DNA of 64,000 nucleotides. Origin: Streptomyces sp. NRRL F-5123 (GTDB taxonomy: Bacteria; Actinomycetota; Actinomycetes; Streptomycetales; Streptomycetaceae). Under the pieces are notes generated by a model. That model searched no databases. It was not told where the DNA came from and saw only the letters and a program-made list of their open reading frames with translations. The DNA lies in NCBI RefSeq assembly GCF_000721495.1, contig NZ_JOHY01000007.1, positions 1-64,000 on the forward strand. Direction: 5' to 3'. The translations under genes and the position numbers were made by a program. Positions within the stretch are counted from its first letter, which is position 1, and the number at the start of each line of letters is the position of its first letter. This document shows positions 1-64,000 of the stretch, piece by piece.

Positions 1-996
<996 letters not shown>

Positions 997-1009
997 TCAA
1001 CGGCGAACA

Positions 1010-1038
1010 GTGTTGGATCGACTCCCGTCGACTGTCAA
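1010..1038 (-). promoter_or_regulatory. Candidate xylanase promoter
   Basis: On the minus strand a perfect -35 TTGACA (1038-1033) is followed after 17 bases by CAACAC (1015-1010) as a poor -10. The -35 lies inside a small inverted repeat, ACTGT-CA-ACAGT (1031-1042). The position, about 180-200 bases before the GTG start, gives a long leader. The -35 match is seen; promoter activity is inferred. Confidence 0.4.
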
Positions 1039-1047
1039 CAGTTTCGG

Positions 1048-1067
1048 CGAAGTTTGCGAAACCTTCG
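1048..1067 (-). promoter_or_regulatory. CGAAA-type operator boxes upstream of xylanase
   Basis: Two overlapping imperfect palindromes (minus strand CGAAGGTTTCG at 1067-1057 and CGCAAACTTCG at 1058-1048) resemble the CGAAACTTTCG boxes I remember from upstream of Streptomyces xylanase genes. They lie just upstream of the candidate -35. Confidence 0.5.
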
Positions 1068-1186
1068 ATTGATGGGAGTCGGCGTGGCACAGTGTTGCGC
1101 CTGGCCACAGCGATCTGAGGAGGAATCAGCGACGAGTGCGCCCAGGGTGGGCAGAGATCCGACCGCATGATCGGAGCTTTCGCTCT

Positions 1187-1197
1187 CGAAATTTTCG
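1187..1197. promoter_or_regulatory. Perfect CGAAATTTTCG operator box
   Basis: An 11-base perfect palindrome (CGAAA-T-TTTCG) about 120 bases upstream of the overlapping boxes. It matches the consensus CGAAANTTTCG better than they do. With the pair at 1048-1067 it makes a three-box arrangement in the 485-base gene-free stretch 829-1313. I see no other gene in that stretch. Confidence 0.55.
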
Positions 1198-1313
1198 TAA
1201 AAGTTCCGGTTGTTTGTGCGGTCGCGAAAAACACCGACACGCGAGGTGCGTGCCGGTGGACGGCTGGACGGTTCGGAGCCGGTACGGACGGGCGCGGCGC
1301 CCGGTCGCGCCCG

Positions 1314-1808
1314 TCAGACCGCGGGGACCGTGGCCGGGGGGCGGGTCATGAAGACGTCCACCGGGTCCTGGGACTCGACGGTGAAGCCGTGCCGTTCGTA
1401 GAGCCGGCGGGCGGGGCTGCCCTGGAGCACGTTCAGGCGCATGGTCTGCCCGCGTGCGTCGGCCTGCGCCAGCACCGCCCGCAGCACGTCGGAGCCGAGG
1501 CCGCGCCCCTGGTGGCGCGGGGCGAGGTAGAAGTGCTCCAGCCACTGCCCGTCGCCCTCGGCGGGGCGCAGCGTGACGGAGCCCGCGAAGTCGTCGCCGA
1601 CCACGATGATCGCGGTGTGCGCGGTCGAGAAGGAGTCGCGCAGCCGCTGCCGCACCCGGTGCTCGTCGTAGCGGCCGAGGCGCTCCAGATCCGGGCGCAT
1701 GACCACGGCACGCAGGTCCGCGAGCGGCTCCAGGTCCGCGTCGGTCGACGGGCGCAGATGCCAGGACGGCAGCTGTGCCGGGATGCGGGACGACGGGATG
1801 GCGCTCAT
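1314..1808 (-). CDS. GNAT family N-acetyltransferase
   Basis: A 164-residue GCN5-related acetyltransferase that would transfer an acetyl group from acetyl-CoA to an unknown amine. The acetyl-CoA binding motif A is visible as HQGRGLGSDVL (about residues 110-120), preceded by the typical strand WLEHFYLAP, and the C-terminal GF...VDVFM strand is present. The start ATG at 1808 is chosen because longer readings run into the upstream transporter gene. The substrate cannot be told from sequence. Confidence 0.85.
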   Translation of the reverse strand: MSAIPSSRIPAQLPSWHLRPSTDADLEPLADLRAVVMRPDLERLGRYDEHRVRQRLRDSFSTAHTAIIVVGDDFAGSVTLRPAEGDGQWLEHFYLAPRHQGRGLGSDVLRAVLAQADARGQTMRLNVLQGSPARRLYERHGFTVESQDPVDVFMTRPPATVPAV

Positions 1809-1855
1809 GCCGGAAGTATGCCATCGCACCCCTGCTGACCTGCGGCGGGGCCTTG

Positions 1856-3163
1856 TCAGACGGGCCGGGCGGGCTGCTCGGGCTGCTCGGGCTGCAAGGA
1901 TTCCTCGGGCTTCGGCAGATGGCGCAGCCGCGGTATCGGGGACGGCAGCAGCCACAGCGCGCCGAGCGCGGCCGCGACGGTCACCGCCCACAGCGCGGGG
2001 CGCAGCCCGATCGCGGAGCCGAGGAGTCCGCCGCCGAGCGCGCCCAGCGGGCGCACCCCGTAGTTGACCATGCGGAAGGCGCCGGAGACGCGCGAGCGCA
2101 GGGCGTTGGGGATGACGGCGGCCTTGAGCGTGTCGGCGGTGATGTCGAGCAGCATCACGCCGAGCCCGGCTGCGAACTCCGCAGCGAAGAAGGCGGTCAG
2201 TACGAGCGGCTTCGGGCCGCCCGCCATCGGGACGAGCACCAGCGGGGCGGGGAAGGCGACCGCGCCCAGCGTGAGGGCCGGGCCGATGCCGATCGCCCGC
2301 ACGATCCGCCCGCTGATCACCGAGCCGAGCAGGCCGCCGAGCGCCCCGGCGCCGATGACCAGGCCCAGCGTCCCGGTGTTGAGGCCCAGGCCGTCGACGG
2401 CGTAGAGGACGACGAGGGTGCTGAAGGCGAAGTTGAAGAGGTTGATCGTGGCGACGCAGGCGAGCATCGGGCGCAGCAGCGCGGAGCGCCCGACGAAGCG
2501 CAGCCCCTCGGTGAGCCGGCCGCGGCCGCGCGGCACGGCGGGCGGCTCCTCAGGCGCTATCCGGGCGAGCTGCCAGGCGGAGACGACGTAGGAGGCGGCG
2601 TCCACCAGCAGCGCCAGCGGGGCGGCGAGCAGCTGCACCAGCAGGCCGCCGGCGCTGGGCCCGGCCATGAAGGAGAAGGCCCGGCTGCCGCTGACCAGCG
2701 AGCTGCCGGTGACATAGCTCTCGCGGTCGACGAGCGACACGAAGAGCGTGGCGTTGCAGACGTCGAAGGCCACGGCGAGGGTGCCGACGGCGAAGACGAC
2801 GACGCAGAGCTGGGCGAAGGTCAGCACACCGAGGGCGTAGGCGAGCGGGACGGACGCCATGAGCGCGGCGCGACCGAGGTCGGCGGCGATCATCGCCTGG
2901 CGGCGGCGCCCGCGGCGGTCCGCCCAGACCCCGCCGTGCAGCGAGAAGAGCAGGGCGGGCAGCAGCCCGGCGAAGCGCAGCCAGCCCATACCGGTGGGCC
3001 CCGTGTGCAGCACCAGGACGGCGGCGAGCGGCACCGCGAGGTAGGTCACCTCGTCGCCGAAGAGGGAGACCGTCTGGCCGGTCCAGTAGCGCCGGAACTG
3101 CGTCTCGTGCAGCAGCGCGGGAGCCCGGGCGGCGAGCGCGCGGACGGCGGTGGCGGTGCTCAC
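1856..3163 (-). CDS. MFS transporter, probable exporter
   Basis: A 435-residue major facilitator with about 12 hydrophobic segments and the cytoplasmic loop motif GGVWADRRGRRRQ between segments 2 and 3, typical of drug and macrolide exporters. The GTG start at 3163 overlaps the stop of the upstream ArsR-type gene as GTGA, so the two are translationally coupled; the regulator probably controls this exporter. A long frame extends upstream, but only the GTG gives the normal N-terminus. Substrate unknown. Confidence 0.88.
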   Translation of the reverse strand: MSTATAVRALAARAPALLHETQFRRYWTGQTVSLFGDEVTYLAVPLAAVLVLHTGPTGMGWLRFAGLLPALLFSLHGGVWADRRGRRRQAMIAADLGRAALMASVPLAYALGVLTFAQLCVVVFAVGTLAVAFDVCNATLFVSLVDRESYVTGSSLVSGSRAFSFMAGPSAGGLLVQLLAAPLALLVDAASYVVSAWQLARIAPEEPPAVPRGRGRLTEGLRFVGRSALLRPMLACVATINLFNFAFSTLVVLYAVDGLGLNTGTLGLVIGAGALGGLLGSVISGRIVRAIGIGPALTLGAVAFPAPLVLVPMAGGPKPLVLTAFFAAEFAAGLGVMLLDITADTLKAAVIPNALRSRVSGAFRMVNYGVRPLGALGGGLLGSAIGLRPALWAVTVAAALGALWLLPSPIPRLRHLPKPEESLQPEQPEQPARPV

Positions 3164-3807
3164 GGCTCCTCCCCGCGGGCCGGGGCCGGGGCCGGGGCCG
3201 GGGCCGGGCCGGCGGGCGGGTTCGGCTGCTCGGGGGCGACGTAGCCGGTGTGCAGGTACGCCACACGGCGGGCGGCCTCGGGACGGTGCGCCGGGTCCTG
3301 GCCGCGCTCCGCGTACTCCGCGATCACCTCGTTGATCCGCTCCCCCAGCGCGGACAGCTCCTCGGGGGTGAGGTAGAGGATCGCGTCGGAGTACGTCTCG
3401 GCCTGCTGCCACTCGGGGGGCAGCCTGTGCCGCAGCTCACGGGCCCGCATCAGGCGGTTGAACTGCGACTCGGCCACGGCCACGCTCAGCGCCTCGGCGG
3501 CGTCCGCGACCGCGGGGTCCGTGGAGTAGGTCGGCCAGTCGGTGTAGGACGCCGTGGCCCGCCACGGCTTCTCCCGCCCCGCCGCGCCCGGCTCCGCTTC
3601 CTCGACGAGGCCGTACTTCGCCAGTATCCGCAGGTGGTAGGAGCAGCTGGCGACGGACTCCCCCGTCAGTTCGGCCGCCCGCGTCGCCGTGAACGGCCCC
3701 TCCATGCGGAGCAGTCCGACCAGCGCCATCCGCGTCGGATGGGCGTACGCGCGCAGGGCTCGGGGGTCGCTGAGGTGGATCTGGTGGTCGAGCGGCTTGT
3801 CGGGCAT
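3160..3807 (-). CDS. ArsR-type winged-helix regulator
   Basis: About 215 residues. The N-terminal half is an ArsR-like winged helix: RALRAYAHPTRMALVGLLR, then the recognition helix region GESVASCSYHLRILAKYGLV, then a wing ending in RATA. The C-terminal half is helical and ends in an Ala-Pro run encoded by a GGGGCC hexamer repeat. It is the first gene of a coupled pair with an MFS exporter. The palindrome 10-20 bases upstream of the start suggests autoregulation. The ATG at 3807 is used; a GTG at 3816 is an equally possible start. No metal-binding cysteine motif was seen, so the signal is unknown. Confidence 0.85.
   Translation of the reverse strand: MPDKPLDHQIHLSDPRALRAYAHPTRMALVGLLRMEGPFTATRAAELTGESVASCSYHLRILAKYGLVEEAEPGAAGREKPWRATASYTDWPTYSTDPAVADAAEALSVAVAESQFNRLMRARELRHRLPPEWQQAETYSDAILYLTPEELSALGERINEVIAEYAERGQDPAHRPEAARRVAYLHTGYVAPEQPNPPAGPAPAPAPAPARGEEP
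3178..3212. repeat. GGGGCC hexanucleotide repeat
   Basis: About five consecutive GGGGCC units on the plus strand, coding for the Ala-Pro tail of the ArsR-type regulator. It lies 15-50 bases upstream of the coupled exporter's start codon. Confidence 0.9.
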
Positions 3808-3825
3808 GTATCTCACGATAGCTTT

Positions 3826-3841
3826 CTAAAGACTTCTTTAG
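3826..3841. promoter_or_regulatory. Candidate ArsR-type operator
   Basis: CTAAAGA-CT-TCTTTAG, a palindrome matching at 14 of 16 positions, immediately upstream of the regulator start in an unusually AT-rich pocket. The size and position fit a dimeric winged-helix repressor operator. Confidence 0.6.
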
Positions 3842-3897
3842 CAAGATACCTTTAGCATCTGGGCGAGGGCGGCGGGTGCGAGGGCGGCGGCCCCGGG

Positions 3898-4788
3898 TCA
3901 GCGGTCGAGCAGCGCACGGACGGCGTCGGCGAAGGCCCGGACGCGGGCGGTGGCGGCGTCGGCGCGCCAGTGCAGGGCCCACTCCACGGGCGGGGCGTCA
4001 CGGAAGGGGACGTAGGAGACGTCGGGGCGCGCGTAGTAGCGACGGGTCTGGGCGCCGACGACGAGGGCGCCCCGGCCCGCGCCGACGAGGGTGAGCAGCT
4101 CGTGGAACGTCGCCGCCGCCGGGCCGTGCTCGACCGGCCGCCCGGCCGGGGTGGTGCGGGGCGCGCGGTCCTCCTGGAGGGCTTGCGGCGCGTGGTCGGG
4201 CAGCCGCAGCAGCGTCACCCGGGCCAGGTCCTCCAGGGACAGCGACTCGCGGCGGGCGAAAGGGTGCCCCGCGGCCACGGCGAGCATGCGCGCCTCGCCG
4301 ATCAGCACCGGCCCGGAGGCGATGCCGGGGGCGTCCACCGGAAGGCCCGCCAGCACGAGGTCGGCCTCGCCGTCGCGCAGCCACACCACGACGTCCGCGG
4401 GCTGCACCTCGCGGATCCGGACCTCGCAGCCGGGCGCCCGCTCCCGGAAGAGCTCGGCCGCGCCCGCCAGGAGCTGGCCACCCGCGGCGCCGGCGAACGC
4501 GACGCCCAGCGTGCCCGTGAGCCCGCGGCCTGCCTCGACCGCGGCCTCGTACGCCGCCGCGATCCGCGCCCACGCCGGCCGCACCTCCTCCGCGAGCCGC
4601 CGGCCGACCGGCGTCAGCTCCACCCGGCGGCTGGTACGCGCGAACAGCGGGGCGCCGACCCGGCGTTCGAGCTTCGCGACCGTCTGGCTGACCCGTGCGG
4701 TGGAGAGGTGCAGCCGCTCCGCGGTCCGGCCGAAATGCAGCTCCTCGGCCAGCGTGAGGAACGCCTCCAGCTCGTGCCGCTCCAGCAT
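3898..4788 (-). CDS. LysR family transcriptional regulator
   Basis: A 296-residue LysR-type regulator. Residues 1-60 form the helix-turn-helix (ELEAFLTLAEELHFGRTAERL, then STARVSQTVAKLERRVGAPLF), followed by the linker helix and a substrate-binding-like effector domain from about residue 88. It is divergently transcribed from the SnoaL-like gene at 4915. The 126-base gap between them carries a perfect inverted repeat that is the obvious binding site. The effector is unknown. Confidence 0.93.
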   Translation of the reverse strand: MLERHELEAFLTLAEELHFGRTAERLHLSTARVSQTVAKLERRVGAPLFARTSRRVELTPVGRRLAEEVRPAWARIAAAYEAAVEAGRGLTGTLGVAFAGAAGGQLLAGAAELFRERAPGCEVRIREVQPADVVVWLRDGEADLVLAGLPVDAPGIASGPVLIGEARMLAVAAGHPFARRESLSLEDLARVTLLRLPDHAPQALQEDRAPRTTPAGRPVEHGPAAATFHELLTLVGAGRGALVVGAQTRRYYARPDVSYVPFRDAPPVEWALHWRADAATARVRAFADAVRALLDR

Positions 4789-4802
4789 CGCGCCGCCCCC
4801 GC

Positions 4803-4825
4803 ATCGTCAAGCCCGCCTTGACGAT
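4803..4825. promoter_or_regulatory. LysR-type operator in divergent promoter
   Basis: A perfect inverted repeat with 9-base arms, ATCGTCAAG and CTTGACGAT, separated by CCCGC. It contains the T-N11-A core expected for LysR regulators and lies 15 bases from the regulator start and 90 from the divergent gene. Confidence 0.75.
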
Positions 4826-4914
4826 CGTTGCACAGCCCGGCATTGATCCGGCCGCCGCACCCGGCGAGGGTCGAACCAGCACCGCCCCCGACCGACCCGC
4901 ACCAGGAGCACACG

Positions 4915-5424
4915 ATGTACGTCACCGGACCCCACGCCCTCACCGCCCCCGCCGCCGACGCCGCGGCCGTCCTGCGGGAACTGCGCGACCGCACGGAGAT
5001 CCTCGACTCGCTCCTCCGCTTCGGCCTGGGCCAGGACCTCGGGGACGCCGCCCTCTTCGCCTCCGCCTTCGCCCCCGACGCCGAGGTGGACTTCGCCCCG
5101 GCCTCCGCCAAGTGGGGCGGCACGGCCCCGCTGCTGGCCGGGCGGGACACGATCGTCACCACGATCCTCGGCCTCTTCGCCGGGCGTGTGGACACCACCC
5201 ACCAGGTGACCAACCCGCGCATCGCGATCGACGGCGACACCGCGCGGCTCACCGCCCTCGTCGAGGCCCAGCACCTGCTGACCGCCGACCACGGCACCTT
5301 CGCCCTGCTCAAGAACCCCTACGCGGTGGACCTCGTCCGCGACGGCGACCGCTGGGTGATCCGCCGGATGCGCATCGACAACGCCTGGTACACCGGGGAC
5401 CCCACCGCGATCTTCGGCGCCTGA
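4915..5424 (+). CDS. SnoaL-like / NTF2-fold protein
   Basis: 169 residues with the cone-shaped alpha+beta pattern of the SnoaL-like (NTF2) superfamily: an N-terminal helix pair (ILDSLLRFGLGQDLGDAALFASAFAPDAEVDF), the GRDTIVTTILGLFAG helix, and the H-Q-V-TNPRIAIDGDTARLTALVEAQHL and DRWVIRRMRIDNAW strands. The family includes cyclases, dehydratases and isomerases, so the reaction is not known. The start ATG at 4915 has AGGAG at 4903. It is the probable target of the divergent LysR regulator. Its last 116 bases overlap the 3' end of comEC on the other strand. Confidence 0.8.
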   Translation: MYVTGPHALTAPAADAAAVLRELRDRTEILDSLLRFGLGQDLGDAALFASAFAPDAEVDFAPASAKWGGTAPLLAGRDTIVTTILGLFAGRVDTTHQVTNPRIAIDGDTARLTALVEAQHLLTADHGTFALLKNPYAVDLVRDGDRWVIRRMRIDNAWYTGDPTAIFGA

Positions 5425-8242
5425 CCGCACGCCGCCCCTCCCCCGCCGCGAGCAACCCACCGCCCCCGCGGCGGGGCATCGCGGCGCGCAGGCCCCCCGG
5501 GCCGGCGGTGACGGCGACGGGGCCGTCCCGGTCCGTACGGAAGACGGTGGCGCCCAGCGCGCGCAGCGCCGCCACCGTCCCCGGCGCCGGGTGGTGGTAC
5601 GTGTTGCGCGCCCCCACCGAGATCAGCGCCAGCCGCGGATGCAGCCGGGCGAAGAACTCGTCGTCCCGGAACGCGCTGCCGTGGTGCGGGACCTTCAGCA
5701 CGTCCACCCGCGGCAGATCCGGCGTCGCCGCCAGCACCTCGGCCTGCGCCTCGGGGCCCAGATCCCCGGCGAGCAGCAGCGTCAGGCCGCCCGTGCTCAC
5801 CAGCAGCGCCACGCTCGCGTCGTTCGGATCGTCGTCCGGCAACCCTTCCGCGTCCGGCGGCGGCCACAGCACCCGCCACGACAGCGGGCCCACCGCGCGC
5901 CGCTCCCCCGCCGCCGCCCGCAGCACCGGCACGCCCGCGGCCGCGGCCTCCCGCCGCACCCGCGCCGCCTCCGGCGCCGGCTCGTCCAGCACCGTCGTCT
6001 CGATCGCGCCGACCGCGCGCCCGCGCAGCACGCCGCTGAGGCCGTCCGCGTGGTCGGCGTGAAAATGCGTCAGGATCAGCAGCGGCACGGAGCTGACCCG
6101 CAGATCGCGCAGGCAGCGGTCGGCGAGCGCCGGGTCCGGGCCGGTGTCCACGACCACCGCGCTGCCCGGACCCGCGGGCAGCGCCAGCGCGTCGCCCTGC
6201 CCCACGTCGCACATCGCGAACCGCCAGCCCGCGGGCGGCCACCGTGTCGCCTGCCCCGGCAGCGGAACGGGCAGCGGCAGCGGGCGGGTCAGCGCCAGCA
6301 GCACCAGCAGGGCCGCTGCCGCCGCGGTCCACGGGCGGCCCGCGAGCCCCCGCAGCAGGCGGGCCCCGCGAACCGCCACGGCGAGCGTCAGCCCCGCCAG
6401 CAGCGCCGCGCCCGCCCAGCCGCCGGGCCAGCCCACCTGCGCGCCCGGCAGCGCGGCGCCGTGCCGGGCCACCGCCGCGATCCACCGCACCGGCCAGCCC
6501 GCCGCCCACGCGGTGGCCGCCGCCGCGGCCGGGGAGAGCGGCGCCACCGCCAGCGCGCAGAACCCCAGCACCGTCGCCGGCGCGACCGCGGGCTCCGCCA
6601 GCAGGTTGCACGGCACGCCCACCAGGCTGAGCCGCGCCGACAGCACCACCAGCAGCGGGCCGCACACCGCCTGCGCCGCGCCCGCCGCCGCCAGCGCCTC
6701 CGCGAGCCGCGGCGGCACCCCCCGCCGCCGCAGGGCCGCGCTCCACCGCGGCGCCAGCGTCAGCAGCGAGCCCGTCGCCAGCACGGAGAGGGCGAAGCCG
6801 TACGACCGGGCGACCTGCGGATCGCACAGCACCAGCAGCAGCACCGCGCCGCACAGCGCGGGCAGCAGGGACCTGCGGCGGCCCGTGCCGATCGCCAGCA
6901 GGGTGATCAGCCCGCACGCCGCCGCCCGCAGCACGCTCGGCCCTGGACGGCACACCAGCACGAACGCCGCGGTCAGGGCTGCGCCCAGCACGGCTGTCAG
7001 CCGCAGCGGCACGCCCAACGCCGCTGCCAGGCCGCGGCGTTCGGCGAGCACGGCTTCGGCCGGGGGGCCGATCAGGAGCAGCAGGATGATCGTGAGGTTC
7101 GCTCCCGACACGGAGGTGAGATGCGCCAGGTCCGTCGCCTCGAAGGACTCCTTGAGGGTCGGGGGCAGCGCACTGGTGTCGCCCGTCACCAGGCCCGGGA
7201 GCAGTCCGCGGGCGTCCGCGGGCAGGCCGGCGCTCGCCGTGCGCAGGCCGCCGCGCAGCCGGGCCGCGATGCGCTGGGGCGTACTCGGCGGGCTCAGCAC
7301 GCGGGGCGGGCCCGTCGGGCGCACTACCGCCGCTGACTCGCCGCGGCGGGCGGAGGGGGCGATGCGGGCCGCCACCCGCACGGTTGTTGACGGGACGAGC
7401 CGCAGCCACGCCGGCGGGCTCGCCTGCGCCAGCACCACGACGGGCGTGCGGGTGCTCGTGGCGCCGACGCGGATCGCTACCGCGGGGACCACCACGGTCG
7501 GGCCCCTTGCCGCGCCCTGCCCTCCGGGGGTTCGGGGGTGGGTAGTGAACGGGTCGCCCGTGATCCGGAGCACCACTTCCGCCCGTGCCCGGCGGGCGGC
7601 CAGCTCCGGGAGGGGGCCGCGGTGGAGGTCCGCCGCCGCGAGAGCCGCGGTGGTGGCTGCCGCCACCAGGCTCAGCAGCGTTGCCGCTGCCGCGGCGGTG
7701 AGCGTGCTTCTTCGGGGGCGGGCGGTCCCGAGCCGCCTTGCGGCCGCCGCCGCGACCGCGTATGCCGCTGCCGCGGCGGCGGCCGTGTACAGCACGGGCC
7801 TCCACCCCGCGGTGGGTGTCAGCGCTGCCGCCGCCCACGCCGCCAGGGCCGGCGGCACGAGCCGCAGATCCGGCGGTCCTTCCTGTCGCGGATTCGCCGC
7901 GCCGAGCCGCGATTTCGCTGCGGCGTGCACCGCTGCTTTGGGGCTGCGCCGCGTGTGGGGGGCTTCGTCCGCTCGGGCCTCCCCCTTGCTCCGCGGTCCT
8001 CGGCAGCCGGCCTCGTCGTGGCTTGGCGCGCAGCTCCCCGCACCCCCGAAGGGCGCTGACCTTCGCCGTGAGTCGACGCCCCCTCCGCCCTCCCGGCCAG
8101 GCGCGCAGCTCCCCGCGCCCCCGAAGGGCGCCGGCCCTCCGCCGTTGGGGCCGGGCGTGGGGGTTCTCGCGCGGCTGCGGGGCGCCGGCTCTTGGCGTGG
8201 GGCGGTGGCTGTCCCCTCTTCGGGGGCGGGGGGCGGGGTCAT
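5309..8242 (-). CDS. comEC: ComEC/Rec2-type DNA channel protein
   Basis: A 977-residue inner-membrane protein of the ComEC/Rec2 family, which in competent bacteria carries single-stranded DNA across the membrane. Residues 90-190 hold the first membrane segments; the Competence domain with its SVSGANL signature is near residue 377; the C-terminal metallo-beta-lactamase-like domain has THFHADHADG (about 724) and VPHHGS (about 850). The ATG at 8242 overlaps the comEA stop as ATGA. Two oddities: the first 80 residues contain two copies of a dispersed intergenic repeat, and the C-terminus runs about 50 low-complexity Arg/Gly residues past the usual family end, overlapping the convergent SnoaL-like gene by 116 bases. 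Confidence 0.92.
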   Translation of the reverse strand: MTPPPAPEEGTATAPRQEPAPRSRARTPTPGPNGGGPAPFGGAGSCAPGREGGGGVDSRRRSAPFGGAGSCAPSHDEAGCRGPRSKGEARADEAPHTRRSPKAAVHAAAKSRLGAANPRQEGPPDLRLVPPALAAWAAAALTPTAGWRPVLYTAAAAAAAYAVAAAAARRLGTARPRRSTLTAAAAATLLSLVAAATTAALAAADLHRGPLPELAARRARAEVVLRITGDPFTTHPRTPGGQGAARGPTVVVPAVAIRVGATSTRTPVVVLAQASPPAWLRLVPSTTVRVAARIAPSARRGESAAVVRPTGPPRVLSPPSTPQRIAARLRGGLRTASAGLPADARGLLPGLVTGDTSALPPTLKESFEATDLAHLTSVSGANLTIILLLLIGPPAEAVLAERRGLAAALGVPLRLTAVLGAALTAAFVLVCRPGPSVLRAAACGLITLLAIGTGRRRSLLPALCGAVLLLVLCDPQVARSYGFALSVLATGSLLTLAPRWSAALRRRGVPPRLAEALAAAGAAQAVCGPLLVVLSARLSLVGVPCNLLAEPAVAPATVLGFCALAVAPLSPAAAAATAWAAGWPVRWIAAVARHGAALPGAQVGWPGGWAGAALLAGLTLAVAVRGARLLRGLAGRPWTAAAAALLVLLALTRPLPLPVPLPGQATRWPPAGWRFAMCDVGQGDALALPAGPGSAVVVDTGPDPALADRCLRDLRVSSVPLLILTHFHADHADGLSGVLRGRAVGAIETTVLDEPAPEAARVRREAAAAGVPVLRAAAGERRAVGPLSWRVLWPPPDAEGLPDDDPNDASVALLVSTGGLTLLLAGDLGPEAQAEVLAATPDLPRVDVLKVPHHGSAFRDDEFFARLHPRLALISVGARNTYHHPAPGTVAALRALGATVFRTDRDGPVAVTAGPGGLRAAMPRRGGGGLLAAGEGRRAVRRRRSRWGPRCTRRCRCASGGSPSGRRRGRGPPRRGS
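8025..8131. repeat. Two copies of a 32-base repeat inside comEC
   Basis: Units at 8025-8056 and 8100-8131 are identical at 31 of 32 positions (one begins GGCGCGCAGCTCCCCGC) and are spaced 75 bases apart, in frame. Each encodes the peptide APFGGAGSCAP. The reverse strand reads like the GGGGCGCGGGGAGCTGCGCG repeat that I remember as common between genes in Streptomyces. Confidence 0.85.
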
Positions 8243-9018
8243 GGGTGGACCAGGGGTTTGAGGGTGGTGAATTTGCGGTCGCCGATGCCGGGGACTTGGC
8301 GGAGTTGCTGGAGGGTGGTGAAGGCGCCGTGCTGGGTGCGGTAGTCGAGGATGTGCTGGGCCAGGACGGGGCCGACGCCGGGGAGGGCGTCGAGTTGGGG
8401 GGCCGTGGCGGAATTGAGGCTCAGGGGGGTTGCGGGGGTGCCGGGTTGGGGTGGGGAGGATGCGGAGGCTGGGGGCGGGGGTTGGCCGACGAGGAGTTGT
8501 TCGCCGTCGGTCAGGGGGCGGGCGAGGTTGAGGGAGGTCGTGTCGGTGCCAGGGAGGGGGCCGCCGGCCGCCGTGAGGGCGTCGGCGACGCGGGAGCCCG
8601 GCGGGAGGTGGCGCAGGCCCGGGCTCGCGACCTTGCCGGCGATGTCGACCGTCAGGGCGGGGCGGGCCGGTGAGGGGCCGGGAGCGGGGACGGGCGGCGG
8701 GAGGGCGGCCGGGACCCGTACCGTGTGCGGACGGCCCGTCATGTAATGGCGCACCGCCAGCCCGGTCGCCGCCAGCAGCACCACCGTCAGCGCGGCGACC
8801 GTGCGCAGTTCGAGGCCGCAGCGCAGCAGCAGCCATGTCCGGACACCGGTGAACCGCGCGCCCGGTGGGCTCTCCGCCGTGGGAGGCGGTGGCGGCGGTC
8901 CCGCCGCCGGGAAGATCGCGGACGCCCGCTCCCTCGTGCGTGCCTCCGCCTCGGACGCTTCCCGGGGCACCTTCGTCTTCGTCGCGCGCGTCGCGCTCAT
9001 CACGTTCATACCGATCAT
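8239..9018 (-). CDS. comEA: ComEA-type DNA-binding protein
   Basis: About 259 residues. Order: basic/acidic cytoplasmic start, Pro-rich stretch, membrane segment at about 73-90, Pro-rich spacer, an SLBB-type domain at about 112-165 (LTVDIAGKVASPGLRHL), another spacer, and a C-terminal double helix-hairpin-helix at about 198-259 (LNSATAPQLDALPGVGP...QVPGIGDRKFTTL). This is the ComEA architecture, which binds double-stranded DNA outside the membrane and hands it to ComEC, whose gene is coupled by ATGA. The start is uncertain: ATG codons at 9018, 9009 and 9000 and further upstream are all possible and none has a strong ribosome site. Confidence 0.9.
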   Translation of the reverse strand: MIGMNVMSATRATKTKVPREASEAEARTRERASAIFPAAGPPPPPPTAESPPGARFTGVRTWLLLRCGLELRTVAALTVVLLAATGLAVRHYMTGRPHTVRVPAALPPPVPAPGPSPARPALTVDIAGKVASPGLRHLPPGSRVADALTAAGGPLPGTDTTSLNLARPLTDGEQLLVGQPPPPASASSPPQPGTPATPLSLNSATAPQLDALPGVGPVLAQHILDYRTQHGAFTTLQQLRQVPGIGDRKFTTLKPLVHP

Positions 9019-9132
9019 CGTGGACCGGTCCGCACACCCCGCGATGATCTTGGTCCGCAGCCTGTGGATAACTCTCCCGCCGAAGCCGACGCCGGCGCCC
9101 ACGCCGCCCCCGACGCCTGCGGGCCGCCGCGC

Positions 9133-9978
9133 TCAGTGCGGGGAGACCACCACGCCCAGCAGCCCCGGCCCGGCGTGGGCACCGATCACCGCGCCCACCT
9201 CGCTCACGACGAGATCGTCGAGGCCCGGGACGCGCTCGCGGAGGCGGTCCGCGAGCGTGGCCGCGCGGTCGGCGGCGGCGAGGTGGTGGACCGCGAGGGC
9301 GACCGTGCGGTTGCCGGCCTGCTCGACGACGATCTCCTCCAGGCGGGAGATCGCCTTCGAGGCGGTGCGGACCTTCTCCAGCAGCTCGATCCGGCCGTCC
9401 GCCAGCCGCAGCAGCGGCTTCACCGCGAGCGCGGAGCCGAAGAGGGCCTGGGCGGCGCCGATCCGGCCGCCCCTGCGGAGGTAGTCGAGGGTGTCGACGT
9501 AGAAGTACGCGGACGTGTCCGCCGCCCGCTTCTCCGCCGCCGCCACCACCTCGTCGGCCGTACCGCCCGCCCCCGCCGCCTCCGCGGCCGCGAGCACGGT
9601 GAAGCCGAGGGCCATCGCGACCACCCCCGTGTCCACGACCCGCACGGGCACGGGCGCGTCCTTCGCGGCGACGAGCGCGGCGTCGTACGTGCCGGAGAAG
9701 TCGGCGGAGAGGTGGAGCGAGACGATCGCCGACGCGCCGGACGCGGCGGCGGCCTCGTACGCGGCGGTGAACTCCAGCGGCGCGGGCCGGGACGTGGTCA
9801 CCGGGCGGCGCCGCTGCAGCGCCCGCGCGACCGCGGGCGCGGAGATCTCGGTGCCCTCCTCCAGGGCCTCGTCGCCGATCACCACGGTGAGGGGAACGAT
9901 GGTGATGTGGTGGCGGATCAGGGCGTCCCGGCCGAGGTAGGCCGTGGAGTCCGTGACGATGGCGACGTGCGGGGGCAT
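9133..9978 (-). CDS. DegV family fatty-acid-binding protein
   Basis: 281 residues matching the DegV family: N-terminal VTDSTAYLGRDA motif, the EGTEISAPAVARALQRRRPVTTSRPAP segment, the SADFSGTYDAA motif and the FYVDTLDYLRRGGRIG motif. Proteins of this family (FakB in firmicutes) hold a fatty acid for phosphorylation by a FakA-type kinase; no kinase gene is in view. It lies between a small membrane protein and comEA. Confidence 0.9.
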   Translation of the reverse strand: MPPHVAIVTDSTAYLGRDALIRHHITIVPLTVVIGDEALEEGTEISAPAVARALQRRRPVTTSRPAPLEFTAAYEAAAASGASAIVSLHLSADFSGTYDAALVAAKDAPVPVRVVDTGVVAMALGFTVLAAAEAAGAGGTADEVVAAAEKRAADTSAYFYVDTLDYLRRGGRIGAAQALFGSALAVKPLLRLADGRIELLEKVRTASKAISRLEEIVVEQAGNRTVALAVHHLAAADRAATLADRLRERVPGLDDLVVSEVGAVIGAHAGPGLLGVVVSPH

Positions 9979-10278
9979 GTCCGGGAGATTACCCGGGGCA
10001 CACGCCGGGGCGACAGCTTGGCCCGCGCCGCCCGCCGGACGGCCCCCGCCGCGCCCCCGCCGACGAGGCCGACGCCCGGCCCTCCGGACACGCCACCCCC
10101 CACACCGCGGTCCCGCGACTCAGCCGACGCCCGGCCGCGCACGCCGCACCGCACGCGCCCCCGCCGGGCCACACGGAGCGCCCCCACCCCGCCGCGCCGC
10201 CCCCCGCGGGGCACGCACAAGCACCTCGCCCCGCCGCGCACCCCGCCGGACACCCCCCGCCGGCGAGGCGGAGGACCC
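9979..10278. other. Gene-free extremely GC-rich spacer
   Basis: 300 bases of G-rich (minus strand) low-complexity sequence with repeated GGCGGGG-type words and two copies of GGCCGGGCGTCGGC-like sequence. Frames are open on both strands only because stop codons are rare at this composition. I see no ribosome site, no family resemblance and no convincing hairpin. Confidence 0.6.
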
Positions 10279-10857
10279 TCACTCCCCCGATGACGGCAGC
10301 TTCGGGGGCTCGGTCGGGGTCCAGTGGCGGAGGGCGGCGGACTCCATGGCGATCTGGTCGGCCAGGGAGGCCAGGTCGTCGGTGGTGGCGTGTTCGGCGC
10401 GGTCCTGGGCCGCCCAGCGGAGGGAGTCCGCGGAGTGGGTGATCTGGCGGACGCGGGTGGCCAGCTCGGGCAGGCGGGTCGCGACGCGCGACTTGTCCGG
10501 CTCGCGTTCGAGCAGCTTGAGTTCGCCGTCGAGGGCGCGGGCGTGGTCGTTGAGCCGGGAGAGCAGGGCCGCCGCCTCCGCGAGGGCGGCGTCGTCGGCG
10601 CGGCGCGCGTCGAGTGCGGCGAAGGTGCTGTCGATCGCGGCCCGCAGGTCGATCCGCAGCTGCGCCACCTCGCCGCCGGGGCCGGGCGTGGTGAAGCGGC
10701 GGGCCTTGAGCTGGGTGTCCTCGACGACCCTGCGGGCCTGCGCGGTCCCGCGGGCCACTCCGCGCTTGACGGCGCGCACGGTGCGTATCGCCACGACGCC
10801 CGCCAGCACCAGGAAGGCCAGCACGAGCAGGAGAACGACGATCCCGGCGGTTTCCAC
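10279..10857 (-). CDS. Membrane-anchored coiled-coil protein, unknown function
   Basis: 192 residues. Starts at GTG 10857 behind a clear AGGAGGAG site. Residues 3-22 are one membrane helix (GIVVLLLVLAFLVLAGVVAI), followed by a basic patch and a long cytoplasmic helical region of Ala, Glu, Leu and Arg heptads with no cysteine or catalytic motif. This topology suggests a scaffold or anchor. It follows leuS with a hairpin between. I do not recognise a named family. Confidence 0.75.
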   Translation of the reverse strand: METAGIVVLLLVLAFLVLAGVVAIRTVRAVKRGVARGTAQARRVVEDTQLKARRFTTPGPGGEVAQLRIDLRAAIDSTFAALDARRADDAALAEAAALLSRLNDHARALDGELKLLEREPDKSRVATRLPELATRVRQITHSADSLRWAAQDRAEHATTDDLASLADQIAMESAALRHWTPTEPPKLPSSGE

Positions 10858-10911
10858 AGGCCGCTCCTCCTGGGGGCAAGGGCAAGAACGCGTACCTCCA
10901 CCGTAACGGCA

Positions 10912-10954
10912 AGGGGCAGGCCGGGGATCCGGTGGATCCCGCAGACCTGCCCCT
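10912..10954. terminator. Hairpin after leuS
   Basis: AGGGGCAGG pairs with CCTGCCCCT (9 bases), with an inner GGATCC-GGT-GGATCC repeat. It lies 20 bases downstream of the leuS stop and has no clear T-run, so it could be a weak terminator or an mRNA end stabiliser. Confidence 0.5.
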
Positions 10955-10973
10955 AGGGGATGACGGCCGCAGC

Positions 10974-13847
<2,874 letters not shown>

Positions 13848-13920
13848 CGTCCTCGGTACTCCATCGATGTCATGACGGCTGCTACGGCCATCGCTGCCTG
13901 GTGGTCCTGCCTGCGACGCG

Positions 13921-13952
13921 GTCCCGTCACGCGCGGAGCGAATTGACGGGAC
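13921..13952. promoter_or_regulatory. Hairpin in leuS leader, after the terminator
   Basis: Perfect 9-base stem GTCCCGTCA / TGACGGGAC with a 14-base loop, directly downstream (in the direction of transcription) of the T-run of the leader terminator and about 75 bases before the leuS start. Possibly an mRNA structure in the read-through transcript. Confidence 0.5.
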
Positions 13953-13953
13953 A

Positions 13954-13986
13954 AACAAAAAAGCCCCTCGCGCAGGAGGGGTGCCG
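13954..13986 (-). terminator. Intrinsic terminator (attenuator) in leuS leader
   Basis: On the minus strand: stem GCACCCCTC...GAGGGGC followed by TTTTTTGTTTG. This is a textbook rho-independent terminator, and such T-runs are rare in this genome. It lies between the leader peptide stop and leuS, so read-through is needed to express leuS. Confidence 0.85.
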
Positions 13987-14013
13987 CACTGACGTGGTTC
14001 GTGGTCAGCGCGG
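13984..14013 (-). promoter_or_regulatory. Leader hairpin overlapping the leader stop codon
   Basis: CCGCGCTGAC pairs with GTCAGTGCGG (10 base pairs, one G-U) around a 10-base loop. The first arm covers the last two sense codons and the stop of the leader peptide, and the second arm abuts the terminator stem. A ribosome at the stop codon would melt it; one stalled at the Leu codons would not. Confidence 0.65.
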
Positions 14014-14046
14014 CTCGCTAAGCAGGAGGCTCATGGCTCGTCGCAT
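14005..14046 (-). CDS. leuS leader peptide [13 protein letters not shown]
   Basis: A 13-codon open frame with three consecutive leucine codons (CTC CTG CTT) and a stop just before the hairpin/terminator pair. The first ATG (14046) lies six bases after TAATCT (14058-14053), a good -10, so the transcript may be leaderless; a second in-frame ATG is at 14034. The run of codons for the amino acid charged by the downstream gene is the classical sign of ribosome-mediated attenuation. Translation is inferred. Confidence 0.7.
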
Positions 14047-14118
14047 GGGCCCAGATTACCGCAGCGGCCCGTCCGGACGCACGGTGGTACGGCCGGGCCG
14101 CGGAGGGCGCCGGACAGC

Positions 14119-14156
14119 GCTTCGGCCCCGCACCGTGGCCAGTGCGGGGCCGAAGC
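14119..14156. terminator. Hairpin terminator after sedolisin gene
   Basis: Perfect 15-base stem GCTTCGGCCCCGCAC / GTGCGGGGCCGAAGC with an 8-base loop, 15 bases after the protease stop codon. No T-run, as is usual in this group. Confidence 0.75.
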
Positions 14157-14170
14157 CGTGGCGGATGCCG

Positions 14171-16132
14171 TTACTGCCCGTGCCTGGGCGGCAGCGAGGA
14201 GGTGATGTACCCCTTCGCGGGCGTGCCCACGCCGGTGACGTCGTCGTAGCCGACCGTGGCGTGCAGCGACGCGTCGGCGCCGAGCGTACGCAGCGACACG
14301 ATCGTGCCGTCGGAGTCGTCGACGGTGTTCGCGTAGTCCACGCGGACCACGGCGAGGCCCTTGCCCTGGCCCAGCGGGTGGTCGGTCACGTCGTGGTAGG
14401 ACGACGTGCCGTACTGGGAGTAGATCAGCGGGTTGGCGAAGCCGATGGCGATGCCGTGCCGGGCCTGCTCGGCGAGCGCCTGGACACCGGCGATGACCGG
14501 CGCGGCCAGCGAGGTGCCGCCGATGCGGTAGGTGCTGTACTGCAGGGAGCCGTCCGGGTAGGACTGGGTCTGGCCCACCAGGAAGCCGGTGTTCGGGTCG
14601 GCGACCGCCGCGATGTCGGGCTCGACACGCTGCTTGACGCCGCCGCCGTTGGCCAGGGCCAGCGAGTCCGGGACCACACCGCGCTGGTAGAACGGCTGGT
14701 CGTAGTACTTGCTGGTGCCGCCGCCGGCGCCCGAGGTGTACGGGCCGGGGAAGCCGGTCCAGCTCTTGCCGTCCGCGGACAGCGGGGCGCGCAGGGTGCC
14801 CCAGCCGGTCTCGAACAGGTACTTGTCGTTCTTGCCGACCGCGAGCGAGGTACCGCCCACGGACGTGGCCCACGGCGAGTTGCCGGGCGTGTCGGCCTGC
14901 TTCACACCGGTCGAGGCGACGTTGTCGCCCGAGTCGCCGGAGGAGAAGTAGAAGCCGATGCCCTCGACCGCGCCGGTCTGGAAGACCTGGTCGTAGGCCG
15001 CGGCGATGTCCGGCGTCTCGTTGGCCTCGACGTCGCCCCAGGAGTTGGAGACGATGTCGGCGAGGTGGCCGTCGACGACCTTGTTGAGGGCGTCGAGCAG
15101 GTCGTCGTCGAAGCAGGAGGCGCCGCCGACGTAGACGATGTTCGCGTCCGGGGCCACCGCGTGCACGGCCTCGACGTCGAGCGTCTCCTCGCCGTACCAG
15201 CCGCCCGCGTCGCAGTCCTCGGTGCTGTTGTAGTCGCTCGGCAGGACCTGGCTGAGCTGGCCCTTCTTGTACTTCTGGCCGCCGGTGTCCTTGGCGTAGC
15301 GCGCCGCGTCCTGCGCGATGTACGGCGAGGCGAACGCGTCGGTGATCGCGACGGTCACGCCCTTGCCGGTGTACGAGCCCGCGCCGTACGCCGCCCGCAG
15401 CTGGTCGCCGGTGTAGCCCTGGATCGCGTAGGGCGCCTTGTCGCCGTACGCGGTCGGGTACTGGTCGGCGATCTTCGAGCCGTAGTACGTGGAGAAGGGT
15501 CCGGCGTTCTTGAAGACCTCGCCGGGGGGCGGCAGCTCGTCGTCGTGGGTGGACTTCTTGGGTGCCGTGTCCAGGCCCGTGACGGTGAGGACCGCGCCGT
15601 CCAGCGAGGCGGGCGCGGTGGCGGTGCCGGTCGGGGCGCGGTAGACGTGGCCCGACTTGCTGTAGTTGTGCAGCTCGGTGCCGAAGGCCTTCTCCGCGGC
15701 GGCCACGTCACCGGTGACGGTGAGGTAGTGCTGGTTGGAGGCGGTGACCTTCATGCCCGCCGACTGCAGCCAGGCGGTGACCTCGGAGACCTGCGCCGTG
15801 GTCGGGCCGTACGCGGCCTTCGTCTGGGCGGCCGTCAGGTAGTGGCCGTAGTCGGCGGAGTTCGGGTCCGACACGGACTTCGCGTAGGCGGCGAGGCCCT
15901 TGGCGTCCTTGCCCGCGAGGTAGACCCGCACGGTCACCGCGGCGGAGTCCGCGGTGGCACCGCGGTCCGCCTGCGCGGTGGCCCACTGCGGCTTGGTGCC
16001 GGTCAGGAGCTGGCGTCCGGAAGGCTGGTCGGCCGACGCGGACTGGGTCGAAAGCGCGAGCGCGCCGGCGACCAGCGGCAGCGCGGTGGCCGCCACGAGC
16101 GCCATGCGCGTTCTCTTGCGCTCAAATCTCAT
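14171..16132 (-). CDS. Secreted S53 (sedolisin) serine-carboxyl protease
   Basis: 653 residues. Residues 1 to about 34 are a signal peptide (RFERKRTRMALVAAT..., cleaved near ASA). A pro-kumamolisin activation domain covers about 50-200 (YAKSVSDPNSADYGHYLTAAQ). The catalytic domain follows, with Glu and Asp in YGEETLDVEAVHA, the oxyanion Asp in SNSWGDV and the Ser in IGGTSLAAP. The C-terminus keeps the calcium-site DDVTGVGTP. These are acid-active endopeptidases in known members. The start ATG at 16132 has GGGGG seven bases upstream; a longer frame exists but would bury the signal peptide. Monocistronic, with its own terminator. Confidence 0.95.
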   Translation of the reverse strand: MRFERKRTRMALVAATALPLVAGALALSTQSASADQPSGRQLLTGTKPQWATAQADRGATADSAAVTVRVYLAGKDAKGLAAYAKSVSDPNSADYGHYLTAAQTKAAYGPTTAQVSEVTAWLQSAGMKVTASNQHYLTVTGDVAAAEKAFGTELHNYSKSGHVYRAPTGTATAPASLDGAVLTVTGLDTAPKKSTHDDELPPPGEVFKNAGPFSTYYGSKIADQYPTAYGDKAPYAIQGYTGDQLRAAYGAGSYTGKGVTVAITDAFASPYIAQDAARYAKDTGGQKYKKGQLSQVLPSDYNSTEDCDAGGWYGEETLDVEAVHAVAPDANIVYVGGASCFDDDLLDALNKVVDGHLADIVSNSWGDVEANETPDIAAAYDQVFQTGAVEGIGFYFSSGDSGDNVASTGVKQADTPGNSPWATSVGGTSLAVGKNDKYLFETGWGTLRAPLSADGKSWTGFPGPYTSGAGGGTSKYYDQPFYQRGVVPDSLALANGGGVKQRVEPDIAAVADPNTGFLVGQTQSYPDGSLQYSTYRIGGTSLAAPVIAGVQALAEQARHGIAIGFANPLIYSQYGTSSYHDVTDHPLGQGKGLAVVRVDYANTVDDSDGTIVSLRTLGADASLHATVGYDDVTGVGTPAKGYITSSLPPRHGQ

Positions 16133-16457
16133 GAAACCCCCATGCGAAGCGAGTTGTCGCGTTGTCGGGCTGTCCCTGGTGGGAGCGGACCGTGCGGTGT
16201 CGCCGCTATGCGTACACACCGCACCGCAAAGCGACACTCTTTCGCTGATCAGTTCATGCCAGGACCACGATTTCCCCAAGAGCAGGTCAAGGAAACGTCC
16301 CTGCTGGAACCTCCCGGAGCTGGAAAACCTCTAAGGCGCCACTCGCTGACGGAACCTCAGACGGACACCCCAGACCTACTACGCCGCCCCCGCCCGCGCA
16401 CGCAGCCATGACCGGTCGGTCCCACGCCCGGCGGTACGACAATCACCGGAAACGACG
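16133..16457. other. Upstream region of sedolisin gene
   Basis: No gene seen. It contains an inverted repeat GTGTCGC (16197-16203) / GCGACAC (16231-16237) enclosing three CACCGCA/TGCGGTG words (16193-16228), which could be operators for the protease gene. No convincing -10/-35 pair. Confidence 0.4.
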
Positions 16458-16498
16458 AAGGCGGGGCCCGGATGCGCTACGCATCCGGGCCCCGCCTT
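16458..16498. terminator. Strong bidirectional hairpin after tRNA-Ala
   Basis: Perfect 19-base stem starting AAGGCGGGGCCCGGATGCG with a 3-base loop, about 50 bases downstream of the tRNA gene and about 325 bases upstream of the protease start. It separates the two transcription units. Confidence 0.85.
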
Positions 16499-16545
16499 CA
16501 GATGATCTTCGACGACCCTCGACGGTCTTCGGAGGGTCCGACGAG

Positions 16546-16618
<73 letters not shown>

Positions 16619-16653
16619 GCGACACCGCCGGGATCCCCCGGCGACCTGGGGTT

Positions 16654-16684
16654 ACTTTACACGCTCCCCCGGTGGCCGGAGCAA
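16654..16684 (-). promoter_or_regulatory. Candidate promoter of tRNA-Ala copy 1
   Basis: On the minus strand TTGCTC (16684-16679), a 19-base spacer and TAAAGT (16659-16654), ending about 35 bases before the tRNA. The -10 is good; the spacer is long. Confidence 0.45.
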
Positions 16685-16797
16685 ATCCGCGGCCGCGGGG
16701 AAGTTCATGGAGCGGCAACAATCGGGCGGCCGACCCCGGGTTACGGTGGCGGCGGCCGAGGTGAGGGCCGGGCCCGCCGAGAGGGGAGACGACCGCT

Positions 16798-17868
16798 GTG
16801 ACCACCGCGTTCGACCCGATAGACCTGGGCGGCCGGCGGCTGCCCAACCGGATCGTGATGGCGCCCATGACCCGCAGCCGGGCGTACGGCCCGGGGCTCA
16901 GCCCGACTGCGAGCACCGCCGCCTACTACGCCCAGCGGGCCTCCGCCGGGCTCATCGTGACCGAGGGCACCCAGCCCTCCGCGGGCGGGCAGGGCTACCC
17001 CGACACCCCGGGGCTGCACAGCGCCGAGCAGGTGGCCGGATGGCGGCGGGTGACGGACGCCGTGCACGAGGCGGGCGGACGGATCTTCGTGCAGCTCATG
17101 CACACCGGGCGGATCGGCCACCGCTCGCTGCTGCCGGACGGGCTGCGGCCGGTGGCTCCCTCGCCGGTGCGGGCCAAGGGCAGCGTCTGGACCGCGGCGG
17201 GCCCGCAGGAGTTCGAGGAGCCCGCCGAGCTGGACGAGAGCGGCATCGCCCGCATCGTCGCGGAGCACGCCGCCGCCGCGCGCAACGCGGTCGCGGCCGG
17301 CTTCGACGGGGTGGAGGTGCACGCCGCCAACGGCTATCTGGCCCACCAGTTCCTGGCCCCCAACACCAACCGCCGCACCGACGGCTGGGGCGGCACCCCG
17401 GAGGGCCGGGCCCGCTTCGCCGCCGAGGTCGTCCGGGCGGTCGCCGACGCGATCGGGGCCGAGCGCACCGGCCTGCGGATCTCGCCGGGCAACACGCTGG
17501 GCGACATCGACGAGCCCGACCCGGAGCCGGCCTACCTCGCGCTGCTGCGCGCCCTGGAGCCGGTCGGCCCCGGCTACCTGCACGTCGTGGAGTCCGGCGA
17601 CCGGGCGCTGACGCTGGAGCTGCGCAAGCGCTTCCCCGGCGTGCTCGTCCTCAACGCCAGGGCCTCCGGGCGCCACAACGGCCCGCAGGAGCTGGCACTC
17701 GTCGAGGACGGCACCGCGGACATGGTCTCGTACGGCACGCTCTTCGTCGCCAACCCCGACCTGCCCGCCCGGCTCCGCAACGGCGGCCCGTACAACACCG
17801 CGGACCGGGCGACGTACTACGGCGGCGACGACCGCGGCTACACCGACTACCCGGCCCTCGGCGGCTGA
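16798..17868 (+). CDS. Old Yellow Enzyme family ene-reductase
   Basis: 356 residues, FMN-dependent alkene reductase of the OYE family. Motifs: MAPMTRSRA at the N-terminus, IVTEGTQPS, FVQLMHTGRIGH, the substrate-binding HAANGYL segment with HQFLAPNTNRRTDGWGG, and the C-terminal FVANPDLPARL phosphate-binding region. The family reduces activated C=C bonds with NAD(P)H. GTG start at 16798 with GAGGGGA upstream. It sits between the two tRNA-Ala copies, convergent with a DHA2 exporter. Confidence 0.94.
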   Translation: MTTAFDPIDLGGRRLPNRIVMAPMTRSRAYGPGLSPTASTAAYYAQRASAGLIVTEGTQPSAGGQGYPDTPGLHSAEQVAGWRRVTDAVHEAGGRIFVQLMHTGRIGHRSLLPDGLRPVAPSPVRAKGSVWTAAGPQEFEEPAELDESGIARIVAEHAAAARNAVAAGFDGVEVHAANGYLAHQFLAPNTNRRTDGWGGTPEGRARFAAEVVRAVADAIGAERTGLRISPGNTLGDIDEPDPEPAYLALLRALEPVGPGYLHVVESGDRALTLELRKRFPGVLVLNARASGRHNGPQELALVEDGTADMVSYGTLFVANPDLPARLRNGGPYNTADRATYYGGDDRGYTDYPALGG

Positions 17869-17933
17869 GCGGCCCGCAGGCCGCGCGGCCGGGTGCCCCT
17901 CCGGAAGGCGGGCGCCCCGGCCGCGGGCGGCTC

Positions 17934-19445
17934 TCAGGCCGCCTTGCGGGCCCGGCCGCGCGCCAGGCCCACCACCGCGCCCGCGACACACACCGCGGTC
18001 ATCGCGACGCTCAGGACGGCGTAGGCGTGCGCCGAGGCGTGGGCGCCGGGGCCGCTGACCCGGCTGAGGAAGAGCGTGCCGAGCGCCGCGACGCCCAGCA
18101 GCTGGGCGATCTGGGTGACCGTCGACAGGAAGCCGGAGGCGTCCGCCGCGTCCTGCGGCGCTATCGTGCCCAGCGCCGTCGTGAGGGTGGGGCTGAAGCC
18201 GAGGCCGAGCCCCGCGCCCAGCACCAGCAGCCACAGGTAGAGGGCGGCGCCGCCGTCCCCGCCGCCGCGCAGCGCCAGGCCCAGGCCCGCGAAGGACACC
18301 GCGGCGAGCAGCAGGCCCGCCCCGGCCAGCCAGGGCCGCCAGGACACCGGCAGCCGCCGCCAGTTCAGCCCCACGGCGCCGAAGGTGACCGCGGCGAACG
18401 CGAAGGTCAGCCCGGTGCGCAGGGCGCTGAAACCGAGCCCGCTCTGCAGGTGCAGGGCGATGGCGAACAGGAAGCCCCCGTTGGAGCCCATCGTGGCCAT
18501 GATCACCAGGCTCGCCCGCACCATGCCGGGCGCCCGCAGCACCCGCGGCGCGATCAGCGGGGCGCCGCCGCGCCGCGCCAGCCGCAGCTCCAGCAGCGCG
18601 AAGAGCGCGAGGAGCACCGCGCTCAGCACCAGGCACACCCAGCCCCACGCCGGCCAGCCCTCCTCCTGCCCGAGCACCAGCGGCACGGTGAAGAGCGTCA
18701 CGGCCGCGGCGAGCACGACCAGCCCCGGCAGGTCCAGGCCGCGGGCGCGGGCCTGGTCGCGCGGCCCGTCCGCGGGCAGCACGCGCGGCGCGATCACCAG
18801 CATCGCCAGGCCGATGGGCACGTTGACCAGGAAGACCGGCCGCCAGCCCGTCCCGAAGAGGTCCGCGCTCACCAGCACGCCGCCCAGCATCTGGCCGAGC
18901 GCGGCGCCCGACGACAGCACCGCGGAGTAGACGCTCATCGCGCGCGTCCTGGCCTCGCCGCTGAAGTTGAGCTGGAGCAGGCTCAGCACCTGCGGGATCA
19001 TCAGGGCCGAGCCCGCGCCCTGCACGAAGCGGAAGCCGATCAGCTCGCCGGTGCCCTGTGCCAGGCCGCACGCGAGCGAGGCCGCGGTGAAGACCGCGAG
19101 CCCGGCCGTGAAGAGCCGCCGGTGGCCCAGCAGTCCGCCGAGCCGGGCGCCGGTGATCAGCAGCACGGAGTAGCTGATCGAGTAGCCCGCGATGACGAGC
19201 TGGAGCTGCGCGCCCGAGGCGTGCAGGTCGTCGCGCATGGTCGGCACGGCCACGTTGACGATGAAGACGTCGAGCAGGGCCATGAACTGGCCCGTCAGGA
19301 CGGTCGCGAGCAGCAGCCCGGGCGGCGGACCCGCCCGGCCCGCGCGGCTTGTCCCGGTATCGGGTACGGATCCGGCCGCCGCGGTCGCGGGGGGACGGGG
19401 AGTGGCGCCGGTCACGGTCGCGCCGTTCGACGAGGAAGGTGTCAT
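17934..19445 (-). CDS. DHA2 family (14-TM) MFS drug exporter
   Basis: 503 residues with about 14 membrane helices. DHA2 signatures: TGQFMALLDVFIVNVAVP in helix 1 (motif D1), GGLLGHRRLFTAGL after helix 2 (motif A), and ...LGAGLGLGFSPTLTTALG (motif C-like). An Ala/Thr/Pro-rich N-terminus precedes helix 1. ATG at 19445 is chosen as the first ATG downstream of the divergent promoter. It is divergently paired with the XRE/MmyB regulator, which is the likely controller. Substrate unknown. Confidence 0.92.
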   Translation of the reverse strand: MTPSSSNGATVTGATPRPPATAAAGSVPDTGTSRAGRAGPPPGLLLATVLTGQFMALLDVFIVNVAVPTMRDDLHASGAQLQLVIAGYSISYSVLLITGARLGGLLGHRRLFTAGLAVFTAASLACGLAQGTGELIGFRFVQGAGSALMIPQVLSLLQLNFSGEARTRAMSVYSAVLSSGAALGQMLGGVLVSADLFGTGWRPVFLVNVPIGLAMLVIAPRVLPADGPRDQARARGLDLPGLVVLAAAVTLFTVPLVLGQEEGWPAWGWVCLVLSAVLLALFALLELRLARRGGAPLIAPRVLRAPGMVRASLVIMATMGSNGGFLFAIALHLQSGLGFSALRTGLTFAFAAVTFGAVGLNWRRLPVSWRPWLAGAGLLLAAVSFAGLGLALRGGGDGGAALYLWLLVLGAGLGLGFSPTLTTALGTIAPQDAADASGFLSTVTQIAQLLGVAALGTLFLSRVSGPGAHASAHAYAVLSVAMTAVCVAGAVVGLARGRARKAA

Positions 19446-19467
19446 GGCCCGAGCCTGCGGTCGCGGC

Positions 19468-19517
19468 GATACGGGTAACGAGAGCCCCGTGATACGGGTA
19501 CTGCCAGCACCTGGCAG
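19468..19517. promoter_or_regulatory. Operator-like repeats in exporter/regulator promoter
   Basis: The 101-base divergent gap holds a direct repeat GATACGGGTA (19468-19477 and 19491-19500, 23 bases apart, about two helical turns) followed by a perfect inverted repeat CTGCCAG-CAC-CTGGCAG (19501-19517). Both are good binding-site candidates for the XRE regulator. Confidence 0.55.
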
Positions 19518-19546
19518 CCGCCGGGCGTGTTCGGGACGATGAGCGT

Positions 19547-20539
19547 ATGCCCCAGTCACCGGCAGCGCCCCCTCCCCTGACCGAGCCCCGGGACCCCACC
19601 GGGTCACGGCGCGCCGGCGGAGCCCGCCGCACCGAGCTGGCCGCCTTCCTGCGCAGCCGCCGTGCCCGGATCACCCCGCAGGACGTCGGCATGCCGCCCG
19701 GGCTGCGGCGGCGCACCCCCGGGCTGCGCCGCGAGGAGGTCGCGCAGCTCGCAGGGGTCGGCGTCACCTGGTACACGTGGCTCGAACAGGGCCGCCCGAT
19801 CAACGCCAGCGTCCAGGTGCTGGACGCCGTCGCCCGGGTGCTGATGCTCGACGCCACCGAGTGCGAGCACCTCTACCGGCTGGCCGGCATCCCCTTCGTC
19901 CGCGAGCCGGCCGCCGACACCGACGCGGTCGGCGAGGAGTTCCAGGGCGTCCTCGACGCCCTCGACCCGCTGCCCGCCGCGATCTACAACAGCCGCTACG
20001 ACGTCCGGGCCACCAACGCGACCTACCGCACGCTGTGGCCGATGACCTCGCTCGTGGAGCGCTGGGAGCGCAACGTCCTCTACAAGCTCTTCACCGTGCC
20101 CGGCTGCTGCCAGACCTTCGTCAACAGCGCGGACGAACTGCCGTGGATGGTCGCGCAGGTGCGGCGCAGCTACGGGCGGCACGTCGGGGAGCCCGCGTGG
20201 GAGTCGTTCGTCGCGCTCATGATCAAGTCCAGCGCGGACTTCGCGCAGATGTGGGCCAGCGGGGACGTCGCCGCGCCCGGCACCCGCGTCAAGTCCATCC
20301 GGCACCCGGCCGTGGGCACGATCACCATGACCTCGATGTCGCTCAGCATCGACGGCATGGCCGAGCACCGCTACGTCGTGTACACCCCGGCCACCGAGGA
20401 GGAACGGCAGCGCATCGAGACGCTGCGGGCCATCCCCGACCCCGTCGTGGGCTGCACCGTCCACGGGCGCCGGCTCTCCGTCATCCTCGCCGAGCGCGAG
20501 GCTGCGGGCCGCCCCGCGAAGTGCCCCCACGAACTCTGA
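19547..20539 (+). CDS. XRE-family regulator with MmyB-like ligand domain
   Basis: 330 residues. Residues 25-110 are a Cro/C1-type helix-turn-helix with the family signature RRTPGLRREEVAQLAGVGVTWYTWLEQGR. Residues 120-310 match the MmyB-like transcription-factor ligand-binding domain (AIYNSRYDVRATNATYRTLWP, then WERNVLYKLFTVP, then VKSIRHPAVGTITMTSMSLSIDG). Such regulators usually neighbour and control oxidoreductases or transporters. ATG at 19547, divergent from the DHA2 exporter. Confidence 0.92.
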   Translation: MPQSPAAPPPLTEPRDPTGSRRAGGARRTELAAFLRSRRARITPQDVGMPPGLRRRTPGLRREEVAQLAGVGVTWYTWLEQGRPINASVQVLDAVARVLMLDATECEHLYRLAGIPFVREPAADTDAVGEEFQGVLDALDPLPAAIYNSRYDVRATNATYRTLWPMTSLVERWERNVLYKLFTVPGCCQTFVNSADELPWMVAQVRRSYGRHVGEPAWESFVALMIKSSADFAQMWASGDVAAPGTRVKSIRHPAVGTITMTSMSLSIDGMAEHRYVVYTPATEEERQRIETLRAIPDPVVGCTVHGRRLSVILAEREAAGRPAKCPHEL

Positions 20540-20552
20540 GCCGCACGCACGA

Positions 20553-20594
20553 AGGGCGGTGCTCCCCCGCACTCGTGCGGGAGGGCACCGCCCT
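20553..20594. terminator. Shared bidirectional terminator
   Basis: AGGGCGGTGC / GCACCGCCCT outer stem (10 bases) and CCCGCAC / GTGCGGG inner stem. It lies 14 bases after the XRE regulator stop and about 15 bases after the 3' end of tRNA-Ala copy 2, so it serves both converging units. Confidence 0.8.
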
Positions 20595-20609
20595 CATGTC
20601 CTGCTGCTG

Positions 20610-20682
<73 letters not shown>

Positions 20683-20695
20683 TTGCGACGTCAGA

Positions 20696-20724
20696 ATCAT
20701 AGCCGGTCGTCGGACCGGAACGAA
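20696..20724 (-). promoter_or_regulatory. Candidate promoter of tRNA-Ala copy 2
   Basis: Minus strand TTCGTT (20724-20719), 17-base spacer, TATGAT (20701-20696), 13 bases before the tRNA. The -10 matches the actinobacterial TANNNT form well. Confidence 0.55.
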
Positions 20725-20758
20725 ATCGGCTTTCTGCCGCGCAGGGCGGTGCCCCTCA

Positions 20759-20857
20759 GGGGCGCGTGGGGGTACCTCCCAGGACCGCCGGCCGGCGGGG
20801 GGCTGGGCGGGCAGTTCTCCCCCAGAGCTTCGCCTGGGCGGTCCCCCCACGCGCCCC
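20759..20857. repeat. Long inverted repeat, intergenic
   Basis: 14-base perfect arms GGGGCGCGTGGGGG (20759-20772) and its complement (20844-20857), with inner GGTACCTCCCAG and CTCCCCCAGAGC words. This resembles the palindromic GTACC/CTGGGGGAG repeats I remember from Streptomyces intergenic regions. It lies in the gene-free 272 bases between tRNA-Ala copy 2 and the phosphatase gene. Confidence 0.65.
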
Positions 20858-20954
20858 CGAAAACGCTCGCCCGGCGCGGCACGCGCATGCTCCCCCGCGC
20901 CCCGGGGGCGCCCCGCGGCCCAGGCGCAAGGTGCACACGCCCGCCCGGCGAGGG

Positions 20955-21608
20955 CTATGTGTCGTCGCCCAGGACGGGCTCGGGCAGGGTGCCCGCGTTG
21001 TGCTCCGTCAGGCGCCAGCCGCGAGCGCCCTCGCCGAGGACGGACCAGCAGCAGTTGGAGAGGCCGCCGAGGGACTCCCAGGTCTCGGGCGCGAGCCCGA
21101 GGAGGCGGCCGATGGTCGTGCGGATCGTGCCGCCGTGGCTGACGACGACGAGGACTCCGCCGTCGGGCAGCTCGTCGGCGGCGGCGAGGACGACGGGGGC
21201 GGCGCGGTCGGCGACCTCGGTCTCCAGCTCGCCGCCGCCGCGGCGGACGGGCTCGCCGCGCTTCCACGCGGCGTACTGCTCGCCGTAGCGGCCGACGATC
21301 TCCTCGTGGGTGAGGCCCTGCCAGTGGCCGGCGTAGGTCTCCTGGAGGGCCTTGTGGTGGGTGACGGGCAGGCCAGTGAGGGCGGACAGCTCGACGGCGG
21401 TGGCAGCGGCCCGGCTCAGGTCGGAGGCGATGATCGCGTCCGGTTCGAGGGCGGCGAGCAGCCGGGCGGCACGGCGGGCCTGGGCGACACCGGTCGCGGT
21501 GAGCCGGATGTCGGTGGTGCCCTGGAAACGCTGCTCCAGATTCCACTCCGTCTGGCCGTGCCGCCACAGCACGATCCGGCGGCCCCGGCCGCTGCGCCGG
21601 CCGTTCAG
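20955..21608 (-). CDS. Histidine phosphatase (phosphoglycerate mutase family)
   Basis: About 217 residues of the histidine phosphatase superfamily: catalytic motif LWRHGQTEWN near the N-terminus and the second catalytic His in VVSHGGTIR. The first strand RRIVLWRHG is complete only if translation starts upstream of the GTG at 21572. In that frame the only candidate is CTG at 21608, overlapping the rsfS stop as CTGA, exactly like the ATGA couplings elsewhere in the window. If GTG 21572 is the start, the protein is 12 residues shorter. In actinobacteria this gene commonly follows rsfS. Substrate unknown. Confidence 0.88.
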   Translation of the reverse strand: MNGRRSGRGRRIVLWRHGQTEWNLEQRFQGTTDIRLTATGVAQARRAARLLAALEPDAIIASDLSRAAATAVELSALTGLPVTHHKALQETYAGHWQGLTHEEIVGRYGEQYAAWKRGEPVRRGGGELETEVADRAAPVVLAAADELPDGGVLVVVSHGGTIRTTIGRLLGLAPETWESLGGLSNCCWSVLGEGARGWRLTEHNAGTLPEPVLGDDT

Positions 21609-22030
21609 CTGTCGATCCCGTCGTCGGCCGCCCCGGCGTGCTCCTTGCCCTTGCCGCGGGTGGCCACCGCGTCCTCGGGCAGCGGGATCTCGGGGCAGTC
21701 CTTCCAGAGCCGCTCCAGCGCGTAGAAGACCCGCTCCTCGGAGTGCTGGACGTGCACGACGATGTCGACGTAGTCGAGCAGCACCCAGCGGCCCTCGCGC
21801 TCGCCCTCCCGGCGCACCGGCTTGGCGTCCAGCTCGTCGCGCAGCTTGTCCTCGACGGCGTCGACGATGGCCCGCACCTGGCGGTCGTTCGGGGCGGAGG
21901 CGACCAGGAAGGTGTCGGTGATGGAGAGCACGTCGCTGACGTCGTAGGCGATGACGTCGTGCGCGAGCTTGTCGGCGGCGGCCTGCGCGGCGGCGCGGGT
22001 CAGCTCGATGGAGCGGTCAGTGGCGGTCAC
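21605..22030 (-). CDS. rsfS: Ribosome silencing factor RsfS
   Basis: 141 residues of the RsfS (Iojap) family, which binds ribosomal protein L14 and blocks subunit joining. Core motifs: DVSDVLSITDTFLVASAPNDRQVRAIVDAVEDKL and GRWVLLDYVDIVVHVQHSEERVFYALERLW. GTG start at 22030. A charged C-terminal tail (about residues 120-141) is extra. The gene lies downstream of nadD and the LCP gene, as in many bacteria where nadD and rsfS are neighbours. Confidence 0.95.
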   Translation of the reverse strand: MTATDRSIELTRAAAQAAADKLAHDVIAYDVSDVLSITDTFLVASAPNDRQVRAIVDAVEDKLRDELDAKPVRREGEREGRWVLLDYVDIVVHVQHSEERVFYALERLWKDCPEIPLPEDAVATRGKGKEHAGAADDGIDS

Positions 22031-22125
22031 AGATACGGCTTTCCGGTCGGGGGTCTACTGCCTCCAGGGTCTCACGACCCTCCGACAGCCCCCGACCGGA
22101 TTTTCGACCGGGTGTCCGGTTTCAC

Positions 22126-22159
22126 GGCCCGCACCGGCCCGCGCGAGCCGGTGCGGGCC
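22126..22159. terminator. Hairpin after LCP gene
   Basis: Perfect 13-base stem GGCCCGCACCGGC / GCCGGTGCGGGCC with an 8-base loop, 24 bases after the stop of the LCP gene and about 100 bases before rsfS. Confidence 0.7.
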
Positions 22160-22182
22160 GGTACGGGCCGGTACGGCGCCCG

Positions 22183-24150
22183 TCAGGAGACGTCGGGCTT
22201 GTAGTCCTTGCCGAGCGTCACGGCGATGTCGGCGTTGGACGGCACCTTGCCCTTGGCGACCGCGGTCGGCGGCAGGCCCAGGGTGGCGGCGACGTCCTTG
22301 GCCGCCTCCAGCCGCGCGGCGTCCGCGTAGAGGACCTGGGAGGCGCTCTTGGTGGCGCTCGCCTTGCCGCCGGCGACGTAGGTGTACGTGGCGCCGTTGA
22401 CGATCGCGGCCTGCGCCATCGAGGCGGCGGACTTGTCACCGGTCGCGTCGGTGATCAGCACCCGCGGCTGGGCGGTGCCCTCGGACTGCTTGACGGTGCC
22501 GCCCAGCAGCTCCTTGACGGAGTCGGTGGCGTCCGCGCTGAGGGTGCCGTCCGTCTGCACCGGGAGCACGGTGGTGTCGTACTGGCCGGTCTTCGCGAGG
22601 TCGGCGAGCTGCGCGAGGGACGCGCCGAGCTGCTTGTCGGTGAGCGACGGGTCGAGGATCTGGCTGAGGGACTGCACGGTCCTGGTGGCGCCCTCGGCGT
22701 CGCTCGGCATCTTCTTCAGAACCGCCTGGAAGACCTGCCCGAAGCGGGCGAGCTGCTTGCTCTGCGGCTCCCCGGAGGCCCGGTAGGTGGCGTACGCGAC
22801 GGCCGCCTGCCCGGACAGTTCCTGCTGCTTGCCCTGCGCGACGACCGTCTTGCCGCTGTCCTTGCCGGTGCCCTTGACCGCGGTGTCGGTGTCCACGTAG
22901 ACGTCGCCGAGCGCGTCGACCAGCAGCTCCAGATAGGGGCTGTCCAGCCGCCAGCTGCCCTTGATGTCGGCGCCGAGCAGGGTGTTCAGGGAGTCCCGCG
23001 TCGGGCCTATGCCGTCGTCGACGGACTTGTCCAGGGTGGTGGCGCCGCCGTCGTCGGACGTGACCGACAGCGTGTTCGGCAGCAGGACGGTGGTGCCGCG
23101 CTTCTTGGTGGCGTTGTCCACGAGCAGCGCGGTGTCGCTGGGGCCGCCGTCGACCGGGATGAAGTGCACGACGATGACGTCCCGCTTCTGCGGGCCGCTC
23201 GCCGCCGCCGCCGCGGCCTTGTCCTTGCCCAGTCCCGGCAGCTTGCCGGCCTGCCACAGGTAGCCTGCGCCGCCGATGAGAGCGAGCACCAGCACCAGCA
23301 CCAGGCCCGCCTTGCGGTTGCGGCCACGGCGCCGGGCCTCCTCGCGCCGCTCGGTGCGCGACTCGGAGAACTTGAGCCAGTCGATGACCTCCTCCGACTG
23401 CTCGGACTCCTCGTCGACGAAGGCGAACATCTCGGTCTGGTAGCCGCCACGCCCGTCGGGCCTGCCCGGTCCCGCCTGCGTCCCGCTCCGCGGCCCGGCC
23501 GGCGGCTCGGTCTGCACGGGCATCTGCCCGGTCTCGTAGGCCTGCTGCCGGCCGGTGTCGAAGACGGGGTGCTGCCCCGTCTCGTACACAGGCGTCTGGC
23601 CTGTCTCGTACACAGGCGTCTGGCCCGTCTCGTACACGGGCTGCCGGCCGGTGTCGAAGACGGGGTGCTGACCCGTCTCGTACACGGGCTGCTGGCCGGT
23701 GTCGTACACCGGCATCTGGCCCGTCTGGTAGGCCTGCTGCTGCCCGGTGTCGTACACGGGCATCTGGCCGGTCTGGTACGTCGCGTGCTGGCCGGTGTCG
23801 TAGGACTGCGGCTGCGGGGGCTGCTCGTAGTACGGCTGCTGGGGGATGTAGCCGCCGGGCTGCCGGCCGGGGGGCGGGGGCGCGGAGCCGCCGCCGTAGG
23901 TCTGGTAGGGGTCCTGGTAACCGGCCTGCCCGGGCGGCGCCTGCTGCTGCGGGGGGACGGGGCGGGCCTGCTGGACGGGCTGCCGGGGCGGCTGCGGGCG
24001 GGGGCGGCCGTACTCGTCGTATCCGCCCTGGTCGCCGTACCCCTCGTAACCGTAGGACTGCTGCCCGTAGTAGGGCTCCTGCCGGTTCTGGTCCCTCTCG
24101 TCGTCTGGTCCGCCCTCGGCATATTGCCAACGGGGGTTTGCGTCGTTCAC
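22183..24150 (-). CDS. LCP-type envelope protein with LytR_C domain and octapeptide repeats
   Basis: 655 residues. Order: a cytoplasmic Gln/Pro/Tyr/Gly-rich region (1-118); twelve octapeptides of the form TGQxPVYx (119-214); an acidic segment; a basic stop-transfer patch; one membrane helix (about 281-299); an extracellular LCP-like domain (about 325-475, with LLVDALGDVYVDTD); and a LytR_C domain (about 560-650). LCP proteins attach teichoic acids or similar polymers to peptidoglycan. The usual catalytic PRDT arginine is replaced here (LLPNTLSV), so the enzyme may be divergent or inactive. GTG 24150 has AAGGGG upstream; GTG 24165 is an alternative. The glycopolymer locus 9 kb away gives a plausible substrate. 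I recall a related polydiglycosylphosphate transferase (PdtA) of S. coelicolor in a similar position. Confidence 0.85.
   Translation of the reverse strand: MNDANPRWQYAEGGPDDERDQNRQEPYYGQQSYGYEGYGDQGGYDEYGRPRPQPPRQPVQQARPVPPQQQAPPGQAGYQDPYQTYGGGSAPPPPGRQPGGYIPQQPYYEQPPQPQSYDTGQHATYQTGQMPVYDTGQQQAYQTGQMPVYDTGQQPVYETGQHPVFDTGRQPVYETGQTPVYETGQTPVYETGQHPVFDTGRQQAYETGQMPVQTEPPAGPRSGTQAGPGRPDGRGGYQTEMFAFVDEESEQSEEVIDWLKFSESRTERREEARRRGRNRKAGLVLVLVLALIGGAGYLWQAGKLPGLGKDKAAAAAASGPQKRDVIVVHFIPVDGGPSDTALLVDNATKKRGTTVLLPNTLSVTSDDGGATTLDKSVDDGIGPTRDSLNTLLGADIKGSWRLDSPYLELLVDALGDVYVDTDTAVKGTGKDSGKTVVAQGKQQELSGQAAVAYATYRASGEPQSKQLARFGQVFQAVLKKMPSDAEGATRTVQSLSQILDPSLTDKQLGASLAQLADLAKTGQYDTTVLPVQTDGTLSADATDSVKELLGGTVKQSEGTAQPRVLITDATGDKSAASMAQAAIVNGATYTYVAGGKASATKSASQVLYADAARLEAAKDVAATLGLPPTAVAKGKVPSNADIAVTLGKDYKPDVS
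23509..23796 (-). repeat. Twelve tandem 24-base (octapeptide) repeats
   Basis: In-frame repeats encoding TGQHATYQ, TGQMPVYD, TGQQQAYQ, TGQQPVYE, TGQHPVFD, TGQTPVYE and similar units in the cytoplasmic N-terminus of the LCP-type protein. Several units are exact DNA duplicates, so copy number is likely unstable. Confidence 0.95.
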
Positions 24151-24187
24151 GAGGAACCCCTTCACCTGCTGTGGTTCGCGGTGCGTG

Positions 24188-24790
24188 TTATCCGGAGGCG
24201 TCCCGGTAGAGCGCACGCTTGTCGATGTACCGCACGACGCCGTCCGGAACCAAGTACCAGACCGGGTCGCCCTTGGCCACCCGCTGCCTGCAGTCCGTCG
24301 AGGAGATCGCCAGGGCCGGGACCTCCACCAGCGAGGCACCGCCCTCGGGAAAGCCCGGGTCCGACAGCGTATGCCCCGGACGGGTCACTCCGATGAAATG
24401 TGCGAGCGCAAAAAGCTCCTCGGCATGGCGCCAGGAGAAGATCTGCGACAGGGCGTCGGCCCCGGTGATGAAGAAGAGGTCCGCGTCGGGGTGCTCGGCA
24501 CGCAGGTCGCGCAGGGTGTCGATGGTGTATGTCGCACCCCCGCGGTCGATGTCGCTGCGGCTGACCGAGAACGTCGGATTGGACGCGGTGGCGATCACCG
24601 TCATCAGATACCGGTCCTCGGCAGGTGACACCGCGCGCTCGCTCTTCTGCCAGGGCTGCCCGGTGGGGACGAAAACGACCTCGTCGAGGTGGAAAAGGCT
24701 CGCCACCTCGCTCGCGGCCACCAGGTGCCCGTGGTGGATGGGGTCGAACGTGCCGCCCATCACACCGATGCGGCGTTTGGCGTCGGACAT
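24188..24790 (-). CDS. nadD: Nicotinate-nucleotide adenylyltransferase
   Basis: 200 residues. NadD joins ATP and nicotinate mononucleotide in NAD synthesis. The nucleotidyltransferase signature [12 protein letters not shown] is at residues 12-23, with [11 protein letters not shown] and the ISSTDCR motif (ISSTxxR) near the C-terminus. The ATG at 24790 is chosen because [13 protein letters not shown] is the usual start; no strong ribosome site is seen, and it follows the small membrane protein by 7 bases, so translation may be coupled. The LCP gene follows after 37 bases. Confidence 0.96.
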
Positions 24791-24797
24791 GGCGAGA

Positions 24798-24947
24798 CTA
24801 GTCGCGGTTGAAGCGGGTGACCAGCCACAGCAGGACGAGCAGCGCACCCAGTGCGCCGAAGCCGGTCAGGTACGGGCTGAGGCTGGGGTGATTGCCCCCG
24901 TTCTCCTCGGCGAGCGTGGTCAGTGCGGAGACTGCGGCGGGCGACAT
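24798..24947 (-). CDS. Small single-pass membrane protein
   Basis: 49 residues: a short polar N-terminus ([20 protein letters not shown]) then a membrane helix [20 protein letters not shown] ending in a basic tail. I remember very similar short proteins upstream of nadD in Streptomyces. Start ATG 24947; an upstream in-frame start at 24998 would add 17 residues. Function unknown. Confidence 0.75.
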
Positions 24948-25085
24948 GTCAGCGGAACCCTTTGCGAAGTCGGGGACGGGCGGCAAGACTCTCGGCACAT
25001 GGTACGGGCGTGCCCGTGGGAACTTCGCGCAGGCTCCGCGCGTCCAGCTTTGTGTACCGGTGGGCTACCAGGGGGTTGGGCCAGT

Positions 25086-26234
25086 ATGTCCGAGTCGCAC
25101 GCATCAGGGGACGACCGGGTGAGCACGGAGAAGCTCCCGGGACGCACCCGCAGAAGGTTCCCTGACATCTCGTCACGGGCCTACGAGCACCCCGCCGACC
25201 GCTCCGCCCTGGTGGCGCTGCGCAAGCTCAGCGGCTTCGACACGGTCTTCAAGTCGCTCAGCGGCCTGCTGCCCGAGCGCAGCCTGCGACTGCTCTTCCT
25301 GTCGGACTCCGTCCGGGTGAGCGACGAGCAGTTCGCCCACCTCAACGCGATGCTGCGGGACGCCTGCTACATCCTGGACCTGGAGAAGGTCCCGGCGATG
25401 TACGTGACGATGGACCCGCAGCCCAACGCGATGTGCATCGGCATGGACGCCCCGGTCATCGTCCTGACCACCGGCCTGGTCGAGCTGCTCGACGAGGAGG
25501 AGATGCGCGCGGTCATCGGCCACGAGGTCGGCCACGCACTGTCCGGCCACTCGGTCTACCGCACGATACTGCTCTTCCTGACCAACCTCGCGCTGCGCAT
25601 CGCGTGGATCCCGCTGGGCAACCTGGCGGTGCTGGCGATCATCACCGCGCTGCGCGAGTGGTTCCGCAAGTCGGAGCTGTCGGCGGACCGCGCCGGGCTG
25701 CTCGTCGGCCAGGACCTCCAGGCGTCGATGCGCGGCCTGATGAAGATTGCCGGCGGCAACCACCTGCACGAGATGAACGTCGAGGCGTTCCTCAAGCAGG
25801 CCGACGAGTACGAGGCGGGCGGCGACCTGCGCGACTCCGTCCTGAAGATCCTCAACGTGCTGCCGCGCAGCCACCCCTTCACCACCATCCGGGCCTCCGA
25901 GCTGCGCCGCTGGGCCACCACCCGCGAATACCAGCGGCTGATGGACGGCCACTACCCCAAGCGCACGGCCGACAAGGACGCCTCGGTCTCCGACGCCTTC
26001 CGGGACACCGCGAGCCACTACTCCGACTCGATGAAGCGCAGCAAGGACCCGCTGATGGGCCTGATACGCGACATCACCAACGGGGCGACCGACGTCGGCG
26101 GGCGGCTGCGCGACCGCTTCACAGGCTCCGGTTCGCAGGCGACCGCGGAACACCCGCAGGAGTCAGCAGCGGACTCGGAGTCGCAGCCGGATCCCGGTCC
26201 CGAGGGCGGGCAGCCGGAGAGCCCGCTGCCGTAG
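25086..26234 (+). CDS. M48 family metalloprotease
   Basis: 382 residues. Zinc motif HEVGH at about residues 145-149, third ligand Glu in the following helix (SELSADRAGLL), hydrophobic stretch between them (ILLFLTNLALRIAWIPLGNLAVLAII) marking a membrane-associated M48/HtpX-like peptidase. The C-terminal 90 residues are polar and disordered. ATG 25086 or GTG 25120 could be the start. It is divergent from the small membrane protein/nadD unit. Its last 116 bases overlap the 3' end of the gene at 26119 on the opposite strand. Confidence 0.92.
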   Translation: MSESHASGDDRVSTEKLPGRTRRRFPDISSRAYEHPADRSALVALRKLSGFDTVFKSLSGLLPERSLRLLFLSDSVRVSDEQFAHLNAMLRDACYILDLEKVPAMYVTMDPQPNAMCIGMDAPVIVLTTGLVELLDEEEMRAVIGHEVGHALSGHSVYRTILLFLTNLALRIAWIPLGNLAVLAIITALREWFRKSELSADRAGLLVGQDLQASMRGLMKIAGGNHLHEMNVEAFLKQADEYEAGGDLRDSVLKILNVLPRSHPFTTIRASELRRWATTREYQRLMDGHYPKRTADKDASVSDAFRDTASHYSDSMKRSKDPLMGLIRDITNGATDVGGRLRDRFTGSGSQATAEHPQESAADSESQPDPGPEGGQPESPLP

Positions 26235-27414
26235 CGGCGGCGGAGTCCGTAGCGGTCGCGGAGCCCGTCGCGGCCGGGGCCGCGGAGCCCGTGGCGGTCG
26301 GGGCCGCCGGTGTGTCCGGGTTCGCGGCGGCTCCGGTGCCCGCCGTCGGGTCCACCCCGGTGAGCGGGGCGCAGCGTGCGCCGGGCGGGCGGGCCGTCTC
26401 GTACGGGTTGACGCCGCTGACGGTGTCGGGGGCGGAGTGGCCGGCCAGTATCGGTTGGAAGTAGCTCTGCACCTCCGCCGAGCACGCGAGCGGGCCCGCC
26501 GTGACGTCGGAGCGCACGACCTCCAGGCGGTGCTCGCGGAGCTGGCCGTGGGTGAAGTGGAAGGCCATCCGGCGCCGGACGGTGAAGAGCGACACCGGGC
26601 CGTCGGGGTCGGAGGCGTCCCTGATGGCGTAGACGTAGGTGTGGTCCGCGACGACCTCCAGCCGGCCGTCCGCCGTCTGGAGGGCGGAGTACGAGCCGCG
26701 CACGCGGATGTCGTCGGTCGCCAGCTCGACGCGGTCCCCCGGGTCCGGGTCGAAGCGCACCAGCCAGCCGGTGGCCTCGTGCACACCGTCCGCCTCCGGG
26801 GCACTGAGGCTGCCGTTGAACAGGTCGAGCTGCTCGGGCTCCAGCAGCGCCTGCACGGCCCGGGTGTCGCCGCCGGTGACCGTCTGCTCCTTGAGCCCGG
26901 AGTCGTCGAGGAAGCGCCGGACGGTCAGGTAGCCGGCCGTCACGTCGTCCGCGTCGAAGCCGCCGACCGGCTCCACGTGCTCCGGCAGCGCCAGGCCCTC
27001 CTCACGGCTGTGGAAGTCGGGCCCCGCGGCGGGGGTGCCCGTGAAGGGCGCGTCGGGCGACACCGCGCGCACCGGCCCCGCGGGCACCAGCGGGGTCACG
27101 GTGACCTGCAGCTCGGTGCCGGAGGCCGCGTCGTGCGAGCGGTAGGGGTGGCGCACCCCCATGTAGACCGCGAAGGCGAAGGCCAGCACGATCAGCAGCA
27201 CCAGGGCCACCGCCTGGCGGGCGAGCCCGCCGGGCAGCGCGTGGCGCACCCGGACCGCACGGCCGGCCTCGTCCTGCCGCTCGCGCGCGGAAAACTCCTG
27301 GATCCGGGCAGCCCTCACGAACGATTCGTCGAAGACGACGGATCGGAATTCGTCCTCACCGCCTCCTGAGGCGCCCTCGGGCGTGCCCTCAGGAGGGTCT
27401 CCAGGCCCGCTCAT
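26119..27414 (-). CDS. Membrane-anchored protein with DEFxSxVxDExFVR motif (larger paralogue)
   Basis: 431 residues, function unknown. Residues 21-45 carry DEFRSVVFDESFVRAA, then SARER; residues 67-88 are one membrane helix; about 90-350 form an extracytoplasmic domain (FDADDVTAGYLTVRRFLDDSGL, then VHEATGWLVRFDPD, then ...ACSAEVQSYFQPILAG) with two cysteines; the last 70 residues are Ala/Thr/Pro-rich. The same N-terminal motif opens the next gene upstream (27479-27910). I recall that genes in this position in S. coelicolor (SCO2583-2584 area) have been linked to spore-wall glycopolymers, but cannot confirm it. Starts at ATG 27414. Confidence 0.8.
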   Translation of the reverse strand: MSGPGDPPEGTPEGASGGGEDEFRSVVFDESFVRAARIQEFSARERQDEAGRAVRVRHALPGGLARQAVALVLLIVLAFAFAVYMGVRHPYRSHDAASGTELQVTVTPLVPAGPVRAVSPDAPFTGTPAAGPDFHSREEGLALPEHVEPVGGFDADDVTAGYLTVRRFLDDSGLKEQTVTGGDTRAVQALLEPEQLDLFNGSLSAPEADGVHEATGWLVRFDPDPGDRVELATDDIRVRGSYSALQTADGRLEVVADHTYVYAIRDASDPDGPVSLFTVRRRMAFHFTHGQLREHRLEVVRSDVTAGPLACSAEVQSYFQPILAGHSAPDTVSGVNPYETARPPGARCAPLTGVDPTAGTGAAANPDTPAAPTATGSAAPAATGSATATDSAAATAAGSPAARPRDRDPAATPSPLLTPAGVPRSPANRSL

Positions 27415-27478
27415 ACCACAAGGTTATGTCCGCCGGAGCGGGAATAAACTCCCCCGTACCGGCCGAGTTGACATCGGA

Positions 27479-27910
27479 TCAGGGCGCGGGTGCGCCGACG
27501 ACGGGCGGCATGCTCTGCCGCCCCACCTGACTGCCGCTGGACGGCGGTGCATCGGCCGGCCGGCGGGCGCCCGCACCGGCTCCGCGGTAGACCGCGGCGA
27601 AGGTCAGGGCGACCACTCCGATGCCCATGACCACGGCGAGGGCCCAGGCCACCGGGCGGTGCCAGCGGGTGCTGCTGCCGCGGTAGCGGTGACCCGCGGC
27701 ATAGAGGGGGTCGGGGGCGAGATCCGCCTCGTCGTCCAGCTCGGGGACGTCATGGCGGCCGGTCCCGCGCCGCCCCGGCCAACCGGGCGCTGCGGCGGGA
27801 CCTTCGGCGACGGCGAGCATCCGTTCCTGGGCCGAGGGCTCGTGGAACAGGGCAGACCGTACGAATTCTTCGTCGAGGACTAGGGAGGCGAACTCGTCAT
27901 CGTCCGGCAT
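27479..27910 (-). CDS. Small membrane protein with DEFxSxVxDExFVR motif (smaller paralogue)
   Basis: 143 residues. N-terminal motif DEFASLVLDEEFVRSA then EPSAQER (residues 5-30), an acidic region, a membrane helix at about 88-108 (VAWALAVVMGIGVVALTFAAV) and a short Pro/Ser-rich tail outside. It shares only the N-terminal motif with the following larger gene, 64 bases downstream, so both probably dock to the same cytoplasmic partner. Function unknown. ATG start at 27910. Confidence 0.8.
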   Translation of the reverse strand: MPDDDEFASLVLDEEFVRSALFHEPSAQERMLAVAEGPAAAPGWPGRRGTGRHDVPELDDEADLAPDPLYAAGHRYRGSSTRWHRPVAWALAVVMGIGVVALTFAAVYRGAGAGARRPADAPPSSGSQVGRQSMPPVVGAPAP

Positions 27911-27980
27911 CTGTCCAGAGTAATGCGGAAGTTGGCCTTTTGGGCAGGGGAATCCGGGCCGCCTGTGCACCGGCTGTGCA

Positions 27981-28010
27981 CCCGGACGGCCCAGTGCGCC
28001 GGCGTCCGGG
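27981..28010. terminator. Hairpin terminator after proA
   Basis: CCCGGACG / CGTCCGGG stem with a 14-base loop, 12 bases after the proA stop, enclosed by an outer GGGCCGCC / GGCGGCCC pair (27956-27963 and 28012-28019). Confidence 0.6.
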
Positions 28011-28022
28011 CGGCGGCCCAGG

Positions 28023-29309
28023 TCAGCGGATGTGGCCGTCGCCGGTGACGACGTACTTGGTGGACGTCAGCTCCGGCAGGCCCATGGGCCCGCGCGCGTG
28101 CAGCTTCTGGGTGGAGATGCCGATCTCCGCGCCGAAGCCGAACTGGCCGCCGTCGGTGAAGCGCGTCGAGGCGTTCACCATCACCGCGGCCGCGTCCACC
28201 AGCCGGGTGAAGCGGCGGGCCGCGGGCTGCGAGGCCGTCACGATCGCCTCGGTGTGGCCCGAGGACCACTGCCGGATGTGCGCGACGGCGGCGTCCAGCG
28301 ACTCCACGACCGCGGCGGCGATGTCGTACGACAGGTACTCGGTCTCCCAGTCCTCCGCGGTCGCCGCGACCACGGAGGCCTTGGTGCCGGACTCCTTCGC
28401 GACGGCCAGCACCCGCGGGTCGCCGTGCACGGTCACGTCGGCGTCGGCGAGCGCGTCCAGCGCGCGCGGCAGGAAGCGGTCGGCGATGTCGCGGTGCACC
28501 AGCAGCGTCTCGGCGGCGTTGCAGACGCTCGGGCGCTGGGCCTTGGAGTTCACCAGGATGTCCACGGCCATGTCGAGGTCGGCGTCCGCGTCGACGTACA
28601 CGTGGCAGTTGCCCGTGCCCGTCTCGATCACCGGGACGGTCGAGCCCTCGACGACGGTACGGATGAGCGAGGCGCCGCCGCGCGGAATCAGCACGTCCAC
28701 CAGGCCGCGGGCGCGCATCAGCTCCGTGACGGAGTCGCGCGACTCGCCGGGCACGAGCTGGACGGCGTCCGCCGGGAGGCCCGCGCCCTCGACGGCCTCC
28801 CGCAGCACCTCGACCAGGGCGGCGTTCGAGGAGTACGCGGAGGACGAGCCGCGCAGCAGCACCGCGTTGCCCGACTTCAGGCACAGGGCCGCGGCGTCGA
28901 CGGTGACGTTCGGCCGGGCCTCGTAGATGATGCCGACCACTCCGAGGGGGACACGGACCTGGCGCAGCTCCAGGCCGTTCGGCAGCGTGGAGCCGCGCAG
29001 CACCTCGCCGACCGGGTCGGGCAGGCCCGCGACGTGCGCGACGTCGGCCGCGATCGCCTCCACGCGCTCCGCCGTGAGGGTCAGCCGGTCGATGATCGCC
29101 GGGCTCGTCCCGGCGTCCGCCGCGCGGGCCACGTCGTCGGCGTTGGCGGCCACGATGTCCGCCGCCCGGCTGCGGAGGGCCTCGCTGATCGCCAGCAGGG
29201 CGGCGTCCTTCGCCGCGCGGGGCAGTGGGGCCAGCTCCGCCGCCGCGGCCTTCGCGCGGGTTGCCGCGCGGGTGACGGGGGACTCTTCGCCTGGCGTCAG
29301 CGCATCCAT
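28023..29309 (-). CDS. proA: Gamma-glutamyl phosphate reductase
   Basis: 428 residues, the second step of proline synthesis: NADPH reduction of glutamyl-5-phosphate to the semialdehyde. Family motifs: [41 protein letters not shown], and the catalytic cysteine in [14 protein letters not shown]; the C-terminus [20 protein letters not shown] is complete. ATG start at 29309 lacks a strong ribosome site. proB lies 0.8 kb upstream with one small gene between. Confidence 0.97.
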
Positions 29310-29384
29310 GCGTGCAGGGTACTGAATCCGTGGGGGCTCGCGCCCCCGAGCCCAGCCGCTGGGACGGCGCGCATGCCCTGCCGT

Positions 29385-29438
29385 GCGGGCGTTCCGGGTC
29401 GCGCTCGCCGCGCGGGCGTTCCGGGTCGCGCTCGCCGC
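29385..29438. repeat. Perfect 27-base tandem duplication
   Basis: Two exact adjacent copies (29385-29411 and 29412-29438) of a 27-base unit beginning GCGGGCGTTCCGGG in the 201-base gap between proA and the next gene. Nothing else was seen in the gap. Confidence 0.9.
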
Positions 29439-29510
29439 GCGGGGCCCGCGGTGCAGCCGCACGCCGGAAGCGCTCGCCCCGCGGCGCAGCCCCGCTTCCC
29501 GCGAGGGAGG

Positions 29511-29972
29511 TCAGAACGGGTGGACGCCCGCCGGGACGGGGGAGGGCACAGCGCCGGCGGCGAGACGCTGGTGGTACGTCACCCGGTCGATGACCTCGAG
29601 GCCCACCGTCTCCCAGGGCGGCAGCTTCGCGGAGGACCGGTGCTCGCCCCACAGGCGCAGGGCGAGGGCGGCGGCGTCGTGGACGTCCCTGGCCTCCTCC
29701 CAGTAGCGGATCTCCGCGTGGTCCGGGGCGTAGCGGCTGGTCAGCAGGAAGGGGTGGTCGTTCGCGAGCTGTTCGAGGCCCCGCCGCAGCTCCGGCAGGG
29801 GCGTGTGGGGTCCGGCGACGCTGAGCGTGACGTGCCACAGCCGGGCTGCGGCCCGCTCCTGCGGTCGGGCCTGGTGCGGCACGGCATTCCCGTCCGGTGC
29901 CGCGCGGTCGACGCTGACCAGCGCTCGCTCCGTCGACGTCCTGGTCAGTTGCCCCGGGCGCCCTCGTTTCAC
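29511..29972 (-). CDS. Conserved hypothetical protein between proB and proA
   Basis: 153 residues. GTG start at 29972 chosen for its excellent AGGGAGG site. The N-terminal 35 residues are variable; the rest is compact (LWHVTLSVAGPHTPLPELRRGLEQLANDHPFLLTSRYAPDHAEIRYWEEA...LPPWETVGLEVIDR). I remember nearly identical proteins at this place in other Streptomyces but no function. HVT resembles half of a 2H-phosphoesterase motif, but the second HxT is absent. Confidence 0.75.
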   Translation of the reverse strand: MKRGRPGQLTRTSTERALVSVDRAAPDGNAVPHQARPQERAAARLWHVTLSVAGPHTPLPELRRGLEQLANDHPFLLTSRYAPDHAEIRYWEEARDVHDAAALALRLWGEHRSSAKLPPWETVGLEVIDRVTYHQRLAAGAVPSPVPAGVHPF

Positions 29973-30126
29973 CGGCGGCCTCCCTGTGGGTTGCGCCCGC
30001 CGCGGCCGGTCCCGCCAGTGCGACGGGAGCGGCAGCAGGGACGTACCTGCGCATCGCATCCTCATCAAAGTTGACCAGGCTCGAGCAGGGCGCGGGGGCG
30101 TTTTCCGCAAGAAGCCCCGGACGAGA

Positions 30127-31266
30127 TCAGCTCGCGCGCCCCTGGCGCCGCAGCAGTACCAGGTCATCGCGGTGCACGACCTCCCGCTCGTAGGCGGGCC
30201 CGAGTTCCGCGGCCAGCTCGCGGGTGCTGCGGCCGAGCAGCCGGGGCAGCTCGCGGGCGTCGTAGTTGACCAGCCCGCGGGCGACGGCGGCGCCGGACTC
30301 GTCCACCAGGTCGACCGGGTCGCCCGCGGCGAAGTCGCCCTCGACGCCGGTGAGCCCGGCGGGCAGCAGCGAGCTGTGCCGCTGGGTGACCGCCCGGACG
30401 GCGCCGGCGTCCAGCCGCAGCGAGCCGCGCGGCGCGGAGGCGTGCGCGAGCCACAGCAGCCGGTCGGCGGAGCGCTTGCCGGTCCGGTGGAAGTGGGTGC
30501 CGGTGGGGCGGCCCGCGAGGGCGTCGGCGGCGTGCGGGGCGGAGGTGAGGACGACGGGGACGCCCGCGCCGGTCGCGATCGCGGCGGCCTCGACCTTGGT
30601 GACCATGCCGCCGGTGCCGACGCCGGAGCGGCCGGCGCTGCCGATGGAGATGCCCTCCAGGTCGGCCGGGCCCCTGACCTCGCTGACGAGGGACGTGCCG
30701 GGGGTGCGCGGGTCGCCGTCGTAGAGGCCGTCGACGTCGGAGAGCAGGACCAGCAGGTCGGCGCGCACGAGGTGGGCGACGAGGGCGGCGAGCCGGTCGT
30801 TGTCGCCGAAGCGGATCTCGTCGGTGGCGACGGTGTCGTTCTCGTTGACGATCGGCAGCGCGCCCATCGCGAGCAGCTGGTCCAGCGTGCGGTAGGCGTT
30901 GCGGTAGTGGGTGCGGCGGCTGACGTCGTCCGAGGTCAGCAGCACCTGGCCGACCCGGATGCCGTAGCGCGCGAAGGAGGCGGCGTAGCGGGCGACGAGC
31001 AGGCCCTGGCCCACGCTCGCGGCGGCCTGCTGCCGGGCCAGGTCGCGTGGCCTGCGGGGCAGGCCGAGGGGGGCGAGCCCGGCGGCGATCGCGCCGGAGG
31101 AGACGAGGACGACCTCGCGCTCCTCACGCGCCTTGGCCAGGACGTCCACCAGGGCGTCGACCCGGTCCGCGTCCAGCCCGCCGGCGGCGGTGGTCAGCGA
31201 GGACGAGCCGACCTTCACCACGACTCTGCGGGCCTGCACCACGTCCTGCCGTGCCGCCGTCGTCAC
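30127..31266 (-). CDS. proB: Glutamate 5-kinase with PUA domain
   Basis: 379 residues, first step of proline synthesis (ATP-dependent phosphorylation of glutamate). Amino-acid kinase domain: VVVKVGSSSLT (phosphate loop), VSSGAIAAG, NENDTVATDEIRFGDNDRLAALVA and GTGGMVTKVEAA. The C-terminal PUA domain (about 285-375) is present. GTG 31266 (VTTAARQDVV) has GAGGGA upstream and is preferred to a longer start at 31302. In many actinobacteria obg directly precedes proB; here the two are 25 kb apart. Divergent from rfbC. Confidence 0.96.
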   Translation of the reverse strand: MTTAARQDVVQARRVVVKVGSSSLTTAAGGLDADRVDALVDVLAKAREEREVVLVSSGAIAAGLAPLGLPRRPRDLARQQAAASVGQGLLVARYAASFARYGIRVGQVLLTSDDVSRRTHYRNAYRTLDQLLAMGALPIVNENDTVATDEIRFGDNDRLAALVAHLVRADLLVLLSDVDGLYDGDPRTPGTSLVSEVRGPADLEGISIGSAGRSGVGTGGMVTKVEAAAIATGAGVPVVLTSAPHAADALAGRPTGTHFHRTGKRSADRLLWLAHASAPRGSLRLDAGAVRAVTQRHSSLLPAGLTGVEGDFAAGDPVDLVDESGAAVARGLVNYDARELPRLLGRSTRELAAELGPAYEREVVHRDDLVLLRRQGRAS

Positions 31267-31443
31267 CTGCGTCCGTCCCTCGGGTCGACCGTTCCGCCGC
31301 ACCCAGTGTGGCCCGAATCCGCCGGGAGCCCCGCATCATCTCGGCCAGCGAGACGCGGGCGGGGCGGGCGTGGGATCTACGATGGCGGCGCGGGCCGTGT
31401 CCGGCCCGACACGCGCGGCTGCGCGGCCACCAGAGGAGAGCTG

Positions 31444-32067
31444 ATGCGGGAGCTTGCCGTCCCCGGTGCCTGGGTGCACGAGCCGAAGGTCTTCCACGAC
31501 GCGCGGGGAAGCTTTCACGAGTGGTTCACCGAGGGCGACTTCCTCGCCTCCGCGGGCCACCGGCTGCGGCTGGCGCAGGCCAACTGCTCGGTGTCGGCGC
31601 GCGGCACGCTGCGCGGGCTGCACTTCGCCGACGTGCCGCCGGGCCAGGCGAAGTACGTGAAGTGCGTGCGCGGCGCGGTGCTGGACGTGGTCGTGGACCT
31701 CCGCACCGGCTCGCCGGCCTTCGGGCGCTGGGAGGCGGTGCGGCTGGACGACGTGGAGCACCGCGCCGTCTACGTCTCGGAGGGCCTCGGGCACGCGTTC
31801 ATGGCGCTCTCCGACGACGCCACCGTGGTCTACCTCTGCTCGGAGGGCTACGCGCCGGCCCGCGAGCACGGCGTCAACCCGCTGGACCCGGCGCTCGGCA
31901 TCGGCTGGCCGCAGGACGTGCCGCCGCTGCTGTCGGAGAAGGACGCGGCGGCCCCCACCCTCGCGCAGGCGCGGGAGCGGGGGCTGCTGCCGTCGTACGA
32001 GACCTGCCGGGGCTACGTCGAGGAGCTGCGCGCCGCGGTCGCCTCCTCCGGTGCCGCGGCGGGCTGA
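31444..32067 (+). CDS. rfbC: dTDP-4-dehydrorhamnose 3,5-epimerase
   Basis: 207 residues of the RmlC cupin family, third step of dTDP-L-rhamnose synthesis. Motifs: FHDARGSFHEWF, NCSVSARGTLRGLHF with the catalytic His, KYVKCVRGAVLDVVVDLR, and YVSEGLGHAFMAL. ATG start with AGAGGAG upstream. It is on the opposite strand from rfbA, rfbB and rfbD and overlaps the end of the convergent membrane protein gene by 55 bases. Confidence 0.93.
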   Translation: MRELAVPGAWVHEPKVFHDARGSFHEWFTEGDFLASAGHRLRLAQANCSVSARGTLRGLHFADVPPGQAKYVKCVRGAVLDVVVDLRTGSPAFGRWEAVRLDDVEHRAVYVSEGLGHAFMALSDDATVVYLCSEGYAPAREHGVNPLDPALGIGWPQDVPPLLSEKDAAAPTLAQARERGLLPSYETCRGYVEELRAAVASSGAAAG

Positions 32068-33548
32068 TCCGGCGGCGCGGCACGCGTCCCGGCACCGCCC
32101 TCGGGGCGCGGCGCGAAGGCCAGGGCGGCGACGGGCAGCGTGAGCACCCCGAGGATCAGCGACGCGGACATGTACCGCCACAGCGGCGAGGGGTTCGCGA
32201 CCAGCACCGTGAGCTGGAGGCCGACCGGCAGGGCGGCGAGCGCGAGCAGCACCGGGCGCCGCCGCCGTACCGCCGCCAGCAGCACGATCAGGTAGCCCAG
32301 GTACGTCCAGTTGACCCCGCGCCACACGGCCGGCTGGACGTAGTGCCGCTCGCTGCGGTGGAGCAGGCCGACGGCCAGGTGGTGCAGCCTGTACGACAGC
32401 GGGCGCGGGTAGAGGTTGTCGCCGTACGGGACGCTGCGCGCGGAGTCGTGCCCGGCGGCCCGCCACTTGTCGAGGGCCTTGACCGGTGAGGCCGCGTAGA
32501 GGCCGGTGTGGGTACCGAAGGGCTTCCAGGCGATGTCGGCGCGGCACAGCCGGGCGTGCACGACGAGCCCCGGGGTGCGCTTGAGGACGCGGAACCACAG
32601 GTCCATCAGCTGGTCATTGATCCGCCCGGCCTTGAGGCGGTCCATCGGCTTGCGCATCAGCGCGTCGGCCTCGTGGCAGTCGGCGCCCGGTCCCGCCCAG
32701 TGCGACAGCGGTGCGACCTCCCGCATGAGGGCCAGGTCTGCGGGGGTGAAGGTGTCCGGGCGCTCGCCGTACGCGACCCCGATGTCGGCGTAGTTGAAGG
32801 CGTACGCCTCGTCCGCTCGCGGCTTCTGGACGCCGAGGGCGGAGTAGACGACGCCGTTCAGCAGCAGGGTGACCACCAGCGGTACGGCGGTGGCGAGCGC
32901 GAGACGGCGGCGCATCCCGCGCAGCAGCGGCACCAGCAGTACCCCGGCGCACAGCAGCACCGGGAAGCCGTTGTTGCGGAAGAGGCCGATACCGAGGAAT
33001 CCCGCCGCGAGCACCAGGGTGTCGCGGCGCAGCCCCCGGTCCGCGGGCAGCGGGCCCTCCGCCCGCAGCCGGCGGGCGGTCAGCGAGGTGAGCGCGCCGA
33101 AGGCGACCAGGGTGGCCACCGCGAAGGCGACGTCCTTCCACACGTAGACCACGAAGCTGCCGCTGGAGGGCAGCAGCACGACCAGCAGCGCGGCGGGCGC
33201 GCTCCACCGGCCGCGTACGCCGAGCGCGCGCAGCGCGTGGCAGACGTAGCCCAGGGCCGCGGCGGTGGCGGCCGTCTGGAGCAGCGTGAGGGCCGCGACC
33301 CCGCCGGTGAGGTGCAGCGACAGCCAGTCCAGGGCGTCGTAGGCGACGGAGTGGTCGGAGCGCCAGGGCCCGTCGGTCACCTCGTAGGTGTACGTGACGC
33401 TGTCCGCGCTGGTCCTGGCGGGGTAGAAGGCGGCCCACCACAGCAGGAGCACGGCCTGGCAGCCGGCGTAGACGGCGACGGGCAGCCGCAGCCGGGGCGG
33501 TATGCGGCGCAGCGGCGCGGCGACCCGGCGAAGGGCGGGCGCGGTCAT
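32013..33548 (-). CDS. Polytopic membrane protein, probable glycosyltransferase-like
   Basis: 511 residues with about 10-12 membrane helices and an external loop between, a layout like GT-C or DUF6020-type envelope proteins (YPARTSADSVTYTYEV after helix 1 resembles the acidic loop of GT-C enzymes). It overlaps the upstream GT2 gene as ATGA, so it is the last gene of the rhamnose/GT operon. Possible role: lipid-linked sugar transfer or polymer export; the evidence is only topology and context. Confidence 0.7.
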   Translation of the reverse strand: MTAPALRRVAAPLRRIPPRLRLPVAVYAGCQAVLLLWWAAFYPARTSADSVTYTYEVTDGPWRSDHSVAYDALDWLSLHLTGGVAALTLLQTAATAAALGYVCHALRALGVRGRWSAPAALLVVLLPSSGSFVVYVWKDVAFAVATLVAFGALTSLTARRLRAEGPLPADRGLRRDTLVLAAGFLGIGLFRNNGFPVLLCAGVLLVPLLRGMRRRLALATAVPLVVTLLLNGVVYSALGVQKPRADEAYAFNYADIGVAYGERPDTFTPADLALMREVAPLSHWAGPGADCHEADALMRKPMDRLKAGRINDQLMDLWFRVLKRTPGLVVHARLCRADIAWKPFGTHTGLYAASPVKALDKWRAAGHDSARSVPYGDNLYPRPLSYRLHHLAVGLLHRSERHYVQPAVWRGVNWTYLGYLIVLLAAVRRRRPVLLALAALPVGLQLTVLVANPSPLWRYMSASLILGVLTLPVAALAFAPRPEGGAGTRAAPPDQPAAAPEEATAARSSST

Positions 33549-34582
33549 GAGGCGGAGGACGGGGAGGACGCCGAGGAAGCGGAGGGCGCCGGGGACGCCG
33601 GGACCGCGGAAGACACCGGGGACGCCGGGGACGCCGGGGACGCGGCGCCGGCGGGCTCCGGCGACTCCGCCGGGCCCGTGCGCTCCGGGCGCCGCACGGG
33701 TGCGAAGGCGTGCCCGGTCAGGCTGCGCGCGGCCCCGAACCGGCCGTGCCGCAGGGCGCGCGGCACCATCGTCAGGGCGTGCAGCCGGGTCGTCACATGG
33801 CGCCGGGCGACCCGGGAGGCGCGGTGCCAGCCCGCCGCGTCGCAGTCGGCGGCGACGCCCAGCAGGTAGCGGCGGATCTCGGCGAAACGGGTACCGGAGA
33901 AGGCCTGGACGGACGACTCGCTCAGCGCGTGCCGCCGGTAGTCGAAGCAGACCTCCGGGTCGGTGACCAGTTCCTCACCGCGCAGCAGCAGCTCCATGAC
34001 GAGGGCCAGGTCCTGCACGACCGTCAGGTCCTCCCGGAAGCTGACCTCCTTGAGGGTGCGCGAGCGCCAGCACATCGCCGGGAAGTACAGCCAGTTGCCG
34101 CGCAGCAGGCTCGCCGCGAGCGCCTCGCCGGACTGCCGGGCGCGCTCGGTGCGGGCGGGCGGGCCGATGCGCTTCTTCGCGGCGTCCACCAGCGTCCGCA
34201 CCGGCTCGCCCGCGCCGTCCACCACCCGCACGCCCGGCTGGTACATCGCGGCGCCCGGCATCGCCTCGGCCGCCGCCCGCAGCACGGCCACGTACCGCGG
34301 CCACATCAGGTCGTCGCAGCCCATCAGCACCGCGAGGTCGTGCTCGACGAGGTCGACGCAGCGGCGGAAATTGCCGGTGATGCCGAGGTTGACGGGGTTG
34401 CGCAGATAGCGGACCCGGGGATCACCGAGCCCGGCGAACCACTCGGGCACGCCGGGCTCGCTGCCGTCGTCGACGACCGTCAGCCGCCACCGCGGGTCGG
34501 TCTGCGCCTGCACGCTGCGCACCGCCTGCCGCATCAGCTCCGGGTCGCCGTAGTACGGCAGCATGATGTCAATCGTGGTCAC
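33545..34582 (-). CDS. Family 2 glycosyltransferase
   Basis: 345 residues. GT-A fold start IDIMLPYYGDPELMRQAVRSVQAQTDPRWRLTVVDDGS, the acidic motif in LMGCDDLMWPRYV, and an acceptor-side SFREDLTVVQDLALVMELLLRG. The final 40 residues are an Ala/Ser/Pro repeat tail. GTG start at 34582 overlaps the previous gene by 14 bases. A cytoplasmic transferase for the glycan built by this operon; acceptor and donor unknown. Confidence 0.9.
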   Translation of the reverse strand: MTTIDIMLPYYGDPELMRQAVRSVQAQTDPRWRLTVVDDGSEPGVPEWFAGLGDPRVRYLRNPVNLGITGNFRRCVDLVEHDLAVLMGCDDLMWPRYVAVLRAAAEAMPGAAMYQPGVRVVDGAGEPVRTLVDAAKKRIGPPARTERARQSGEALAASLLRGNWLYFPAMCWRSRTLKEVSFREDLTVVQDLALVMELLLRGEELVTDPEVCFDYRRHALSESSVQAFSGTRFAEIRRYLLGVAADCDAAGWHRASRVARRHVTTRLHALTMVPRALRHGRFGAARSLTGHAFAPVRRPERTGPAESPEPAGAASPASPASPVSSAVPASPAPSASSASSPSSAS

Positions 34583-34976
34583 CGGGAGCGGTCCCTTCGG
34601 GGGTGTGCGGTGCGGGCGGGGCGCCGGCCGGTACGTACGCGGCGCCCTCCGGGCGGTGCGCGCTGCGCAGGGCCTGGTCGCGGGCGAGCTCGGTGAGCCG
34701 CTGCTCCAGGGAGCGGAAGCGCAGGTAGGTGTTGAGCGCGAGCCCGGTGACGCCGACGACGAGGAAGTACAGGACGAGGTCGGTGCCGCGCCCGACGCCG
34801 AGCAGGTGCGCGGCGCGCGTGGTGTCCTGCGGGCGGATCACCGCGTAGGCGTTGATGAGGCAGAACGCGAGAAAGGCCAGTCGCTTCCAGGCGCGGACTC
34901 CCGCGGTGTGCCAACGACGCGCGAAGAGCACCAGCATGACCACGACGGCGCCGACGAGGACCAGCTGGATGAGCAC
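34569..34976 (-). CDS. DUF2304 small membrane protein
   Basis: 135 residues with three membrane helices (LIQLVLVGAVVVMLVLFARR; LAFLAFCLINAYAVI; LVLYFLVVGVTGLALNTYL) and the basic LRFRSLEQRLTELARDQAL helix typical of DUF2304 proteins, which usually accompany DPM-like GT2 enzymes in envelope glycan operons. GTG start 34976, two bases after the upstream GT2 stop; 14-base overlap with the next. Confidence 0.85.
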   Translation of the reverse strand: MLIQLVLVGAVVVMLVLFARRWHTAGVRAWKRLAFLAFCLINAYAVIRPQDTTRAAHLLGVGRGTDLVLYFLVVGVTGLALNTYLRFRSLEQRLTELARDQALRSAHRPEGAAYVPAGAPPAPHTPEGTAPGDHD

Positions 34977-34978
34977 GG

Positions 34979-35698
34979 TCAGCCTCTCCTGCGGTTCAGG
35001 GAGATGTCGAAGAGGATGTTGACGCCGTTGATGAGCGACTGCCCCTTGGCCCGGGAGTAGTCGGTGTAGCGGATGTCGACCGGGGCCTCGACGACGCGCA
35101 GCTCGGAGCGGGCGAGGAAGCCGGTGATCTCGGAGGCGTGCGCCATGCCGTTCATGGTGATGTCCAGGCGGGTGGCCGCCTCGCGGTTGAAGACCCGCAG
35201 CCCGTTGTGCGCGTCGGACAGCCGCAGCTTGCGCGCGGTGGGGCTGACGGCCGCCGCGGTGCGCAGCACGATGCGCTTGAGCCGGGGCACCTCTCCCTCG
35301 CCGCGCAGGAAGCGGGAGCCGAGAACGGCGTCGGCGCCGCTCTCGCGGGCCAGCGCGACCATCGCGAGGGCGTCCTCGACGCGGTGCTGGCCGTCGGCGT
35401 CGAACGTGACGAAGTAGCGGGCGCCGGGCTGCGCGAGCGCGTAGTCGATGCCGGTCTGGAGGGCCGCGCCCTGGCCCAGGTTGACGGGGTGCCGCACCAG
35501 GTGGGCACCGGCCTCGGCGATCCGCGCCGCCGAGCCGTCGGTGCTGCCGTCGTCGACGCAGACGATATGGGGAAAGGTGCTCCGCGCCTCGCGGATCACC
35601 TCCCCGATGACCTGGGCCTCGTTGAAGACCGGGGTCACGAGCCAGACGTCCTCGACGCGTTCCCCCGCCAACAACGGCGTGGTGACAGTTGCCGTCAT
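34979..35698 (-). CDS. Polyprenyl-phosphate-type GT2 glycosyltransferase
   Basis: 239 residues resembling dolichol-phosphate mannose synthases: WLVTPVFNEAQVIGEVIREA, CVDDGSTDGS, LVRHPVNLGQGAALQTGIDYAL, the DxD motif in FVTFDADGQHRVED, and RFLRGEGEVPRLKR. No C-terminal membrane helices, but the neighbouring DUF2304 protein probably supplies them. Likely charges a polyprenyl phosphate with a sugar. ATG at 35698 with AGAGG upstream. Confidence 0.92.
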   Translation of the reverse strand: MTATVTTPLLAGERVEDVWLVTPVFNEAQVIGEVIREARSTFPHIVCVDDGSTDGSAARIAEAGAHLVRHPVNLGQGAALQTGIDYALAQPGARYFVTFDADGQHRVEDALAMVALARESGADAVLGSRFLRGEGEVPRLKRIVLRTAAAVSPTARKLRLSDAHNGLRVFNREAATRLDITMNGMAHASEITGFLARSELRVVEAPVDIRYTDYSRAKGQSLINGVNILFDISLNRRRG

Positions 35699-35774
35699 GC
35701 CGCAGCCTCTCGTGTTGCTTCCGCACAGAACGGGCTCCGGCGCTCGTGCCGGCCCCCCCGGCCGCGCGAACGTC

Positions 35775-37209
<1,435 letters not shown>

Positions 37210-37217
<8 letters not shown>

Positions 37218-38106
37218 CGGCGGCCGCCCGCAGCGTGCCGAAGGCGTCGGCCAGCGCGGCCTGCCAGTCGCGGATCGGCTCCAGGCCCGCGGCCCGCCAG
37301 CGGTCGTGGCCGAGCACGCTGTACGCGGGCCGGGGCGCGGGGCGCGGGAAGGCGGCGGTCGTGGTGGGCCGCACCCGGTCGGGGTCGGCGCCGAGCAGCC
37401 GGAAGACCTCGCGGGCCAGGCCGTACCAGGTCGTCTCGCCGCCGCTGGTGCCGTGGTAGACGCCCGCGGGGGCGGTGCCGGCGAGCGCCGCGGAGCCGAG
37501 CCGGACGAGGCGGTCGGCGAGGTCGGCGGTCCAGGTGGGCTGGCCGCGCTGGTCGTCGACGACGTCGACGGTCGGGTGGCTGCGCTCCAGCCTGATCATG
37601 GTGCGGACGAAGTTCGCGCCGCCCGCGCCGTACAGCCACGCGGTGCGTACGACGTAGCCGGTGTCCGGCGCCGCCGCGAGGACCGCGCGCTCCCCCGCGA
37701 GCTTGCCGCGGCCGTACGCGCTGCGCGGGCCGGGAGCGGCGTCCTCGGCGTAGGGGGCGGCGGCGTCGCCGGGGAAGACGTAGTCCGTGGACAGGTGCAG
37801 CAGCCGGACCTCCGCGGCGGCGCACGCCTCGGCGAGCCGCGCGGGCCCGTCGCCGTTGACGCGCAGCGCGTCGGCCTCGCGCGCCTCGGCGTCGTCCACG
37901 GCCGTCCAGCCGGCGCAGTTGACGACGACGGCAGGGCGGTGCTCGGCGAACGCCGCGCGTACGGCGGCGGCGTCGGTGATGTCCAGGGCCGCACGATCCA
38001 GCCCGACCGCCCGGGCACCGGCCTCGGCGCGCAACCGCCGCAGCACGTCCTGCCCGAGCATGCCGCCCGCACCGGTGACCAGCCACCGAGAACTGTCGTC
38101 GCTCAC
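37210..38106 (-). CDS. rfbD: dTDP-4-dehydrorhamnose reductase
   Basis: 298 residues of the RmlD family, final NADPH-dependent step to dTDP-L-rhamnose. Nucleotide motif VTGAGGMLGQDV, LDITDAAAV, VVNCAGWTAVDDAE, HLSTDYVFPGD, and the catalytic YGRGKLAGE (YxxxK). GTG start at 38106 with GGGG upstream. Coupled to the flippase gene by an 8-base overlap. Confidence 0.94.
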
Positions 38107-38191
38107 CGCACCCCGCCGCTCGCTTCTCCGCCCGCCCGGCAACACCGCGCCCCCGCACCCGCCCGCACCCGGGCGGCCTCGCGTGCGTCGC

Positions 38192-39184
38192 TCACAGTGC
38201 GGCCCGCGCCTTGAGCGGCTCCCACCACTGCCGGTTGTCGCGGTACCACCGCACGGTCTCGGCGAGGCCTTCGGCGAAGTCCTTCGTGGGGCGGTAGCCC
38301 AGCTCGGTGCGGATCTTGGTGCAGTCCACGGAGTAGCGGCGGTCGTGGCCCTTGCGGTCGGCGACGTGCTCGACGCTCTCCCAGCCGGCCCCGCACGCCT
38401 CCAGCAGCAGACCGGTCAGCTCCTTGTTGGACAGCTCGGTGCCGCCGCCGATGTTGTAGACCTCACCGGCGCGGCCGCCGGTGCGCACCAGGTCGATGCC
38501 CTGGACGTGGTCGTCGATGTGCAGCCAGTCGCGGACGTTGCCGCCGTCCCCGTAGAGCGGCACCGGCAGGCCGTCCAGCAGGTTGGTGACGAACAGCGGG
38601 ATGACCTTCTCGGGGAAGTGGTGGTGCCCGTAGTTGTTGGAGCAGCGGGTCACCCGCACGTCCAGGCCGTGGGTGCGGTGGTAGGAGAGCGCGAGCAGGT
38701 CGGAGGCGGCCTTGGAGGCCGAGTAGGGCGAGTTGGGCTGCAGCGGGTGGGTCTCGGGCCAGGAGCCCTCGTCGATCGACCCGTACACCTCGTCGGTGGA
38801 GATGTGGACGAAGGTGCGCACGCCCGTGCGCAGCGCGGCGTCCAGCAGCGTCTGGGTGCCCAGCACGTTGGTGCGGACGAAGTCGGCCGCGCCCAGGATG
38901 GAGCGGTCGACGTGCGACTCCGCGGCGAAGTGCACGACCTGGTCGTGGCCGGCCAGCAGCCGGACCGCCAGCTCGGCGTCGCAGATGTCGCCCTCGACGA
39001 AGCGGAAGCCGGGGTGGCCGCGCACCGGGTCGAGGTTCGCGGGGTTGCCCGCGTAGGTGAGCTTGTCGAGGACGGTCACCTCGATGCCGCGGCCGCCCGC
39101 GGGGCCGCCCGGGCCCAGCAGCGTACGCACGTAGTGCGAGCCGATGAAGCCGGCGCCGCCGGTGACCAGGACGCGGTCGGTCAT
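38192..39184 (-). CDS. rfbB: dTDP-glucose 4,6-dehydratase
   Basis: 330 residues, second step of dTDP-rhamnose synthesis. Extended SDR motifs: VTGGAGFIGSHYVRTLL, the catalytic STDEVYG, YSASKA (YxxxK), and TRCSNNYGHHHFPEKVIPL. ATG at 39184 overlaps the rfbA stop as ATGA. Confidence 0.97.
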   Translation of the reverse strand: MTDRVLVTGGAGFIGSHYVRTLLGPGGPAGGRGIEVTVLDKLTYAGNPANLDPVRGHPGFRFVEGDICDAELAVRLLAGHDQVVHFAAESHVDRSILGAADFVRTNVLGTQTLLDAALRTGVRTFVHISTDEVYGSIDEGSWPETHPLQPNSPYSASKAASDLLALSYHRTHGLDVRVTRCSNNYGHHHFPEKVIPLFVTNLLDGLPVPLYGDGGNVRDWLHIDDHVQGIDLVRTGGRAGEVYNIGGGTELSNKELTGLLLEACGAGWESVEHVADRKGHDRRYSVDCTKIRTELGYRPTKDFAEGLAETVRWYRDNRQWWEPLKARAAL

Positions 39185-40248
39185 GAGGAGATCTGCACCT
39201 TGCTGTGGTCGCCCAGCACCAGCCGGTGCGCGGACGGATGGCGGGGGGCGGGCGTCACCTCGACGTTGCGGCCGATGAGCGAGGCCTCGACGCGGCCCAC
39301 CCCGCACACCGAGGAGTCGCGCAGCACGATGCTGTACTCGATCTCGCTGTCCCGGATCACGCAGCCGCCGGCCACCGAGGTGAAGGGACCGACGTAGGAG
39401 CCCTCGATGAGGGTGCCGGGGCCGATCACGGCGGGGCCGACGATCCGGCTGCCGGCGACCTTGGCGCCGGCCTCGATCCTGACCCGGCCGATGATCTCGC
39501 TCTCGGCGTCGACCTCGCCCTCGCGGCACGGCTCCACGGTCTCCAGCACCGACCGGTTGACCTCCAGCATGTCGGTGACGTTGCCGGTGTCCTTCCAGTA
39601 GCCGGAGATCGTGGTGGAGCGGACGTCCCGCCCCTCCTCCACCAGCCACTGGATGGCGTGGGTGATCTCCAGCTCGCCGCGCCGGGACGGCCGGATCGCC
39701 CGCACCGCCTCGTGCACGGCGGGCGTGAAGAGGTAGACGCCGACGAGCGCGAGGTCGCTGCGCGGCACGTCCGGCTTCTCCTCCAGGGTGCGCACCCGCC
39801 CGTCCGGGCCCAGCTCGGCGACGCCGAAGGCCCGCGGGTCGGAGACCTTGGTGAGCAGGATCTGCGCGTCCGGGCGCTCGGCCCGGAAGTTGTCGACCAG
39901 GGCGGTGATGCCGCCGACGATGAAGTTGTCGCCGAGGTACATCACGAAATCCGCGTCGCCGAGGAAATCCCGCGCGATCAGCACCGCGTGGGCCAGGCCC
40001 AGCGGGGCCTCCTGGCGGATGTAGGTGATCTCCAGGCCGAGCGCGGAGCCGTCGCCGACCGCCTCGCGGATCTCGTCGGCGGTGTCCCCGACGACGATCC
40101 CGACGTCGGTGATACCGGCGGCCGCGATGGACTCCAGGCCGTAGAAGAGGACGGGTTTGTTGGCGACGGGTACGAGCTGCTTCGCCGAGGTGTGGGTGAT
40201 CGGCCGCAGACGCGTCCCGGCGCCTCCCGCGAGCACAAGTGCCTTCAC
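39181..40248 (-). CDS. rfbA: Glucose-1-phosphate thymidylyltransferase (long form)
   Basis: 355 residues. Makes dTDP-glucose, first step of the rhamnose pathway. N-terminal nucleotidyltransferase: VLAGGAGTRLRPITHTSAKQLVPVANKPV, YLGDNFIVGG, LEEKPDVPRSDLALVGVYLF. The C-terminal 120 residues form a left-handed beta-helix (IGRVRIEAGAKVAGSRIVGPAVIG), as in the longer StrD-like actinobacterial enzymes. GTG start at 40248 with AAGGA upstream; first gene of an eight-gene minus-strand run ending at 32013. Confidence 0.94.
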   Translation of the reverse strand: MKALVLAGGAGTRLRPITHTSAKQLVPVANKPVLFYGLESIAAAGITDVGIVVGDTADEIREAVGDGSALGLEITYIRQEAPLGLAHAVLIARDFLGDADFVMYLGDNFIVGGITALVDNFRAERPDAQILLTKVSDPRAFGVAELGPDGRVRTLEEKPDVPRSDLALVGVYLFTPAVHEAVRAIRPSRRGELEITHAIQWLVEEGRDVRSTTISGYWKDTGNVTDMLEVNRSVLETVEPCREGEVDAESEIIGRVRIEAGAKVAGSRIVGPAVIGPGTLIEGSYVGPFTSVAGGCVIRDSEIEYSIVLRDSSVCGVGRVEASLIGRNVEVTPAPRHPSAHRLVLGDHSKVQISS

Positions 40249-40371
40249 GTTGCTCGTCCTTGTCAAGGGAACGGCGGTGGTCGGCCAACCCAACTTCCGA
40301 TGGCCTCGCCACGAGCATAGCGACCCGGCGGCGGATCGCCCGCCGCCGAGCCCGTGCCGACTGACTTGCTG

Positions 40372-42522
40372 TCAGGCCGCGCCGGCCTCCTCGCGGGCCT
40401 CCGAGGCCTCCTCGGCGTCCGAGGCGTCCGCGCCCTCCGGCCCGTCCGCCCGCGCCCCCTCGTCGTCCTCCGGGGCCAGGTCGATCTGGAGGGCCGCCAA
40501 CCGGGCGATACGGCTGTCGGCGCGGCCGGCCAGCTCGCGCGCGGCCTGCCCGAAGCGCTCGATCGACGCGGGCTCGTCCGGGCCGAGCAGGTATTCGCGT
40601 ATCTCGCGCCGGGCGTCGGCCAGCGGGTCCTGCTCGGGGCGGACGACCGCGGCCACCAGCTCGCCCACCCGGGCGGCGCTGTTGTCGAGGATCAGCGCGG
40701 CGCGCGCGGCGGTGTTCTGCCGCATGAACTCCTGCTCGCCGAGCCCGGCCGAGTCGGTGATGGCGTACGGCTTGCGGGTCGCGACGAAGTCCGACACGAC
40801 GCTGGAGATGTCCGAGACCATCGCGTCGGACTGGTTGAAGCAGTCGTACAGGTGCGGCGCGGGGCCGGTGACGACGGTGTGCTCCCACGGCGCGATGGAC
40901 GCCCAGTACGCGGTGTCGCGCTCGACCCGCAGCCGGGCCAGCCGCTCACCGGCCGCCGGGTCGGTCAGCGCGTCCCGCGAGGCGACGGCCTCGTCGTCGC
41001 CCCTCGCGCCCGGGCCCGCGGCGAGCGCGGCGATCTCCGCGTCGAGCCGGGCGACCTCGGCGCGGGCGGCGGCCCGCGCGTCCGCGTCCGGGCCGGCACC
41101 GGTCCGCGCGGCCCACGCGGGGTCGGCGCGGCGGGCGGCGGCGGCCTGCTCGACCAGGGCGGTGATCTTCCGGTGGGCGGCCTTGGCGCGCTTGTCGACC
41201 GTGCCGGTGAAGGGGTGCGGCTTGTAGAGCACGCGCACCGGGGGCTCGGACTCCAGCAGGCCGCGGACGATGTTGACACCGGCCAGGATCAGCGAGGTGT
41301 TGCCCGGGTCGTCGGTCCAGCCCTCCCACGTGGGGGCGTACAGCACGGTGGGGATGCCGTCGGGGGCGGCGCCGTCCCAGGTGCGGATCGGGTCCAGCTG
41401 CGGTCGGCCGACCTCGACGATGTCCTCGTCGCGGACCCCGACCTCGGCGAGCGCGTAGCGGTCGCGGCCGGCCCGGCCCGCGGTCCACACCTCGTCGTAG
41501 ACCTTGCTGAAGGGGTTGACGCTGGCGATCTTGTCGCTGTCGCCGTGGCCGACGAAGACGTGCTTGATCGTCGGCACCCGCAGCAGGTGGATGTTCTTGC
41601 CGACGTTCGCCGGGTAGAGCGCGACCCGCACGCTGGACAGGTCCATGTTCATCAGGTGCACCGCCCCCGGCACGCACAGCACCGGCAGGTCGGTCGGGGC
41701 GAGCTTGGACAGGATCACCTCCTCGCGGAGGATCACCAGCGGGCGCTCCTTGAGCTGCTCCATCGTCGTCAGCCACATGTTGACCTGGTACGCGGAGTCC
41801 GGCGACCCGGAGAAGTACAGCACCGTGGTGGGCCGGTACTCGCGCAGCCAGGTGTCGATGAAGGCCAGCGCCTTCGGGCGGCCGGCCGGCAGACGCCGCT
41901 TGAGCAGCAGGTAGGGCGCGACCAGCAGCACGTACAGCAGCGCGAGGCCGATCGTGACGGCGAGGCCGGTCCAGGCGTAGGCGGCGGTCTCGACGTGCGC
42001 GTAGGCCAGCAGCCCGGCCATCGCGAAGACGTCCAGGTGCAGCATCTTCTCCTGGCCGCGCGCGACCAGCCGGCGCGGCGGGGCGTCCGGGATGCGCAGC
42101 CGGCTCAGGTCGATGTTGCGGGTCATGTACGGCAGCCGGCGGCGGTTGCCGATGAGCGTGAGGAGCGCGCCGTGCGGGGCCTGGAGCCCGTAGAAGACGA
42201 CGAAGGCCACGACGGCGGAGGCGAAGACGGCGGTGCCGCCCAGGCCGAGGCGGGCCAGCAGCAGCAGGACGGTCAGCTCACGGACCAGGAAGCGCGCGGG
42301 CAGTCCGACGCCGAGCAGCGCCAGCCGGTTGACCAGGTAGCTGCGGCGCTGGTGCAGGGACCGGTCGGCGAGGTAGCCGACGGCGGTCGCGACCGCGAAG
42401 AAACCGGCTGACGGCAGCAGTGCGGCCACCAGCAGGCAGGGGTAGCTGATCAGCATCAGCGCTGCCGCAGCGAGTTCGGTGCGGGAGCCCACACGGGCTA
42501 CGCGGATGACCTTCGAGATCAC
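40372..42522 (-). CDS. TarF/TarL-type CDP-polyol glycerophosphotransferase family protein
   Basis: 716 residues. The N-terminal 210 residues contain about five or six membrane helices; a GT-B fold Glyphos_transf domain follows (about 320-650) with HVFVGHGDSDKI, YAPTWEGWTDD, LYKPHPFTG and the SDAMVSDISSVVSDF motif. A helical Ala/Asp/Arg-rich insert splits it at about 465-545, and an acidic tail ends it. The family polymerises glycerol- or ribitol-phosphate teichoic acids from CDP-alcohols. Next to the CDP-ribitol synthase gene, a ribitol-phosphate polymerase or primase is likely. GTG start at 42522. Confidence 0.88.
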   Translation of the reverse strand: MISKVIRVARVGSRTELAAAALMLISYPCLLVAALLPSAGFFAVATAVGYLADRSLHQRRSYLVNRLALLGVGLPARFLVRELTVLLLLARLGLGGTAVFASAVVAFVVFYGLQAPHGALLTLIGNRRRLPYMTRNIDLSRLRIPDAPPRRLVARGQEKMLHLDVFAMAGLLAYAHVETAAYAWTGLAVTIGLALLYVLLVAPYLLLKRRLPAGRPKALAFIDTWLREYRPTTVLYFSGSPDSAYQVNMWLTTMEQLKERPLVILREEVILSKLAPTDLPVLCVPGAVHLMNMDLSSVRVALYPANVGKNIHLLRVPTIKHVFVGHGDSDKIASVNPFSKVYDEVWTAGRAGRDRYALAEVGVRDEDIVEVGRPQLDPIRTWDGAAPDGIPTVLYAPTWEGWTDDPGNTSLILAGVNIVRGLLESEPPVRVLYKPHPFTGTVDKRAKAAHRKITALVEQAAAARRADPAWAARTGAGPDADARAAARAEVARLDAEIAALAAGPGARGDDEAVASRDALTDPAAGERLARLRVERDTAYWASIAPWEHTVVTGPAPHLYDCFNQSDAMVSDISSVVSDFVATRKPYAITDSAGLGEQEFMRQNTAARAALILDNSAARVGELVAAVVRPEQDPLADARREIREYLLGPDEPASIERFGQAARELAGRADSRIARLAALQIDLAPEDDEGARADGPEGADASDAEEASEAREEAGAA

Positions 42523-42625
42523 GGGGTGGCTGCTCCTCAGTTCCTCGGATGCCTCAATGTGCTGCGGTTCACGGAAACGGCAGTACCCCCCGCTGCCGCT
42601 CGTGGACGAGGTGGTGGCGGGCCCC

Positions 42626-44140
42626 TCAGGTGCGCGCGGCCCCGGTGTCGTCGCCGCTGTCGGCCAGGGTACGGGCGAGCGCGGCCTCGAAGCCGGACAC
42701 CGCCGCGCTGCCCCGGGTGGGGTCCTGCTGGCGCACGTCGATGACGTGCCCGGTCATGGCGGACAGCAGGACGTCCAGCGAGGTCCTGGCGACGGCCTCG
42801 GAGGACAGCAGGCTGCCCTCGGGCTCCTGACCGAAAGCCTTGGTACGCATGGGGGTGGCGGTGCGTTCCGGGTTGACGCAGTTGACCCGGATGCCGTCGG
42901 CGGCCCACTCGTCGGACAGCGCCTGGGTGAGGTTGACCATCGCGGCCTTGGTCGAGGAGTACAGGCTGTACTCGGCCCGTCCCCGCGTGTAGCTGCTGGA
43001 GGTGTAGAGCAGCAGCTGGCCGCCGGTCTCGGCGAGGTACTTGTGCGCCGCGCGGGCGATCAGCACCGGGCCGAGGTAGTTGACGCGCAGCGCCTCCTCG
43101 ACGACCGAGCCGTCGGTCTCGGCGAGCCGGCCCACCCGCAGCACGCCCGCGGTGTTCACGACGTAGTCGATCCGCCCGGTCTCCTGGTACGCGCGGGCGA
43201 GCGCGTCCTCCACCTGCTGCGGGTCCTCGACGTGGGTGCCGGTGGTGGAGCGGCCGAGCGCGTAGACGGTGGCGCCGTGCTCCTCGGCGATCCGCGCCAG
43301 GTCGCCGCCGATGCCGTACGAACCGCCGAAGACGACCATGGTGCGCCCGGTGAGCGCGGCACGGTAGGCCTCCGCGTCGGCGGGGTGCGGGGCGGCGGTG
43401 GACGCGAGCTGGAAGAGCTTGTCGGCGATGAAGACGTCGACGGGCTGGGTGACCTTCATGTTGTACTCGTCACCCGCGACGACGTGGATCGGCACGTCCG
43501 GCAGGTAGCGCAGCACCACCGAGCAGTCGTCGGTGGCCTGGAAGTTCGGGTCGTTCCCGGCGATCTCGTACGCGCGGCGGATCGTCGACAGCTTGAAGGC
43601 CTGCGGCGTCTGGCCGCGGCGCAGCCGGGAGCGGTCCGGGATGTCGGTGATGAACTCGCCGTCCTCACCGTGGGTGCGCGTGACGATGATCGTGTCGGCG
43701 GACGGGATGGCCACGTCCACGGCCTGGTAGCGGTCCAGGGCGGCCACGCAGTCGGCGACGATGCGCTGCGACAGCAGCGGCCGGACGGCGTCGTGGAAGA
43801 GCAGGTTGCGGTCCTCGCCCTCGGCGAGGTCGGCGCCGAGCACCTGGATGGCGATCTCGGTGGTCTCGTTGCGGGTGGCCCCGCCCTCCATGATCCGTGT
43901 CACCTTGGCCAGGCCGGCCTTCGCGACGATCTTCTGCACGTCGGGCACGTAGCCGGGCGCCATCAGCACCAGCACGTCGTCGATGCAGTCAGCCTGCTCG
44001 AAAATGGCCAGTGTGTGCTCGATCACGGACTTGCCAGCGATCTTGAGCAGCTGCTTGGGTATCGAGAGTCCGACCCTTTGACCGGTACCACCGGCAAGGA
44101 TCACTGCGGTGGTACGGGGTGTGGCGGTGTGCTGCGACAA
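42626..44140 (-). CDS. Fused cytidylyltransferase / SDR reductase (CDP-ribitol synthase type)
   Basis: 504 residues. Residues 10-235: an IspD/TarI-like cytidylyltransferase (VILAGGTGQRVGLSIPKQLLKIAGKSVIEHTL, HDAVRPLLS, RGQTPQAFKL, TDDCSVV). Residues 255-480: a short-chain reductase with MVVFGGSYGIGGDLARIA and YSSTK (YxxxK). The fusion matches Bcs1-type enzymes, which reduce ribulose-5-phosphate and couple ribitol-5-phosphate to CTP, giving CDP-ribitol for teichoic acid. TTG start at 44140; divergent from the acetyltransferase at 44286. Confidence 0.9.
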   Translation of the reverse strand: MSQHTATPRTTAVILAGGTGQRVGLSIPKQLLKIAGKSVIEHTLAIFEQADCIDDVLVLMAPGYVPDVQKIVAKAGLAKVTRIMEGGATRNETTEIAIQVLGADLAEGEDRNLLFHDAVRPLLSQRIVADCVAALDRYQAVDVAIPSADTIIVTRTHGEDGEFITDIPDRSRLRRGQTPQAFKLSTIRRAYEIAGNDPNFQATDDCSVVLRYLPDVPIHVVAGDEYNMKVTQPVDVFIADKLFQLASTAAPHPADAEAYRAALTGRTMVVFGGSYGIGGDLARIAEEHGATVYALGRSTTGTHVEDPQQVEDALARAYQETGRIDYVVNTAGVLRVGRLAETDGSVVEEALRVNYLGPVLIARAAHKYLAETGGQLLLYTSSSYTRGRAEYSLYSSTKAAMVNLTQALSDEWAADGIRVNCVNPERTATPMRTKAFGQEPEGSLLSSEAVARTSLDVLLSAMTGHVIDVRQQDPTRGSAAVSGFEAALARTLADSGDDTGAART

Positions 44141-44285
44141 CGGAAAAACCTGCCCGGTGCGACGAGGGAATGCTCGATGCTCTCACCGGCAGCAACCCTG
44201 TCGCAAGGCAGACCACCTCTGAGCGTCTCCCTCCGTTCGCCGATCGTATGCTTTCCCGCATCCCCGTACCGGAAGGCGCCTCACA

Positions 44286-44888
44286 GTGAACTACAGGGTC
44301 CAGCCCACCGCCCAGGTCGACGAGACCGCCCAGATCGGCGCCGGCAGCAGCGTCTGGGAGCTCGCCCAGATCCGTGAGCAGGCGGTGCTCGGCACCGACT
44401 GCGTCGTCGGCCGCGGCGCCTACGTGGGCACCGGCGTGGTCATCGGTGACAACGTCAAGCTGCAGAACTACGCCCTGGTCTACGAGCCCGCCCGGCTCGG
44501 CGACGGCGTCTTCATCGGCCCCGCCGCTGTGCTCACCAACGACCAGTACCCGCGCTCCGTCGACCCCGAGGGCAAGCAGAAGCGCGGCGGCGACTGGGAG
44601 GCCGTCGGTGTGACGATCGCCGAGGGCGCGTCGGTCGGCGCCCGCTCGGTGTGCGTGGCCCCGGTCAGCGTCGGCCGCTGGGCGCTCGTCGCCGCGGGCG
44701 CGGTCGTCACCCGTGACGTACCCGACTTCGCACTGGTCGCGGGTGTCCCCGCCAAGCGCATCGGCTGGGTCGGCCGGGCCGGCGTGCGCCTGGCCGAGCG
44801 GGCGGACGAGCCGGGCGTGTGGGAGTGCCCGCAGACCGGCGCACTGTACGACGAGGCCGACGGCGTGCTGACCGAGCGCGCGGGCTGA
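44286..44888 (+). CDS. WbpD-like sugar N-acetyltransferase (left-handed beta-helix)
   Basis: 200 residues of hexapeptide repeats (AQIGAGSSVWELAQIREQAVLGTDCVVGRGAYVGTGVVIG...), with GVTIAEGASVGARSVCVAPVSVGRWALVAAGAVVTRDVPDFALVAGVPAKRIGWVG-type capping, as in UDP-2-acetamido-3-amino-uronate N-acetyltransferases (WbpD). It would acetylate the 3-amino group made by the aminotransferase at 52790. GTG start at 44286. A short Cys-containing tail (VWECPQTGALYDE) follows, as in this subfamily. Confidence 0.88.
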   Translation: MNYRVQPTAQVDETAQIGAGSSVWELAQIREQAVLGTDCVVGRGAYVGTGVVIGDNVKLQNYALVYEPARLGDGVFIGPAAVLTNDQYPRSVDPEGKQKRGGDWEAVGVTIAEGASVGARSVCVAPVSVGRWALVAAGAVVTRDVPDFALVAGVPAKRIGWVGRAGVRLAERADEPGVWECPQTGALYDEADGVLTERAG

Positions 44889-44929
44889 CCGGTCGCGCGC
44901 CCCACTCCAGCGAATCGAATCGACACGAC

Positions 44930-46114
44930 ATGACTCAGACGAACGCGGAGGCACTTCCGCCGCCGCCGGGCGGAGACGCCCTGCATGCCGCAATACCGTC
45001 GCAGGCCCCGCGCCCGGAGCCCGAGACGCTGCCCGCCGAGGCGCCGCGCACCCCCGGGCAGGACACGGGCCGGGCGAAGGCCCCGACGCGGCTCTACGCG
45101 CTGGACGGCCTGCGGGTGCTGGCCGCGCTGTCCGTCATGCTCTTCCACTACACCGGAATCGACGGGGCCAGCCCCACCGTCTGGGGAGCGAACCCGAAGC
45201 ACCTCTTCCCGACGGTCTTCCGCTTCACCAAGTACGGCTCGCTCGGCGTCCAGCTCTTCTTCATCATCAGCGGCTTCGTGATCTGCATGTCCGCCTGGAA
45301 CCGCACCCCCGGGCAGTTCGTGAAGGCCCGCTTCCTGCGGCTCTTCCCGGCGTACTGGTTCTCGATCATCGTCGCGTACACCCTGTGGCACGCGGTCCCG
45401 GACCACAACCGGACCCCGCCGAGCACCAGCGACTCGCTGATGAACCTCTCGATGTTCCAGGTCCCGATGGGCGCCCGGCACCTGGTCGGCTCGTACTGGA
45501 CGCTCTACGCCGAGCTGCTCTTCTACCTGGTCTTCCTGCTGGTCCTGACGAAGAAGCTGGACTTCCAGCGGGTCTACGTCTTCTGCTGGGGCTGGCTCGT
45601 GACGTCGATGCTCTTCCAGCAGCCCACCGGGCTGCAGATCGTCTCGACCCTCGCCCCGGCGATCAACACCGCGCTGTTCGTGGCGGGCATCACCATGTAC
45701 CTGATGTACCGCTTCGGCGCCGACCTCAAGCTGTGGCTGCTGCTCGGCGCCAGCTGGCTCTCCGTGCAGCAGGACATGAGCCAGCACACGCTCAAGATCC
45801 GCCACCAGGGCCTGCACGAGAACAACACCGTCGTGATCGGCCTCATCACGCTCTTCTACCTGCTGATCCTCGCGGTCGCGCTGCACAAGCTGGACTGGGT
45901 CAGCTGGCGCTGGCTGACGGTCGCCGGAGCCTCCGTCTACCCGCTCTACCTGCTGCACGAGGAGCTGGGCTTCGCCCTCATCCGGCACCTGCGCCTGCAC
46001 ATGGGCACCTATCCGACGCTCGCCACCACGGTGGTGCTCGTGCTGGCGCTCTCCTACGTGGTGCAGCGCTGGGTGGAGCGCCCGGCCTACGGCTGGCTGC
46101 GCAAGCGGCTGTAG
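44930..46114 (+). CDS. Acyltransferase 3 family membrane O-acyltransferase
   Basis: 394 residues with about 10 membrane helices. OafA/acyltransferase-3 signatures: YALDGLRVLAALSVMLFHY (catalytic His region), QLFFIISGFVICMS, FVKARFLRLFPAYWF, HLVGSYWTLYAELLFY. The first 50 residues are Pro/Ala-rich and disordered. Would O-acetylate or otherwise acylate an envelope glycan. ATG at 44930 lies 41 bases after the acetyltransferase stop, same operon. Confidence 0.92.
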   Translation: MTQTNAEALPPPPGGDALHAAIPSQAPRPEPETLPAEAPRTPGQDTGRAKAPTRLYALDGLRVLAALSVMLFHYTGIDGASPTVWGANPKHLFPTVFRFTKYGSLGVQLFFIISGFVICMSAWNRTPGQFVKARFLRLFPAYWFSIIVAYTLWHAVPDHNRTPPSTSDSLMNLSMFQVPMGARHLVGSYWTLYAELLFYLVFLLVLTKKLDFQRVYVFCWGWLVTSMLFQQPTGLQIVSTLAPAINTALFVAGITMYLMYRFGADLKLWLLLGASWLSVQQDMSQHTLKIRHQGLHENNTVVIGLITLFYLLILAVALHKLDWVSWRWLTVAGASVYPLYLLHEELGFALIRHLRLHMGTYPTLATTVVLVLALSYVVQRWVERPAYGWLRKRL

Positions 46115-46131
46115 CCCGGCCCGCGCACGGG

Positions 46132-46169
46132 GAACGGCCCCGGACAGCGAAAGCTGTCCGGGGCCGTTC
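46132..46169. terminator. Bidirectional terminator between converging genes
   Basis: Perfect 17-base stem starting GAACGGCCCCGGACAGC with a GAAA tetraloop, between the acyltransferase stop (46114) and the convergent glycosyltransferase stop (46200). Confidence 0.9.
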
Positions 46170-46199
46170 TGATGCGTCCGGTGCGTACGGAGCGTCCGG

Positions 46200-48809
46200 T
46201 CAGGAGGACAGGAAGGACCGCAGCGCCCTGGCGGTGGCCGTGCCGTCGTGGTAGGTCCGCACGTACTTCACGGAGTCCACGCCGATCTGGGCCGTCGCGA
46301 CCGGGTCGGACAGCAGCCGCTCCATCGTCTCGCCGAGCTTGTCGGGCGCGCAGTTGACGATCGGCGGGGCCTCGCCGATCGCGTCCGCGACCTGCTGGTC
46401 GAGGTAGGCCACGACCGGCTTGCCGGCCGCCATGCCCTCGCACGCGTAGGTGCCGTAGCTGCCCACCGCGAACTGGTCGACGACGATGTCGGCGTTCTGC
46501 ACCATCTCGCGCATGCGCGTCCAGCTGACGCCCTCCGCCAGCTGGAAGTCGATGGCGCCGCGCTCGTGCAGATCCTCCAGCACGGGCATGATCCGGTCGG
46601 TGCCCTTCGTCCAGCGCTTGGACGGGGCGTGCAGCACCACCGGGCGCTTGCGCTCCATCACGGGGCTGTCGCAGGCCCAGGAGTCGACGTCGACGACGAG
46701 CGGCGCCCAGGTCGCCATCGGCAGGTCGTGGAGCAGGTCGGGGGTGGTCACGAAGACCGGCAGCCCGCACTCCTGCGCCGTCCTGACGTTCCGCTCGGCG
46801 ATGGCGCCGAGCCGCTCCGCGTAGCCCTCGGGAGCGTCGAAGAAGAGCGAGTAGGGGTTGCGCGCCATGTGCTCACGCGGCAGCCGTACCTCGCTGCCGT
46901 GCGCCAGCAGGGCCACCTTGATGCCGGCCTTGTGCATCGCGGGCAGGTCGCCCTCGATGCTGTCGCCGTTGAGCCCGCCGAAGAGCGGCAGGAAGGCGTC
47001 GGCCAGGACGTGGGTGTACCGCGGCAGGACCCGGTGGACCTGGTCGAGCTGCACGTCCAGGTTCTTGAGCGTCCCGCGGTCCACGTAGACGTCGGCCGGG
47101 TAGTCGAAGGAGGTGGGCGCCTTGTGCATGACCACTTCGACCGACACGTCGGTGCGGTCGCGGCACACCGCCTGCGCGAAGGTGGCCAGCTGCCCGGCGT
47201 AGTTGGCGGGACCCATGCCGAGCCGGACGGGTGTGGACTTGGTGAGCGGCGTCCACAGCAGCTCGTGGTCGGCCGGGGCCGCCTCGGCGTCCTCGACGGC
47301 CGCGTGCTCGGTGGCCTCCCAGGACACCGGCTCAGCCGGCGGCGGCGGGGTCAGGCCCGACATGTCCTGGTACAGGGTCATCAGGCCCTGGCACTGGAAC
47401 TCCCACGACAGGTCCTGCCGGATCTCCTCGGTGATGTTGGCCTTGAGCGCGGCCAGCCGTCCCGTCGCGCGCCGCACGGCCGCCGCGAAGGAGGCCGGGT
47501 CGTCGGCGGTGTGGACCTCGCCGACGTCGTGGCTCCGGACGTAGGCGCTGAGCGTGCGCACATCGCTGGAGATGATCGGCAGGCCCGCGTGCAGGTACTC
47601 GGCGGCCTTGGTCGGCAGCGAGTTCTCCACGTTGGGCGAGCGCCGGAAGCTGATCACGCCCAGGTCGGCGCTGGCCAGGTAGTCGGGCACCTCGTGCTGC
47701 TCGACGTAGGGCACGACGTGGATCCGGTCCCGGACCCCGAGCTGCACCGCCTGGTCGAGCAGTTCCGTCAGGCCCGCGCTGCGCCGGCCCGAGACCAGCG
47801 CCAGATGGTGGTCGGGCAGGTCGGGAAGGGCGGCCACCGCGGTGTCGAGGCCGCGTATCGCGTCGATCCAGCCCGCGTACACCAGCAGCGGCACACTGTC
47901 GTCCAGACCGCACGCGGCCCGCACCGACACCCGCCCCTGCGAGACGCCGATGGATTCGCGCACCGGCGCGTTGCGCACCACGAGGGGCGTCCTGGCCAGG
48001 CCGTGGTCCTTGCGCAGGATCTCGGCCAGCTCCGGCGAGACCGTCACCACGGCGTCCGCCTTGCGTATGAACTCCTGTTCCAGCTGGATGTACGCGGCGC
48101 GCATCAGCGGCTTGGGCCACTCGACGCCCGCCACGTACTCGTGCGAGTCGTACAGCCAGTTGCAGCGCTGCCCGGACGCACGCAACCGGGCGGCGGCGCG
48201 GGCGGCCACGTGGATCATGGTGATGTCGTTGGCGTGGATGACGTCCGGGGCGACCTTCTCGATGGCCGGGCCGAACGCCAGATCCAGATCGAGCAGGGCG
48301 GGCCAGTCGCGGCGCCAGTCACCGGTGCTCGGACGCTCCTCGGGACGGCGGCGCTCCTCCCAGCCGTACGCGCGCACGCGCAGCTTGTGCGCCTGGCGGC
48401 GGGCGCGCACCCATGCCTTGAGGCCGACCGCGGGAATCTTGGTGACGCTGTTGTCGCTGAGCCAGCCGATCCGGGCGGACTGCTCGCGCACCCATGAGCG
48501 GTGGGCCGACCTCAACTGCTGGAATTCGCTGCGGTCCTTGATACCGAACTGCGTCAGCCGCACCCGCGCGGTGCTGTGCCGGCTGCGGACGGCCTCCCGC
48601 CGCGTCATCTGCTGGCCGACCGGAACCCGGATGACCTTCACAGGGCCGAACCACGCGTGCTCGGTTCGCTTGCCGGTGGCACGGCCGATGAGGGTGACGT
48701 CCCAGCCCTCCCGTGCCGCCGCAAGCGCGGTCTTCTGCACACGGGAATCCCCGGTGATTCGGTTTGCCACGATGACGGCAAGTTTGGGCCGAGGCGCGGG
48801 CGTTGTCAT
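46200..48809 (-). CDS. Double GT-B glycosyltransferase
   Basis: 869 residues with two tandem GT-B (GT4-like) modules. Module 1 (1 to about 460): KLAVIVANRITGDSRVQKTALAAAREGWDVTLIGRA, DVIHANDITMIHVAARAAARL, VTVSPELAEIL, and the E-x7-E donor site near PNVENSLPTKAAEYLHAGLPIISSD. Module 2 (about 510-869): RLGMGPANYAGQLATFAQAV, LLAHGSEVRLP, VVLHAPSKRWTKGTDRIMP, and FAVGSYGTYACEGMAAGKPVVAY. A single protein may therefore add two sugars. ATG at 48809 behind AAAAGGAA. Monocistronic between terminators. Confidence 0.9.
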   Translation of the reverse strand: MTTPAPRPKLAVIVANRITGDSRVQKTALAAAREGWDVTLIGRATGKRTEHAWFGPVKVIRVPVGQQMTRREAVRSRHSTARVRLTQFGIKDRSEFQQLRSAHRSWVREQSARIGWLSDNSVTKIPAVGLKAWVRARRQAHKLRVRAYGWEERRRPEERPSTGDWRRDWPALLDLDLAFGPAIEKVAPDVIHANDITMIHVAARAAARLRASGQRCNWLYDSHEYVAGVEWPKPLMRAAYIQLEQEFIRKADAVVTVSPELAEILRKDHGLARTPLVVRNAPVRESIGVSQGRVSVRAACGLDDSVPLLVYAGWIDAIRGLDTAVAALPDLPDHHLALVSGRRSAGLTELLDQAVQLGVRDRIHVVPYVEQHEVPDYLASADLGVISFRRSPNVENSLPTKAAEYLHAGLPIISSDVRTLSAYVRSHDVGEVHTADDPASFAAAVRRATGRLAALKANITEEIRQDLSWEFQCQGLMTLYQDMSGLTPPPPAEPVSWEATEHAAVEDAEAAPADHELLWTPLTKSTPVRLGMGPANYAGQLATFAQAVCRDRTDVSVEVVMHKAPTSFDYPADVYVDRGTLKNLDVQLDQVHRVLPRYTHVLADAFLPLFGGLNGDSIEGDLPAMHKAGIKVALLAHGSEVRLPREHMARNPYSLFFDAPEGYAERLGAIAERNVRTAQECGLPVFVTTPDLLHDLPMATWAPLVVDVDSWACDSPVMERKRPVVLHAPSKRWTKGTDRIMPVLEDLHERGAIDFQLAEGVSWTRMREMVQNADIVVDQFAVGSYGTYACEGMAAGKPVVAYLDQQVADAIGEAPPIVNCAPDKLGETMERLLSDPVATAQIGVDSVKYVRTYHDGTATARALRSFLSS

Positions 48810-48814
48810 GCGGA

Positions 48815-48832
48815 TTCCTTTTGTTCCTTTTG
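48815..48832. repeat. Duplicated A-rich ribosome-site sequence
   Basis: Two adjacent copies of the 9-mer CAAAAGGAA (minus strand), the second forming the ribosome site of the double glycosyltransferase. Unusually AT-rich for this genome. Confidence 0.7.
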
Positions 48833-48857
48833 TTTCACCAAGAGAGCAAGACTGTGG

Positions 48858-48891
48858 CTATGGACCCGTACGGAGTTGTACAGGTCCATAG
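48858..48891. terminator. Hairpin after nucleotide-sugar dehydrogenase
   Basis: CTATGGACC / GGTCCATAG perfect 9-base stem with an inner GTAC pairing, 10 bases after the dehydrogenase stop and before the double glycosyltransferase gene. Confidence 0.65.
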
Positions 48892-48901
48892 TGCCGCAGC
48901 T

Positions 48902-50185
48902 TCAACCGCCGATGACGACCCGGCGGACGCCCTCCCAGCGTGCCGGGTCGGTGGTGCGGCGGCCGTCCACGAGGACCCGCACCTCCGGCAGGTCGGCGGC
49001 CGCCAGATCGCGGTACTCGGCGTGGTCGGCCTGCAGCACCGCCGCCGTGACCGGCTGCCCGGTGTGCGGCGTGAGGCCCAGCGCGGACAGCTCCTCGGCG
49101 GTGTACATCGGGTCGGAGACGTACGGCACCGCGCCGCGCTCGGCGAGCGCCGCGACCGTGCCGAAGACGCCGGAGAACGCGGTCTCCTTGACGCCGCCGC
49201 GGTAGGCGGCGCCCAGCACCAGCACCTCGACACCGGTCAGGTCGCCGTAGGCGGCGGCCAGCAGATCCACGGCGTACGACGGCATGGCCGCGTTCGCCTC
49301 GCGCGCGGCGCGCACGACGGTGGCCTCCGGGTCGTTCCACAGGTACATCCGCGGGTAGATCGGGATGCAGTGCCCGCCGACCGCGATGCCCGGCTGGTGG
49401 ATGTGGCTGAACGGCTGGGTGTTGCAGGCCTCGATGACGGCCTTGACATCGATCCCGGCCTTGTCCGCGTAGCGCGCGAACTGGTTGGCCAGGCCGATGT
49501 TGACGTCCCGGTACGTGGTCTCGGCGAGCTTGGCCATCTCCGAGCCCTCGGCCGAGCCCAGGTCCCACACACCGTTGGCGCGCGTGAGGTCGGGGCGCTC
49601 GTCGAAGTCGAGCACCGCCTCGTAGAACTCCACGCCGTGCGCGGCCGAGGCCTCGTCTATGCCGCCGACGAGCTTGGGGTAGCGGCGCAGGTCGGCGAAG
49701 ACCCGGCCGGTGAGCACCCGCTCGGGGCTGAAGACCAGGTGGAAGTCCTCGCCCGCGGTCAGACCGGAGCCCTCGGCGAGCATGGGCGCCCAGCGGCCCC
49801 TGGTGGTGCCGACCGGGAGCGTCGTCTCGTACGACACCAGGGTTCCGGGGCGCAGACCGCGGGCGATGTCGCGGGTCGCGGCGTCCATCCAGCCGAAGTC
49901 GGGCACGCCCTCCGCGTCCACGAACAGCGGGACGACGACGACCACGGCCTCGGACTCGGCGACGGCCGCCGCGGTGTCCGTGGTCGCGGTCAGCAGCCCG
50001 GAGCCCACGACCTCCTTGAGCTTGACGTCGAGGTCGAACTCGCCGGGGAAGGGCTCGGTACCGGCGTTGACCAGCTCGACGACCTTCTCGTTGACGTCGG
50101 TGCCGATCACCCGGTGGCCCTTGGACGCGAACTGCACGGCCAGCGGCAGCCCGATCTTGCCCAGGGCCACGACGCAGATGTTCAT
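48902..50185 (-). CDS. UDP-N-acetylhexosamine 6-dehydrogenase (WbpA/WecC type)
   Basis: 427 residues of the UDP-sugar dehydrogenase family: Rossmann start ICVVALGKIGLPLAVQFASKGHRVIGTDVN, the SPERV motif in FHLVFSPERVLTG, AKLAETTYRDVNIGLANQFA, and the catalytic cysteine in GGHCIPIYP (about residue 270). Oxidises UDP-GlcNAc or UDP-ManNAc to the uronic acid. With the oxidoreductase and aminotransferase of the same operon and the WbpD-like gene at 44286, it completes the route to UDP-2,3-diacetamido-uronic acid. ATG at 50185, RBS AGGAAG overlapping the previous stop. Confidence 0.92.
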   Translation of the reverse strand: MNICVVALGKIGLPLAVQFASKGHRVIGTDVNEKVVELVNAGTEPFPGEFDLDVKLKEVVGSGLLTATTDTAAAVAESEAVVVVVPLFVDAEGVPDFGWMDAATRDIARGLRPGTLVSYETTLPVGTTRGRWAPMLAEGSGLTAGEDFHLVFSPERVLTGRVFADLRRYPKLVGGIDEASAAHGVEFYEAVLDFDERPDLTRANGVWDLGSAEGSEMAKLAETTYRDVNIGLANQFARYADKAGIDVKAVIEACNTQPFSHIHQPGIAVGGHCIPIYPRMYLWNDPEATVVRAAREANAAMPSYAVDLLAAAYGDLTGVEVLVLGAAYRGGVKETAFSGVFGTVAALAERGAVPYVSDPMYTAEELSALGLTPHTGQPVTAAVLQADHAEYRDLAAADLPEVRVLVDGRRTTDPARWEGVRRVVIGG

Positions 50186-50190
50186 GGGTG

Positions 50191-51780
50191 CTACTTCTTC
50201 CTGAGTCGGAGCAGTCGCGCTGCGACGGCTCGCAGCCCGATGGGGGCGACCTTGCACACCAGCCGCCCCTTGTCGTCTGACGTGAGGGACACCGCGTACG
50301 CGCGCATCCCCCGCAGCAGCACGCGCTGCCGCTGGACGCCCGCGGCGCGCAGCCGTACGCGGTAGGGCTTGCCGGCGAGCGTCACCGCGAGCACCGGCCT
50401 CCACCGGACCGCGGTACGCGGTGCGGCGGCGACCAGCGACCGCAGCGGGACGCGTCCGGCAACCAGCGTGGCCGCACCCCCCTTGGGCGTGCCCTTCACC
50501 CGGGTGTCGACGGCGACGTCGGCGGTGTCCGCCGGCCCCTCCATCACGAGCGAGGCGCCGAACGCGGGACCGGCCCCGTAGGAGCCGAGCAGTCCGATAC
50601 GCGCGGTCACGTCCAGGACGGGCCCCTGGCCGGACGCCCGGCCCCAGACCGCGGAGGTCGCCCTGGCACCGGCGGCGAGCCGGCCCGCGACGCTCTCCTC
50701 GACGACCTCGAACCAGCGCATCGGCAGGACCGCGTCCGCGTCCCGGAAACCGGGGTAGCGGGCGTAGGCGTGCTCGCCCTCCAGGACGAACGGCGGGGCG
50801 CCGTGCTCCGCCTCGTCCTCGATGAGCGCGCACAGTTCGGCCGTGCGCCCGGCCTGCGCGAGGCCGATGCGGACCCGCTGCTTGACGCCCATGCTGTCGC
50901 GCACCGCGTCGGTGAGGTAGCGGTCGGCGAGGTCGGCGATGCCCTTGACCAGGCGCTCGCGCACGGCGGCGTCGAGGGCCGGGAAGTCGTCCTGGAGCAG
51001 CTTGGCCAGCTCCCAGCGGAAGTGCCGCATGAGCACGGCGTCCCGCAGCGGGCCGGGCTCGACCAGGCCGGCGACGTGGTCCATCACGCGCGCCGCGCAC
51101 GCGAGGCGCGCCTCGTGGTTCGCGCGGTAGGTGATGTTGCCGGCGTCCTCGCGCTTGACCGCGTAGTAGTACGTGCCGTCGGCGAGCACCGAGATACGGG
51201 ACGCGCGCAGGCACGCCTCGATCGTGAAGGGCTGGTCGCTGCCGACCGGCATGTCCTCGGGGAAGCGCAGCCCGTGCCGCTCGACCAGCTCGCGCCGGAA
51301 GAGCTTGGTGTTGGCCACGGTCCACGGCAGCGCCGAGTTGGTGAAGGTGACGTCGTGCCGCGTCTCCTGGTAGAGCTCCTGGTGGACGTAGCGCCCGTTG
51401 GTGCCCTCCATCTTGCCGACGACCACGTCCGAGCCGTGCTCGTCGGCGGCCGCGACCATCCGCTCCAGGGCGTACGGGGCGAGCCGGTCGTCGGAGCCGA
51501 TGAAGAAGACGTAGCGGCCGGTGGCGGCGTCCAGCGCCTTGTTGCTGGGCGCCGCCGGACCGCCGGAGTTCGGCTGCCGCAGAACCTTCACGGTGCCCGG
51601 GTGGAGACTGGCGAAGCGCTCCAGCTCCTTCAGGCTGTCGTCGGTGGACCCGTCGTCCACCGCGACGACCTCCAGCCGGTCCAGGCCGATGCTCTGCTCT
51701 ACCAGCGAGGTCAGGCAGTCGGTCAGGTACGGCATGGTGTTGTAGACAGCCACCACGACGGTGACGTCCGGGGTGGTCAC
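50191..51780 (-). CDS. TarS-like wall teichoic acid glycosyltransferase (GT2)
   Basis: 529 residues. The GT2 domain (1 to about 300) resembles S. aureus TarS strikingly as I remember it: QPNSGGPAAPSNKALDAA, GSDD, DEHGSDVVVGKMEGTNGRYVHQELYQET, ALPWTVANTKLFRREL, FPEDMPVGSDQPFTIEACLRASRISVL, TYYYAVKRE. TarS adds beta-GlcNAc to ribitol-phosphate teichoic acid. The C-terminal about 200 residues look like the beta-rich repeats that TarS uses for oligomerisation. GTG at 51780 overlaps the oxidoreductase stop (GTGA). The operon position suggests its donor is the diacetamido-uronic acid made by its neighbours. Confidence 0.87.
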   Translation of the reverse strand: MTTPDVTVVVAVYNTMPYLTDCLTSLVEQSIGLDRLEVVAVDDGSTDDSLKELERFASLHPGTVKVLRQPNSGGPAAPSNKALDAATGRYVFFIGSDDRLAPYALERMVAAADEHGSDVVVGKMEGTNGRYVHQELYQETRHDVTFTNSALPWTVANTKLFRRELVERHGLRFPEDMPVGSDQPFTIEACLRASRISVLADGTYYYAVKREDAGNITYRANHEARLACAARVMDHVAGLVEPGPLRDAVLMRHFRWELAKLLQDDFPALDAAVRERLVKGIADLADRYLTDAVRDSMGVKQRVRIGLAQAGRTAELCALIEDEAEHGAPPFVLEGEHAYARYPGFRDADAVLPMRWFEVVEESVAGRLAAGARATSAVWGRASGQGPVLDVTARIGLLGSYGAGPAFGASLVMEGPADTADVAVDTRVKGTPKGGAATLVAGRVPLRSLVAAAPRTAVRWRPVLAVTLAGKPYRVRLRAAGVQRQRVLLRGMRAYAVSLTSDDKGRLVCKVAPIGLRAVAARLLRLRKK

Positions 51781-52793
51781 CCGCGCACCGCCACGGGGCC
51801 GAGCTGGACGGTCTCGCCGGTCTGCGCGGAATCGATGACCGCCGAGGAGACCTCGACCGTCCGCAGGCCCTGGCGCAGGGTGACGATGTCGGCGTCCTTG
51901 CCGAGCATCGCGTCCCGGAACAGCTCGTGCTCCACCAGCAGCGGCTCGCGCTTGGCGAGGGCGTAGCGGACCATGTCGCCCTCGGCGACCCCGCGGAAGG
52001 CGCGCAGCGCCTCCCACTCGGTGGTGATGACGCCGTTGGCGAAGAACGTCAGGTCGGCGGTGAGGGTGTCGGCCACGAAGCAGCCGCGCTCACCGGTGAC
52101 CACGGTGGTGCGCTCCTTGAGCGGGCTGAGCCAGTTCACCAGGTGGTTGACCATCGTGCCGTCGGCGAGCTGGCCGACGACGGCGACCATGTCCTCGTGC
52201 TCGCGGCCGCTCTTGGAGACGGTCCGCGCGGACACCGAGGTGTAGTCGCTGCCGGTGACCCAGGACGTCAGGTCGATGTCGTGGGTCGCGAGGTCCTTGA
52301 CCACGCCGACGTCGGCGATGCGGTGCGGGAAGGGGCCCTGGCGGCGGGTGACCACCTGGTAGACGTCGCCCAGCTCGCCGGCCGCGAGCCGCGTCCGCAG
52401 GCTCTGCAGCGCGGGGTTGAAGCGCTCGATGTGGCCGACGCCGGCCACCAGGCCGCGCGTCTCGAAGGCCTCGACCAGCCGCTGCGCGGCCTTGACGGTG
52501 TGCGCCAGCGGCTTCTCGACGAGCGCGCCCGCACCGGCCTCGGCCAGCGCCAGGCCGACCTCCTCGTGCAGCGCGGTCGGGCAGGCGACGACGGCGTAGT
52601 CGACACCGATCTCCAGCAGCTCGGCGACCGTGCCGACGACCGGGGCGCCCTGCGCGGCGCCGTTGACGTCGCCCAGCGGGTCGACGACGCCGACGAAGTC
52701 GACGCCTTCCAGGCCGGACAGCACACGGGCGTGGTTGCGGCCCATCGCGCCCAGGCCGACGAGGCCGGCGCGCAGCCTTGCGGACTCGCTCAT
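51777..52793 (-). CDS. Gfo/Idh/MocA oxidoreductase (WbpB-like)
   Basis: 338 residues. NAD-binding start AGLVGLGAMGRNHARVL, the EKPLAHTVKAAQRLVEA motif, GHIERFNPALQSLR, and the catalytic region DLATHDIDLTSWVTG. WbpB-type enzymes oxidise the 3-hydroxyl of UDP-GlcNAc-uronate, the step before transamination. ATG at 52793 overlaps the aminotransferase stop as ATGA; downstream it overlaps the TarS-like gene as GTGA. Confidence 0.92.
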   Translation of the reverse strand: MSESARLRAGLVGLGAMGRNHARVLSGLEGVDFVGVVDPLGDVNGAAQGAPVVGTVAELLEIGVDYAVVACPTALHEEVGLALAEAGAGALVEKPLAHTVKAAQRLVEAFETRGLVAGVGHIERFNPALQSLRTRLAAGELGDVYQVVTRRQGPFPHRIADVGVVKDLATHDIDLTSWVTGSDYTSVSARTVSKSGREHEDMVAVVGQLADGTMVNHLVNWLSPLKERTTVVTGERGCFVADTLTADLTFFANGVITTEWEALRAFRGVAEGDMVRYALAKREPLLVEHELFRDAMLGKDADIVTLRQGLRTVEVSSAVIDSAQTGETVQLGPVAVRG

Positions 52794-53899
52794 CGCTGCT
52801 CCCCCAGGGCGTTGACGGCGGTGACGATCCGCTCCAGGTCGTCCTGGCTCAGCGACGGGTGCACCGGCAGCGACAGCACCTCGGCCGCGGCCTTCTCCGT
52901 CTCCGGCAGGTCCCACTGCCGGTTGATCTTCTGGTCCGGCTCCCAGAACGGCTTGAGCCGGTGGATCGGCGTCGGGTAGTAGACGCCGCTGCCTATGCCG
53001 CGCTCGGTGAGCGCCTTCTGCGCGGCGTCCCGGTCGGCGACCCGGATCGTGTACTGGTGGTAGACGTGCCGGGCGCCCTCGGCGACCGGCGGGACGACGA
53101 CCCCGGTGAGGTTCGCGTCCAGGAAGGCGGCGTTCGCGCGGCGCTGCTCGGTCCAGGCCTTGAGCTTGCCGAGCTGGACGCGGCCGATCGCGGCGGCGAC
53201 GTCGGTCAGCCGCATGTTGGCGCCGACGATCTCGTTGGCGTAGCGCTGCTCCATGCCCTGGTTGCGCAGCAGCCGCAGGGTGCGGGCGGTCTCCGCGTCC
53301 GGGGTGCTGACCATGCCGCCTTCGAGGGCGTGCATGTTCTTGGTCGGGTAGAAGCTGAAGCACGCCGCGGCACCGAAGGCACCGACGGGGGTGCCGTGCA
53401 GGGCGGCGTCGTGGGCCTGGGCGGCGTCCTCGACGACCGCGAGGCCGTGCTTCTCGGCGATGGGGGTGATCTTGTCCATCGCGGCGGGGTGCCCGTAGAG
53501 GTGCACCGGCATGATCGCGGCGGTGCGCGCGGTGACCGCGGCCTCGACGGCGGCGGGGTCGACGCAGAAGCTGCCCGGCTCGATGTCGACGAAGACCGGC
53601 TCGGCACCCACCAGGCGGACGGCGTTCGCGGTGGCGGCGAAGGAGAACGACGGCACGATCACCTCGTCGCCGCTGCCTATGCCCAGTGCCAGCAGCGCCA
53701 GGTGCAGGGCGGAGGTGCCGGAGTTCACAGCCACGCAGTGCCGGTCGGCGACGAGCGCGGAGAACTCCTGCTCGAAGGCGGCCACTTCGGGGCCCTGCAC
53801 CACGCTGCCGCTGCGCAGCACGCGCACGGCGGCGTCGATCTCGTCGTCACCGATGACGGGTCGAGCGGCGGGTACGAATGCCGGCTCAGCGCCTGACAT
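52790..53899 (-). CDS. DegT/DnrJ/EryC1 sugar aminotransferase (WbpE-like)
   Basis: 369 residues, PLP-dependent. Motifs: RSGSVVQGPEVAAFEQEFSALV, AVNSGTSALHLALLALGIGSGDEVIVPSFSF, VVEDAAQAHDA, and the PLP lysine in FSFYPTKNMHALEGGM (about residue 185). Expected to aminate the 3-keto sugar produced by the WbpB-like enzyme. ATG at 53899 with GGAGGG upstream; first gene of the operon, reading away from a 790-base gene-free region. Confidence 0.94.
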   Translation of the reverse strand: MSGAEPAFVPAARPVIGDDEIDAAVRVLRSGSVVQGPEVAAFEQEFSALVADRHCVAVNSGTSALHLALLALGIGSGDEVIVPSFSFAATANAVRLVGAEPVFVDIEPGSFCVDPAAVEAAVTARTAAIMPVHLYGHPAAMDKITPIAEKHGLAVVEDAAQAHDAALHGTPVGAFGAAACFSFYPTKNMHALEGGMVSTPDAETARTLRLLRNQGMEQRYANEIVGANMRLTDVAAAIGRVQLGKLKAWTEQRRANAAFLDANLTGVVVPPVAEGARHVYHQYTIRVADRDAAQKALTERGIGSGVYYPTPIHRLKPFWEPDQKINRQWDLPETEKAAAEVLSLPVHPSLSQDDLERIVTAVNALGEQR

Positions 53900-54689
53900 G
53901 GTTCCCTCCCTTTCCGCACTTTGCGTAAGGCGGGTGCGGACGCCTCGCCGGAGGCCGTACCCGAGGTGTGGTTTTCTTCCGGCGGCCGGTCCCGTGGGCC
54001 GCTCGGCTGTCCTCGCGGCCGGGCGCTGTACGGCAACCGACCGTTCGGTTCCAGACTCCCGCTGCCGCGATCGTCGTACCGGCGTGCGGCACGGAAGCAC
54101 GGCCGGCGGGTGCTCTGGCGCCCTTACAGTACCAGGGGTCCTCAGTCGCTCCAGCGGCCCGACGTGCGAAATCGCACCGGCCCGTGCGGACCGGCTGTGC
54201 GGCATTCCGCACCCGCCGCGTGGCCGCCCGGACGGCCCCGAACAGTGGATCACGCGCGCTGCCCGGCGATTTCCCGCGTGATCACTTCAGTGAACTCCCG
54301 GCGTCCGAATGAAGACACCGCCTTGAATAACGCCCGCGGGACTTCCCCGGCGGCGCCGGCGGGATTTTCCTCATTCACCGCCGGCGCACGGCCCGCGCGG
54401 CAGTCGGGCCCCGCCGAATTCACCGTCGCAGCGCGCCCTGCCGCGCTGCACACCGCCGCACCTGCGCCGCACCCGCCCCACTCGGTGCCGGCACCGAGTG
54501 GGGTGAACGTACTCCACGGTCGAGTATCCCCCCGGCAGCGCCTCGTTATTCCTCGGTTCACTTTCTCTTTGCATTCAAGGCCGGGCGGCGCAACTCGTGA
54601 ATGCGGGAGGCTAAGCTGATCGAACGGGGTATGGTGCGGGCACCGCCGCCACTCCCCCACACCCACATGCGGCGCCGAAAGTGATCCCC
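53900..54689. other. Long divergent intergenic region
   Basis: No gene found in 790 bases between the aminotransferase (minus) and the GtrB-like gene (plus). It holds the 28-base palindrome at 54476-54503, an AT-richer stretch at 54540-54580, and an inverted repeat GCATTCA / TGAATGC (about 54573-54607). Frames here lack ribosome sites and family features. A promoter for each flanking operon is expected, but I cannot place either with confidence. Confidence 0.55.
54476..54503. promoter_or_regulatory. 28-base perfect palindrome
   Basis: CCCCACTCGGTGCC followed directly by its exact complement GGCACCGAGTGGGG, with no spacer. A loop-free palindrome is a better protein-binding site than a terminator, and no gene ends nearby. 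Confidence 0.65.
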
Positions 54690-55730
54690 ATGCGACTATC
54701 GATCGTTGTTCCCTGCTACAACGAAGAGGCCGTGATCGACCTCTTCGACCAGCGGATCCGCGAGACGCTGGACACCTTGGACGTCGGCTACGAGCTGTGC
54801 TACGTCGACGACGGCAGCAAGGACGCGACGCTCGACCGGCTGCGCGCCCTGGCCAAGAACAACCCGGACAGCACGCGCTACGTGTCCTTCAGCCGCAACT
54901 TCGGCAAGGAGGCCGGCATGCTCGCCGGCCTGCGGGAGGCCACCGGTGACGCGGTCGTCGTCATGGACGCCGACCTCCAGCACCCGCCGGAGCTGATCGG
55001 CCGCATGCTGGAGCTCTACCGTCTGGGCCACGACCAGGTCATCGCGCGCCGCACACGCGAGGGCGACAAGAGGATGCGCACCGCGGTCAGCCGGCTCTAC
55101 TACCGCATGATCAACTCATGGGTGGACGTCGAGCTGACCGACGGTGTCGGCGACTTCCGGCTGCTGTCCCGCCCCGCGGTGGACGCGCTGCTGTCGATGC
55201 CGGAGTACAACCGCTTCTCCAAGGGGCTGTTCTCCTGGATCGGCTTCGACACGGTCACCTTCGACTACCGCAACGCCGCCCGCGAGGCCGGCGAGACGAA
55301 GTGGCGCTTCGGCTCGCTGATCAACTACGGCATGGACGGGCTGATCTCGTTCAACAACCGCCCGCTGCGGATCGCCATCTACACCGGCCTGGGCCTCGCC
55401 GCCCTCGCGGCCGTCTACGCGGCGGTCATCACCGTGCAGGCCATCGTCCAGGGCCCGACCGCGCCCGGATACGTCACCCTGCTCGTCGCGATCACCGGCC
55501 TGGGCGGGCTCCAGATGATCATGCTGGGGCTGATAGGCGAGTACATCGGCCGCATCTACTACGAGACCAAGCGGCGCCCGCACTTCCTGGTCAAGGAGAC
55601 CAACGCGCCGCGCGCCTTCCGGGTCGGGGACCAGGCGGGGGCGCCGTACGGCGAGCTGCGCCGCGAACGGCCCGCGGCGGCGGAACCGCCCGAGCCCGCC
55701 GAGCGCTCCGGCCCGCTGGGGATCGGTTAG
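54690..55730 (+). CDS. GtrB-like polyprenyl-phosphate glycosyltransferase
   Basis: 346 residues. GT2 start LSIVVPCYNEEAVIDLFDQRI, DDGSKDATLDRL, FSRNFGKEAGMLAGL, the DxD in VVMDADLQHPPELI, and DGVGDFRLLSRPAVDALL. Two C-terminal membrane helices (AIYTGLGLAALAAVYAAVITVQ and YVTLLVAITGLGGLQMIMLGLIGEYIGR). Typical of bactoprenol glucosyl transferases that make undecaprenyl-phosphate sugars for outside glycosylation. ATG 54690 used; GTG 54681 is possible. Followed by a GtrA-family gene. Confidence 0.93.
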   Translation: MRLSIVVPCYNEEAVIDLFDQRIRETLDTLDVGYELCYVDDGSKDATLDRLRALAKNNPDSTRYVSFSRNFGKEAGMLAGLREATGDAVVVMDADLQHPPELIGRMLELYRLGHDQVIARRTREGDKRMRTAVSRLYYRMINSWVDVELTDGVGDFRLLSRPAVDALLSMPEYNRFSKGLFSWIGFDTVTFDYRNAAREAGETKWRFGSLINYGMDGLISFNNRPLRIAIYTGLGLAALAAVYAAVITVQAIVQGPTAPGYVTLLVAITGLGGLQMIMLGLIGEYIGRIYYETKRRPHFLVKETNAPRAFRVGDQAGAPYGELRRERPAAAEPPEPAERSGPLGIG

Positions 55731-55738
55731 GTTCGAGC

Positions 55739-56176
55739 GTGCCCAAGCTGTCGCCGCAACTCCTCCAGATAGTCCGGTTCGCCCTCGTCGGCGGTGTGAA
55801 CACCGCCACGTTCTACGGCTTCTATCTGGCGCTGCACCCGCTGATGCCGTACTTCGCGGCGTATTCGGCAGCCTTCGTGCTGAGCATGATCGGCTCGTTC
55901 TTCCTCAACACGTACTTCACCTACCGCACCCGGCCGACGTGGCGGAAATTCTTCCTCTTCCCGCTGACCAACGTCACCAACTACGTGGTGACCAGCATCG
56001 GCGTCTACGTCTTCGTCGAGTGGGTCGGGATGAACGACAAGATCGCCCCGCTGGTCGCCGCGGCCGCAGCGATCCCGTTCACGTACATGCTGTCCCGGCG
56101 GATCCTCACCCGTGACGTCCCCGGCGAGGCCGCCGGGGAGGTCACCGAGGACAAGCCGCCGGCGACCGTCTTCTGA
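55739..56176 (+). CDS. GtrA family flippase-like protein
   Basis: 145 residues with four membrane helices and the GtrA start QIVRFALVGGVNTATFYGFYLAL, plus SMIGSFFLNTYFTYRTRPTWRKF. GtrA proteins are thought to flip the polyprenyl-phosphate sugar made by the GtrB partner, whose gene ends 8 bases upstream. GTG start at 55739. Confidence 0.93.
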   Translation: MPKLSPQLLQIVRFALVGGVNTATFYGFYLALHPLMPYFAAYSAAFVLSMIGSFFLNTYFTYRTRPTWRKFFLFPLTNVTNYVVTSIGVYVFVEWVGMNDKIAPLVAAAAAIPFTYMLSRRILTRDVPGEAAGEVTEDKPPATVF

Positions 56177-56199
56177 GCCCGGGGCCCGGGCGAACCGGC

Positions 56200-57639
56200 T
56201 CAGGCGAACGGGTCGAAGCCCTGGTACTCGTCGTCGGCCTCGTCGTGCGCGGCCTGCTTGTCCTTGCGCCGCTGGGCGGCCGCGCGGGGCGCGTCGAAGC
56301 GGTGGTCCTCGCCGCGGCGGCCGAGCATCTCGGCGCCGGCGGCCATCGTGGGCTCCCAGTCGAACACGACCGCGTCCTCGTCCGCGCCGATCGCCACGCC
56401 GTCGCCCGCCTTGGCGCCCGCCTTGCGCAGCTCGTCCTCGACGCCCAGCCGGTTGAGCCGGTCCGCGAGGTAGCCGACGGCCTCGTCGTTGTTGAAGTCG
56501 GTCTGCCGCACCCAGCGCTCCGGCTTCTCGCCGCGCACCCGGAAGAGGCCGTCCTCCTCCGTCACGGTGAAGCCGCTGTCGTCGACGGCCTGCGGGCGGA
56601 TGACGACCCGGGTCGACTCCTGCACCGGACGCGCCGCGCGCGTCTCGGCCACGATCTGCGCGAGCGCGAAGGACAGCTCGCGCAGCCCCTCGTGCGCCAC
56701 CGCGGAGACCTCGAAGACCCGGTAGCCGCGCGCCTCCAGGTCGGGCCGGACCATCCCGGCCAGCTCGCGCCCGTCCGGCACGTCGATCTTGTTGAGGACG
56801 ACGACCCTCGGCCGGTCCTCCAGGCCGCCGCCGTACGCCCGCAGCTCCGCCTCGATCACGTCGAGGTCCGAGACCGGGTCGCGGTCGGACTCCAGCGTCG
56901 CGGTGTCCAGCACATGCACCAGCACCGAGCAGCGCTCGACGTGCCGCAGGAACTCCAGGCCCAGCCCGCGCCCCTCGCTCGCGCCGGGGATCAGTCCGGG
57001 CACGTCGGCGATGGTGTAGACGGTCGTGCCCGCGGTCACCACGCCCAGGTTCGGCACCAGGGTGGTGAAGGGGTAGTCGGCGATCTTCGGCTTGGCCGCG
57101 GACAGCACCGAGATCAGCGACGACTTGCCCGCGCTCGGGTAGCCGACAAGCGCCACGTCCGCGACGGTCTTCAGCTCCAGCACCACGTCGCGCGCGATAC
57201 CCGGCTCGCCCAGCAGCGCGAAGCCCGGCGCCTTGCGGCGGGCCGAGGCCAGCGCGGCGTTGCCGAGGCCGCCGCGGCCGCCCTGCCCGGCGACGAAGGA
57301 CGTGCCCTCCCCCACCAGGTCGGCCAGCACGTTGCCATTGCCGTCCAGCACGACCGTGCCGTCCGGCACCGGCAGGACCAGGTCCTGGCCGTCCTTGCCG
57401 GAGCGGTTGCCGCCCTCGCCGGGCTTGCCGTTGGTGGCCTTGCGGTGCGGGCTGTGGTGGTAGTCCAGCAGCGTGGTGACGTCCTGGTCGACCACCAGGA
57501 CGACGTCGCCGCCCCGCCCGCCGTTGCCGCCGTCCGGCCCGCCCAGCGGCTTGAACTTCTCCCGGTGCACGGAGGCGCAGCCATGGCCCCCGTTACCCGC
57601 GGCGACATGCAGCTCGACGCGGTCCACGAAGGTGGTCAT
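56200..57639 (-). CDS. obg: Obg GTPase
   Basis: 479 residues, a ribosome-associated GTPase, tied in Streptomyces to the onset of sporulation. Glycine-rich Obg fold (1-160, [15 protein letters not shown]), G domain with [16 protein letters not shown] and NKID, and a C-terminal OCT domain (about 365-435) with a charged tail. ATG at 57639 with GGAGG upstream. It follows rpmA after a terminator hairpin. Confidence 0.98.
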
Positions 57640-57695
57640 GGCGTTTCCTCCAGATACATACGGGTGTGCGCGCCTCTCGGCGCTGTCATAACACG

Positions 57696-57744
57696 CCGAG
57701 GGCGGCCCCGCTTCCCGTCTGCCGGGAAGCGGTTCCGCCCTCGG
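57696..57744. terminator. Hairpin between rpmA and obg
   Basis: CCGAGGGCGG / CCGCCCTCGG outer stem (10 bases) and an inner CGCTTCCCG / CGGGAAGCG stem, 20 bases after the rpmA stop. Probably partial termination, lowering obg relative to the ribosomal proteins. Confidence 0.75.
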
Positions 57745-57763
57745 AAAGTCCTCAGCGTGCCGT

Positions 57764-58018
57764 TCAGGCAGCCGGAACGATGTTCACGACGCGGCGGCCC
57801 CGCTTCGTGCCGAACTCGACCGCACCGGCCGACAGCGCGAACAGCGTGTCGTCCTTGCCGATGCCCACGCCCGAGCCGGGGTGGAAGTGCGTGCCGCGCT
57901 GGCGGACGATGATCTCACCGGCGTTGACGACCTGGCCGCCGAAGCGCTTGACGCCGAGCCGCTGAGCGTTGGAGTCGCGACCGTTCCGGGTGGACGATGC
58001 GCCCTTCTTGTGTGCCAT
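57764..58018 (-). CDS. rpmA: 50S ribosomal protein L27
   Basis: 84 residues. [20 protein letters not shown] start and [24 protein letters not shown] are diagnostic. Starts directly with MAHKKG, with no cleavable N-terminal extension. 14 bases downstream of rplU. Confidence 0.99.
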
Positions 58019-58032
58019 CTCTCCTCAGTCCC

Positions 58033-58356
58033 TTACTTCGCAGCCGCGGCGGGGATGCCAGTGATCTTCAGCGCCGTGTACTGCTGGCGGTGACCCTGGC
58101 GGCGCCGGTAACCGGTCTTGTTCTTGTAGCGCAGAATGTCGATCTTCTGGCCCTTGTGGTGGTCGACGATCTCGGCCTGGACCTTGATGCCGGCGAGCAC
58201 CCACGGGTCGCTGGTGACGGCCTCGCCGTCCACCACGAGCAGCGTCGAAAGCTCGACGGCGTCGCCGACCTTGCCGGTGGAAATCTTGTCGACCTCGACG
58301 ATGTCGCCGACGGCCACCTTGTGCTGGCGGCCACCGCTACGCACGATCGCGTACAC
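58033..58356 (-). CDS. rplU: 50S ribosomal protein L21
   Basis: 107 residues. [23 protein letters not shown] and [29 protein letters not shown] are diagnostic. The GTG at 58356 gives the standard start. The 248 bases upstream to rne carry the rne terminator and probably an own promoter (a TTGACC -35-like hexamer at 58485-58480, no good -10 seen). Confidence 0.98.
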
Positions 58357-58544
58357 GCGGAACTCACTCTCTGCTCGATGCGGAACCCCTGATGCCAGCC
58401 ATCCCACTCTTGCTGCTGGGAGGCCTCAACCGGCCGGGCCGGAAGGAATGTGCTCAGGAGAAGGGCGTGAAACGCCGAGGGTCAACTTTACGTAGCTGTT
58501 CCGCCGGTGGTCAAATCGCCCCTCCCCCTCCCCGGGAGGGGGTG

Positions 58545-58593
58545 CGCCCCGGGTGGGCCCGCCCTTCGCAGCAGGGCGGGCCCACCCGGGGCG
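58545..58593. terminator. Very stable terminator after rne
   Basis: 20-base perfect stem starting CGCCCCGGGTGGGCCCGCCC with a 9-base loop, 11 bases after the rne stop. A second C/G-rich stem follows at about 58518-58543. Confidence 0.85.
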
Positions 58594-58604
58594 CGGGGCA
58601 GCGG

Positions 58605-61600
58605 CTACTCCGCGGAGGTCGCCGCCTTCTTCGCGGCGGTCTTCTTGGTCGCCGTCTTCTTGGCGGCGGTCTTCTTCGCCGCGGTCTTCTTCGCGGCGGC
58701 CTTCTTCGCCGGCGCCTTGCGCGTCCGCTTCTTCGGCTCCGCCTCGGCGGCGGGAGCCTCGGCGGCGGGGGCCTCCGCAGCGGGGACCTCCGGCTCGGCG
58801 GCGGGAGCGCCGGGCTCGGCCGCGGGAGCGGCATGTGCGGGGACGACGACAACGGCCGCCTCCTCCGCCGCCGCAGGCGAGCCCGCCGGAGCGGTCACCT
58901 TGCGGGTCGCCCGGCGCCGGGTACGGGCCGGCGGCTCCGTCGAGACCTCGGGCTCGGGCAGCGCGGCAGCCGGAGCGGGGGTCTCGGCGACGACCACGAC
59001 GGCCGCCTCCTCCGCCGCCGCAGGCGAGCCCGCCGGAGCGGTCACCTTGCGGGTCGCCCGGCGCCGCGTGCGGGCCGGCGGCTCCGTCGAGACCTCGGGC
59101 TCGGGCAGCGCGGCAGCCGGCTCGACGTCCGGCTCGCTCACCGGCACCACGACGACGGCGGGCTCCTCCTGCGTACCGGACACCGCAGCGGGCGCACCGG
59201 CGGGCGCGGTGGCCTTGCGGGCGCCGCGCCGCCGGGAGCGGCCGCGGGACTGCGTCGCCGCGGCCTCGGCCTCGGCGGCCGTCCCGAACCACTCCTCCTC
59301 CGGGTCGCCGACGGCCGGCACGAGGTCGGACTCGCCGACCTCGATCGGCTCCAGCTCCGGCACCTCCTCGACCTCGGCGGCCTCCGTCTCGTGCTCGTGC
59401 TCGTGGACGTGCGCGTCCGCGCCGGACTTGCCGCGGCGCTTGCGCTTGCCGCCGCCGCCCACCGTCGTGGCCTGGTCCATGTGCACGATGACGCCGCGCC
59501 CGTTGCAGTGGACGCAGGTCTCGGAGAAGGACTCCAGCAGGCCCTGCCCGACCCGCTTGCGGGTCATCTGCACCAGGCCCAGCGAGGTGACCTCGGCCAC
59601 CTGGTGCTTGGTGCGGTCCCGCCCGAGGCATTCGAGCAGCCGCCGCATCACCAGGTCGCGGTTGGACTCCAGGACCATGTCGATGAAGTCGACGACGACG
59701 ATGCCGCCGAGGTCCCGCAGCCGCAGCTGCCGGACGATCTCCTCGGCCGCCTCCAGGTTGTTGCGGGTGACGGTCTCCTCCAGGTTGCCGCCCTGCCCGG
59801 TGAACTTCCCGGTGTTGACGTCGACGACGACCATCGCCTCGGTCTTGTCGATGACCAGCGAGCCGCCGGAGGGCAGCCACACCTTGCGGTCCAGCGCCTT
59901 GAGCAGCTGCTCGTCGATGCGGTACGTCGCGAAGACGTCCGTCTCGGAGGTCCAGCGCGACAGCCGGTCGACGAGGTCGGGCGCGACGTGCGCGACGTAG
60001 TCGTGGACGGTGTCCCACGCGTCGTCGCCGCTCACGATGACCTTCGAGAAGTCCTCGTTGAAGATGTCGCGGACGACCCGCACGGTCATGTCGGGCTCGC
60101 CGTACAGCAGCGTCGGCGCGTTGGAGCCGCCGCCCTGCTTGGCCTTGCGCTGGATGTCCTCCCACTGCGCCTGCAGGCGCTCGACGTCGCGGCGCAGCTC
60201 GTCCTCGCTCGCGCCCTCGGCGGCGGTGCGCACGATGACGCCCGCGTCCTCGGGGACGATCTTCTTGAGGATGGTCTTCAGCCGGGCGCGCTCGGTGTCG
60301 GGCAGCTTGCGGCTGATGCCGGTCATCGAGCCCTCGGGCACGTAGACCAGGTAGCGGCCGGGCAGGCTGACCTGGCTGGTGAGCCGGGCGCCCTTGTGGC
60401 CGATCGGGTCCTTCGTGACCTGCACCAGCACCGGCTGGCCGGACTTCAGCGCGGACTCGATACGGCGCGGGCCGCCGGACAGGCCGAGCGCCTCGAAGTT
60501 GACCTCGCCCGCGTAGAGCACGGCGTTGCGGCCCTTGCCGATGTCGACGAAGGCGGCCTCCATCGACGGCAGGACGTTCTGCACCTTGCCCAGGTAGACG
60601 TTGCCGACGTACGAGGTGGCCTGCTCCTTGTTGACGTAGTGCTCGACGAGGACGCCGTCCTCCAGCACGCCGATCTGGGTGCGCTCGCCGTTCTGCCGCA
60701 CCACCATGACGCGCTCGACGGCCTCGCGGCGCGCCAGGAACTCCGCCTCGGTGATGATCGGCACCCGGCGGCGGCCCTGCTCGCGGCCCTCCCGGCGGCG
60801 CTGCTTCTTGGCCTCCAGGCGGGTCGAGCCCTTGATGGACTGCACCTGGTCGGCGCCCGTGCCGGCCGCCTCCTGGTGCGGGCGCGGCTCGCGGACCTTG
60901 ACGACGGTGCGCTCCGGGTCGTCGGAGTCGCCCGCGTGCGCGTCGTCCCCGCCCGCGTCACCGCCGCGGCGGCGACGGCGACGGCGGCGCCGGCTGCTGC
61001 TGCTCCCGCCGGAGCCGCCCTGCCCCTGCCCGTCCTCGTGCTCGTCGGCCTCCTCGGCCTCGTCGCCGTCGTGCTCGTCGTCGTCCTCGTCGGAGCCGCC
61101 CTCGCCGTCCTCGGCGTGGTCGGCGGCCTCACCGCGGCGACGGCGGCGGCCACCGCGGCGGCGGCGCCGGGAGGTGTGACGGCCCTCGCCGTCGTCCTCG
61201 GCGTCCTCGGCCCCTTCCTCGACGTCCTCTTCGGCTTCCGCTTCCGCCGATGCGGTGACCTCGGCCGTCTCGGGGGCGGCCTCCTCCGCCGCGGCAGCGC
61301 CGCGGCGGCGCCGACGGCGGCGCGGGCCGCCGCCCTCGTACTCGTCGGCGGCCGGCTCCTCCGCCTCCTCGGCCCGCTCCGCCTTCTCGGCGGCGGGTGC
61401 GGCGGCGGGCGCGGGGGTGGGCGCGACGAAGACCGGCGGCTGGAAGAGCGACGTCGCCGGCGCCGCGGCACGGCGGCGGCCGCGCGCGGGCGGCGCCGCC
61501 TCGGTGCGCACGTCGAGCACGACGCGCTCGGCCGGGATGCCGAAGGCGTCCGCGATCGCGGTGACCGCCATCGCGGCGGCCTCCTCGGGCGTGTCGCCGT

Positions 61601-62753
61601 AGCCGCGGATCTCGTAGGCGTCGTCGACCTCGACGGCCCAGCCGTCGCCGTCGCGCAGCGCGCGGCCGGTGTACTCGTCGGTGGTGGGCGCGGCGGCGGG
61701 GGCCGCGGCGGTCTCGGCCTCGCGGGGCGCCAGCGCGCCGGGCTTCAGGCGCCGGGAGGAGTCCCCGGCGGAGAAGGTGGCGGCGGGGGCGGCCTTCTTC
61801 CGCGTCCGGCGCGGCCGCTCCGCGGGCTCGGCCGCGGCTTCGGCGGCGGGGGCCGTCTCGGCAGCGGGCGCGGCCGCCGAGCGGGTGGCACGGCGCCGGG
61901 TACGGGCGGGCGCGGCCTCCTCCTCGGCGGGGGCTTCGGCCCGCTCCTCCGCGGCGGGGGCGGGGGCGGGGCTCGCGGCGGTACGGGTGGCGCGGCGGCG
62001 GGTACGGGCCGGGGCGGCCTCCTCCCCGGCGGGGGCCTCGGCGACCTCGGCGGCGGGCGCTTCCTCAGCGGCCGCGGGGCTCTCGGCCGTACGGGTGGCG
62101 CGGCGCCGGGTACGGGCCGGGGCGGCCTCCTCCTCGGCGGGGGCCTCGGCGGGCGTCTCCGCCGCGGGGGCCGGGCTCTCGGCCTTGCGGGTCGCACGGC
62201 GCCGGGTGCGCGCGGGCGCGGCCTCCTCCTGGGCAGGAGTCTCGACCGCGGGCGCTTCCTCCGCAGCCGCGGGGCTCTCCGCCGTACGGGTGGCACGGCG
62301 CCGGGTACGGGCCGGGGCGGCCTCCTCCTCGGCGGGGGCCTCGGCCGCGGGCGCTTCCTCCGCAGCCGCGGGGCTCTCCGCCTTGCGCGTCGCACGGCGC
62401 CGGGTACGCGCGGGCGCGGCCTCCTCCTCGGCAGGGGCCTCGGCGGGGGCCTCCTCAGCGGCCGGGGCGGCGGCCTTGCGGGTGGCGCGGCGGCGCTTGG
62501 GGGCCGCGGGCTCCTCGGCCTCAGCGGCTTCGGCCGGCGTGTCGGGGGTCTCGGGCGCGGCGGCCGCGGCCTTGCGCGTACGGCGCCGGGCCGGTGCTTC
62601 GGTCTCGGCGGCCGCGGTCCCGGACGCGGTGTCGGTGCCGGCCGGCGGTCCCGCGGGGCGGGAGGCGGCACGGCGGCGGCGCGGCGGCGCCGCCTCCGCG
62701 GGCGTGTCGCCGCCGGCGGCAGGTGTCTCGTTCGTCTCGTTCTGGTCGGGCAT
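58605..62753 (-). CDS. rne: Ribonuclease E/G, long form with repeat arms
   Basis: 1382 residues, the endonuclease that starts mRNA decay and processes rRNA. Catalytic core about 660-1095: S1 region (ATSYVGNVYLGKVQNVLPSMEAAFVDIGKGRNAVLYAGE), magnesium ligands in VVVDVNTGKF (about 972) and GIVVVDFIDM (about 1019), and the zinc link CVHC in ETCVHCNGRG (about 1078). Residues 86-320 are seven tandem units with TRRRATR and acidic Ala/Glu parts; 320-660 are acidic and Arg-rich; the C-terminus has further TRRRATRK units and ends in a histone-like KKTAAKK run. The arms probably scaffold a degradosome and bind RNA. ATG 62753, GGGAG upstream. Confidence 0.96.
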   Translation of the reverse strand: MPDQNETNETPAAGGDTPAEAAPPRRRRAASRPAGPPAGTDTASGTAAAETEAPARRRTRKAAAAAPETPDTPAEAAEAEEPAAPKRRRATRKAAAPAAEEAPAEAPAEEEAAPARTRRRATRKAESPAAAEEAPAAEAPAEEEAAPARTRRRATRTAESPAAAEEAPAVETPAQEEAAPARTRRRATRKAESPAPAAETPAEAPAEEEAAPARTRRRATRTAESPAAAEEAPAAEVAEAPAGEEAAPARTRRRATRTAASPAPAPAAEERAEAPAEEEAAPARTRRRATRSAAAPAAETAPAAEAAAEPAERPRRTRKKAAPAATFSAGDSSRRLKPGALAPREAETAAAPAAAPTTDEYTGRALRDGDGWAVEVDDAYEIRGYGDTPEEAAAMAVTAIADAFGIPAERVVLDVRTEAAPPARGRRRAAAPATSLFQPPVFVAPTPAPAAAPAAEKAERAEEAEEPAADEYEGGGPRRRRRRRGAAAAEEAAPETAEVTASAEAEAEEDVEEGAEDAEDDGEGRHTSRRRRRGGRRRRRGEAADHAEDGEGGSDEDDDEHDGDEAEEADEHEDGQGQGGSGGSSSSRRRRRRRRRGGDAGGDDAHAGDSDDPERTVVKVREPRPHQEAAGTGADQVQSIKGSTRLEAKKQRRREGREQGRRRVPIITEAEFLARREAVERVMVVRQNGERTQIGVLEDGVLVEHYVNKEQATSYVGNVYLGKVQNVLPSMEAAFVDIGKGRNAVLYAGEVNFEALGLSGGPRRIESALKSGQPVLVQVTKDPIGHKGARLTSQVSLPGRYLVYVPEGSMTGISRKLPDTERARLKTILKKIVPEDAGVIVRTAAEGASEDELRRDVERLQAQWEDIQRKAKQGGGSNAPTLLYGEPDMTVRVVRDIFNEDFSKVIVSGDDAWDTVHDYVAHVAPDLVDRLSRWTSETDVFATYRIDEQLLKALDRKVWLPSGGSLVIDKTEAMVVVDVNTGKFTGQGGNLEETVTRNNLEAAEEIVRQLRLRDLGGIVVVDFIDMVLESNRDLVMRRLLECLGRDRTKHQVAEVTSLGLVQMTRKRVGQGLLESFSETCVHCNGRGVIVHMDQATTVGGGGKRKRRGKSGADAHVHEHEHETEAAEVEEVPELEPIEVGESDLVPAVGDPEEEWFGTAAEAEAAATQSRGRSRRRGARKATAPAGAPAAVSGTQEEPAVVVVPVSEPDVEPAAALPEPEVSTEPPARTRRRATRKVTAPAGSPAAAEEAAVVVVAETPAPAAALPEPEVSTEPPARTRRRATRKVTAPAGSPAAAEEAAVVVVPAHAAPAAEPGAPAAEPEVPAAEAPAAEAPAAEAEPKKRTRKAPAKKAAAKKTAAKKTAAKKTATKKTAAKKAATSAE
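61794..62498 (-). repeat. Seven tandem about 32-codon repeats in rne
   Basis: Each unit encodes TRRRATRxAESPAAAEEAP followed by an acidic AEEEAAPAR part, with small length changes between units (about 31-36 codons). Near-identical DNA in neighbouring units suggests recent duplication. Confidence 0.92.
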
Positions 62754-62872
62754 TCGGGCAGTGCTCCCGTCGCGCTCCCGGGCGCCGCGTCCAGATCGGA
62801 AGGGGCATGCCGCTTGGGTCGCGGTTGCCGCCCTCCGGGGCGCGGGCGCCGCACGGGAGCTTGCTGTGTCGC

Positions 62873-62901
62873 TCGTCGGCCGCCCGTGCGGGGGCCGACG
62901 A
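62873..62901. terminator. Hairpin upstream of rne
   Basis: TCGTCGGCC / GGCCGACGA perfect 9-base stem, 11-base loop, in the 220-base gap between the TIGR03936 gene and rne. Could end the upstream operon or shape the rne leader. Confidence 0.45.
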
Positions 62902-62973
62902 AAGTCTCATGTGGTCAGCGGCGCCGGACCCGGGTGGCTCCCTGGTGCGTCGGCGACGCGCGTGACGACGCGG

Positions 62974-63747
62974 CTACGCGGTACCGGCCGGCACCGCCAC
63001 GGCGTCGCGATCGGGCGCGAGCGGGTCGGTGACCGTGCCGGTGTCCTCGGCGAGCGGCCCCTGCGCCAGCCTGGTCACCGCAGCGGGGACCGGCGGCGCG
63101 AGGTCGGCCGTCGCCTGAAGGCCGGACAGTACGTCGTCGGGCCGTACGGCAGGTGTCAGGTGCCGCACAACCAGCCGCAGTATCGCACAGGCGCGGTCCT
63201 GCGGCGTATCGGTACCCGGGAGCGGCGCGCCCGGGTCGGTGGCGGTCCCGTCGTCCTCCACGACCTCGAACCGCGTGACCGCGGCCCGGCAGTCGAAGGT
63301 GCGGATGCCGTTCTTGGTGCTGCGCTGTACTTCCACGGTGTCCGCGGCGAGGAAGGCCGCGACCGCCCGGCGGGCGTCCGCGGGCTCCACGCCGTCCAGC
63401 CGGAGCTGCCACACCGACGCCTCCAGGCGCTCGGCGAGGCCCGGCGTGCGGGCCTCGACGGCCTCGATCACGTCGAGGCCGGGCGGCAGCGACTCGTCCA
63501 GCAGGGTCCGCAGCTTCTCCGGGTCGCGGGAAGCGGCCAGGCCGATCTCCAGGTACTCCGCCTCGCTGCCGACGCCGGTAGGTGCTGCGTTGGCGTACGA
63601 CACCTTGGGGTGCGGGGTGAAGCCCGCGGAGTACGCCATCGGCACCTCGGCCCTGCGCAGGGCCCGCTCGAAGGCGCGCTGGAAGTCACGGTGGCTGGTG
63701 AACCGGAGGCGGCCCCGCTTGGTGTAACGCAACCTGATGCGCTGCAC
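62974..63747 (-). CDS. TIGR03936/DUF2344 radical-SAM-associated protein
   Basis: 257 residues matching the DUF2344 family: QRIRLRYTKRGRLRFTSHRDFQRAFERALRRAEVPMAYSAGFTPHPKVSYANA and SEAEYLEIGLA. In most genomes this protein follows, or is fused to, a B12-binding radical SAM enzyme (TIGR03960); the end of that gene is 140 bases upstream here. Precise role unknown. GTG start at 63747. The last 100 residues are an extra Ala/Pro-rich tail. Confidence 0.93.
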   Translation of the reverse strand: MQRIRLRYTKRGRLRFTSHRDFQRAFERALRRAEVPMAYSAGFTPHPKVSYANAAPTGVGSEAEYLEIGLAASRDPEKLRTLLDESLPPGLDVIEAVEARTPGLAERLEASVWQLRLDGVEPADARRAVAAFLAADTVEVQRSTKNGIRTFDCRAAVTRFEVVEDDGTATDPGAPLPGTDTPQDRACAILRLVVRHLTPAVRPDDVLSGLQATADLAPPVPAAVTRLAQGPLAEDTGTVTDPLAPDRDAVAVPAGTA

Positions 63748-63887
63748 CGTCGGCGCGGGCGGCGGGCCTTCGGGCTGTCGCTTGCCCAGTGTCGTTCAGT
63801 CCCTACGAGAAATCGGCGGACGTCGTCTGCACCAAGGTTACGCCGTGCGGCCCCACCCCGTCGCGGCGCGGCCGCACGACCGGCCGG

Positions 63888-64000
63888 TCAGCGCCGCTCG
63901 TCCTCCCACGGCAGCCGCTTCGGTTCCGCACCGCGCCGTACGGGCTCGCGCGGCTGTGCGCCGAACAGCACGTGCCGTACGGTCCTGCGGGCCTCGGCCA
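63888..64000 (-). CDS. C-terminal end of a TIGR03960-type radical SAM protein (partial)
   Basis: The last 37 codons of a minus-strand gene entering from beyond the window, reading ARRTVRHVLFGAQPREPVRR...LPWEDERR and a TGA. No domain is visible in this fragment; the call rests on position, because the DUF2344 gene nearly always follows this radical SAM gene. Confidence 0.6.
   Translation of the reverse strand, partial: AEARRTVRHVLFGAQPREPVRRGAEPKRLPWEDERR

What the first reader, a model, noticed from the sequence alone, without database searches (positions are those of the whole stretch)
40372..53899. Possible new teichoic acid: ribitol-phosphate chain decorated with a diacetamido-uronic acid
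Seen: a TarI+TarJ-like fusion (CDP-ribitol), a TarF/TarL-type polymerase and a TarS-like GT2, together with genes matching WbpA, WbpB, WbpE and WbpD, which in Pseudomonas make UDP-2,3-diacetamido-2,3-dideoxy-glucuronic acid. The TarS-like gene overlaps the WbpB-like gene and is followed 5 bases later by the WbpA-like gene. Known: TarS normally transfers GlcNAc. Inference: this TarS homologue has changed donor and places an acidic diacetamido sugar on ribitol phosphate, adding negative charge. I know of no described system combining these modules.
Basis: partly seen in the sequence, partly recalled or inferred. Interest (0 to 1): 0.82.

Follow-up and report, generated by a model that had tools for sequence, protein, structure and literature searches.

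The report
Streptomyces-type teichoic–teichuronic hybrid wall polymer locus
These genes very probably build a cell-wall polymer in which an acidic diacetamido sugar chain is attached to a ribitol-phosphate backbone, a system described in Streptomyces in late 2025; the comparison here adds a likely fingerprint of how the linking enzyme changed its sugar donor.

Summary
The genes match the utr locus of Streptomyces griseus and S. antibioticus (Zhao et al., Cell, Dec 2025, PMC13274773). There the TarS-like UtrC is needed for a teichuronic chain whose first sugar, GlcNAc3NAcA, sits β1→4 on ribitol-5-P. The window has utrA, B, C, D, J, a utrI-like acyltransferase, TarIJ and TagF beside rplU/obg, plus an unusual double GT4.

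New here: (1) TarS donor-pocket triad R75/D91/E177 is S/G/S in the window and 80 of 80 relatives; over 143 TarS-like proteins, 102 of 102 of the UtrC group have S/C-G-S and 38 of 41 others R-D-E. (2) In 150 Streptomyces-like genomes all 25 with canonical UtrC encode TarIJ; the 4 with divergent UtrC do not, nor a fifth in the window's genus. These keep the altered pocket and carry other teichoic polymerases nearby, suggesting an acceptor switch; it is one evolutionary split. (3) The window's genome shows no Epimerase_2, so the sugar should stay GlcNAc3NAcA.

The parts
52790..53899 (-). utrA-like: DegT aminotransferase (WbpE type)
   Evidence: Pfam DegT 415.8 bits, measured on the ORF to 54253; WbpE structures among PDB hits; ATG at 53899 after gggaggga
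51777..52793 (-). utrB-like: Gfo/Idh/MocA oxidoreductase (WbpB type)
50191..51780 (-). utrC-like: TarS-like GT2 with altered donor pocket S79/G95/S181 and K81; catalytic Asp D182 (TarS D178)
48902..50185 (-). utrD-like: nucleotide-sugar 6-dehydrogenase (WbpA type)
   Evidence: TIGR03026 282 bits; PDB 4r16
46200..48809 (-). double glycosyltransferase: N-terminal GT4 plus a C-terminal half with Rossmann-like alternation in the model; candidate chain-extending enzyme (start 48740 or 48809)
   Evidence: long form in 12 of 80 loci
44930..46114 (+). utrI-like Acyl_transf_3 acyltransferase
   Evidence: Pfam 92.1 bits; its cluster c21 in 10 of 80 loci
44286..44888 (+). utrJ-like hexapeptide N-acetyltransferase (WbpD type)
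   Evidence: PDB 3mqg 6.3e-39; NeuD-type NCBIfam match below cut-off
42626..44026 (-). TarI+TarJ fusion, CDP-ribitol synthesis (start may be 44140)
   Evidence: IspD/TarI and SDR domains; ribitol-5-P cytidylyltransferase is top NCBIfam match, below cut-off; homologues, mostly 79-84% identical, in 80 of 150 genomes
40372..42456 (-). TagF/TarL-like polyol-phosphate polymerase; hydrophobic N-terminal part by eye
   Evidence: Pfam Glyphos_transf 31.0 bits; beside TarIJ in related loci
56200..57639 (-). obg, anchor gene
   Evidence: Pfam GTP1_OBG
58033..58356 (-). rplU (ribosomal protein L21), anchor gene used in the published utr study
   Evidence: Pfam; anchor named in the paper

Best explanation
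The locus is a member of the utr family and makes a teichuronic-acid/ribitol-teichoic-acid hybrid. UtrD (6-oxidation), UtrB and UtrA (3-oxidation and amination) and UtrJ (N-acetylation) turn UDP-GlcNAc into UDP-GlcNAc3NAcA. TarIJ makes CDP-ribitol and the TagF-like protein makes poly(ribitol phosphate). UtrC, a TarS homologue whose donor pocket lost the R-D-E triad that in TarS surrounds the C4/C6 hydroxyls of GlcNAc, places GlcNAc3NAcA on a ribitol hydroxyl (C4 in the studied species). The double GT4 extends the chain and the acyltransferase O-acetylates its end. Shown by experiment in relatives: the GlcNAc3NAcA-β1,4-ribitol-5-P linkage and the need for UtrC. Inferred here: the sugar pathway, the donor switch in the pocket, the extension and acetylation steps, and the polymer of this organism.
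For: Gene content and synteny with the published utr locus; the S. anulatus locus held here (L033) has the A, B, C, D and J types and no epimerase or acyltransferase in the stretch, as the paper says of S. anulatus. UtrC clade one side of a branch, SH-aLRT 99, in a tree without the motif columns. Catalytic Asp kept, triad replaced. 25 of 25 canonical-UtrC genomes encode TarIJ against 80 of 150 overall. No Epimerase_2 found in the window's genome.
Against: No chemistry exists for this organism. The published authors call their biosynthetic pathway speculative and not yet validated, and could not show the direct TUA-WTA link by NMR in S. griseus, resting it on SEC, DOSY and dephosphorylation. 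The double GT4 resembles retaining enzymes, which fits poorly with the β-linked homopolymer of S. antibioticus; its orthology to UtrG could not be tested. RmlT keeps R-D-E with another donor, so the triad is not strictly a GlcNAc mark. The basic residue at 81 is not exclusive: R also in 6 of 41 other proteins. The TarIJ association is not corrected for shared ancestry.
Confidence: 0.85

Rival explanations
1. UtrC is an ordinary TarS that puts GlcNAc on ribitol; the diacetamido sugar is used by a different glycosyltransferase.
For: Overall fold and match to full-length TarS; TarS makes no contact with the N-acetyl group and tolerates other donors (passages).
Against: R75, D91 and E177, whose Ala mutants abolish TarS activity measured as UDP-GlcNAc hydrolysis, are replaced in the window and in 80 of 80 relatives. 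In S. griseus and S. antibioticus the chain whose first residue on ribitol is GlcNAc3NAcA depends on utrC.
Confidence: 0.07
2. The Wbp-type genes make a free teichuronic acid or other polysaccharide that is not joined to the ribitol teichoic acid.
For: A teichuronic acid with this sugar was reported earlier from Streptomyces sp. VKM Ac-2537 (as cited in the Cell paper). One genome (G557) keeps utrA, B, D, J and two other glycosyltransferase genes of such loci without utrC. The direct link was not seen by NMR in S. griseus.
Against: Published SEC, DOSY and dephosphorylation data support one molecule in S. griseus, and DOSY in S. antibioticus. G557 lacks TarIJ as well as utrC at the cut-offs used, as expected if UtrC is the joint. 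All 25 canonical-UtrC genomes have TarIJ.
Confidence: 0.06
3. The sugar is ManNAc3NAcA, as in Pseudomonas and in the S. griseus repeat.
For: A gene of the Epimerase_2-type cluster is close by in 43 of 80 related loci (one member checked with Pfam).
Against: No Epimerase_2 match in the window's genome, listed 100% complete in 250 contigs; the control rang in 11 of 14 genomes. The reducing-end residue in both studied species is GlcNAc3NAcA.
Confidence: 0.04

Closest known systems
utr locus / TUA-WTA hybrid of S. griseus and S. antibioticus (Zhao et al. 2025, PMC13274773)
   Same: utrA-D, utrJ, a utrI-like acyltransferase, TarIJ and TagF beside rplU/obg; UtrC with catalytic Asp; no utrE-type 4-epimerase among the genes scanned between obg and TagF and no utrH-type epimerase in the genome, as described for S. 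antibioticus
   Different: The utr genes lie between obg and tarIJ here; the one extra glycosyltransferase on the utr side is a double GT4 whose relation to UtrG is untested; the organism belongs to another genus of the same family; its polymer is unknown
TarS of Staphylococcus aureus
   Same: GT2 domain, TarS linker, C-terminal part, catalytic residues; ribitol-phosphate acceptor in the studied UtrC homologues
   Different: Donor triad R75/D91/E177 replaced by S/G/S; donor GlcNAc3NAcA instead of GlcNAc (from the published structures of relatives)
WbpA/B/E/D pathway of Pseudomonas aeruginosa (recalled, and as cited in PMC13274773)
   Same: Same four enzyme types
   Different: No 2-epimerase (WbpI) found, and the sugar goes to a wall polymer, not to lipopolysaccharide
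RmlT of Listeria monocytogenes (PDB titles)
   Same: TarS-like enzyme solved with TDP-rhamnose, UDP-glucose and ribitol-phosphate ligands
   Different: Keeps the R-D-E triad in the alignment

Membership tests
utr TUA-WTA hybrid system | utrA, utrB, utrD and utrJ enzymes for UDP-GlcNAc3NAcA | tested here: met
   enzyme types by family and PDB matches, activities inferred; homologues of A, B, D in 80 of 80 and of J in 66 of 80 related loci
utr TUA-WTA hybrid system | UtrC: TarS-like glycosyltransferase with catalytic Asp | tested here: met
   D182 aligned to TarS D178; UtrC clade SH-aLRT 99. The S. griseus sequence itself was not held
utr TUA-WTA hybrid system | Linked TarIJ and TagF near rplU/obg | tested here: met
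   anchors as in the paper
utr TUA-WTA hybrid system | Chain-extending glycosyltransferase UtrG | tested here: inconclusive
   Double GT4 present; no UtrG sequence known by name was held
utr TUA-WTA hybrid system | O-acetyltransferase UtrI | tested here: inconclusive
   Acyl_transf_3 protein in place; orthology not tested
utr TUA-WTA hybrid system | 2-epimerase UtrH (S. griseus; absent in S. antibioticus, so optional) | tested here: not met
   No PF02350 match in the genome; optional in the family
utr TUA-WTA hybrid system | GlcNAc3NAcA β1,4 to ribitol-5-P in the wall | not testable with these tools
   needs NMR
TarS proper | GT2 + linker + C-terminal domain | tested here: met
   the C-terminal part rests on the 5tz8 alignment (rmsd 6.3), since most rows cover residues 2-360 only
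TarS proper | Donor-pocket residues R75, D91, E177 | tested here: not met
   S79, G95, S181
TarS proper | Transfers GlcNAc | not testable with these tools
   needs an enzyme assay

The most novel reading that the evidence does not exclude
UtrC is a TarS whose donor switch to GlcNAc3NAcA is written in three pocket residues (R-D-E to S/C-G-S, usually with a basic residue two positions after the first), changed once; afterwards a sister branch kept the donor pocket but moved the joint to a non-ribitol wall polymer, so donor and acceptor choice evolve separately. In the window's organism the double GT4 adds a retaining, probably α-linked, step and gives a third teichuronic structure.
Probability: 0.4. 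Interest if true: 0.65.

Novelty: new member of a known kind. Interest (0 to 1): 0.48.

Why it matters
The hybrid polymer is the receptor that antibacterial umbrella toxins recognise on S. griseus and S. antibioticus, and it differs between these species. The published pathway rests on structure-guided predictions. The pocket signature gives a concrete test of how UtrC picks its donor and a way to tell UtrC from other TarS-like enzymes in genomes; the branch without TarIJ predicts hybrids on a wall polymer that I did not find described.

Tried and rejected
Considered and rejected: ordinary TarS; free teichuronic acid; ManNAc3NAcA product (see rivals). Considered that the triad marks GlcNAc use as such: not so, RmlT also shows R-D-E. 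Considered GT2+Glyphos_transf fusions as a mark of TarIJ-less genomes only: not so, the window's genome has three Glyphos_transf places on contig C87, near TarS-like GT2 matches; that search did not return the window's own TagF-like protein, a weak member. The hypergeometric value for TarIJ (1.9e-8) ignores ancestry and is not used as a test. TarS H210 and S212, also important in TarS, lie beyond the TarS letters held and were not compared.

Limits of the counts. The 80 loci are the best 80 of 194, chosen by similarity to the window's UtrC; loci differ in length, so neighbour counts are lower bounds; TarIJ is visible in 19 of the 80 stretches and was not sought in the rest of those genomes. 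'Canonical' means 55-66% identity, 'divergent' 44-52%. The tree uses the window, 22 of the 80 loci at random and the other distinct TarS-like proteins of at least 250 aa; the UtrC group was named from the motif itself, so repeats the comparison with a group set by bit score alone (UtrC at least 328 bits, others at most 273): the same 44 and 40 rows. Seven columns then share no letter between the groups: 79, 95, 181, and 152, 157, 158, 207, where the other group is variable; by the alignment, TarS itself has the UtrC letter at 158 and 207. Of 143 distinct TarS-like proteins: S-G-S 100, C-G-S 2, R-D-E 38, R-D-G 1, R-D-Q 1, one too short. Dropped before the 30-genome UtrB count: G501 (60%) and G568 (40%); G492 and G570 have a second UtrB-like gene (67-69%); the stretches fetched for G501 and for these second copies show no UtrC, that of G568 was not fetched. 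One divergent UtrC (G499) has an in-frame TGA in a fragmented assembly, so its missing TarIJ may be a gap. TarIJ absence means no match at E 1e-60; an unrelated CDP-ribitol route cannot be excluded. Alignment A1, used for the UtrC model and, has 40 rows, two of them (from L147, L152) TarS-like but not UtrC. Across 396 genomes of the phylum (three candidates scored per genome) the UtrC-type matches were all in the window's family.

Papers: PMC13274773 read in sections 8, 9, 10, 14, 45 and passages, supplements not seen; PMC5156392 and PMC13059722 passages only; other hits as listings. That I did not find the pocket change or the TarIJ-less branch in print rests on those sections and passages and on searches of an open-access library.

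Full report
What is there. The minus-strand operon 53899→48902 encodes an aminotransferase, a Gfo/Idh/MocA oxidoreductase, a TarS-like GT2 and a nucleotide-sugar dehydrogenase, with a 4-base overlap and a 5-base gap around the GT2. A double GT4 follows on the same strand (46200-48809). On the plus strand lie a hexapeptide N-acetyltransferase (44286-44888) and an acyltransferase (44930-46114). A TarI+TarJ fusion (42626-44026) and a TagF-like protein (40372-42456) complete the set; obg and rplU lie on the other side.

It is a known system. A library search found Zhao et al., Cell 2025 (PMC13274773; sections and passages). Umbrella-toxin-resistant S. griseus clones most often carried mutations in utrA-E. 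UtrC resembles TarS; its deletion, or D181N, abolishes toxin sensitivity, and the deletion removes a teichuronic chain whose reducing-end GlcNAc3NAcA is β1,4-linked to a ribitol-5-P residue. That chain and teichoic acid are one molecule rests on SEC, DOSY and dephosphorylation; the authors could not establish the direct link by NMR in S. griseus. S. antibioticus, lacking utrE, F and H, makes a β1,4 homopolymer of GlcNAc3NAcA. The authors used L21/L27, TarIJ and TagF in finding the loci, as seen here. Their pathway assignments are, in their words, not yet experimentally validated.

Donor pocket. In TarS, E177 holds the C4 and C6 hydroxyls of GlcNAc and R75 bridges the C4 hydroxyl, D91 and E177; R75A, D91A and E177A abolish activity measured as UDP-GlcNAc hydrolysis (passages). 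In the window these are S79, G95 and S181; in 80 of 80 loci S, G and S. Y10, D93, D94, E171, D178 and R206 are kept. Position 77 of TarS (V) is R in 80 of 80 and K in the window; it is also R in 6 of 41 other TarS-like proteins, so it is a weaker mark. Over 143 distinct TarS-like proteins grouped by bit score alone, the UtrC group has S/C-G-S in 102 of 102 and the rest R-D-E in 38 of 41 (one R-D-G, one R-D-Q, one too short). Of the 102, 101 have a utrD-type gene within 7 kb in the DNA held; the other (L131 of G486) has it about 1.4 kb away in the longer stretch L135. R-D-E is kept by a second TarS-like gene beside a utr operon (L045). TarP and RmlT also show R-D-E. A scan of columns finds seven that share no letter between 44 UtrC and 40 others; at the three triad positions the others are themselves conserved (R 40, D 40, E 38 of 40), at the remaining four they are variable. 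On a tree built without the motif columns the change is needed once. The reading, which is inference: an acidic residue facing a C6 carboxylate is lost, its partners go with it, and a basic residue is usually gained nearby. Two divergent UtrCs (G205, G559) have C-Q-G-S, without the basic residue, which weakens that last point.

Acceptor. In 150 genomes of the genus of G141, TarIJ is in 80, UtrB (at least 74%) in 30, UtrC-type matches in 29. All 25 canonical-UtrC genomes have TarIJ; the 4 divergent ones (G205, G486, G499, G559) show none, and so does G557, which has utrA, B, D and J but no utrC. In the window's genus UtrB is in 2 of 35 genomes: the window's own (TarIJ present) and G004 (no TarIJ, UtrC 49% identical). 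The five divergent UtrCs form one group (SH-aLRT 92) and all five stretches carry GT2+Glyphos_transf fusion genes (Pfam in L135, L136, L138) or members of the same cluster (L137, L141). So the evidence is one evolutionary split, not five independent cases, and the window's own genome also has Glyphos_transf genes elsewhere; but it points to a sister branch that joins the same sugar to another backbone.

This organism's polymer. No Epimerase_2 match was found in the genome, so GlcNAc3NAcA is the expected sugar. The long double GT4 occurs in 12 of 80 loci; its N-terminal half is related to the single GT4 of other loci, and its C-terminal half matched only long forms among the proteins called here. 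The best structural matches of its model (mean pLDDT 77.5) are GT4-type enzymes such as MshA, retaining by its PDB title (the table gives no residue range, Pfam places GT4 in the N-terminal half). That would predict α linkages and makes the β homopolymer of S. antibioticus an imperfect guide.

Verdict. The pocket signature and the TarIJ-less sister branch are the parts that I did not find in print.

Noticed in passing
window 32013-40236: RmlA, RmlB and RmlD genes with a protein without Pfam match, two GT2s, DUF2304 and a DUF6020 protein, next to TagF: possibly rhamnose glycosylation of a wall polymer. In L045 rmlABD homologues and a second TarS-like gene precede utrA.
   Followed up: partly
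window 54681-56176: GT2 plus GtrA-like pair on the plus strand between utrA and obg; 82% and 92% identical copies beside utrA in G004 (L138).
   Followed up: partly
G000 contig C87, about 5-14 kb (L002, L003, L155-L157): A second teichoic-acid-type locus with three Glyphos_transf places and two TarS-like GT2 matches carrying R-D-E.
   Followed up: partly
L139 (G557) 8206-11709: utrD and utrB ORFs only 76 bases apart, utrC missing, and no TarIJ match in the genome: joint absence of the linker and the ribitol pathway.
   Followed up: partly
L011, L012, L020, L060: FG-GAP-repeat proteins (one checked with Pfam) in utr loci, beside utrJ and a large protein in L012, L020 and L060; the paper reports the umbrella lectin gene umbA beside utrJ in S. 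griseus. Not tested whether these are umb genes.
   Followed up: no
window 16545-16618 and 20609-20682: Two tRNA-Ala (ggc) genes about 4 kb apart.
   Followed up: no
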